Part shown: positions 1 to 32,641 of the stretch, piece after piece | How positions within the stretch are numbered: the stretch's first letter is position 1 | How the letters are laid out: each line of letters starts with the position of its first letter | Source of the DNA: an uncultured Lachnospiraceae bacterium | Lineage (GTDB): Bacteria > Bacillota > Clostridia > Lachnospirales > Lachnospiraceae | Assembly (NCBI GenBank): GCA_902793335.1 | Contig: CADBCZ010000066.1 | Location: 1-32,641 of the forward strand | Direction: 5' to 3' | DNA: 32,641 nt | The notes under the pieces: model-generated | Databases searched by the model: none | The model's input: only the letters and a program-made list of their open reading frames with translations | What the model was told of the DNA's origin: nothing | Program-made: the position numbers and the translations under genes

Positions 1-195
1 ACATGATTGCTACCTCACCTTCTTTTCTACTTTCTATTATATACAGTTTTTCGCACAAATCAACATCCAAATACGATTTTTTCTCATTTTAATGTATATC
101 ATAATACTACCATATCCATTTTCTTTTGATATTATACTTCTTGTTTTATTGTTTCTCTGCACTTTTTTCAAGAATATCAACATTACCATGTCGAA
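1..195. other. non-coding AT-rich flank
   Basis: No convincing reading frame, RNA gene or terminator is visible in this stretch. It is AT-rich and lies downstream of the Thoeris operon, just outside the first copy of the hairpin repeat. Confidence 0.5.
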
Positions 196-265
196 AAACG
201 GCAGGTATGCATTAAAACTATACTAATCATTTAATCAGCACAATCCCTATACATATCTGCCGTTT
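196..265. repeat. hairpin repeat element, copy 1
   Basis: A 14-bp stem (196-209 paired with 252-265, one G-T pair) encloses a 42-nt loop. The loop carries the 18-nt core ACTAATCATTTAATCAGC at 222-239. The same core and the same stem motif GGCAGRTATG/CATATCTGCC recur at 7555-7622 in the same orientation. The stem base differs between copies with both sides changed (C-G here, T-A there). On the minus strand the 3' arm is followed by TTTTTCG, so this copy, lying 22 nt after the last Thoeris gene, may also terminate that operon. The family is not recognised. Confidence 0.75.
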
Positions 266-287
266 CTTCTTGTTATACTAATTTTTA

Positions 288-1496
288 TTAATTTTTTTCC
301 TTTTCTATTATTACTAACTGCTTATACCTTTCATCCAGATATTCCTTTTCATTATAAATTACAAATTCAAAATCACCATTATCTAGATTTTCTTTATCTA
401 TTACATATATCTTCCCACCCAGACTATGAAAATAGTTTAATTCGTACTTACACCATACAGATTCTAATGATTTTTGTGATCGAACGAAAATCATTGCTTC
501 AGACTGTTTTAATCTCCATTCAATTACTTTCAATGTTGATTCACACAACAAATGTCGCTTCAAATAATCCGAATCATTAATCCAGTCACAGAACACCAAA
601 TTATTCTGTTTGTTCTCATAATCTATGAGCTTTTGTACAGTTTTCGCATCTGAACTACTATGAGAAACAAAGTACTTAAACTTCTTAATTTTCTGTTCTT
701 TTCCCAATTCTAATCTATATTCCAATTCCTCTGGATTAAAAGGAATACTATATGTCAAATTTGGATATATCTTTTTTAAATACTCCTTCCTTTTTTTGTT
801 CTTTGTATGCACTTGCATATACTTTTGTCTTCTTAATCTTGGTTGAAAATTAAAACTCTGCAAATGTTTAAAGGCCATTTCTCTCAACTGTCTATTAAGC
901 TCTGTATCATTGACTTTAAAAAAGAAATTAATAACCTTTGAATTATAATACTTCATCAACTCATTAATAATATAAACTTTATCTTTTTGTGAGGTATTCT
1001 TCCTTGAATACAAACCAATTAATACATCCAAAAAATCAGGTGTTACCATTTGCGTTTTAGAAGTAGCTTTTTCAATTTTTTCATTAATTCTTTTTATCTT
1101 GTTTTCTCGTTTATTCCAAAGTTTCTCAGTTTCATAACTCCATTGTTCATCAGAATAATTATCCATATGTTGTTTTCTTACTTGTGAAGAAATAATATGT
1201 TTAAAAACAGGATTGAACTCCAATAAACACTCCGGACCAGGCATATTATAGCGACTTTTTCCTTTATGTTTTTTTATGTGTCTATCTTTAATATCATAAT
1301 AATTCTTTTTAAACTCTACCGAATGCCATTCGTGAGGATAATATTTTTTTAGCAGCTTAACAACATCTTCTTTGTCATATTCTTTTGGTAAAACCTTGCT
1401 TATTGATGAAAGTTGTTTACTCCATTCATCTTGTATATCACGTATTTCATGATCATAAATATGCTTTGTTACTCCAGGCACATAATCACCACCCAT
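288..1496 (-). CDS. thsB2: TIR-domain protein, second ThsB-like Thoeris component
   Basis: 402 residues. The C-terminal ~130 residues (about 272-400) look like a TIR domain: KYFVSHSSSDAK is the first strand and loop, and VWCKYELNYF carries the likely catalytic glutamate (near residue 350), as in NADase TIRs. The first ~270 residues are lysine- and aromatic-rich, probably helical, and match no family I recognise. Thoeris TIR proteins sense phage and make a cyclic ADP-ribose signal that activates ThsA. This gene starts 26 nt after thsB1, so it is the third gene of the thsA-thsB1-thsB2 unit, and several Thoeris loci carry more than one ThsB. The Shine-Dalgarno before this ATG is weak. A GTG five codons further in has GGTGG ahead of it and could be the true start. 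The TIR call is firm; the Thoeris role is inferred from position. Confidence 0.8.
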   Translation of the reverse strand: MGGDYVPGVTKHIYDHEIRDIQDEWSKQLSSISKVLPKEYDKEDVVKLLKKYYPHEWHSVEFKKNYYDIKDRHIKKHKGKSRYNMPGPECLLEFNPVFKHIISSQVRKQHMDNYSDEQWSYETEKLWNKRENKIKRINEKIEKATSKTQMVTPDFLDVLIGLYSRKNTSQKDKVYIINELMKYYNSKVINFFFKVNDTELNRQLREMAFKHLQSFNFQPRLRRQKYMQVHTKNKKRKEYLKKIYPNLTYSIPFNPEELEYRLELGKEQKIKKFKYFVSHSSSDAKTVQKLIDYENKQNNLVFCDWINDSDYLKRHLLCESTLKVIEWRLKQSEAMIFVRSQKSLESVWCKYELNYFHSLGGKIYVIDKENLDNGDFEFVIYNEKEYLDERYKQLVIIEKEKN

Positions 1497-1522
1497 TTTA
1501 AATTTCTAAAAGTATCAGTCCA

Positions 1523-2170
1523 CTATTCCTCAGTAATTGACAAATCATATCCTTTTCCATTATTTTCACTTTTTTCATAAGCATTATTAATATATTTATT
1601 GGGATTATCTAAAAAAGTATCCTCTTCGACAAATGCTATATACGAACCATTCAGCCAATCATATGCGCCATTCACCTTTATCGGAGGATTTGAGTTGAAA
1701 TGGTTTTCTTTTATTATATCTTGTATCTTATACATATTATAATTTACCACACCATTTTCTAAACATTTAAACCATGAATAACTTCCTTTTTCCTTTTTAA
1801 TTACAGCAACCACACCATTCCTCAAAGATGTTCTATTATGTCTTTTTATTTTTTTCAGACAGTAAGAGATCTCCCATCCAATCCATTCACTATCTCGCAT
1901 ATTAGGAGAAAGAATTACTATCGTTACAGATGTATCATACATTAAATCTGCAAGATTTTTTCTTATTGTTTCTCGTTTATAATTTGTCATATCTTTAGAA
2001 TCAACATTCTCACCCCTGTAATATGTAGCATCATTACCGAGTGCTTTAATTATCTTATCTCTTAACTCTTTAGATTCACTATATTTATACGAAATAAATG
2101 TTTTGTGTGCCACTTTATCATCTCTCCTTTTCTTTTTAAACTCTTTACGCCATTCTCTGTTCTTTCGCAA
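1523..2170 (-). CDS. thsB1: ThsB-type TIR-like protein of a Thoeris system
   Basis: 215 residues, the usual size of ThsB (TIR-like, DUF1863/MTH538 family). The fold starts at HKTFISYKYSES (about residues 22-33). SEWIGWEISYCL (about 94-105) supplies the probable catalytic glutamate, E100. Known ThsB proteins detect phage infection and convert NAD+ into a cyclic ADP-ribose isomer that binds ThsA. The first ~20 residues are a basic extension (many K/R). The ATG lies inside the 3' end of thsA (26-nt overlap), which indicates translational coupling. Together with the adjacent SIR2-SLOG gene the assignment is strong; which phages trigger it cannot be read from sequence. Confidence 0.88.
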   Translation of the reverse strand: MRKNREWRKEFKKKRRDDKVAHKTFISYKYSESKELRDKIIKALGNDATYYRGENVDSKDMTNYKRETIRKNLADLMYDTSVTIVILSPNMRDSEWIGWEISYCLKKIKRHNRTSLRNGVVAVIKKEKGSYSWFKCLENGVVNYNMYKIQDIIKENHFNSNPPIKVNGAYDWLNGSYIAFVEEDTFLDNPNKYINNAYEKSENNGKGYDLSITEE

Positions 2171-3572
2171 TAGTTGTTACTATTTCCACCAACTTATCAA
2201 CATTTGGTTCTTTTTCTAAAATATCTATATATTTCTCTAAATATTTGTAATTATCCATATTCGCTTTAACCTCATCGAATATTTTCTTTGCCATAAAACC
2301 TGTACTTCCAATTGGAATAATAATATTTTCGTTATCTCTTGCAATAATAAATTCTTCCCAACACCCAGGAGCATCAATTATTTTTTTAGAACCTTTTGGT
2401 TCTTCCTTATTTCCAAACATAAATACAGCTATTCCAGTATCAGAAATCATATCTCTTCTATATTGATTATACAAATTATTTTTTTCTTTCAAATCCATTA
2501 TTCCTTGCGGAAAAGGTCTAAGGCATAAGTATTCATCTATATGTTTATACTTACTTTGAAATATTTCAGATAATGCTCCATTTATAACTGATGACCCCAA
2601 TCCAAGTCCAAATCCCGATGTAATCTTAAAATCATTTTTTACTAAATTCTTAGCAATTTTTTTTGCTAACTCCTTCGCTTTCTCACTCCCCCAAGCACCA
2701 TAATCATCAGCGCTACCGGAAACAAAAACATTATTTCTCTTTACTGCAAGTTCTATATTCCGAAGTATATCTGTAATCTCATTGTAATCATCCACAAATA
2801 CAGTCTGTATTCCGTAACGAGCCAAATCTTTAGACCTTAATTCTTGCCTCGCTTTTTCATATCCATAATCCTCATCATTTTCATAATCTAGTTTATTTAC
2901 ACTTCTAAGAACACAATAATGTTCTGCAATATTTTCATCCATAAGAGCATGAATTTGACCTAAAACATAGTCCAGATTTGGGTCTTCAAAACTAAATCCA
3001 ATAAAAAGAAATTTCTTTGATATTAAATCGCCCTTCAATATTGTTTTAAATAGTGGTCTTTTATTATCATACAATATATAGTCATCTTTTGTTAAAACCG
3101 CATGAGCCGGGTGATCCACATCGCCATGCATTTTATAAACAACCGCATCTCTATTCAACAAAACCGTAGCCAATTGATCTGAGTCCATCTTAACATCAAC
3201 TTTTTTATTATTCTTTTCAAGTTCTTTTTCAATAAGTTTATCATAATTGGTGGTCCAATATGTTGATATAGGGAGTCTCGCAATAATTTCAACATTCTCA
3301 TTTTCATCAACTTCTGCATTAAAGACATTTAACAATTCTTGATTTATACTAGCTCTAGCACCAGACTCATTTCTATAATATTGAGCAACCGAAAGATAAT
3401 CTTTTTCCCTCTCGATTTCAAGAGATACTTCCTTAGCCAGCGGCTTCAGTAGAGTTTTCCAATCAACATATCCCGACCCTCTCGATAACCCCGCTCCGGC
3501 AAATATACTTGCATTTCCCTCTCTTATTGCTTGAACATATTTCCTTATCATCGTATTTTTCGATATAGCCAT
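2145..3572 (-). CDS. thsA: ThsA, SIR2-SLOG NADase effector of Thoeris
   Basis: 475 residues, nearly identical in length to characterised SIR2-SLOG ThsA proteins (~476). The N-terminal SIR2 domain (about 1-280) has SIFAGAGLSRGSG for NAD binding, TTNYDKL with N109, and KMHGDVDHP with H149. These match the catalytic Asn/His pair of ThsA. The C-terminal SLOG domain (about 281-475) has VFVSGSADD, the glycine-rich TSGFGLGLGSSV, and YRRDM (R372/R373) near the residue that contacts the cyclic ADP-ribose signal in known ThsA. On activation ThsA depletes cellular NAD+ and aborts infection. It is the first gene of the operon. The start is fixed by GGAGGAGGG a few bases before the ATG. It is divergent from a BlaI-type regulator across 244 nt. 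Confidence 0.93.
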   Translation of the reverse strand: MAISKNTMIRKYVQAIREGNASIFAGAGLSRGSGYVDWKTLLKPLAKEVSLEIEREKDYLSVAQYYRNESGARASINQELLNVFNAEVDENENVEIIARLPISTYWTTNYDKLIEKELEKNNKKVDVKMDSDQLATVLLNRDAVVYKMHGDVDHPAHAVLTKDDYILYDNKRPLFKTILKGDLISKKFLFIGFSFEDPNLDYVLGQIHALMDENIAEHYCVLRSVNKLDYENDEDYGYEKARQELRSKDLARYGIQTVFVDDYNEITDILRNIELAVKRNNVFVSGSADDYGAWGSEKAKELAKKIAKNLVKNDFKITSGFGLGLGSSVINGALSEIFQSKYKHIDEYLCLRPFPQGIMDLKEKNNLYNQYRRDMISDTGIAVFMFGNKEEPKGSKKIIDAPGCWEEFIIARDNENIIIPIGSTGFMAKKIFDEVKANMDNYKYLEKYIDILEKEPNVDKLVEIVTTIAKEQRMA

Positions 3573-3816
3573 TTTATCCCTCCTCCAATATAATCATGAG
3601 TAATTCATTAAACATCTGTTACTAAATCATAAAGGTAATTATTACACTAAGAAAATATTTTTAGATACACTAGCAGTTCTAATTCATAGCAAATTGAATA
3701 CAAAACAGAAACATTTTTAAGGCTTTACCCCACTCATCAAAACATGATATAATTAAATTTACACTTTTCGTTACTAATTGCAAAAGTTAAACGACATTAA
3801 TTAGGAGGATTCAAAA
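3573..3816. promoter_or_regulatory. divergent intergenic region between thsA and blaI-like gene
   Basis: For the plus-strand regulator a promoter fits at TTTACC (3724-3729), an 18-nt spacer and TATAAT (3748-3753). Just downstream is an imperfect dyad, ACTTTT (3763-3768) / AAAAGT (3782-3787), which could be an operator. AGGAGG precedes the regulator ATG. I see no equally clear promoter for thsA on the minus strand. No classical TACA-TGTA BlaI operator is obvious. Confidence 0.5.
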
Positions 3817-4134
3817 ATGCAAGAACTCACTAAAACTGAAGAAGTAATTATGCTTGCCATTTGGAAAATGGATAAAGCCATATCTTTATCCTCGGTAATG
3901 GAAGCAACCAACTATGAACCTAGAGCTAAGGCCTGGAAGCCTCAAACTGTATCAACATATTTCAGAAAACTAATTGAAAAAAAATACATTAAAATGATTA
4001 GAAATGGTAAAGAATATACATATAAACCACTTATCACTATAGAAAAATACAGAGAGTTTAAGTTAAATAATCTTTACCACTACTATTTTGATGGAGATAA
4101 GAAAATTCTTATCGATTCTATAAATACTTTATAG
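3817..4134 (+). CDS. orphan BlaI/MecI-family winged-helix repressor
   Basis: 105 residues of the penicillinase-repressor (BlaI/MecI/CopY) type. It opens with LTKTEEVIMLAIWKMD and has the recognition-helix/wing segment TVSTYFRKLIEKKYIK followed by RNGKEYTYKPLI, both typical of the family. It is about 20 residues shorter than BlaI (~125), ending early in the C-terminal dimerisation part. No BlaR1/MecR1 sensor-protease or beta-lactamase gene is nearby, so it is not a standard resistance regulator. It is one of very few plus-strand genes here and is divergent from thsA, so regulation of the Thoeris operon or of itself is the natural guess; this is inference. The RBS is AGGAGG 8 nt before the ATG. 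Confidence 0.8.
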   Translation: MQELTKTEEVIMLAIWKMDKAISLSSVMEATNYEPRAKAWKPQTVSTYFRKLIEKKYIKMIRNGKEYTYKPLITIEKYREFKLNNLYHYYFDGDKKILIDSINTL

Positions 4135-4155
4135 CTAAAAATATCTATATTTGTC

Positions 4156-4197
4156 TATACAACAGAATCCTTTTTCCCGTTCGGATTCTGTTGTATA
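4156..4197. terminator. bidirectional hairpin between convergent genes
   Basis: A perfect 15-bp stem (4156-4170 with 4183-4197) has a 12-nt loop. It lies between the convergent blaI-like gene (plus) and agrD (minus). U-tracts are poor on both sides, so its strength as a terminator is uncertain. Confidence 0.6.
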
Positions 4198-4263
4198 TTA
4201 ACGTATAAAACTTACACTACAAATGATTATTCACGCACAGCATTTGTCGTTTCGTTATAGAAT

Positions 4264-4407
4264 CTATTTACTCTTAAGCTTTGCCTTCATCTCTTTCGAC
4301 ATCTTAGGCTGATATCCTAATAAAATACATGCCGAATTCGCTTCTTTTTTTGCATTATAAAATGCAACTTTTGACATAGATTCTAATATTTTTCTTTTTG
4401 TATCCAT
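4264..4407 (-). CDS. agrD: AgrD-type autoinducing peptide precursor
   Basis: A 47-codon gene starting with ATGGATACAAAA and ending AAGAGTAAATAG, preceded by GGAGG 8 nt upstream. The peptide has the three parts of AgrD: a basic amphipathic leader (MDTKRKILESMSKV), a core NSACILLGY, and a charged tail beginning QPKMSKEMK. Aligned with staphylococcal AgrD (the CDFIM ring followed by DEPKIP), the predicted thiolactone ring is C27-I-L-L-G31, with cleavage before Tyr32. The N-terminal trim point cannot be set. It lies downstream of agrB and has its own copy of the 57-bp promoter repeat, so the peptide can be expressed apart from its processing enzyme. Confidence 0.85.
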   Translation of the reverse strand: MDTKRKILESMSKVAFYNAKKEANSACILLGYQPKMSKEMKAKLKSK

Positions 4408-4452
4408 TTCTTGAACCTCCATACATTACTTTTGCCTTTCAGCTACTACCAA

Positions 4453-4525
4453 ATATTACAAATTTCGATTAAAAAGTAAATACTATTTGCATGAGGTACA
4501 GATTTCGAGCACGAAATACATCTCA
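4453..4525 (-). promoter_or_regulatory. agrD promoter with LytTR-like direct repeats (57-bp repeat copy 1)
   Basis: On the minus strand: -35 TTTACT (4475-4480), a 16-nt spacer and -10 TAATAT (4453-4458). Just upstream are two 9-bp direct-repeat half-sites, written on the plus strand as TACAGATTT (4497-4505) and TACATCTCA (4517-4525). They are exactly 20 bp apart, the two-turn spacing LytTR regulators use. Bases 4469-4525 match 5165-5221 at 50 of 57 positions. The upstream half-site overlaps the agrB stop codon. Confidence 0.7.
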
Positions 4526-5113
4526 CGACATCTTTATTTTCCCCAACAACAACATCAGTGCGACAACCAAAATACCGTTTATCATGTATCCGTGTATACC
4601 TAACTTTAATAATACAGATATTATTATTGCTATATTACCTATTAATAAAATCAGTCTTGTTTTATACACAAATATTATCTTTTCATCCATATCAATTGGT
4701 CTGTTTTCATTTTCCACAGGAGCAAAAGCTAAAATGATCACATCTGCAATCAGTAATATAATTATACTAATATTCATAGAAACCGGCACTTGGTTTAACT
4801 TACACAAGAAAGCCACTACCGCACACGAAAACAAGTAACATCTTATTCTTGTTTTTGCATGATATCCACCTGCCATGCACCTTAAAGGAACAAGAATAAT
4901 AGAACTAAATATCATAGTGACAACTGATTTCATGAATATAGCTATAATAATATATGATATGTAATGTATGACTTTTAACACCATACATTCTAACCCAAAG
5001 CGATATATATCCGCCTCTTCCTCATCAATAAAATGTTCTCCGACCATAACGCATAAAATTCTGTTAATGAACGTATCTAACAATTTAATTCTACTATTCT
5101 GAATGTCCTTCAT
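4523..5113 (-). CDS. agrB: AgrB-type peptide-processing membrane endopeptidase
   Basis: 196 residues from the chosen start. AgrB is an integral membrane cysteine protease that cleaves the AgrD tail and forms the thiolactone. The catalytic pair sits in AGGYHAKTRIRCYLF as H85 and C92, seven residues apart as in staphylococcal H77/C84. About five or six hydrophobic segments follow and precede it. An upstream in-frame ATG (to 5164) exists, but it falls between the predicted -35 and -10 boxes of the agrB promoter. The ATG at 5113 has GAGGTGA just ahead, so I use that. It is separated from the kinase gene by a terminator and from agrD by a second promoter. Confidence 0.9.
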   Translation of the reverse strand: MKDIQNSRIKLLDTFINRILCVMVGEHFIDEEEADIYRFGLECMVLKVIHYISYIIIAIFMKSVVTMIFSSIILVPLRCMAGGYHAKTRIRCYLFSCAVVAFLCKLNQVPVSMNISIIILLIADVIILAFAPVENENRPIDMDEKIIFVYKTRLILLIGNIAIIISVLLKLGIHGYMINGILVVALMLLLGKIKMS

Positions 5114-5148
5114 GCTCTCACCTCTGAAAAAAGTTTTCAAACAACTTA

Positions 5149-5221
5149 ATAATCTACTTAACATTTAAAAAGTAAATACTTTTTACGTGAGGTACAGATT
5201 TTTTGCACGAAATACATTTCA
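5149..5221 (-). promoter_or_regulatory. agrB promoter with LytTR-like direct repeats (57-bp repeat copy 2)
   Basis: Minus-strand -35 TTTACT (5171-5176), a 16-nt spacer and -10 GATTAT (5149-5154). The upstream half-sites read on plus are TACAGATTT (5193-5201) and TACATTTCA (5213-5221), again exactly 20 bp apart. Layout and spacing are identical to the agrD copy, offset by 696 bp, which argues for one activator, presumably the adjacent LytTR regulator, driving both promoters. Confidence 0.72.
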
Positions 5222-5226
5222 GGCAT

Positions 5227-5249
5227 TAAAAAAGGGCATTTCTGCCCTT
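5227..5249 (-). terminator. intrinsic terminator after the agr sensor kinase gene
   Basis: On the minus strand AAGGGCA-GAAA-TGCCCTT is followed by a run of T. The stem starts within the stop codon of the kinase gene (TAA at 5250-5248). It separates the regulator/kinase unit from agrB. Confidence 0.85.
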
Positions 5250-6534
5250 ATTTACACAGGAATATATCAATTACAAACATTCCCGTCTCTTCTTTAAACT
5301 TAATATCACCGTTATATTTTTCTATACACGATTGTACATTTAAAAGACCAATTCCTCTGTTTTTTCCTTTATTTGAAACCGGGATTCCCTTCTTCCACTT
5401 AATGGTTTGATAACTGTTCTTAATCTGTATCGATATCATTTCATGAAATGAATGTATTGAAATATCGACAACTCTCATACCATCAACCTGCCCGCAGGCT
5501 TCTATTGAGTTATCCAACAGGTTTCCAAATATAGTTGTAACATCAATAGGTTCAATAAAGTCCAACATAACATTATCAACTTTTATATTGAAATCAATTC
5601 CTTTTTCCGACATTATAGTGGACTTATCCGTTAATAAAATATCCAATATCGGATTACCTGTATATCTAACCGGAATTAACGGTTGCAACATCCCCTCTAT
5701 CTTATTGGTATACCTGACTGCATCCGCAACATTTCCACTTCGATATAATTTTTCTATCGAGTCTATATGCTTATTAACGTCATGTAATATCTGAACGGTT
5801 CTTTTATATTTTTGTTCCTGATGTAAATAGTACTCGTATTGCATGTTCGCCTGTTTTTCTAATGCCCTGACCTCATACTCCAAATAATTTTTCTCATTCA
5901 TTACTTTTACAAAGTATAATAGGTAAAGATCAGCAAGTACAATGCAACCAAGATTTAAAATCAAAAGATAGTTATTATCCTTTTTATCAGCGATTCCCAC
6001 AATCACAATTATATCGATCAACGAATACATCAATATTATGCAATTAAATATATACTGCATATTAGTAAAGGGTGTGTGTTTCAGCAGCCTCTCAACCACC
6101 ATGTAATATAAAAATATAAGTATAATCTTTGAGAATGCCACCTCCAGACAATTGCGCATAACCTCGTCAATTATCTCTATATCCAGCATCTCCATAATCC
6201 AGTCAATTAACCCAACGCCAAGAGATTCGCAAATAGCCATAACAAAAAGAACTACTTCCGATTCAAGTAACCTTTTAACCGGACGTTCGACTTCTTCAAA
6301 ATATAGAAAAACTGAACAAATTCCAACAGCAACAACCCATATTGCAAAATTCAAAAAAGCGATATCTAACAAATTAACAAATGCAATTCCAAGTGTTATC
6401 ACTAACTCTATATTGATGTATAAAATATTTGACTTTACTGTCCTCTTATATCTACCATCCATATATTGCATTATAATTTTTATGATAATAAAACAGGATA
6501 CACAGGAACATAAAAACAAAATAATTTTTTCCAT
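5248..6534 (-). CDS. agrC: AgrC-type sensor histidine kinase (GHKL)
   Basis: 428 residues. The N-terminal half (about 1-210) holds six or seven hydrophobic segments, the peptide-sensing membrane domain. A short coiled segment leads to the phosphoacceptor region QILHDVNKHI with H251. The GHKL ATPase domain follows, with N-box NLLDNSIEACG (N338/N342) and glycine box NRGIGLLNV (about 392-400). These are the marks of AgrC-like kinases, which lack a classical HisKA dimerisation sequence. It starts 8 nt after the response-regulator stop codon, so the two are co-transcribed. It presumably senses the AgrD-derived cyclic peptide made two genes downstream. Confidence 0.9.
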   Translation of the reverse strand: MEKIILFLCSCVSCFIIIKIIMQYMDGRYKRTVKSNILYINIELVITLGIAFVNLLDIAFLNFAIWVVAVGICSVFLYFEEVERPVKRLLESEVVLFVMAICESLGVGLIDWIMEMLDIEIIDEVMRNCLEVAFSKIILIFLYYMVVERLLKHTPFTNMQYIFNCIILMYSLIDIIVIVGIADKKDNNYLLILNLGCIVLADLYLLYFVKVMNEKNYLEYEVRALEKQANMQYEYYLHQEQKYKRTVQILHDVNKHIDSIEKLYRSGNVADAVRYTNKIEGMLQPLIPVRYTGNPILDILLTDKSTIMSEKGIDFNIKVDNVMLDFIEPIDVTTIFGNLLDNSIEACGQVDGMRVVDISIHSFHEMISIQIKNSYQTIKWKKGIPVSNKGKNRGIGLLNVQSCIEKYNGDIKFKEETGMFVIDIFLCK

Positions 6535-6542
6535 ATTTATAC

Positions 6543-7283
6543 CTACACTAAATGATGTATATAATCATTCATTATCTCCTTAAACCTGGCGACTCTTTTC
6601 TGTGATAATGGCAAACTCTTTCCATTATCCATATACACTTCATAGCCTTGAATCTTTTCTATGTGGCGCAAATTCACCAAACATCCTCTACAATTAACAG
6701 CAAATCCATAATCAGCCAGTTCATCAATGAGTTTTCCCATAACATACGAGTATTCGTATACTGCATCCTTAAGAACAATTGAAATTTTACGTTTAGATTT
6801 AATATATTCAAAATATATAATATCATTTATATTTATTTTAAGTATGGGATACTCTCTCCCATGATCATTTGTGACCTTATAAAACGTTTTCTCTATAGAG
6901 TCTTTCAGTCCCTCAATCTCCGGAATCAAATCATGCATTTGCTCTATAACCTTGTCCACAATCAATGGTTTGCACAAAAACGAAAATGCATGTATTTCAT
7001 TAATTGCCTGCATACAGTATTGTTCAAAACTAGTTATGTAGATTATTTTTATCTGAGGGTATCTTGATTTTAACTGTCTGCCCAAATCAATTCCATTTTC
7101 TCCGTTAATTTCGATATCAAGTATTGCCAAATCAATATCTTGCTTATCTGCCAGCATTTCCTCTGCGGACGTAAACAACTGCAATACATTATCTATTCCC
7201 AATTTATCAAAAACAGAAGTAAAAATGCCTTTTGCACTACTCAAATCTTCACTGTTATCGTCACATATAGCAACCTTTATCAT
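6543..7283 (-). CDS. agrA: LytTR response regulator (AgrA-type)
   Basis: 246 residues. The receiver domain (1-~120) has the acidic pair D8/D9, phosphoacceptor D56 in AILDIEING, T84 in YITS and K105 in CKPL. The LytTR DNA-binding domain (about 140-240) includes YFEYIKSKRKISIVL and the closing NCRGCLVNLRHI. LytTR proteins bind two direct repeats in adjacent grooves, and two such paired sites lie before agrB and agrD. GGTGAT precedes the ATG, and a strong promoter lies ~70 nt upstream. Confidence 0.9.
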   Translation of the reverse strand: MIKVAICDDNSEDLSSAKGIFTSVFDKLGIDNVLQLFTSAEEMLADKQDIDLAILDIEINGENGIDLGRQLKSRYPQIKIIYITSFEQYCMQAINEIHAFSFLCKPLIVDKVIEQMHDLIPEIEGLKDSIEKTFYKVTNDHGREYPILKININDIIYFEYIKSKRKISIVLKDAVYEYSYVMGKLIDELADYGFAVNCRGCLVNLRHIEKIQGYEVYMDNGKSLPLSQKRVARFKEIMNDYIHHLV

Positions 7284-7349
7284 TCTATCACCACTTTTGC
7301 AACTCCCTTATTCATTGGAGCATTTGCATTTATTAATTTAGTATATAAT

Positions 7350-7378
7350 ATTATACATTTTCTTTCATAAAGCGTCAA
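7350..7378 (-). promoter_or_regulatory. promoter of the agr regulator/kinase operon
   Basis: Minus strand TTGACG (7373-7378), a 17-nt spacer and TATAAT (7350-7355): a near-consensus housekeeping promoter. No LytTR-like repeat is seen at this promoter, so basal expression of the sensor pair is expected. Confidence 0.8.
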
Positions 7379-7554
7379 CAATCCACAATACAGTGTGACA
7401 TTATACATGATTTTTTTAGTTGCATTTTTGTTTTTCTAAAATTATATTTTAAATTATCTCAACTAATATTAAAATTTATCTGATCAGTTGTCGAAATATG
7501 TCGTACGAATTATGTTGATATTGTCAATATTCTTGTTATAATAACTCTTGTTTT

Positions 7555-7622
7555 GGTTGGCAGATATGTATACACAATACTAATCATTTAATCAGCTTAA
7601 TTTCACAGCATATCTGCCAGCC
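7555..7622. repeat. hairpin repeat element, copy 2
   Basis: The 14-bp stem (7555-7568 with 7609-7622, one G-T pair) encloses a 40-nt loop with the core ACTAATCATTTAATCAGC at 7579-7596. The core-to-3'-arm distance is 12 nt in both copies. It lies between the agr promoter and the next operon's terminator. The rest of 7379-7667 shows no gene. Confidence 0.75.
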
Positions 7623-7667
7623 TACTTCTTATAACTATAACACAATTCAAACTCTCTCTTTAAACAC

Positions 7668-7707
7668 AAAATGGATAATCACCGTCCTATCGGTAATTAT
7701 CCATTTT
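7668..7707. terminator. terminator hairpin after the ATPase/nuclease pair
   Basis: A 12-bp stem (7668-7679 with 7696-7707) continues with ACCG/CGGT around a short loop. It lies 13 nt beyond the stop of the 186-residue gene. The minus-strand 3' side reads TTTTGTGTTT, a moderate U-tract. Confidence 0.65.
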
Positions 7708-7719
7708 AACATGCATTAT

Positions 7720-8280
7720 TTAATATGATTCTATTTGTGTTGCATATTGGGTATTATCAAATTCGCCTTTCTCTATCTCAACTACTTTTTCAAAACAAAA
7801 TTTCCACAAATGATCAAGTTGAAACTTACTATATCTTCTATTAGAACTTTTTGCCTTGTAGCTAGCTGCCCACTGTCTAGAACTAGGATTTTTCACTCGT
7901 TCATTATAAACCAAAACAAAAACAGAATTTCTTCTAAATTCTTCCAGACAACACCCCGTTATATCCATATAAATCATAGCACTTGACAATGCCTTTTCAA
8001 TGATTTCACTACTTTTGAAATCTCCATTTTTGAACTCAGCCATACACAACTTGTCATTCAATTTATAAAGAGCATCAACTGACTTAGCATTATCTTCATT
8101 CATGCCATGATCTTTTAAATAATTCTCTTTCACCTCATCAAAATCAATTACTTTTGTTTTCACCTGAGTCATATACTCAGATGGATTTTTACTATTATCT
8201 TCCGAAGTAACTTTCAATGTTTTATGAACTTCCGGATTACTAAATTCGTCAAAATGTTTTAAACAAAAATAATCCTTCAT
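7720..8280 (-). CDS. PD-(D/E)XK-like nuclease-fold protein, partner of the AAA ATPase
   Basis: 186 residues, no named family recognised. The segment SVDALYKLNDKLCMAEFKNG (about 67-86) fits the PD-(D/E)XK pattern: D69, then E82-x-K84 on the next strand, with a helix starting SSEIIEKAL after it. That would make it a small metal-dependent nuclease, although the motif is short and could mislead. Its ATG overlaps the stop of the upstream ATPase gene in an ATGA, so the two are translationally coupled and probably act as a complex. ATPase-plus-nuclease pairs with this layout are common in anti-phage systems, and Thoeris is nearby; that role is inference. Confidence 0.6.
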   Translation of the reverse strand: MKDYFCLKHFDEFSNPEVHKTLKVTSEDNSKNPSEYMTQVKTKVIDFDEVKENYLKDHGMNEDNAKSVDALYKLNDKLCMAEFKNGDFKSSEIIEKALSSAMIYMDITGCCLEEFRRNSVFVLVYNERVKNPSSRQWAASYKAKSSNRRYSKFQLDHLWKFCFEKVVEIEKGEFDNTQYATQIESY

Positions 8281-9512
8281 AATTGTGAATCCAACTCCTT
8301 ACTTGCCCACAAAAATGGTCTTGTTAAGACATCATATATTTTATCAATATTTTCAGTATAATCAAAAACATTAGTGATAGTAGAATCATTTCTATCTTCT
8401 TCAAGCAAATAATATTTACAATCATCCGCTATTTCATGTTTCTTACTGTATAACTCAATATAACTAAGAAATTCTGAGCTATGAGTGCTAATGACAAAAT
8501 TAATCTTTAATATTTTCTGTAAAAGAACAATCATTTCGGCATATAATAACATCCATTCAGGATGTAGATGAGCTTCAGGCTCATCTAAAATAACAATTCC
8601 GTTTTCTTCAAGACACCCCTTTGACAACAACGTTTTAATTACCACAAAGCTCTTCATTCCCGTTGACAGATTCTTGACAGATAAGCGTTGTTTCAACTTT
8701 TTGTCTTTATATTCATACTCATCTTCATCTTTCTGAGCAACTATTCCACCACAAATATTATCTAATTTTTCATATAATTCTGTGAGGCGTTCGTTAACAA
8801 TATAGTCATCTATAGCAGTCAACTTTTCCTCTTCTCTGCCTCTAAGTTTCTTTATTATATCCATTCTATGAGAATAATCACCTGAATAAGAAAATTGATA
8901 TATATCATCTATAACATAAGGATCATCAATATATGCAATATCTTTCAACAATTTTATTTTATCATTTATTAATACTTTGTCATCGTCTATTTGTATTTTA
9001 ATACTTTTGTCTTTAATAATTACCTCAATCTCAGATGTCTCTCCAGGATAATTAATATGTCCAACCTGAGAATCAAATTCAGATTCAAACCGTTTTTTTA
9101 TAATAACATTCAAAATATCATCATCAGAAATAATAATAGCATTCTTAATTCTTTCAACGACATCTTTATCGATTTCTTCTTTACTAATTCCTGTAAGATT
9201 TTCCAACTGAATAAGTATATTTTCATCTGTCGGTGAATGAAACATATAATCAGTTATTTCATTAATCTTTTTTCGATTTTTTATTGAACTTCTATAATTA
9301 CCTTGTATCAACCTATAATTCCTATATATTGACGTTCTCCGTTCTTCTTCTATCTTATTCTCATAATCATATAAACTATTATAAATGCAATACAAGGCCT
9401 TCCCTATTGTACTTTTACCTGTTCCATTCGTTCCTGCAAGAACCGTAATACCATTGATATTAATAGACGTTTTATTATAAAATCTACCAATGTTTTTTAA
9501 ATTTAATAACAT
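8277..9512 (-). CDS. AAA ATPase of the OLD/RecF-like (AAA_21) type
   Basis: 411 residues. Walker A GTNGTGKST at 27-35, ABC-like signature LSTGMKS at about 282, Walker B ILDEPEAHLHPEW at about 307-319, and the switch STHS near 342. This is the SMC/RecF-like ATPase core seen in OLD nucleases, PARIS, Septu, Gabija and Abi ATPases. No TOPRIM nuclease domain is present at the C-terminus, and the partner gene downstream may supply the nuclease instead. The middle part (about 60-270) is charged and probably a coiled-coil or lid insertion. AAAGGAT precedes the ATG. Confidence 0.82.
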   Translation of the reverse strand: MLLNLKNIGRFYNKTSININGITVLAGTNGTGKSTIGKALYCIYNSLYDYENKIEEERRTSIYRNYRLIQGNYRSSIKNRKKINEITDYMFHSPTDENILIQLENLTGISKEEIDKDVVERIKNAIIISDDDILNVIIKKRFESEFDSQVGHINYPGETSEIEVIIKDKSIKIQIDDDKVLINDKIKLLKDIAYIDDPYVIDDIYQFSYSGDYSHRMDIIKKLRGREEEKLTAIDDYIVNERLTELYEKLDNICGGIVAQKDEDEYEYKDKKLKQRLSVKNLSTGMKSFVVIKTLLSKGCLEENGIVILDEPEAHLHPEWMLLYAEMIVLLQKILKINFVISTHSSEFLSYIELYSKKHEIADDCKYYLLEEDRNDSTITNVFDYTENIDKIYDVLTRPFLWASKELDSQL

Positions 9513-9586
9513 AGAGAATACTCTATCCTTTCTATAGTCATTTTGTTAAACATTCGTGTCTTTCTTCACTAAATAATTAATATGAT

Positions 9587-9614
9587 ATTATCTACATGAT
9601 TGAATTAAAATCAA
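9587..9614 (-). promoter_or_regulatory. candidate promoter of the ATPase/nuclease operon
   Basis: Minus-strand TTGATT (9609-9614), a 16-nt spacer and GATAAT (9587-9592), about 75 nt before the ATPase ATG. Confidence 0.5.
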
Positions 9615-9733
9615 TCTCCTTAACTAGTTTAACATATCATTTATGTATAATTTAGTCAACAGAGATTTTAAGATGATTTTCCGCTCATCTTTTTAATATT
9701 ATATCTGTTTTGTACAACCATCTGCTTCAAATT

Positions 9734-9853
9734 CTATGCACTTACAGATTCGATTTTATTTACACCTATTGTCATAGTCTTACCAAATCCTTTTCTTGAC
9801 GGATACATATAATATTCCCAATTCAGCTTTATATCGTTGCAATTGATTATCAT
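9734..9853 (-). CDS. possible 39-residue small protein
   Basis: An isolated short frame beginning MIINCNDIKLNWEYYMYPSR and ending KIESVSA. A strong GGAGGGGG lies 21 nt upstream of the ATG, too far to serve it directly, and no better start in frame is seen. It resembles the end of a larger protein and may be a gene remnant. No family recognised. The rest of 9615-9942 shows nothing else. Confidence 0.25.
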   Translation of the reverse strand: MIINCNDIKLNWEYYMYPSRKGFGKTMTIGVNKIESVSA

Positions 9854-9942
9854 GTCCTGATGAATGAACTTTATCCCCCTCCACTATTTATCTTTATGTA
9901 AATTTCTATCGTTTTATCAGAATTATCAGTCAATATATAATA

Positions 9943-9970
9943 AAAAAAGAACCCGACGCATCAGGTTCTT
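9943..9970 (-). terminator. intrinsic terminator of the c-di-GMP phosphodiesterase gene
   Basis: Minus strand: AAGAACCTGA, loop TGCG, TCGGGTTCTT, then TTTTT. A 10-bp stem (one G-T pair) with a clear U-tract. Confidence 0.85.
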
Positions 9971-10074
9971 CCAGGTGATTTCAACTTATTGCGAAAATAC
10001 TTTCTGTCTGTTTTTTCACTTTTAACTGGTTTATACTTTGATGGTGTTTGCGGATAAAAGCCGTTTTCACGCAT
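9961..10074 (-). CDS. possible 37-residue basic small protein overlapping the phosphodiesterase stop
   Basis: An ATG inside the last codons of the upstream gene (…AATAATGCGTGA) opens a 37-codon frame rich in Lys/Arg/Tyr (MRENGFYPQTPSKYKPVKSE…). Its TGA falls inside the terminator stem. It fills exactly the gap between the phosphodiesterase and its terminator. There is no separate ribosome site, so translation would depend on coupling. It could also be a chance frame. Confidence 0.3.
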   Translation of the reverse strand: MRENGFYPQTPSKYKPVKSEKTDRKYFRNKLKSPGRT

Positions 10075-11764
10075 TATTTTTCACAAAACAATCAGGACCA
10101 TTCTTAGCCTTGTCCAACAATTCTTCTATGGTAATGGGCTTAGAATAATAGTATCCCTGAAAACTGTGAATACCATAATCGCGTATAATGTCGCGCATAC
10201 CCGAGGTCTCAATACCCTCCACGCACACATCTGCACCATAGATTCCTGCCATGTCGGTAAAATAAATCAAGAGACTCTTCTCTTTATCATCCTGTTCTAT
10301 CTGCTGAACAAAACTTCTGTCAATCTTAATCGTATCAAACGGAAGATTCTTAACAAGTCCTACAGATGAGAAGCCTGTTCCAAAATCATCCAATGCTATA
10401 TGCACTCCACCGGCACGAAGCGTTACGATTACGTTACGCAAAAGCTCCATATCCAACAATCTACACCGTTCTGTAATCTCTAAACAAAGGTTCTCAGGTG
10501 AAAAACCGGCTTTCTTGATCGTATTCCATACAACATCCGTAAAATCAGCTCTCTCTAACTGTGCGTAAGAAAGATTGACGTTAATTCTGAAATTCGAAAC
10601 ATAGGACGAAAGCTTTTGTGAATCCTTAAGTGCTGTACTTAGTATCCATTCTCCAAGCTCCGGGAACATTGGATCATTTTCCAGAAAGGGAATAAATGAG
10701 TCCGGAGAAACAACGCCATATTCCTCATTCTTCCATCTCAACAACGCCTCAGCACCGATCAACTTCTCCGTCTCCGCATCAACTACCGGCTGATAAAGAA
10801 GATAAAAACCCTTATAATCCTGAGCAATTGATGCCCTTATAACATGGAGCTTTTCAAGTTCCTTTCTGTTATCTCCCTTCAACTCATTGCGGAAGATAAC
10901 AAGATCTCCATGCTTCTTGATTTTAGATTCCTCATATGCAAAATTAAGACAGGAATATATCGTCTGATCATCAACATTAAAATCATCCAAAGAAATCAAT
11001 CCGGCATTCAGTTCAATTATGATATCCATATTATCTATCTTAATACCTTTACGGAAATGTGCACGAATATCCTCATACAATTCTAAGAGCTTTTCCTCAC
11101 TCTGAGTTGTAGATATGATAGCAAAACATGAACCGTCAAGTCTGTACGTTCCACCGCGATTCACCACGTTGTCCATCATATATCTTCCAAAATATTGAAG
11201 GATTTCATTACCAATATGATATCCGTATACCTCATTAATCTCCGTAAGCTTTGCAATTCCGATCATTCCGATACGAATCGGAATCTTATTCCTTATATAA
11301 CTCTGCAGGTCTGCAAAGAAACCGTACTGATTACGCAGACCGGTCAATGTATCTATATGACTCTTTTGACTATGATTCCTAATAGCTCCACCAAAATATA
11401 ATGGAACTCCCTGTTCATCCTGTATAACAATTCCTCTGCATGTACAAATATCATACTCTCCGTTAGGACGCTTAGCACGATACTGCATATCGTGTCCCGC
11501 CCGTTTTCTTGCAAAAATTGCATCTACTCCCTCTCTGTACGCATTGCGATCTTCAGGATGCACGTGTTCTTCCCAAATAGCCCCTGCTCCATACATATAT
11601 TCAGAAGGGAGATCAAATGTCTCTACAAGTGATTTCGACCATCTTGAGTAATCATATCTCATATCACAGAGAAATACATGCGTATCATCCGCAACAATAG
11701 ATAACGCATCAAAAAGATTATCTAATTGTTTTACCGCCTCTCGTGTAATCTCTTGTGCTCCCAT
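10067..11764 (-). CDS. PAS - degenerate GGDEF - EAL cyclic-di-GMP phosphodiesterase
   Basis: 565 residues. A PAS-like sensory domain (about 25-130) is followed by a GGDEF domain (about 135-295) whose signature is RLDGSCF near 208-214 instead of GGDEF, so it should not make c-di-GMP. The EAL domain (about 305-550) is intact: E339-A-L-L-R, NVNLS, E429 in LEITE, D459/D460 in ALDDFGTG, K480 in IKIDRS, E517 in VEGIET and Q536 in QGYYYSKP. It should hydrolyse c-di-GMP, possibly activated by GTP binding to the dead GGDEF. No membrane segment or signal peptide, so cytosolic. GGGGGG before ATG, own promoter and own terminator: a monocistronic unit. Confidence 0.9.
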   Translation of the reverse strand: MGAQEITREAVKQLDNLFDALSIVADDTHVFLCDMRYDYSRWSKSLVETFDLPSEYMYGAGAIWEEHVHPEDRNAYREGVDAIFARKRAGHDMQYRAKRPNGEYDICTCRGIVIQDEQGVPLYFGGAIRNHSQKSHIDTLTGLRNQYGFFADLQSYIRNKIPIRIGMIGIAKLTEINEVYGYHIGNEILQYFGRYMMDNVVNRGGTYRLDGSCFAIISTTQSEEKLLELYEDIRAHFRKGIKIDNMDIIIELNAGLISLDDFNVDDQTIYSCLNFAYEESKIKKHGDLVIFRNELKGDNRKELEKLHVIRASIAQDYKGFYLLYQPVVDAETEKLIGAEALLRWKNEEYGVVSPDSFIPFLENDPMFPELGEWILSTALKDSQKLSSYVSNFRINVNLSYAQLERADFTDVVWNTIKKAGFSPENLCLEITERCRLLDMELLRNVIVTLRAGGVHIALDDFGTGFSSVGLVKNLPFDTIKIDRSFVQQIEQDDKEKSLLIYFTDMAGIYGADVCVEGIETSGMRDIIRDYGIHSFQGYYYSKPITIEELLDKAKNGPDCFVKNNA

Positions 11765-11810
11765 ACTCGTCCCCCCGTTTTCACTGCAAAAAAATGATTC
11801 TATAAATCAT

Positions 11811-11839
11811 ATTTTAAATGAATTCCGGTATGTTTTCAA
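11811..11839 (-). promoter_or_regulatory. promoter of the EAL gene
   Basis: Minus-strand TTGAAA (11834-11839), a 17-nt spacer and TAAAAT (11811-11816), about 47 nt before the ATG. Confidence 0.7.
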
Positions 11840-11870
11840 GCAATTCTTATAGTTTATAAGCCACCAAACA

Positions 11871-11901
11871 CAAACCCCACAAATAAAATTTGTGGGGTTT
11901 G
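11871..11901 (-). terminator. terminator after ileS
   Basis: A perfect 14-bp stem (11871-11884 with 11888-11901) with an AAA loop, 24 nt downstream of the ileS stop. The following minus-strand sequence is TGTTTGG, so the U-tract is weak, but the stem is long and GC-rich at its centre. Confidence 0.75.
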
Positions 11902-11924
11902 GCATATTCTTATTTCGTTATCTA

Positions 11925-14900
11925 TCAGTTCTTACTAACTCCGAGATCTACCTTCTCACCGTTGATGTTCCAGTTCTTGGTGTATCCCTTAGCGCCGTCG
12001 TACTCAATTGCTGTTGCAAGTACGTCGGTGAATATAACATCCTGATTGTTCTTAATGACCTCTGCAATCTTGTCATTGCCTGATACTGAGATTGTAATCT
12101 TATCCATAACCTCGAAGCCAGCTTCCTTACGCATGGTCTGAACCTTAGAGATTATCTCTCTTACAAATCCTTCCTCGATAAGCTCAGGTGTAAGCTTCTT
12201 GTCAAGAACAACTGTAACCACGTTATCAGCCTGTGTCTCATAATCAGGCGACTGAGCAAGCTCGATAAGAAGATCTTCTTCTGCAAGGCTGACCTCAACT
12301 CCGTCAACGTCGAACTTCAACGCACCCTCACTCTTAAGAGTTGCCATTGCAGCTGTACCGTCAACGTTTGTGAGATACTCTCTGATTCCATTTAACTGCT
12401 TACCGTACTTAGGGCCAACAGTTTTTAACTGCGGTTTAAATGAGTATGAAGAGAACTCTGATACATCGTCCTTAAATGTAACAGCTTTAACATTCAACTC
12501 GTCAGCGATTATTTCCTTATAGAAGTCTGAAAGTTCCTTCTCTGCCTTAACGTACATGTTAGCGATCGGCTGTCTGTTCTTGATGTTGGCTGCATTTCTA
12601 CCTGCACGACCCATAACAACAATGTGGAGAACCTCATCCATGTCAGCCTCAAGCTCTTTGTCAACGAGCTTCTCATCGCAAACAGGGAAGTCACAAAGAT
12701 GAATACTCTTAGGTGCACTCTTATCAATTCCTACAACAAGGTTCTGGTAAATGTCCTCTGTCATAAATGGAATCATAGGTGCTGATGCCTTGCTTATAGT
12801 AACAAGTGCAGTGTAAAGAGTCATGTAAGCATTAATCTTATCCTGCTCCATGCCCTTAGCCCAGAATCTCTCTCTTGAGCGGCGTACATACCAGTTACTC
12901 ATATCATCAACAAACTCTGCAAGTGCTCTTGCAGCTTCCGGTATTCTGTAAGAACCAAGGTTTTCATCGCAGGTCTTAACTGCAGTGTTAAGCTTTGACA
13001 ACAACCATTTATCCATAACGGATAATTTATCGTAATCAAGACTGTACTTAGTCGGATCAAACTCATCAATATTTGCATAGAGTACATAGAACGCATAAGT
13101 GTTCCAAAGTGTACCCATGAACTTTCTCTGTCCCTCTACAACAGCATCCTCGTGGAAACGGTTAGGAAGCCATGGTGCAGAGTTAGTATAGAAGTACCAG
13201 CGGATAGCATCTGCTCCGTACTGATTAAGCGCATCCATAGGATCAACTGCGTTACCCTTAGATTTACTCATCTTCTGTCCGTCCTTATCCTGTACGTGAC
13301 CGAGTACAATTACGTTCTTGTAAGGAGCCTCGTTAAATATAAGTGTTGAGATTGCCATAAGTGAGTAGAACCATCCTCTTGTCTGGTCAACAGCTTCTGA
13401 AATGAAGTCAGCAGGGTAATTCTCCTTGAAGATGTCTTCATTTTCAAATGGATAATGCCACTGTGCGAAAGGCATTGCTCCCGAATCGAACCAGCAGTCA
13501 ATAACCTCAGGAACTCTGTGCATTTCCTTGCCACAGTCAGGACATTTGATAGTTACTGCATCAATGTATGGTCTGTGAAGTTCAATCTCATCAGGACAGT
13601 TATCGCTCATTTCCTTAAGCTCTGCGATAGAACCGATAGCGTGGCGCTTGCCACACTCACACTCCCAGATATTAAGTGGTGTACCCCAGTAACGGTTTCT
13701 TGAAAGTCCCCAGTCCTGAACGTTCTCTAACCAGTCGCCGAAACGTCCCTTACCGATTGACTCAGGAATCCAGTTAACTTTGTTGTTATTCTTAACCAGG
13801 TCATCACGAACTGCAGTCATCTTGATGAACCAGGTATCTCTTGCGTAATATATAAGTGGAGTATCACATCTCCAGCAGAATGGATAATCATGCTCAAACT
13901 TAGGTGCATCGAAGAGAAGTCCACGGCTGTCAAGGTCAACAAGCACCTTAGGATCTGCATCCTTAACGAAAAGACCTGCAAATGGAGTCTCCTCTGTCAT
14001 GTTACCCTTACCGTCAACGAACTGTACGAAAGGAAGGTCGTACTTTCTTCCTACATTAGCATCATCCTCACCAAATGCAGGAGCGATATGAACGATACCT
14101 GTACCGTCTGTCATAGTTACATATGAATCACATGTAATGAAGTGACCTTTCTTCTTCTGCTTAGCTGCAACCTCTGCAGCACATGCAAACAATGGCTCGT
14201 ACTCTTTGTGTTCAAGGTCAGTACCCACATAAGTCTCGAGAATCTCATATGCCTTACCATTATCAAATGGCTTAAGTGCCTTGTCTTCCTCACCTTTTTT
14301 AACCACGATCAATTTTCCAAGCACCTGCTCAAGAAGTGCTTCAGCCATGTAGTAGGTATAGCCGTCTACTGCTTTAACCTTAACATACTTCTCATCAGGA
14401 TTTACACAGAGTGCAACGTTAGATGGAAGTGTCCATGGTGTTGTTGTCCATGCGAGGAAGTATGCATCCTCACCAATAACCTTAAAACGAACGATAGCTG
14501 AACGCTCTTTAACTGTCTTATACCCCTGAGCAACCTCGTGAGATGAAAGAGGTGTACCACATCTTGGGCAATAAGGAACGATCTTGAAACCTTTGTAGAG
14601 AAGGTCTCTGTCCCAGATTTTCTTAAGTGCCCACCACTCAGACTCTATAAAGTCATTGTGATATGTTACATACGGATCATCCATATCAGCCCAGAAACCA
14701 ACCTTGCCGGAGAACTCCTCCCACATTCCTTTGTATTTCCAAACTGATTCCTTACATTTAGTAATAAATGGATCAAGGCCGTATTCCTCAATCTGCTCTT
14801 TGCCGTCTATTCCAAGTAATTTCTCAACCTCAAGCTCAACAGGAAGACCGTGTGTGTCCCATCCTGCTTTACGGATTATCTTATGTCCCTTCATAGTCTG

Positions 14901-15113
14901 GTATCTTGGAATCATATCCTTAATAACACGTGTAAGCACGTGGCCTATATGTGGCTTACCGTTAGCGGTTGGTGGTCCGTCATAAAATGTGTAGACAGGC
15001 TTACCTTCCTTCTCTTTGATTGACTCCTCAAAGATCTGATTCTTTTTCCAGAAATCAAGGACCTTTTCTTCTCTCTCAACAAAATTCAAGTTGGTTGATA
15101 CTTTCTCGTACAT
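11925..15113 (-). CDS. ileS: isoleucyl-tRNA synthetase, type 2 (eukaryote-like)
   Basis: 1062 residues. A class Ia synthetase that charges tRNA-Ile with isoleucine. HIGH motif at 55-58 in NGKPHIGHVLTR and KMSKS near residue 612 in GQKMSKSKGNAV. Between them lies the CP1 editing region, with YCPRCGTPLSSHEVAQGYK and TTTPWTLPSN. The GKPHIGH form, KAGWDTHGLPVE and the length over 1030 place it in the eukaryote-like IleS2 group rather than the ~930-residue bacterial type 1 group. IleS2 enzymes are generally insensitive to mupirocin. It is monocistronic, with a consensus promoter, a long structured leader and a terminator. Confidence 0.96.
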   Translation of the reverse strand: MYEKVSTNLNFVEREEKVLDFWKKNQIFEESIKEKEGKPVYTFYDGPPTANGKPHIGHVLTRVIKDMIPRYQTMKGHKIIRKAGWDTHGLPVELEVEKLLGIDGKEQIEEYGLDPFITKCKESVWKYKGMWEEFSGKVGFWADMDDPYVTYHNDFIESEWWALKKIWDRDLLYKGFKIVPYCPRCGTPLSSHEVAQGYKTVKERSAIVRFKVIGEDAYFLAWTTTPWTLPSNVALCVNPDEKYVKVKAVDGYTYYMAEALLEQVLGKLIVVKKGEEDKALKPFDNGKAYEILETYVGTDLEHKEYEPLFACAAEVAAKQKKKGHFITCDSYVTMTDGTGIVHIAPAFGEDDANVGRKYDLPFVQFVDGKGNMTEETPFAGLFVKDADPKVLVDLDSRGLLFDAPKFEHDYPFCWRCDTPLIYYARDTWFIKMTAVRDDLVKNNNKVNWIPESIGKGRFGDWLENVQDWGLSRNRYWGTPLNIWECECGKRHAIGSIAELKEMSDNCPDEIELHRPYIDAVTIKCPDCGKEMHRVPEVIDCWFDSGAMPFAQWHYPFENEDIFKENYPADFISEAVDQTRGWFYSLMAISTLIFNEAPYKNVIVLGHVQDKDGQKMSKSKGNAVDPMDALNQYGADAIRWYFYTNSAPWLPNRFHEDAVVEGQRKFMGTLWNTYAFYVLYANIDEFDPTKYSLDYDKLSVMDKWLLSKLNTAVKTCDENLGSYRIPEAARALAEFVDDMSNWYVRRSRERFWAKGMEQDKINAYMTLYTALVTISKASAPMIPFMTEDIYQNLVVGIDKSAPKSIHLCDFPVCDEKLVDKELEADMDEVLHIVVMGRAGRNAANIKNRQPIANMYVKAEKELSDFYKEIIADELNVKAVTFKDDVSEFSSYSFKPQLKTVGPKYGKQLNGIREYLTNVDGTAAMATLKSEGALKFDVDGVEVSLAEEDLLIELAQSPDYETQADNVVTVVLDKKLTPELIEEGFVREIISKVQTMRKEAGFEVMDKITISVSGNDKIAEVIKNNQDVIFTDVLATAIEYDGAKGYTKNWNINGEKVDLGVSKN

Positions 15114-15168
15114 ATCACAAGTTCCCTTTCTTAATATTATTACATTTCATAACTATTCTTTTCTTCAC

Positions 15169-15384
15169 GGTTACTATTCCCAGTACTTATTATAACTTCG
15201 TGGTACTCCACATTTACAAGCCACAAACCATCTGCCAAGGCACATGGCGCAACTTCGTTGCTTCTGTTCGTGGCTGTATGTGGAGTTCCTGCTTCGCAGT
15301 TACGCTACAAGTTATGATAAGCGTTCAATTGTGCAGGCCCATTGAAGCGCTTATCATAGCTTATAGCGACCACGAATAGTAACC
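15169..15384 (-). ncRNA. 216-nt structured leader of ileS, not a canonical T-box
   Basis: On the minus (mRNA) strand the outer stem pairs 15374-15384 with 15169-15179 perfectly over 11 bp. Inside are a long hairpin near 15290-15365 (CGCTATAAG/CTTGTAGCG, then a 17-bp stem with one bulge), a CTGC-GAA-GCAG hairpin, a stem ACTCCACAT/ATGTGGAGT continued by AGCCAC/GTGGCT, and GCAAC-GAA-GTTGC within it. The promoter start site falls about 4 nt before the outer stem. The T-box antiterminator motif (AGGGTGG-ACCGCG) is absent. It may be a new leader class or a MITE-like folded repeat that landed in the leader. Confidence 0.6.
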
Positions 15385-15394
15385 TGCTTTGCAC

Positions 15395-15423
15395 ATTCTA
15401 GCACATATTGTAAGTAGTGTCAA
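15395..15423 (-). promoter_or_regulatory. ileS promoter
   Basis: Minus-strand TTGACA (15418-15423), a 17-nt spacer and TAGAAT (15395-15400): practically consensus. It lies inside the tail of the HipA-like pseudogene, about 282 nt before the ileS ATG. Confidence 0.85.
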
Positions 15424-15679
15424 AACATTGATTTTTAATGTATTTAATTAAAAAACATAATCCATCAGACTTTCCATATATCTGTTCTTCAAATGATCCG
15501 CTCAATGTACATGTCGAAAATATATTACTATTATCAGTGCGAAGAGCTCTTCCATTATCAAAAATCGGAGCCATCAAACGACCCATTTTATCCATCTTAT
15601 AAAAATAGTCGTCTTTTTTATATTTAACCTGTGTTCCCTTCGTAGTACTGGCGCTATTATCCTTATCTCCTCTGCTTGC
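15398..15679 (-). pseudogene. HipA-like kinase fragment with internal deletion
   Basis: An open frame of 93 codons without a proper start. Its upstream part, SASTTKGTQVKYKKDDYFYK, resembles the N-terminal region of HipA-like kinases. It is joined after MDKMGR directly to LMAPIFDNGRALRTDN, which resembles the C-terminal catalytic segment (…APIFDNG-SL…) of the same family. The ~100 or more residues expected between are missing. The frame ends in the -10 box of the ileS promoter. No ribosome site. The family call rests on two short motifs, so it is moderate. Confidence 0.5.
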
Positions 15680-15744
15680 CTATTAGTGATGTAGTTGTTC
15701 CGACTGCCCTTAACATTATTAAGTTCACTTCCGATTTTAAACCA

Positions 15745-17004
15745 CTATAAATTCTTAGTATGTTTTATTCCAATAAATGGTTCGTACTTTTTTCTGACTC
15801 TTTTTACCATTTCATTAAAACTATTCTTTTTTATAACAACATCATATTTTCCTGCAACAGTTCCAAACGTTATCTTATCCTTCGATGCATTTTTATTATA
15901 TATTTTTATATAAGAATAGCCTCTATGCTCTTCTGAAGAATATCTGACTATCTTTAATATCTTATCGTATTCCTGTTTGATCAGTTTATCATAAAATGCG
16001 TTGATCCGTTCATCTGTATCAAGCAGCATGATATATACAACTTTTTCATCACACGGATAATCCCTCTTAATATAGTTTCTATAGGGAGATGTCCGCATGG
16101 TCTTAACCAGATTCTGATTCACCTCATCAGGCGTATCGTTATAATATATCAGCAGCGTATCATCTATTATGACATTTATATAAGGATACATGTTACCTGC
16201 ACTTATCAGATCAACCAGCTCTTTTGCTGTATCAGGTGATATTACAAAAACAGATTTATATTCATTATTCTTTACGTCATAAAGAGCCGCTCCATCCATT
16301 ACAACTATCGGATATTTAAGGTTTATGTCTGATAAAGGCTCCAAAACTGAAGCCGGCGTGCGGACTGTAGAGAGTGTAAATCTCATTCCATCTTCAATCA
16401 TTCTGTTCAGCTCAACCTTGGAAAATGCACTCACCTTATTATTCTTGTCAACTAAGATATCATCTACTCCCGATACAAACAGCGTTTCTCTATCAGGGTT
16501 GAAACAGATTCTCATATTATTTAAGAAAAGTCCTATGACTATTCCGATCATTGTATCCAGAAATCTGTTCCATACAAAACTATACGGATTAATATCCCCG
16601 ATATGATTTATGACAATACTTAAGAATACCACGCATGAAAAATAAGAAGCCTGCTTCTTATTTATTAGCACCGTCGAATATATTACCAGTATCACACCTA
16701 TAAAAATAAAACCAATATTAAACAGAACACCGTAAGCTTCTCCGGAAATATGGTGAGGATATATCAGAATATATATCAGTCCGTATACCGCACCGACTAC
16801 GGTTCCTGTCATTCGCTGTAAAGCATTTGATAATGTATTGCTTCGGTACATTTGTATGCACCATAAAGCTGCAAGCTGGGAATAAAAAACTATGCCGCCT
16901 TCACCGCGTATGATATTGATCACCATACACAGTGAGACAGCTACGGCTGATTTTATTATTCTCATCCCTATTCCGGGAATTGCAAACTCATGCTTATCTT
17001 TCAT
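15745..17004 (-). CDS. FUSC/ArAE-type membrane protein fused to a degenerate HAD domain
   Basis: 419 residues. The first ~165 hold about six hydrophobic segments of the FUSC/aromatic-acid-exporter type ([32 protein letters not shown]). From ~172 on, the sequence follows a Cof-type HAD phosphatase: [17 protein letters not shown] in place of the DxDGT nucleophile motif, then TLSTVRTP and [11 protein letters not shown]. The nucleophile Asp is replaced by Gly and the C-terminal GD-ND metal motif reads GTVAGKYD, so phosphatase activity is unlikely and a ligand-sensing role is more plausible. Its ATG overlaps the icd stop (ATGA), making it the last gene of the seven-gene operon, where it could export the product. 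The HAD call is by pattern; the export role is inferred. Confidence 0.7.
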
Positions 17005-18209
17005 AGATTATGTTCCAATGTTTCCCTGATTGCTTTTATAAAATTCTCACTATTAAGAACAGTAACTTTTTTCAAGGATGTAATAAGAGCCAGATCCTTA
17101 GTCATTTTTCCCGATTCAATAGTGCTTATAGTAGACGCTTCAAGTTTATCAGCAAAATCAATAAGTTCCGGAATCTTATCCAGTTCACCTCTTTTTCGAA
17201 GTGCACCTGTCCAAGCAAAAATAGTAGCTACCGAATTCGTTGATGTCTCTTCTCCCTTCAGATGCTTATAATAATGTCTCTGAACAGTTCCGTGAGCTGC
17301 CTCATATTCATATACCCCACTTGGTGATACAAGAACAGAAGTCATCATAGCCAGCGAACCAAATGCGGAGGAAAGCATATCACTCATCACATCACCATCA
17401 TAGTTCTTACAAGCCCAGATAAATCCGCCCTCAGATTTCATAACTCTGGCAACTGCATCATCAATCAGTGTATAAAAAAATTCTATACCTGCCTCATCAA
17501 ATTTTTCCTTATATTCAGCTTCAAATATCTCATTAAAGATATCCTTAAATGTGTGGTCATATTTTTTAGAGATAGTATCCTTCGTTGCAAACCACAGCGT
17601 CTGTTTAGTATCAAGGGCATAATTAAAGCAGCTTTTTGCAAAACTTTCAATAGATGGTTCCAAATTATGCATACCCTGAACTATTCCGGCAGAATCAAAT
17701 TCATGAACCAGAACCGAATCTGTAGATCCGTCTTCAGCTGTATATACCAATTCCACCTTTCCCGGTCTCGGAATCTTCATCTCAGAAGCCTTATATACAT
17801 CTCCATACGCATGTCTGGCTATTGTTATAGGAGCCTTCCAATTCTTTACACATGGTTCAATACCTTTGACAATGATAGGCGCTCTGAATACTGTACCATC
17901 AAGGATAGCTCTGATAGTTCCATTTGGACTCTTCCACATTTCCTTTAGATTATATTCCTCAACACGAGCAGCATTCGGAGTGATCGTCGCGCATTTTACA
18001 GCAACGCCATATTTCTCTGTCGCATAAGCCGAATCAAAAGTAACCTTATCATCCGTTTTATCCCTGTTTTCCAATCCCAGATCATAATACTCTGACTTCA
18101 GGTCTATAAATGGCAGGATAAGTTCATCCTTGATCATCTTCCAGAGGATTCTGGTCATTTCATCCCCATCCATTTCTACCAAAGGTGTTTTCATCTGTAT
18201 CTTATTCAT
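17001..18209 (-). CDS. icd: NADP-dependent isocitrate dehydrogenase (eukaryote-type)
   Basis: 402 residues, homodimeric eukaryote-like subfamily. It oxidatively decarboxylates isocitrate to 2-oxoglutarate with NADP+. Substrate and metal motifs are [58 protein letters not shown] and [12 protein letters not shown]; the HGTVQRHY segment fits NADP specificity. It sits between a deacylase-like gene (24 nt) and the FUSC-HAD gene (4-nt overlap), not with citrate synthase or aconitase. Within this operon it could supply 2-oxoglutarate/glutamate or NADPH for the neighbouring ligase pathway. GGAGG lies 11 nt before the ATG. Confidence 0.95.
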
Positions 18210-18233
18210 AATTCTTTATTCCTCCTCTGTTTA

Positions 18234-19163
18234 TCATGCATGTTCAATTAGTTTTATTACCGCCGTATTAGCATAGGTAATCGGTTCAATATGAATAAAA
18301 AAGATAATTCCATTGATTGGAGAATACAGCGTTTCTATAATGTTCCCCTCATATGGATTTATAATATTTGCCAGCGGTCTTCCGGCCTCAACCATATCCC
18401 CGGCTTTTACCAGCGGCTCATAAAACCCTGACTTAGCTGTCCTGACCGAGATAAAATCCTTATCATCGATCAATCGGATATTTTTCTCGCCGATAGCACT
18501 GTACTTTATCATTCCGCTGTTTGCCATAAAGTTCATCACGGCCAGCACGGCCTGACCTGCACCTGTACTGCTGATCCTTGAAGTTGTATTTGTGTACAGG
18601 GAAAATGCAGTCGTATTCCACACCTGCCAGTTATAATTAAGCGTTGCTGTATCATATGGTCTCACAGTTCTTTCAACTATATATTTAAGCCCGAACTTTT
18701 CAGCATCTTCTCTTTGTGTGAATCCCTCTTTCATATACCTGATATGCGGTACAAAATCTCCGGGCATATAAAACGAAGTAAACTGTATTCCGTATTTATA
18801 GTCTTTTATTTCTTTAAAAACTCCATCTGCAATTCTCTGAGTTGTCTCTCCCAGATCGTAGCCGGGAAACATTCTGTTAATATCCGTATTGTCTGTAGAC
18901 CAGAATCTTTTCTGAATATTGACTGAGTATGGATTGATGGATGGAATAATCAGTATTTTCACTCCATCCTTTATTCTCCCCTCTTCCTCAAGCTGTTTCA
19001 TTTTTTTTACAAGCTGGGAACAACAATATATCTGCTGCACTTCATTTCCCCTTGAATTACCTATCATACAAACTGATTCTTCCCCCTGACCGAATTCATA
19101 ACCGGTAACTCTGAAGTCATCACGATACATTCCTTTTATCTCATATATTATTCTCTTATTCAT
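18234..19163 (-). CDS. AstE/AspA-like deacylase homologue with degraded metal site
   Basis: About 309 residues from the preferred start. The fold follows the succinylglutamate desuccinylase/aspartoacylase (M14-like) family and its upstream neighbour: IPSINPYSVN, DINRMFPG, and a C-terminal barrel with ISVRTAKSGFYEPLVKAGD. The zinc motif HGDE is SRGNE here (R38, E41), the second zinc histidine (DIHAS in the neighbour) is replaced in YGIQFTS, and the catalytic Glu of VVEMG aligns with a Thr in LYTNTTS. It is therefore probably inactive as a hydrolase and may bind substrate or partner the active paralogue. I chose the ATG at 19163 (GAGG 9 nt upstream, 8-nt overlap with the preceding gene). The ATG at 19181 overlaps the Shine-Dalgarno itself. 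Confidence 0.75.
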   Translation of the reverse strand: MNKRIIYEIKGMYRDDFRVTGYEFGQGEESVCMIGNSRGNEVQQIYCCSQLVKKMKQLEEEGRIKDGVKILIIPSINPYSVNIQKRFWSTDNTDINRMFPGYDLGETTQRIADGVFKEIKDYKYGIQFTSFYMPGDFVPHIRYMKEGFTQREDAEKFGLKYIVERTVRPYDTATLNYNWQVWNTTAFSLYTNTTSRISSTGAGQAVLAVMNFMANSGMIKYSAIGEKNIRLIDDKDFISVRTAKSGFYEPLVKAGDMVEAGRPLANIINPYEGNIIETLYSPINGIIFFIHIEPITYANTAVIKLIEHA

Positions 19164-20118
19164 AGATGCAGACCTCCTCATTCAGTATTCTTCCCATGAG
19201 TGAACCTTCATCTACTATAGGATAATCTCTGATCGTAAAAAGCATTCCTCCCTGAGGTGCCCTCACCTCATCAAGCACTTTTCCCTCCAGGGGATCCACA
19301 ATTCTGCCAACCAGATCTCCCTTTGATACAAATGCACCATGCTTTACCTCTGGAACAAAAAGACCGCTAGCCGATGCATTTAAGTAGCTTACATCCTCCG
19401 GATTCTCTGATATCATCGGAGATCTTACTTCAGGCACTTCTCCCTTCCACATTCCGAGTTCTTTCATCGTATTAAATATGCCGTCTATCAGCTGCTCTCC
19501 ATATTCTCTGGTAAGTCTCATTCCCACACCCATTTCAACTACAAGCACAGGTGTTCCGATACTGTTCAAACTATGCGCAAATGTAGCCTCCAAAACTGTA
19601 CTGGCTCCGTGTACCCATATAAAATCTACATTTGAAAGTTTAGCCAGTGGAACAAGGGTTTCCGCATGTAGTTCATTTATTCTTATCTGTGGTATTTCCG
19701 TAAGATATATATTGCTTGCATGGATATCAAAAACCAGGTCAGAACCGGCCATATCCTCCATAATTCCTGCAGCTATATACTCTGTCATATTGCCATCTTT
19801 GTTTCCGGGAAAGAGTCTATTCATATCAAGATCAAATGCAGGTATTCCTCTGGTAATGGAATCAATTCCAAGAGGATTCATAGCCGGATATATATCGACT
19901 ATTCCCTGCAGATTATCATATTCTTCCATTATCCTTCTTTGAAGCTCGTAGCAGACATACTGCCCTTCAAGCTCATCACCGTGAATACCTGTGACGATGC
20001 TGATCCTTTTTAACGACGCATCATCTTCACTCATTACCTGGGGACATATTCGATTCTTTTTAATCATCAGTTTTTCATCAATAGGAAGATCTACCGATGT
20101 TACAGTCTCTATCATCAT
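19156..20118 (-). CDS. AstE/AspA-family zinc deacylase (succinylglutamate desuccinylase-like)
   Basis: 320 residues. An M14-like amidohydrolase that removes an acyl group from an amino acid such as N-acyl-glutamate or N-acyl-aspartate. Zinc ligands are in TGIHGDELEG (H46, E49) and VFDIHAS (H133). Substrate-binding NPLGID and DMNRLFPG (R101) and the catalytic Glu in VLVVEMGVG (E195) are present. The C-terminal beta-barrel begins near SGLFVPEVKHGAFVSKGD. The exact acyl substrate cannot be read. It lies fourth in the operon, 45 nt after the transglutaminase gene. AAGGAG precedes two adjacent ATGs (20118 or 20115). Confidence 0.85.
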   Translation of the reverse strand: MMIETVTSVDLPIDEKLMIKKNRICPQVMSEDDASLKRISIVTGIHGDELEGQYVCYELQRRIMEEYDNLQGIVDIYPAMNPLGIDSITRGIPAFDLDMNRLFPGNKDGNMTEYIAAGIMEDMAGSDLVFDIHASNIYLTEIPQIRINELHAETLVPLAKLSNVDFIWVHGASTVLEATFAHSLNSIGTPVLVVEMGVGMRLTREYGEQLIDGIFNTMKELGMWKGEVPEVRSPMISENPEDVSYLNASASGLFVPEVKHGAFVSKGDLVGRIVDPLEGKVLDEVRAPQGGMLFTIRDYPIVDEGSLMGRILNEEVCIYE

Positions 20119-20163
20119 GTACTCCTTTTTCAGTTTATCTGTTTGCTGCTTATGACATCTTTA

Positions 20164-20958
20164 TCAATAATATTTCTCTACGATGCACTCTATCTCCTGG
20201 GTCTGAAGTCCACCACCCCACATAACACCTCTGTTTATGGCACAGTCTGTAGCATCTCTTCCTACCCCCAGCTTTATATACTCATCCGTTATCTCTCTGT
20301 TATGTGTCGGATCAAAGGCTATAAAGCTTCCATCGCATACTGCTTCAACCCAGGCATGACTCTGTCCTTCCCCCACGATAAGGCCGCATACGTATCTTGC
20401 CGGAATAGAAAAGGCTCGAAGAAGACTGATATATATATGGGCATAATCCTGACATACACCTTTCCCATTTGCGAAGGCCTCTTCAGCTGTAGTTTCTATC
20501 TCAGTGCTGCCTTTTTCATATCGTATTCTTTCATACAGCTGATTCATAATAAAACGACATTTTTCTTTTTCATCAGTTAGCCCTTTCATCTCGGCCGACA
20601 GCTCATCCACAAATCCCATTATCTTTTCTCCCGAAATGCATTTACCATAGGGATATTTATACATTCCTATCTTGCCGGTGTTCACCCCTCCCTGAACATT
20701 TACCTGATAGGTTTCGACAAGACCCTTGATGACAAATTCAAATTCCGAATGGCTCTCCGGTTCCTGACCGATAATCTGAATATTCCCAAACGAATCAACG
20801 CCTTCTGAATATTGGACATACGGATTTATGCTTATTTCATATGATATATTTCTTTGTCTGAAATCATCTGCCGGTATTGACTTTATCGTAAAATAGCACT
20901 TGTCCACCGGCTTTGAATATTTGATTTTCATCTTATATTCATAGTTCAAAAAAGCCAC
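20164..20958 (-). CDS. transglutaminase-like cysteine peptidase/ligase
   Basis: 264 residues. The transglutaminase-fold catalytic triad is complete: C169 in GKGVCQDYAH, H201 in SHAWVEA, D216 in FDPTHN. An N-terminal beta domain (about 1-110) is typical of the bacterial type found with ATP-grasp and alpha-E genes. It would hydrolyse or transfer an amide/peptide bond on the ligase product. Start is GTG (GTGGCTTTT) with AAGGTGAT just upstream; an ATG one base earlier is out of frame. No signal peptide, so cytoplasmic. Twelve nt separate it from the alpha-E gene. Confidence 0.88.
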   Translation of the reverse strand: MAFLNYEYKMKIKYSKPVDKCYFTIKSIPADDFRQRNISYEISINPYVQYSEGVDSFGNIQIIGQEPESHSEFEFVIKGLVETYQVNVQGGVNTGKIGMYKYPYGKCISGEKIMGFVDELSAEMKGLTDEKEKCRFIMNQLYERIRYEKGSTEIETTAEEAFANGKGVCQDYAHIYISLLRAFSIPARYVCGLIVGEGQSHAWVEAVCDGSFIAFDPTHNREITDEYIKLGVGRDATDCAINRGVMWGGGLQTQEIECIVEKYY

Positions 20959-20970
20959 ATTATCACCTTC

Positions 20971-21639
20971 TTAATATGAAACTATTTTTTCAACATTCGT
21001 GATTATTTTTTCATAATCAAGATTTACGTCATTTATCAGTGTACTCACCCTGCTGAGTGACATATCATCATACTTCATTCCACTTCTTAACACTCGTGGA
21101 ATCATTCTGCGAACCTCCCGAATCAGACGTGGTTTCTCAACCTCCAGCCTTGCATACAAATCAATTCTCTCGATTCTTTTTCCTGCTTTAATGATATTTC
21201 TTATCTGATCTGAATCGATCTGATCATCAACCAGTCCCCAGAATGAAAGAAGATCATCCATAATCTGCTGAAGGTCGATAAGGGGAGCATCGCTTACAGA
21301 TGCATTATTCATTGCATATATCGAAAGCTGAATATATGAAAGTGCCTCAGAACCTATAGTTTCTCTAAGAACTATGGCATTATCATAAGCCCTGTTTAGA
21401 TTACTTATTATGGAATCCGGCACACTGATATCAAAGGGATATCTCTTTAAAAAATCCTCTTTTGATTCATATATATTCGGAATATCCAGGGAGTCACAAT
21501 ATTTCTGATAGCTGTCCTCCGATTCATCAATCATTCTGTCAAAGCTTTCAGAATATATCTTTAGTGTTGTATATACTCTCTCTGTATATCTTCCTAACCA
21601 ATAAAGGTGTTCAACCTGTTCTACTGAAATAATACCCAT
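20971..21639 (-). CDS. alpha-E domain protein (DUF403)
   Basis: 222 residues, essentially all helical. It opens with EQVEHLYWLGRYTERVYTTLKIY, the hallmark start of alpha-E proteins (usually xLYWMGRYxERA), and contains PLIDLQQIMDDLLSFWG and LRSGMKYD. Its biochemical role is unknown; it is nearly always encoded beside a circularly permuted ATP-grasp and a transglutaminase and is thought to act with them in peptide-bond chemistry. Shorter than many family members (~310), which often carry a second repeat. Overlaps the ATP-grasp gene by 19 nt; GGAGGAGG precedes the ATG. Confidence 0.88.
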   Translation of the reverse strand: MGIISVEQVEHLYWLGRYTERVYTTLKIYSESFDRMIDESEDSYQKYCDSLDIPNIYESKEDFLKRYPFDISVPDSIISNLNRAYDNAIVLRETIGSEALSYIQLSIYAMNNASVSDAPLIDLQQIMDDLLSFWGLVDDQIDSDQIRNIIKAGKRIERIDLYARLEVEKPRLIREVRRMIPRVLRSGMKYDDMSLSRVSTLINDVNLDYEKIITNVEKIVSY

Positions 21640-22940
21640 GTATCTTTAAATCCTCCTCCCTGAGATGAATTGACAATAAATGAATCCGGATTTCTTGAAA
21701 ACCTGGTAAGGCCACTCGCCCAGACGTAAGGTTCATCAGCCATCAGGACAAACGCTCTAAGGTCTGCCTTCCTTGGTACTATCTCACCCTCATCCAGAAT
21801 CTCAAGATCCTGAAAATCTATAATCTCCTGTGCTATAAATCTTCTCGGTTCATTCTTTAATAAAACAATAAAATCTTCCTTCTGTTGCTTTGTCATGGTA
21901 TTTCCAAATACCACCCCGTAACCACCGGCTTCGGCCACATCCTTAAGAACCAGCTTGTCAAAGTTCTCAAGAACATACTGCATATCCTCTTCGTAAAACG
22001 GAAGATATGTCGGTGCATTTTTAAGAATCGGCTCCTCCGACAGATAATATCTGATCATCTTAGGAACAAAATAGTATATTCCCTTATCATCTGCGACTCC
22101 ATTTCCCGGTGCATTTATCAGCGCCACATTGCCTTTTCTAAAGACATCATAGATATGTGGTATGCCTATAAGAGACTCCGGATTAAAGTTCATCGGATCA
22201 AGATATTCATCTGATATTCTTCTGTAGACCGCTCCAACTTTTTCCTTCGAGCCATTTGAACTGATATAATACAGAACATCATTTTCAACAAAGAGTTCCG
22301 ACCCTGTCACAAGATGTGCACCAGTCTTTTCAGCAAGATATGAATGTTCAAAATAAGCTGCATTATATCGTCCCGGCGTAAGGATAACAGTATGTCCGCC
22401 GGCATTTACATAGTCCATGGTCTTTCTCAGCAGATCTGCATAATTACGGTTATCCATCAGCTTGACATTATGGAAGGTTTCCGGCGAACTCTTTCGGCAC
22501 AAGTCTCTGGCAATCATCGGATAAGATGCACCTGACGGCACTCTGAGATTATCCTCCAGGATATACCATTCATTATCTTTACCCTTTACCAAATCTATTC
22601 CTGAAATATGAGAATATATTCCTTTCAGTGGCATAACATCTTCACATTCAGCCATATATCCTGAAGATGCATATATAAAGTCTTCAGGTACCACACCGTC
22701 CTTAACAATTCTTTTATCTGAGTAAATGTCCTTCAAGAAAAAATTAATGGCTAAAACTCTTTGTTTAAGCCCCTTTTCCAGCATTTTAAACTCGGTATCT
22801 TCAATAATTCTCGGAATAGAATCAAATGGAAACAACTGTTCCTTAAATGTATTATTCTTATAGATACCAAACTTAACACCATAGCGGGCCAACAAAGTAT
22901 TTATCCTGTCAGTATGCTGAACAAGCTTCTGATTATTCAT
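21621..22940 (-). CDS. circularly permuted ATP-grasp ligase (CP_ATPgrasp type 2)
   Basis: 439 residues. Family segments in order: QLFPFDSIPRII, GLKQRVLAINFFLKDIY, WYILEDNLRVPSGASYPM, LTPGRYNAAYFEHSYLAE, YFVPKMIRYYL, LVLKDVAEAGGYGVVFG (nucleotide-binding lysine and glycine loop), RKADLRAFVL and a closing FIVNSSQGGGFKDTWVL. These enzymes are predicted to form amide or peptide bonds with ATP; substrates are unknown. The protein is somewhat shorter than the usual ~480, with most of the loss at the N-terminus. It is the first gene of the operon, with GGGAGG before the ATG and a promoter plus terminator-like hairpin in the leader. Confidence 0.9.
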   Translation of the reverse strand: MNNQKLVQHTDRINTLLARYGVKFGIYKNNTFKEQLFPFDSIPRIIEDTEFKMLEKGLKQRVLAINFFLKDIYSDKRIVKDGVVPEDFIYASSGYMAECEDVMPLKGIYSHISGIDLVKGKDNEWYILEDNLRVPSGASYPMIARDLCRKSSPETFHNVKLMDNRNYADLLRKTMDYVNAGGHTVILTPGRYNAAYFEHSYLAEKTGAHLVTGSELFVENDVLYYISSNGSKEKVGAVYRRISDEYLDPMNFNPESLIGIPHIYDVFRKGNVALINAPGNGVADDKGIYYFVPKMIRYYLSEEPILKNAPTYLPFYEEDMQYVLENFDKLVLKDVAEAGGYGVVFGNTMTKQQKEDFIVLLKNEPRRFIAQEIIDFQDLEILDEGEIVPRKADLRAFVLMADEPYVWASGLTRFSRNPDSFIVNSSQGGGFKDTWVLFQ

Positions 22941-23007
22941 TTTGTTCGTCCTCCCTTCATGACTCAGGACATTTACAGTCCATTTTTATTCATTTTTTTA
23001 AAAACAA

Positions 23008-23046
23008 AAAGGCGCCGGTTGAAACCAAAGTTTCACCAGCGCCTTT
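23008..23046 (-). terminator. leader hairpin with U-tract upstream of the ATP-grasp operon (unit A)
   Basis: The minus-strand RNA begins close to AGCAAAGGCG. AAAGGCGC (23046-23039) pairs with 23015-23008, with an inner GGTGAAAC/GTTTCAACC stem, then TTTTTGTTTTT. This is a terminator or attenuator placed ~10 nt after the -10 box and ~65 nt before the first gene. It shares AGCAAAGGCG, GGTGAAAC and the closing GCC-U-tract with the unit at 23561-23589. Confidence 0.7.
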
Positions 23047-23056
23047 GCTAGTCACT

Positions 23057-23085
23057 ATAATAAACAAAACTCAGATGCTTTACAA
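23057..23085 (-). promoter_or_regulatory. promoter of the seven-gene ATP-grasp/deacylase/icd operon
   Basis: Minus-strand TTGTAA (23080-23085), a 17-nt spacer and TATTAT (23057-23062). The start point would fall just before the leader hairpin. No other promoter-like gap exists before the end of the FUSC-HAD gene, since the gene gaps are 45 nt or less. Confidence 0.55.
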
Positions 23086-23132
23086 TGTGCAATCTGCCCA
23101 GTCTTGTTGGATAATATATACAATTCATCCTC

Positions 23133-23538
23133 TCATAAAGTGGAGGCATCAACAAATTTCTTAAATATCATTCTGCTCTTTTCATCCGTTTTATAAGAAA
23201 ACTCCGGATGCCACTTCCCGAACTGCCTGATGATGATAACTGTTTACTTCAAGCAATTCAGTATTTAAACACTTATACAGTGGTGAATCCTTCACTATTT
23301 TTACCTTATGGACCGGAATATCATATGGCGGAGTCTGATGGTGTTCAACCTCAGACTTATGCTGCGTTGGAAGATCCTGATAGAGAGAACCGCCAAGTGC
23401 CGCATTGATAAACTGTATTCCTCTGCATATGCCAAATATCGGCTTATCAATCTCAATAGCTTTTTTAAGAATATATGTTTTGAGATAAAACCTTTGAAAA
23501 TCTTCGTCATTTCCATCGGTCCATTTGTATATGATCAT
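23133..23538 (-). pseudogene. class I glutamine amidotransferase (peptidase C26, PuuD-like), decayed
   Basis: Homologous to gamma-glutamyl hydrolases. DKPIFGICRGIQFINAALGG carries the nucleophile Cys, followed by SLYQDL and NSYHHQAVR. The ~60-residue N-terminal part is absent. After HHQAVR about 40 residues are missing, and the C-terminal end KWHPEFSYKTDEKSRMIF continues in another frame to a TGA at 23135-23133. So the enzyme is broken in at least two places. A GGAGG nine nt before ATGATCATA (23538) still marks an expressed start. It lies upstream of the ligase operon with a related promoter/hairpin leader, hinting that it once belonged to the same gamma-glutamyl pathway. Confidence 0.75.
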
Positions 23539-23560
23539 TTTGCCCATCCTCCAAAAAAAG

Positions 23561-23589
23561 AGGCGTTTCACCAATAAGATGAAACGCCT
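23561..23589 (-). terminator. promoter-proximal hairpin with U-tract (unit B)
   Basis: Minus strand AGGCGTTTCA, a 9-nt loop, TGAAACGCCT, then CTTTTTTT that runs straight into the GGAGG ribosome site of the C26 pseudogene. The hairpin starts ~15 nt after the -10 box, so transcripts would be stopped at ~45 nt or carry the hairpin at their 5' end. Confidence 0.75.
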
Positions 23590-23604
23590 TTGCTTCCAGA
23601 AGTA

Positions 23605-23632
23605 ATTTTAGCATATTTTTTTATTTTGTCAA
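23605..23632 (-). promoter_or_regulatory. strong promoter of unit B
   Basis: Minus-strand TTGACA (23627-23632), a 16-nt spacer ending in TGC (extended -10) and TAAAAT (23605-23610). It is one of the best promoter matches in the window, yet the gene it serves is broken. Confidence 0.8.
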
Positions 23633-23759
23633 TATTTTTCGAAGTTTTGGACGGAGTAAACTTATTGTCAGTTGGGAAAGAATAGAATGATCCTAGAAGA
23701 TATAGAATCTTTTCAACTTTTTTCATTCTACATCCGTTTTGATTTGAGGTCAAATATTA

Positions 23760-23990
23760 TATATATCTTACACGTTCTTTCTGATCAACCATTCCGTCTG
23801 TTCCTGTTGCCGGAAGCCGCCGTTCCATCTCTTTTTCGCGACGACACTTTACAAGATCAACGACTTTTTCACGACCATTATTTCAGACAAAACAACGCAA
23901 CTTACACATTCTGTCACATCCGATCTCACTCCAACCCATAGGCCTTGAACTCATACGATCTGATAATACATTACATTCAGATTCCCTTAT
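23760..23990 (-). pseudogene. ISLre2-family transposase C-terminal remnant
   Basis: Read on the minus strand, a frame gives NVLSDRMSSRPMGWSEIGCD, then RMCKLRCFV, a stop, NNGREKVVDLVKCRREKEME and PATGTDGMVDQKERVRYI. VLS-R-SSRPMGWS followed by a basic region with an NGG-like turn is characteristic of the C-terminus of ISLre2 (UPF0236) transposases. An in-frame stop and loss of everything upstream make it a dead remnant. It shows that a transposon once inserted between the C26 gene and the Hip-associated gene. I cannot see its terminal inverted repeats. Confidence 0.7.
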
Positions 23991-24178
23991 TTTTTCCCCT
24001 ATCAGGTCTCGTATAACCATATATAACGATATAACACAAGGGAAGAAGTGAGGGAAAGCTTAAGTCGTTAAATCTCAGTGTTTTCAAGGCTTGGCGAGGT
24101 CGCATATAACATCATACGGCATCTTAATAAGGTTCATAAACGGTTGTATTTCCACCTGTAATATGATCTACCATCAAA

Positions 24179-24517
24179 TTATCTCACCCTCACATCATCA
24201 AATGTAATATCCTCTCCATCAAATTTGAACCAGATAAAATCATCCACATCAACACCATGAGTAAAACGCAAAATATCATACACATTATATTTCTTCAAAT
24301 TCATATGTTTTAAAAGTTTCTCATCAACTCTATCTTCACATATAACCCTATCCGCCAATGCGTCTGCTACGCTCGAAAATGTAGTTGAACGCGGGCATGG
24401 GTGAAACAACAGATTATCGGTATACACCTCATTTTTCACCAATTTCCCATCAATAATCTCAAGCCTACCAACCTTATCATAGCGATGATATATATCACAA
24501 CAAAATGTCACCCCCAT
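24179..24517 (-). CDS. small Hip-associated-like protein (orphan)
   Basis: 112 residues from the ATG with GGAGG 8 nt upstream; a TTG 15 nt earlier is less likely. It resembles the small N-terminal partner encoded before HipA-like kinases: a beta-rich start (CCDIYHRYDKVGRLEIIDGK) and the segment KKYNVYDILRFTHGVDVDDF, like the …NHGLS-SDxYW… end of HipA N-terminal subdomains, then IWFKFDGEDITFDDVRVR. The stop is followed within a few bases by an ATG opening only 16 codons (MVDHITGGNTTVYEPY, 24173-24123). That would be where a kinase gene should start. Family call moderate; function not assigned. Confidence 0.6.
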   Translation of the reverse strand: MGVTFCCDIYHRYDKVGRLEIIDGKLVKNEVYTDNLLFHPCPRSTTFSSVADALADRVICEDRVDEKLLKHMNLKKYNVYDILRFTHGVDVDDFIWFKFDGEDITFDDVRVR

Positions 24518-24611
24518 CAGACTCACCTCCAAAACCTATTATACACCACTGATGCCTTTGTGTAACTAGAATTATACACTACGGCGTCAAGTATTTATAA
24601 GTATACACACA

Positions 24612-24648
24612 AAAGGGATATCCTCAACAGCATTGAAAATATCCCTTA
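24612..24648 (-). terminator. terminator of the ATP synthase operon
   Basis: A 9- to 10-bp stem AAGGGATAT (24613-24621) / ATATCCCTT (24639-24647) with a 17-nt loop, followed on the minus strand by TTTTGTGTG. It is ~55 nt past the atpC stop. Confidence 0.65.
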
Positions 24649-24701
24649 GATTATTATTTATTATGATATGGGGGCAAATGTACTTTTTCGCATCCCATTT
24701 T

Positions 24702-25097
24702 TTACCCTTTCAGGCTTAATCGTACCAGTGCACGTTTAAGCGCAAGCTCAGCACGATTCATATCTATTCCGGAGCCCTCCTCAATTCGACGTTTTGCGCG
24801 AATCTCAGCCTCCTTTGCACGATTAGCATCAATCTCATCCGGCCATTCGCAGCTCTCTGCAAGAATGGTAACACCATCCTGAAGAACCTGTATAAATCCG
24901 GACATCAGTGTTGCTTCTTTAGCAGTATCACCTTCATGAATACGAAGAATACCCGGTGCAACTATCGCTGTAAGAGGAATGTGCTTTGGATAGACACCCA
25001 TGTTACCCTCGGTCGTGGTAAATTCCACAAAGGTTACATCACCTTCATAGAATATCCTCTCGGGAGCAACTATCTTAAGTTTCATTGTATCTGCCAT
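24702..25097 (-). CDS. atpC: ATP synthase F1 epsilon subunit
   Basis: 131 residues, normal length. The N-terminal beta-sandwich begins LKIVAPERIFYEGDVTFVEFTTTEGNMGVYPKHIPL, the standard epsilon signature. The C-terminal helical hairpin (about 90-131) is rich in Ala/Arg/Glu and regulates ATP hydrolysis. It is the last gene of the operon, but separated from atpD by 252 nt containing a folded repeat element, whereas this gap is usually short. AAGGAG precedes the ATG. Confidence 0.96.
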   Translation of the reverse strand: MADTMKLKIVAPERIFYEGDVTFVEFTTTEGNMGVYPKHIPLTAIVAPGILRIHEGDTAKEATLMSGFIQVLQDGVTILAESCEWPDEIDANRAKEAEIRAKRRIEEGSGIDMNRAELALKRALVRLSLKG

Positions 25098-25126
25098 AGA
25101 AATTCTCCTTCTCGGTGAATAATTGA

Positions 25127-25323
25127 GATTGCACGACTACTACATCTTCTTCATCCGTAATATAAAATCGTTCCACCGCAGACACGTTCTCACTCTGTCT
25201 ACGGCGTAGCGGTACTAAGCTCACACTTCGTGTTCCCTAAATACCGACGCCTTCGCCAAGGTCTGCTTATGGATCCGATATTATATTACAGATTCATTAC
25301 ACATATATTCTTGTCGTGCAATC
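25127..25323. repeat. cloverleaf-like folded intergenic element E2 between atpD and atpC
   Basis: Nested stems: 25127-25137 with 25313-25323 (11 bp, perfect), 25153-25170 with 25276-25293 (16 of 18), GCAGAC 25178-25183 with GTCTGC 25261-25266. Inside are CTAC-GGC-GTAG, GGTA/TACC and ACAC-TTC-GTGT. The plus strand shares with the minus strand of E3 the blocks AGACACG, CTCTGT, CGGTACTAA-CTC, TACCG and GGTCTG in the same order. Folded repeat family, identity unknown. Confidence 0.75.
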
Positions 25324-25348
25324 ATTCTACATTCTTACCACACGATAG

Positions 25349-26773
<1,425 letters not shown>

Positions 26774-26946
26774 TTATATGCTATGAATTTTAACTCCTGT
26801 CAATATTCATAACTTCTCATTATATCCGACAACTCTTATTTCCCATTTAGAGATTGATATTTCACTTATCATTTCTCTTATATGAGAGCGATTTCATAAT
26901 TCTTTTAATAATACTTTTTTATAATAATTATACTTATATATTTTTT

Positions 26947-27115
26947 ACGGAAACCAGCCGTATGTGTGCATACCTGGTTGTTTGAACAGACCGTTTACGA
27001 CCGCCGGTACTTAACAAGATTAATCTTGATTAATCGAGTTTAGTACCGTTGCGCGAGTAACAGAGCGCAAGCGTGTCTTTCAAATAACAGGTATACACAC
27101 ATATCCGGCGTCCGT
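26947..27115. repeat. cloverleaf-like folded intergenic element E3 between atpG and atpD
   Basis: The outer stems run almost without break: ACGGA/TCCGT, GCCG/CGGC, a 16-bp stem 26961-26976 with 27088-27103 (one G-T pair), then 9 bp 26978-26986 with 27079-27087 and AGAC/GTCT. Inside are CGGTACT/AGTACCG enclosing AAGATTAATCTT, and TTGCGC/GCGCAA. It is homologous in its core to E2 but inverted relative to it. The remaining bases between atpG and atpD (26741-26946, 27116-27134) hold no gene. Confidence 0.75.
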
Positions 27116-27134
27116 CAAAAAACATAACAAGAAA

Positions 27135-27992
27135 TTATGAAATCGCCTCCGCACCCGCTATAATCTCTGTAAGCTCCTGTGTAATGGAACCCTGACGGGC
27201 ACGATTATATTTCAAGGTAAGATCGGCGATCATATCATCTGCATTCTTTGTAGCAGAATCCATCGCCTGCATACGAGCACCATTTTCACTGGCTATAGCC
27301 TCAATAAATGCACCGTAAATAATATTGTTCATATACTTAGGAATGATCATATCAAGAGCTTCCTCTTCCTCCGGCTCATAGTTCATAAGAGTCAGTCGAT
27401 CAATCTCAGCATCCTGTATAATCTCATCCACATCAATCGGTAAAAGCTTAACAAGTCTTGTCTCATGTACCACTGTGTTCTTAAAGTAGGTGTACGCGAG
27501 ATAAATCTCACCTATATTGCCCTGTTCATAAGATGACAATACATTCTTACCAATCTGAATAGCATCGGCATATAACGGCTCATTCATAACCTCTGAATAA
27601 TCATAAGCTATGTTAAAGCCCTTTCTTGCAAGTCCCTCAAGACCTTTCCTACCGACAGCATATATATCTGTATCTTCCGGCGTAAATGCTGCCGCAATCT
27701 CTTTCACGATATTGTTGTTGTATCCTCCGGCAAGTCCTCTGTTAGAGGTAAGAGCGATAACTGCTTTTCTGTCAGATTCACTCTTCTTAAGATAACGGTG
27801 ATTGACCGTTCCTGTTCTTGCCAATATTGAACACATTGTATCGTATAACATGTTGAAATACGGCTTATTACTCTCTGCCCTGGCTTTGGCTTTCTGTAGC
27901 TTTACCGTCGATACCAGTTTCATCGCTTTTGTGATCTGCCCGGTACTGGCAACGCTCGCTTTACGCCTCTTAATATCTCTCATCGATGCCAA
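27135..27992 (-). CDS. atpG: ATP synthase F1 gamma subunit
   Basis: 285 residues, normal. The central shaft of F1: N-terminal helix ASMRDIKRRKASVASTGQIT / KAMKLVSTVKLQKAKARAE, conserved middle ITSNRGLAGGYNNNIVKE, and C-terminal helix SENGARMQAMDSATKNADDM followed by NRARQGSITQELTEI. Starts 13 nt after atpA. The gap to atpD downstream is ~390 nt because of E3. Confidence 0.96.
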   Translation of the reverse strand: MASMRDIKRRKASVASTGQITKAMKLVSTVKLQKAKARAESNKPYFNMLYDTMCSILARTGTVNHRYLKKSESDRKAVIALTSNRGLAGGYNNNIVKEIAAAFTPEDTDIYAVGRKGLEGLARKGFNIAYDYSEVMNEPLYADAIQIGKNVLSSYEQGNIGEIYLAYTYFKNTVVHETRLVKLLPIDVDEIIQDAEIDRLTLMNYEPEEEEALDMIIPKYMNNIIYGAFIEAIASENGARMQAMDSATKNADDMIADLTLKYNRARQGSITQELTEIIAGAEAIS

Positions 27993-28005
27993 GACATATC
28001 ACCCC

Positions 28006-29508
28006 CTAGCGCTGTGCTTTGTAAGAGGTAATTGCCTCATCAAGCATCTTCTCGATTTCCTCAGTAAGCTTCTTCTCCTGACGAATCTTATTGAATATTT
28101 CAGGATACTGAGCATCCACATAATCGAAAAGTCCTGCCTCAAACTCAAGTATCTCACCCACCGGTACATCAAGAAGATATCTCTTAGTAGCTGCATAAAT
28201 GATAACTACCTGCTTCTCAACTGCCATTGGCTTATACTGAGGCTGCTTTAAGATCTCTTTGATTCTTTCACCCTGTGCAAGACGTTCCTTGGTATCTGCA
28301 TCAAGCTCTGATCCAAACTGTGCGAAAGCTGCAAGCTCTCTGTACTGAGCAAGCTCTGTACGGATAGGAGATGCTATCTTCTTCATAGCACCGATCTGTG
28401 CGGCACCACCAACTCGGGATACCGAAAGACCTGCGTTTATAGCAGGACGGAAACCGGAATTGAACATCTCTGTCTCAAGGTAAATCTGACCATCTGTAAT
28501 AGAAATTACGTTGGTCGGGATGTAAGCAGATACGTCACCTGCCTGTGTCTCTATGATAGGAAGGGCTGTAAGTGAACCACCGCCCAAATCATCATTTAAC
28601 TTAGCTGCACGCTCAAGAAGTCTTGAGTGCAAGTAGAATACATCACCCGGATAAGCCTCACGTCCAGGCGGTCTACGAAGCAGCAATGAAAGTGTACGGT
28701 AAGCTGTAGCATGCTTTGACAAATCGTCGTAAATGACAAGTACGTCCTTTCCCTGCTCCATCCATTCCTCACCGATAGCACATCCTGCATAAGGTGCGAT
28801 GTACTGAAGTGGTGCAAGCTCTGACGCTGTTGAAGCTACTACTGTTGTATAGTCCATAGCGCCGTACTCATTGAGGGATTTTACGATATTTGCAACTGTC
28901 GAAGCCTTCTGTCCGATGGCAACGTAGATACAGTAAACGCCCTGTCCCTTCTGATTGATTATTGTATCAATGGCAATCGCTGTCTTTCCTGTCTGACGGT
29001 CACCAATGATAAGCTCTCTCTGTCCTCTTCCGATAGGAACCATGGCATCGATAGCCTTGATACCTGTCTGAAGCGGAGTATCTACAGACTTACGAGAGAT
29101 AACACCTGATGCTACTCTCTCGATAGGTCTTATCTTGTCTGTCTTGATAGGTCCCTTTCCGTCGATAGGCTGTCCAAGTGCATTGACTACACGTCCAAGC
29201 ATGGCATCACCAACCGGAACCGTTGCGACACGACCTGTCGTTTTAACGGTATCTCCTTCGCTGATATTCTTATTAGCAGAAAGTAATACGGCACCAACAT
29301 TGTCTTCCTCAAGGTTCATGACCATTCCGTACACTTCACCCGGGAATTCAAGAAGCTCGCCCTGCATAGCTTTTTCAAGTCCATGCACACGGGCAATACC
29401 ATCTGCCACCTGTATAACTGTACCAACTTCGGAGGTTTCTAATTCCTTAGAATAGTTCTTAATCTGCTCTTTGATTACAGAGCTGATCTCTTCTGGTTTT
29501 AAATTCAT
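28006..29508 (-). CDS. atpA: ATP synthase F1 alpha subunit
   Basis: 500 residues from [16 protein letters not shown]. Non-catalytic nucleotide site [55 protein letters not shown] and the C-terminal [15 protein letters not shown] are all typical. A longer reading (to 29556) begins at a non-ATG codon inside the upstream hairpin. GAAGGAG ten nt before the ATG at 29508 decides the start. Confidence 0.97.
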
Positions 29509-29551
29509 AGGAAATAATCTCCTTCTATAAAATGTTCTACAATTATTATCC

Positions 29552-29577
29552 AACAATTTAACCGAAGTTAAATTGTT
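29552..29577 (-). other. UUCG-tetraloop hairpin between atpH and atpA
   Basis: Minus-strand AACAATTTAAC-TTCG-GTTAAATTGTT: a perfect 11-bp stem closed by the ultra-stable C(UUCG)G loop, with no U-tract. It sits ~44 nt before the atpA ATG and is likely an mRNA stability or processing element rather than a terminator. Confidence 0.65.
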
Positions 29578-29613
29578 AATAAATCGACCTTTTGACTCTG
29601 TCTGTCATTTGCA

Positions 29614-30153
29614 TCAATCCTGAAGTAATGATCTCGACAGATTATTGATCTGAGTTTTAAGACTGCTATCTACAACAGTATCCGAGATTCTTATTACAAG
29701 TCCTCCGATAAGGCTCTTGTCCACTTCATAATTACCTTCAATCTCTTTATACTCTGTTGTCTCTAAAAGCTTTTGCTCTATCTTATCCTTCTGTTCCTTA
29801 GAAAGCTCAACCGCAGAAGATATATGGGCTATTCCTATACCCTTCTCCTCCTTGATAGCGCTGATAACATAATCAAGAACGGAAACAATATCCTTCTGAT
29901 GTCCCTTGTTGATCAGCATGGTAAGAAGTCCTGTAAGTTCGTCAGAAATCTTACCCTTATAAATACTCTCTACAACAGAAATCTTGGAATCCTTCTCAAT
30001 ATTAGGATGGAGTAAAAGCTTCATTAAATCCTCGTTTTCAAGAAACGACTGCTTTACGAATGCAACCTCTTCCAATGTGGCATCCAAAGAATTATTCTCC
30101 ATAGCCACCTCAAAAAGGGCATTTCCGTACGCCACTTTTACCTGCCTAGCCAT
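29614..30153 (-). CDS. atpH: ATP synthase F1 delta (OSCP-like) subunit
   Basis: 179 residues. Joins the peripheral stalk to the top of F1. N-terminal six-helix domain from VKVAYGNALFEVAMENNSLD, with LLLHPNIEKDSKI; C-terminal part has KSLIGGLVIRISDTVVDSSL, the conserved GG-R-G-xxxDxS end of the family. Its ATG overlaps the end of atpF by 16 nt, so translation is coupled. Confidence 0.95.
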   Translation of the reverse strand: MARQVKVAYGNALFEVAMENNSLDATLEEVAFVKQSFLENEDLMKLLLHPNIEKDSKISVVESIYKGKISDELTGLLTMLINKGHQKDIVSVLDYVISAIKEEKGIGIAHISSAVELSKEQKDKIEQKLLETTEYKEIEGNYEVDKSLIGGLVIRISDTVVDSSLKTQINNLSRSLLQD

Positions 30154-30710
30154 GTGCTACCACCCATTTCTTTCAAAGTATCCTCGATTAAAGCATCCTG
30201 CTTACTCTCGTCTATTTGCTGCTCAATGATCTTCGCAGCCATTGCTGTTGCCACACGTACAATCTCTTTGCGCATATCATCGGAAACCTTGTCTTTTTCA
30301 AGCTTGATTTCCTGATTTGCACGTTCAATGATTCTTGCCGCCTCAGCATTGGCCTCCTCAATAATCTGTGCTTCCTTCTTACGTCCGCGCTCTCTGGCAC
30401 TTGCGAGAATCTCTTCCTTTTCCTTGTCGATGGATTTCATTTTCTCATCGTATTCTGCCTTTAGAGCTGCCGCATCTTCCTTATCCTTAGTGGCAGACTC
30501 GATATCATTTCTGATTCTCTCAGTACGGTTAGCAAGTAATTTTCTAACCGGATCAAACAATATCTTTGAAAGCAGGAAGAAAAGGACAAATATCGCTATA
30601 CCCTGTATGATGACATCACTTATCAACTGCGGTGAAATATCCAATATATGATCTCCGTAGTCGGAAAGCAACATTGATCCCGAGCATCCAAGTCCTGATA
30701 AAATATTCAT
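30138..30710 (-). CDS. atpF: ATP synthase Fo b subunit
   Basis: 190 residues. One N-terminal membrane helix (about 25-45, IIQGIAIFVLFFLLSKILF) followed by a long charged helix (about 50-185) of the dimeric peripheral stalk. A TTG directly before the ATG could extend it by one codon; GGAGG about 11 nt upstream fits the ATG at 30710. An unusual ~20-residue stretch with LGCSGSMLLSDYGDHIL precedes the membrane helix. Confidence 0.94.
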   Translation of the reverse strand: MNILSGLGCSGSMLLSDYGDHILDISPQLISDVIIQGIAIFVLFFLLSKILFDPVRKLLANRTERIRNDIESATKDKEDAAALKAEYDEKMKSIDKEKEEILASARERGRKKEAQIIEEANAEAARIIERANQEIKLEKDKVSDDMRKEIVRVATAMAAKIIEQQIDESKQDALIEDTLKEMGGSTWLGR

Positions 30711-30759
30711 CAAGAAATATTCCTCCTTGTTTATTTATATACTGAAACAACCGTTACGA

Positions 30760-31056
<297 letters not shown>

Positions 31057-31068
31057 TTAATTATTAAA

Positions 31069-31794
31069 TTACTCCCCAATCTTGTCTGACACAAATACCA
31101 TCGTCAGCATGGAGAATACATACGCCTGAATCGCCCCTGAGAAGAGGTCGAAGTAGGTGTGTAATGCTGCCGGAATACCAATCTTAACAAAAATCGGTAA
31201 AAGTCCGTAGAACAGCGCCATCATGACCGTTCCTGACATTACGTTACCAAACAAACGCAATGACATGGATATCGGTGTTGCAAATTCTCCGATCAAGTTA
31301 ATCGGAAACAGGAATGGTAATGGTTTAAACAATCCTGTAATTGCACCGAACTTATTACATTTGAAGTTATTATATTGAATCATACAAAATGTAATTAAAG
31401 CCAGCGAAAATGTTGTACCATAGTCAGCAGTCGGCGGTCTTAATCCGAACAAGCCGGAAATATTAGATAAAAGTACAAAGAGGAACAAGGTTCCAATATA
31501 GTTGATGTACTTACCCGCATGTCTTCCCATGGTCGAGCCGACAAAGCCCTCAAGTGTCTCTACTGCTAACTCTACAACATTCTGAAGTCCGGTCGGTACT
31601 TCATCTGCATGCATTATCTTCTTCCTTGCAATAAGAGCAAATATAATTATGGCGATCATAATGATCAGCATACATACATGCGATGTCGTAATGTAAACCG
31701 TAGTCCCCATGAACTCATATGGCACTAAATGATGTATGGAGAAATCCACTTCACCATCAGATGCCAATAGCATCGGCAATGTTCCGTATCCCAT
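31069..31794 (-). CDS. atpB: ATP synthase Fo a subunit
   Basis: 241 residues, five or six membrane helices. The ion-channel subunit carries the essential arginine in PISMSLRLFGNVMSG and the C-terminal AIQAYVFSMLTMVFV. The family feature LNPFKP-like segment appears as GLFKPLPFLFPINLIGEFATP. Starts ~75 nt after atpI; order B-E-F-H-A-G-D-C is standard. Confidence 0.96.
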   Translation of the reverse strand: MGYGTLPMLLASDGEVDFSIHHLVPYEFMGTTVYITTSHVCMLIIMIAIIIFALIARKKIMHADEVPTGLQNVVELAVETLEGFVGSTMGRHAGKYINYIGTLFLFVLLSNISGLFGLRPPTADYGTTFSLALITFCMIQYNNFKCNKFGAITGLFKPLPFLFPINLIGEFATPISMSLRLFGNVMSGTVMMALFYGLLPIFVKIGIPAALHTYFDLFSGAIQAYVFSMLTMVFVSDKIGE

Positions 31795-31869
31795 TCCTTC
31801 ACCTTCCTTTCTATATTATTTTATATACTCTATATGATAAATAGTTGTGCTATAAAGTATCATTGTTAA

Positions 31870-32412
31870 TCATGCCTGTTCTGTCCGGTCATCATCATTC
31901 TGTTTGTCATCGTTTTGTTTTTCATCGTTTTGTTTATCATCGTTTTGCTTGTCATTGTATTGCTTGTCATTCTCCTCATCTTCATCCTCATCATCAAGCA
32001 CTCGTGACAATGTCTCCTCATCAGTGATAAAGTCATCAGGATAAAGGCGACGTAGGAAAAATGGAGCAATCAGTGCACCGATCTTTAGCCCAAACAGTCC
32101 CAGAACCAAAGTGACAAAATTGATATCGTCTATCAACACACCCGGAAGCATAACCAAAACCATTACAAACAATCTTAGAAATGTCTGCTTCCTGACATAC
32201 TTTGTTGCTCCGTCTTCCGGATAGTCAAATGCCCGGTTAAGCGTCCACGCCATATGTGAAAATATCAATATTGCCGCAACAACTCCAATTGCAAGTCCCG
32301 CCGTATAAGGAAGTATATCACCCGAAAAAAAGATTCCCACAATTTCAATCACTGCAGCATATACAAACAGCCCAATCAGGAATCCAACGAATGTTTCCTT
32401 AACTAGCTTCAT
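31870..32412 (-). CDS. atpI: AtpI-like ATP synthase accessory membrane protein with repeat tail
   Basis: 180 residues. Four hydrophobic segments in the first ~120 (FVGFLIGLFVYAAVIEIVGI; TAGLAIGVVAAILIF; LFVMVLVMLPGVLI; FVTLVLGLFGLKIGALIAPF), as in subunit I, which aids c-ring assembly. The hydrophilic C-terminus is acidic (DDEDEDEEND) and ends in about five tandem copies of KQNDD/KQNDE encoded by a 15-nt repeat, unlike normal AtpI proteins. GAGGAG precedes the ATG. First gene of the operon. Assignment rests on position and topology. Confidence 0.8.
   Translation of the reverse strand: MKLVKETFVGFLIGLFVYAAVIEIVGIFFSGDILPYTAGLAIGVVAAILIFSHMAWTLNRAFDYPEDGATKYVRKQTFLRLFVMVLVMLPGVLIDDINFVTLVLGLFGLKIGALIAPFFLRRLYPDDFITDEETLSRVLDDEDEDEENDKQYNDKQNDDKQNDEKQNDDKQNDDDRTEQA
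31881..31963 (-). repeat. 15-nt coding tandem repeat in the atpI tail
   Basis: About five imperfect copies of a 15-nt unit (plus strand TCATCGTTTTGTTTG-like) encode KQ-ND-D/E pentapeptides. Such arrays can change copy number by slippage while keeping frame. Confidence 0.75.
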
Positions 32413-32462
32413 ATTCTCTCAACTCCTCTATGAATACATTATTAATGTACGCACACTATATC

Positions 32463-32491
32463 ATTTTAACAATTTTTATTGAAAATGTCCA
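32463..32491 (-). promoter_or_regulatory. promoter of the ATP synthase operon
   Basis: Minus-strand TGGACA (32486-32491), a 17-nt spacer and TAAAAT (32463-32468), about 50 nt before the atpI start. Confidence 0.75.
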
Positions 32492-32545
32492 TGAAATACT
32501 TAAATTTTTTTGCACCATTTATAGAATCTCTATAATTAAATTGCC

Positions 32546-32641
32546 TCAATCACAAATTCTGTGTGATTTAGGATTCCTGACATAGTCCTGGCGGCTCATA
32601 TCAAAGAGCTTAAGGAAGAAGTATTCGTCATCAGGATATCC
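32546..32641 (-). CDS. 3' end of an unidentified gene (cut by the window edge)
   Basis: An open frame on the minus strand enters from the right edge and ends at TGA (32548-32546), giving 31 residues that begin GYPDDEYFFLKLFDMSRQDY and end SHRICD. Sequence composition looks coding, but it is too short for a family call. It ends ~55 nt before the atp operon promoter. Confidence 0.55.
   Translation of the reverse strand, partial: GYPDDEYFFLKLFDMSRQDYVRNPKSHRICD

Follow-up and report, generated by a model that had tools for sequence, protein, structure and literature searches.

The operon at positions 15745-22940 of contig CADBCZ010000066.1 from an uncultured Lachnospiraceae bacterium (GCA_902793335.1, positions 1..32,641 of the forward strand; this whole stretch of 32,641 nt is called the window below) contains a conserved unit of five genes, encoding an ATP-grasp ligase, an alpha-E protein, a transglutaminase-like (TGase-like) hydrolase and two AstE/AspA-type proteins, AstE1 and AstE2, while the adjoining genes for NADP isocitrate dehydrogenase (icd) and a FUSC-type protein are optional. 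On balance we favor the explanation that the five core genes constitute an amide-bond making and breaking system for nitrogen stress, switched by an element in the operon leader. The gene content, the lesion in AstE2, the leader element and the set of genes sharing this element were computed directly.

All seven ORFs of the original prediction were confirmed in this interval in the window ORF list, all on the minus strand, and the proteins match the families assigned to them. In the order of transcription, these are the circularly permuted ATP-grasp ligase (21621..22940; CP_ATPgrasp_2, 441 bits; a relative of 3n6x, E 2.6e-113), the short alpha-E protein (20971..21639; Alpha-E, 78 bits), the TGase-like cysteine hydrolase (20164..20958; Transglut_core, 76 bits), AstE1 (19156..20118; AstE_AspA_cat, 83 bits), AstE2 (18234..19181; AstE_AspA_cat, 35 bits), isocitrate dehydrogenase (17001..18209; Iso_dh, 183 bits; NF006156, 675 bits with the cut-off of 335) and the FUSC-type protein (15745..17004; FUSC_2, 45 bits). 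The six junctions measure -19, +12, +45, -26, +24 and -4 nt, and hence the predicted gaps of 45 nt or less are correct. The alpha-E model is all-helical (pLDDT 92) and has no Foldseek match in PDB at E <= 0.001. The residues C169/H201/D216 of the TGase-like protein are conserved in 35 of 36 copies.

The AstE pair lies behind the ATP-grasp/alpha-E/transglutaminase trio in 33 of 36 other same-family genomes with Alpha-E (this count includes L065, where the pair is in pieces, and L060, where alpha-E is broken); two of the remaining three loci end at a contig edge and one, L042, is a genuine absence of the pair. With the pair adjoining the trio in 33/36 family loci, the core cannot be a cluster that arose by chance. 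The same combination is also seen in other families and classes, AstE1 is present at 79 of 80 AstE2 loci, the ATP-grasp and alpha-E genes share the identical 19-nt overlap at 30 of the 37 loci including the window, and alpha-E is fused to the TGase-like protein in two genomes from different classes (L122 and L129). Thus the gene-neighborhood survey proposed along with the prediction shows that the association is not unique to the window genome and that the core recurs across genomes, supporting the view that these genes are one functional unit; the description of the trio as a known set with an unsolved function agrees with published reports on it.

The prediction of two AstE/AspA-like deacylases holds for AstE1, which has an intact zinc site, and is not supported for AstE2, in which this site has been replaced. 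All four residues H46, E49, H133 and E195 are present in 33 of 34 aligned copies of AstE1, the exception being a 116-aa fragment. In contrast, all 34 aligned copies of AstE2 have R at position 46, a residue other than His at 133 and Y at 195, while E49 and the NR pocket (DxNRxFPG) are retained; judging by these substitutions, AstE2 is a conserved pseudo-enzyme. In L127 and L128 the second AstE has zinc ligands and lacks the catalytic Glu. The AstE/AspA/DoeB/CphZ deacylases share the fold with the pair and the metal site with AstE1; what distinguishes the present system is the constant pseudo-enzyme partner. The substrates of AstE relatives with an established activity are acyl amino acids or dipeptides, and the substrate fitting best here is an N-acyl amino acid or an isopeptide with a free carboxylate.

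The operon is preceded by a putative sigma-A-like promoter (TTGTAA-17 nt-TATTAT, 23057..23085, minus strand, 9/12 consensus matches) adjacent to an ANTAR-type attenuator (23006..23056, minus strand; 34.0 bits with model R1, which was trained on operon leaders). Since the scan found 34 sigma-A sites overall and 33.1 in shuffled sequences, the promoter call depends on its place beside the attenuator. The attenuator consists of a 6-bp stem with the hexaloop AAAGGC (A1, G4), and its 3' side overlaps a U-tailed terminator hairpin, which is absent from the output of a simple terminator scan. A second ANTAR-type attenuator (23557..23601, minus strand; R1 27.9 bits, E 0.048), also found in L131, precedes a remnant ORF (23191..23574, minus strand), in which the start of a GNAT gene continues as the central part of a C26 (gamma-glutamyl hydrolase-like) gene; in the near-identical L132 these are two separate ORFs.

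The element was found in 21 of 35 operon leaders compared to 5 of 410 control regions and none of 700 shuffles. In a named set of 66 related operons, which overlaps the former set in part, it was found in 40, compared to 6 of 543 other genes (Fisher p 1e-38, an overstatement given that the loci are related). The leaders that do not satisfy the element rule (26/66, and likewise 14/35 in the first set) may be of several kinds, some lying behind other genes, some being divergent in sequence and some possibly having no element. Among culturable relatives with the operon, Butyrivibrio strains such as XPD2006 and YAB3001 (L163/L164) have the element in front of the importer genes, whereas the rule detected none in Eubacterium plexicaudatum ASF492 (L142). 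When sites were chosen by the loop and closing pair only, the outer stem paired above all 500 shuffles. This is a less biased test than the family-wide covariation of both alternative helices, which is partly circular because the motif rule and the model had selected for the stem and the terminator. The initial reading of the leader as an ordinary terminator was abandoned, and the covariation of the stems and their differing sequences speak against a sequence-specific DNA operator. No Rfam family was matched at the gathering score.

Matches to R1, 68 in 12 genomes, are concentrated at genes of nitrogen metabolism: 44 of the 57 match regions read precede the operon, nitrogen genes or genes linked to them. 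The genome of the window has eight distinct R1 sites and one palindrome echo, and one site of the rigid element pattern. Genes sharing the element encode glutamine synthetases, AmtB/GlnK, GltB and amino acid importers. The c9 neighbor, considered as a C26 hydrolase, turned out to be Cytidylate_kin2. As the matches lie mostly at nitrogen genes, the proposed link of the operon to glutamate and nitrogen metabolism is supported, and is stronger than could be known from the window. The co-regulated set also holds genes of amino acid and nucleotide synthesis, and hence it settles neither the role of the operon nor the direction of the switch.

Each of 14 family genomes (14/14) has one above-cut-off ANTAR protein, whose gene is located beside a glutamine synthetase gene, and we infer that this protein acts on the leader. 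Outside the family, 13 of 15 genomes have an ANTAR protein, the element being present in 8 of these 13 and in neither of the two others, which is a weak agreement with numbers too few to count. According to the available text of PMC3369931, ANTAR antitermination targets of the EutV and NasR type share with the leader the A1/G4 hexaloop, the conserved closing pair, the terminator overlap, the association with nitrogen genes and an ANTAR protein in the genome, whereas the canonical target has two hairpins and the leader has a single one at or near the likely +1. The upstream hairpin (P1) occurs in 2 of 42 leaders, not above chance (shuffle mean 4.0), and room for it is usually lacking: of the 32 leaders whose promoter was recognized, 28 have less than 21 nt between the -10 box and the stem. 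Since the canonical target has two hairpins and P1 was not found above chance here, ANTAR binding is a tentative assignment.

These observations suggest the following mechanism. The 5' end of the transcript would be at the hairpin or a few bases upstream, and by default the overlapping terminator would end transcription after approximately 50 nt. The glnA-linked ANTAR protein could hold the hexaloop hairpin, letting the polymerase pass, so that the operon would be switched on, presumably at nitrogen shortage, jointly with glutamine synthetases, AmtB/GlnK, GltB and amino acid importers. The ATP-grasp ligase, working with alpha-E, would then spend ATP to link a carboxylate and an amine, and the TGase-like hydrolase and the zinc deacylase AstE1 would cleave or remodel the amide product. 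AstE2, having kept the pocket and lost the zinc site, could be a partner or a gate of AstE1, probably in a complex with it. Citrate synthase and isocitrate dehydrogenase, where found, would feed 2-oxoglutarate into ammonia assimilation.

The closest known system is the Anbu operon, which also combines ATP-grasp, alpha-E and transglutaminase genes, but here the AstE1/AstE2 pair occurs and Anbu does not, and alpha-E is short and divergent. There is no Anbu-like ORF near the core among the window ORFs, and no PF00227 protein on the operon-bearing stretch in 36 operon genomes. PF00227 was found elsewhere in eight of these 36 genomes, seven times above the cut-off, in open frames of 184-206 aa that, by their size, we take to be HslV. 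None of 25 same-family operon genomes has a PF00227 proteasome-fold protein, and therefore the AstE pair could replace Anbu. As far as the available text of the reports goes, the trio depends on NtrC in Burkholderia cenocepacia (PMC5491218), Anbu is upregulated in nitrogen-limited Pseudomonas putida (PMC5666114, PMC6376114), and the expression of Anbu and its operon is unchanged under several other conditions (PMC5666114). Both systems have a link to nitrogen, through NtrC in Proteobacteria and through an RNA attenuator shared with nitrogen genes here. No prior report of the AstE pair or of the ANTAR link was found in the literature searched (Iyer et al. 2009 is outside its scope), and the available text of the literature surveyed reports no product of the trio.

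The published proposal for the trio, as reported in the available text of PMC5666114 and PMC6376114, is protein or peptide tagging; in our case, proteins would be tagged with an amino acid or peptide by the ATP-grasp ligase and freed of it by the TGase-like protein and AstE1, the AstE pair standing in for Anbu. The absence of proteasome-fold proteins from the 25 same-family genomes is compatible with such a replacement, but the regulon consists of small-molecule nitrogen genes, general inspection of the neighbors revealed no tag gene beside the core, and the substrates of characterized AstE relatives are small. We consider tagging rather unlikely.

The original prediction, that a glutamyl conjugate or peptide is made, trimmed and exported, draws in part on the two optional genes, of which icd fits. 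Although icd adjoins the core in the window alone among 37 family loci (36 and the window), in other locus sets it is found close to the core in several arrangements, some with citrate synthase and some lacking it. Within 10 kb of the core it was seen at 5 of 80 loci, with approximately 0.5 of 80 expected by chance (p ~2e-4, too strong a value since several of the loci are closely related), and in the related loci L167 and L169 a separate copy of the leader element belongs to a citrate synthase-icd-FUSC unit. The recurrence of citrate synthase and/or icd near the core and this separate unit justify including icd in the set. Like the aromatic acid exporter family, the FUSC-type protein has an N-terminal FUSC_2/ArAE_1 domain, but it has one FUSC/ArAE-like membrane part, being half-size, and ends with a degenerate Cof-type HAD domain (51 bits with the cut-off of 137). 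The motif I of HAD hydrolases, DxD, was not found in this part in four of five aligned copies including the window, the copy in L048 having DMD. The gene is present at just 16 of 80 loci, often alongside a polar amino acid importer, and in L223 and L227 it stands with the importer away from the core; it was rejected as a core-specific gene, since other copies lie elsewhere in family genomes. FUSC-HAD was found in 36 of 299 same-family genomes, 11 of them with alpha-E (p 0.0016); for closer copies (at least 45% identity over at least 300 positions, three genomes with shorter such matches being excluded) alpha-E co-occurs in 10 of 14 genomes (p 1.8e-7). The half-size protein, its degenerate tail and its importer companion make the proposed exporter doubtful, as the recurrent transporter of these operons is an uptake-type ABC system resembling polar amino acid importers. 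The glutamyl conjugate itself is a guess, agreeing with the recurrence of icd and citrate synthase and with the C26 gene, which lies upstream in L132 and of which the window has a remnant; given the transporter data, we regard this pathway as improbable.

Equally improbable is a cyanophycin-like store, an amide polymer or dipeptide reserve built by the ATP-grasp ligase and mobilized by the TGase-like protein and AstE1: the cyanophycin dipeptide hydrolase CphZ is among the fold matches of AstE2, which are of the AstE/AspA type, AstE1 resembles it weakly in sequence (8ein), and a reserve is compatible with nitrogen control, but 3cdx and DoeB outrank CphZ for AstE2, general inspection of the neighbors showed neither a CphA- nor a CphB-like gene beside the core, and reserves are typically built at nitrogen excess.

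In a broader form, the amide-bond system would serve, under nitrogen stress, to salvage nitrogen or to keep it in amide bonds, with an active/inactive deacylase pair for Anbu, a single-hairpin ANTAR switch of a new form at the extreme 5' end and chemistry common to the NtrC-driven trio operons. This form is possible, and we propose it tentatively. If it is true, the same chemistry would underlie the proteobacterial trio operons, and hence there would be one pathway for nitrogen stress across phyla, with unrelated regulators.

The ATP-grasp/alpha-E/transglutaminase trio is widespread, and an element common to the trio operon, glutamine synthetase and the ammonium transporter provides a physiological setting for it in Lachnospiraceae-type gut bacteria, in agreement with the proteobacterial NtrC data in the available text of the reports. 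This setting therefore gives a growth condition in which to seek the product of the trio, and the conserved pseudo-deacylase AstE2 offers a second handle on the pathway. If ANTAR acts on the single-hairpin leader, the two-hairpin rule for finding ANTAR regulons would be relaxed, and this rule may have masked a regulon common in gut bacteria.

The window lies on contig C66 of a 3.6-Mb draft genome (G000), and its minus strand carries seven ORFs (15745-22940) of the families originally predicted: ATP-grasp, alpha-E, a transglutaminase-like hydrolase (TGase), the zinc deacylase-type AstE1, its paralogue AstE2, icd and FUSC-HAD. Their junctions are tight (-19, +12, +45, -26, +24 and -4 nt), and a simple terminator scan of 15100-24000 found between them, on the minus strand, just weak terminator-like sites located inside genes. 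The closest named relatives among the matches listed in a scan with an AstE2 alignment are two rumen-type MAGs, Eubacterium sp. RGIG4867 (locus L131, AstE2 99% identical) and Lachnospiraceae bacterium UBA2864 (L132, 98%).

Three other minus-strand loci were seen in the window: a Thoeris defence locus (288-3572) with ThsA (SIR2-STALD, 619 bits) and two ThsB-type TIR proteins; an AgrB-like protein (Pfam AgrB) whose adjoining ORFs read as histidine-kinase-like and LytTR-type response-regulator-like, so named by reading, the whole (4523-7283) being a putative agr-type peptide signalling set; and an AAA-type ATPase matching several defence ATPases (7720-9512), overlapped by a 186-aa ORF that matched nothing in either Pfam or PADLOC, the pair being a possible two-gene defence or conflict system.

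The conserved core comprises five genes. Alpha-E (PF04168) was found in 37 of 299 Lachnospiraceae genomes, the window counted, and the surroundings of the other 36 loci were fetched. The order ATP-grasp, alpha-E, TGase, AstE1, AstE2 holds wherever the contig permits, except in L042, a trio locus (the first three genes) of the same family in which the AstE pair is absent; the contigs of L034 and L050 stop short of the pair, that of L035 begins past ATP-grasp, and L060 (stop codons within alpha-E) and L065 (in pieces) look decayed. Alpha-E also occurs in 12 of 391 genomes of the class and 9 of 398 of the phylum. Fifteen further loci from these genomes, none examined earlier, were analyzed: nine had all five genes and a short alpha-E (L116-L121, L123, L124 and L130; L120 belongs to the same family as the window); L127 and L128 had a long alpha-E plus the AstE pair; L125, L126 and L129 had the trio without other core genes; and L122 had an alpha-E-TGase fusion followed by the contig end. 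The AstE2 scan of named genome contigs gave at least 581 relatives, the best 80 of which were analyzed (overlapping in part with the earlier sets, e.g. L134, L135, L136, L150 and L169). AstE1 is present in 79 of these 80 loci, the exception, L161, starting at a contig end; an ORF and BLAST rule found TGase in 74, and alpha-E and ATP-grasp in 69 each.

The remaining neighbours vary. Among the best 80 loci, the fetched flanks contain icd in five (L131, L133, L145, L167, L169), citrate synthase in five (L133, L145, L166, L167, L169) and FUSC-HAD in 16; icd also occurs in L119 and L121, the latter apparently the same locus as L169. The arrangements are AstE2-icd-FUSC-HAD (window, L131), AstE2-citrate synthase-icd-FUSC-HAD (L133), citrate synthase-icd-FUSC-HAD-ATP-grasp (L167, L169), AstE2-FUSC-HAD-citrate synthase (L166), icd-ATP-grasp (L119), and citrate synthase-icd followed by three ORFs and then ATP-grasp (L145). 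In ten of the 80 loci (L158, L159, L163, L164, L173, L174, L177, L179, L181, L192) a polar amino acid ABC importer and a cytidylate-kinase-like gene (Pfam Cytidylate_kin2) form a single run with the core; the importer is also found in L033, L044 and L048. Its binding protein (SBP_bac_3) has as nearest PDB entry 2v25, 'major cell-binding factor', which we take to be PEB1a, an aspartate/glutamate receptor. FUSC-HAD has a single FUSC/ArAE part and a HAD domain, and the DxD motif is missing in four of five aligned copies. The original observation of the seven genes is confirmed, and its interpretation as the making, trimming and export of a glutamyl conjugate or peptide was partly borne out: the link of icd to the core is real but optional, the exporter is doubtful, and one of the two deacylases, AstE2, is dead by sequence.

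When 34 AstE1 and 34 AstE2 proteins are aligned together, H46, E49, H133 and E195 are kept in 33 AstE1 proteins, the remaining one being a 116-aa fragment (L065). These residues are assigned as zinc ligands and catalytic Glu from the family motif and the alignment to 2qj8 and 6twm. All 34 AstE2 copies have R at position 46 and Y at 195, and A, T, P, S or V at 133; E49, R90, D98, N100, R101 and FPG are present in every one. The predicted AstE2 structure (pLDDT 86.7) matches AstE/AspA-type structures (3cdx, E 7.9e-21; DoeB; CphZ), and the mean column identity of 59% with 54 invariant columns argues against decay. The second AstE of L127 and L128 retains the zinc ligands and has M for the catalytic Glu, as if catalysis had gone earlier than the metal. 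AstE1 and AstE2 appear to be a constant active/inactive pair and probably form a complex. Two variants were also observed: in L132, otherwise near-identical to the window, where TGase and AstE1 are separate ORFs, these two form a single 605-aa ORF (8209-10026), which is either a genuine fusion or an artefact of assembly; and L277 (G151:C100) holds an AstE1-like gene that stands apart from the operon, on a different contig of the same genome, and has an ANTAR-type leader of its own.

The overlap between ATP-grasp and alpha-E measures exactly 19 nt in 30 of 37 loci; the other junctions deviate through start choice, a gap or a missing gene. Alpha-E-TGase fusions occur in two different classes (L122, L129). 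Evidence against physical coupling comes from a Yersinia study, where pull-downs baited with the proteasome-like Anbu are reported to have given no specific complex of the Anbu operon proteins (PMC6376114). The ATP-grasp protein has a close relative in 3n6x. Alpha-E is predicted to be all-helical (pLDDT 92) and has numerous invariant charged residues; a fold search of its model against PDB gave no match.

In many genomes a sigma-A-like promoter and then a hairpin, CAAAGGCG...CGCCTTTTT, precede ATP-grasp, and the 5' side of this hairpin can form an alternative one with a short stem, C-G closing and the hexaloop AAAGGC, which like ANTAR targets (PMC3369931) has A first and G fourth. A rule for this element (hexaloop, G-C closing pair, stem of at least 3, overlapping U-tailed terminator) matched 21 of 35 operon leaders vs 5 of 410 control upstream regions (asnB-like in L057; FUSC-HAD and an amino acid ABC ATPase in L048; a 1257-aa ORF and the region 5' of AstE1 in L040) and none of 700 first-order Markov shuffles. 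Among the best 80 loci it was found in 40 of 66 testable operons, scored ahead of ATP-grasp or of the first gene in its run (three more were too short and 11 loci without ATP-grasp were excluded), vs 6 of 543 other genes: asnB-like (L134), an amtB-like ORF (L162), a 170-aa ORF (L169), a GATase protein (Pfam) read as purF (L141), and a class III aminotransferase and an Na+/H+ antiporter-family protein (L180, Pfam). With loop, closing pair and a downstream T-run as the sole criteria, 111 distinct sites were picked; the three adjoining stem positions are paired in 86, 90 and 74 of them (maxima of 500 shuffles 73, 77 and 68), pairing at stem positions 4-6 not exceeding the shuffles; a recognisable promoter lies 5' of 62 of them vs 87 of 555 random positions. 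Both helices covary in 43 aligned leaders (55 found, 12 dropped by eye), P2 at 0.518 vs 0.287 and the terminator at 0.657 vs 0.280, a partly circular result in that the way the sites were picked favoured both helices. Unlike the published ANTAR dual hairpin, the operon leader has an upstream hexaloop in only 2 of 42 cases (shuffle mean 4.0), and 28 of 32 leaders with a recognisable promoter leave no space for an upstream hairpin. Two attenuator hairpins stand in tandem 5' of the operon in L045, L051, L057 and L167. A remnant ORF in the window (23191-23574), a GNAT start running into the middle of a C26 hydrolase, has its own ANTAR-type leader; in L132 the GNAT and C26 genes are two separate ORFs.

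The strongest new fact is that this nitrogen attenuator is common to the operon and to nitrogen genes. A covariance model trained on operon leaders gave 68 matches at E <= 0.1 in 12 genomes, for which 57 regions were fetched (the other 11 being four reverse echoes, three tandem copies within fetched regions, two operon-leader sites of genome G023 and two window sites). The first downstream gene, named from ORFs (26 of 44 by Pfam, the others by eye), belongs to the operon, nitrogen or linked set in 44 of 57 regions, and in 35 of 48 once leaders of the training operon are excluded: nine operon leaders, one separate AstE1 and one FUSC-HAD; six type III glutamine synthetase, two glnA, eight amtB or glnK and two gltB; five amino acid ABC and one peptide-type ABC permease; two pyrG, and one each of purF, carA, asnB, clostripain-family protease, PxpB (5-oxoprolinase), LL-diaminopimelate aminotransferase and cytidylate-kinase-like. 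The remaining 13 comprise two contig ends, three regions without an ORF by the rule and eight other or ambiguous genes, including an AraC-type regulator, an HlyD-family protein and a sulfatase-family protein. The sites in G000 lie 5' of amtB, gltB, carA, pxpB, the aminotransferase, the kinase-like gene, the core operon and the remnant. The CTP synthase gene pyrG, usually regarded as CTP-controlled, has the element in several genomes (L278, L295, L083), and the element ahead of the protease gene (L300, G190:C67) points to possible nitrogen-controlled proteolysis.

A single above-cut-off ANTAR protein was found in each of 14 family genomes (G227 has one additional weak sub-cut-off match), encoded in all 14 immediately after a glutamine synthetase gene (Gln-synt_C). 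A small sample of 15 further genomes includes 13 with ANTAR, eight of these 13 also having the element, and two (G494, G844) that have neither. The ANTAR protein encoded next to glutamine synthetase is likely the factor acting on the leader. Independent evidence for a nitrogen link has been reported: the trio homologues I35_5080-5083 are described as strongly NtrC-dependent in Burkholderia cenocepacia (PMC5491218), Anbu as raised in Pseudomonas putida under nitrogen limitation (PMC5666114, PMC6376114), and, in marine metagenomes, the domains as clustering with urea metabolism (PMC3597751). Gene content and order, the AstE2 lesion, the leader element and the set of genes sharing it are computed results. 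We suggest that the ANTAR protein would antiterminate the operon leader and that the operon would be on in nitrogen shortage, when the core enzymes would run a ligase and hydrolase cycle, for salvage, buffering or storage, with a probable AstE1:AstE2 complex at work in the pathway.
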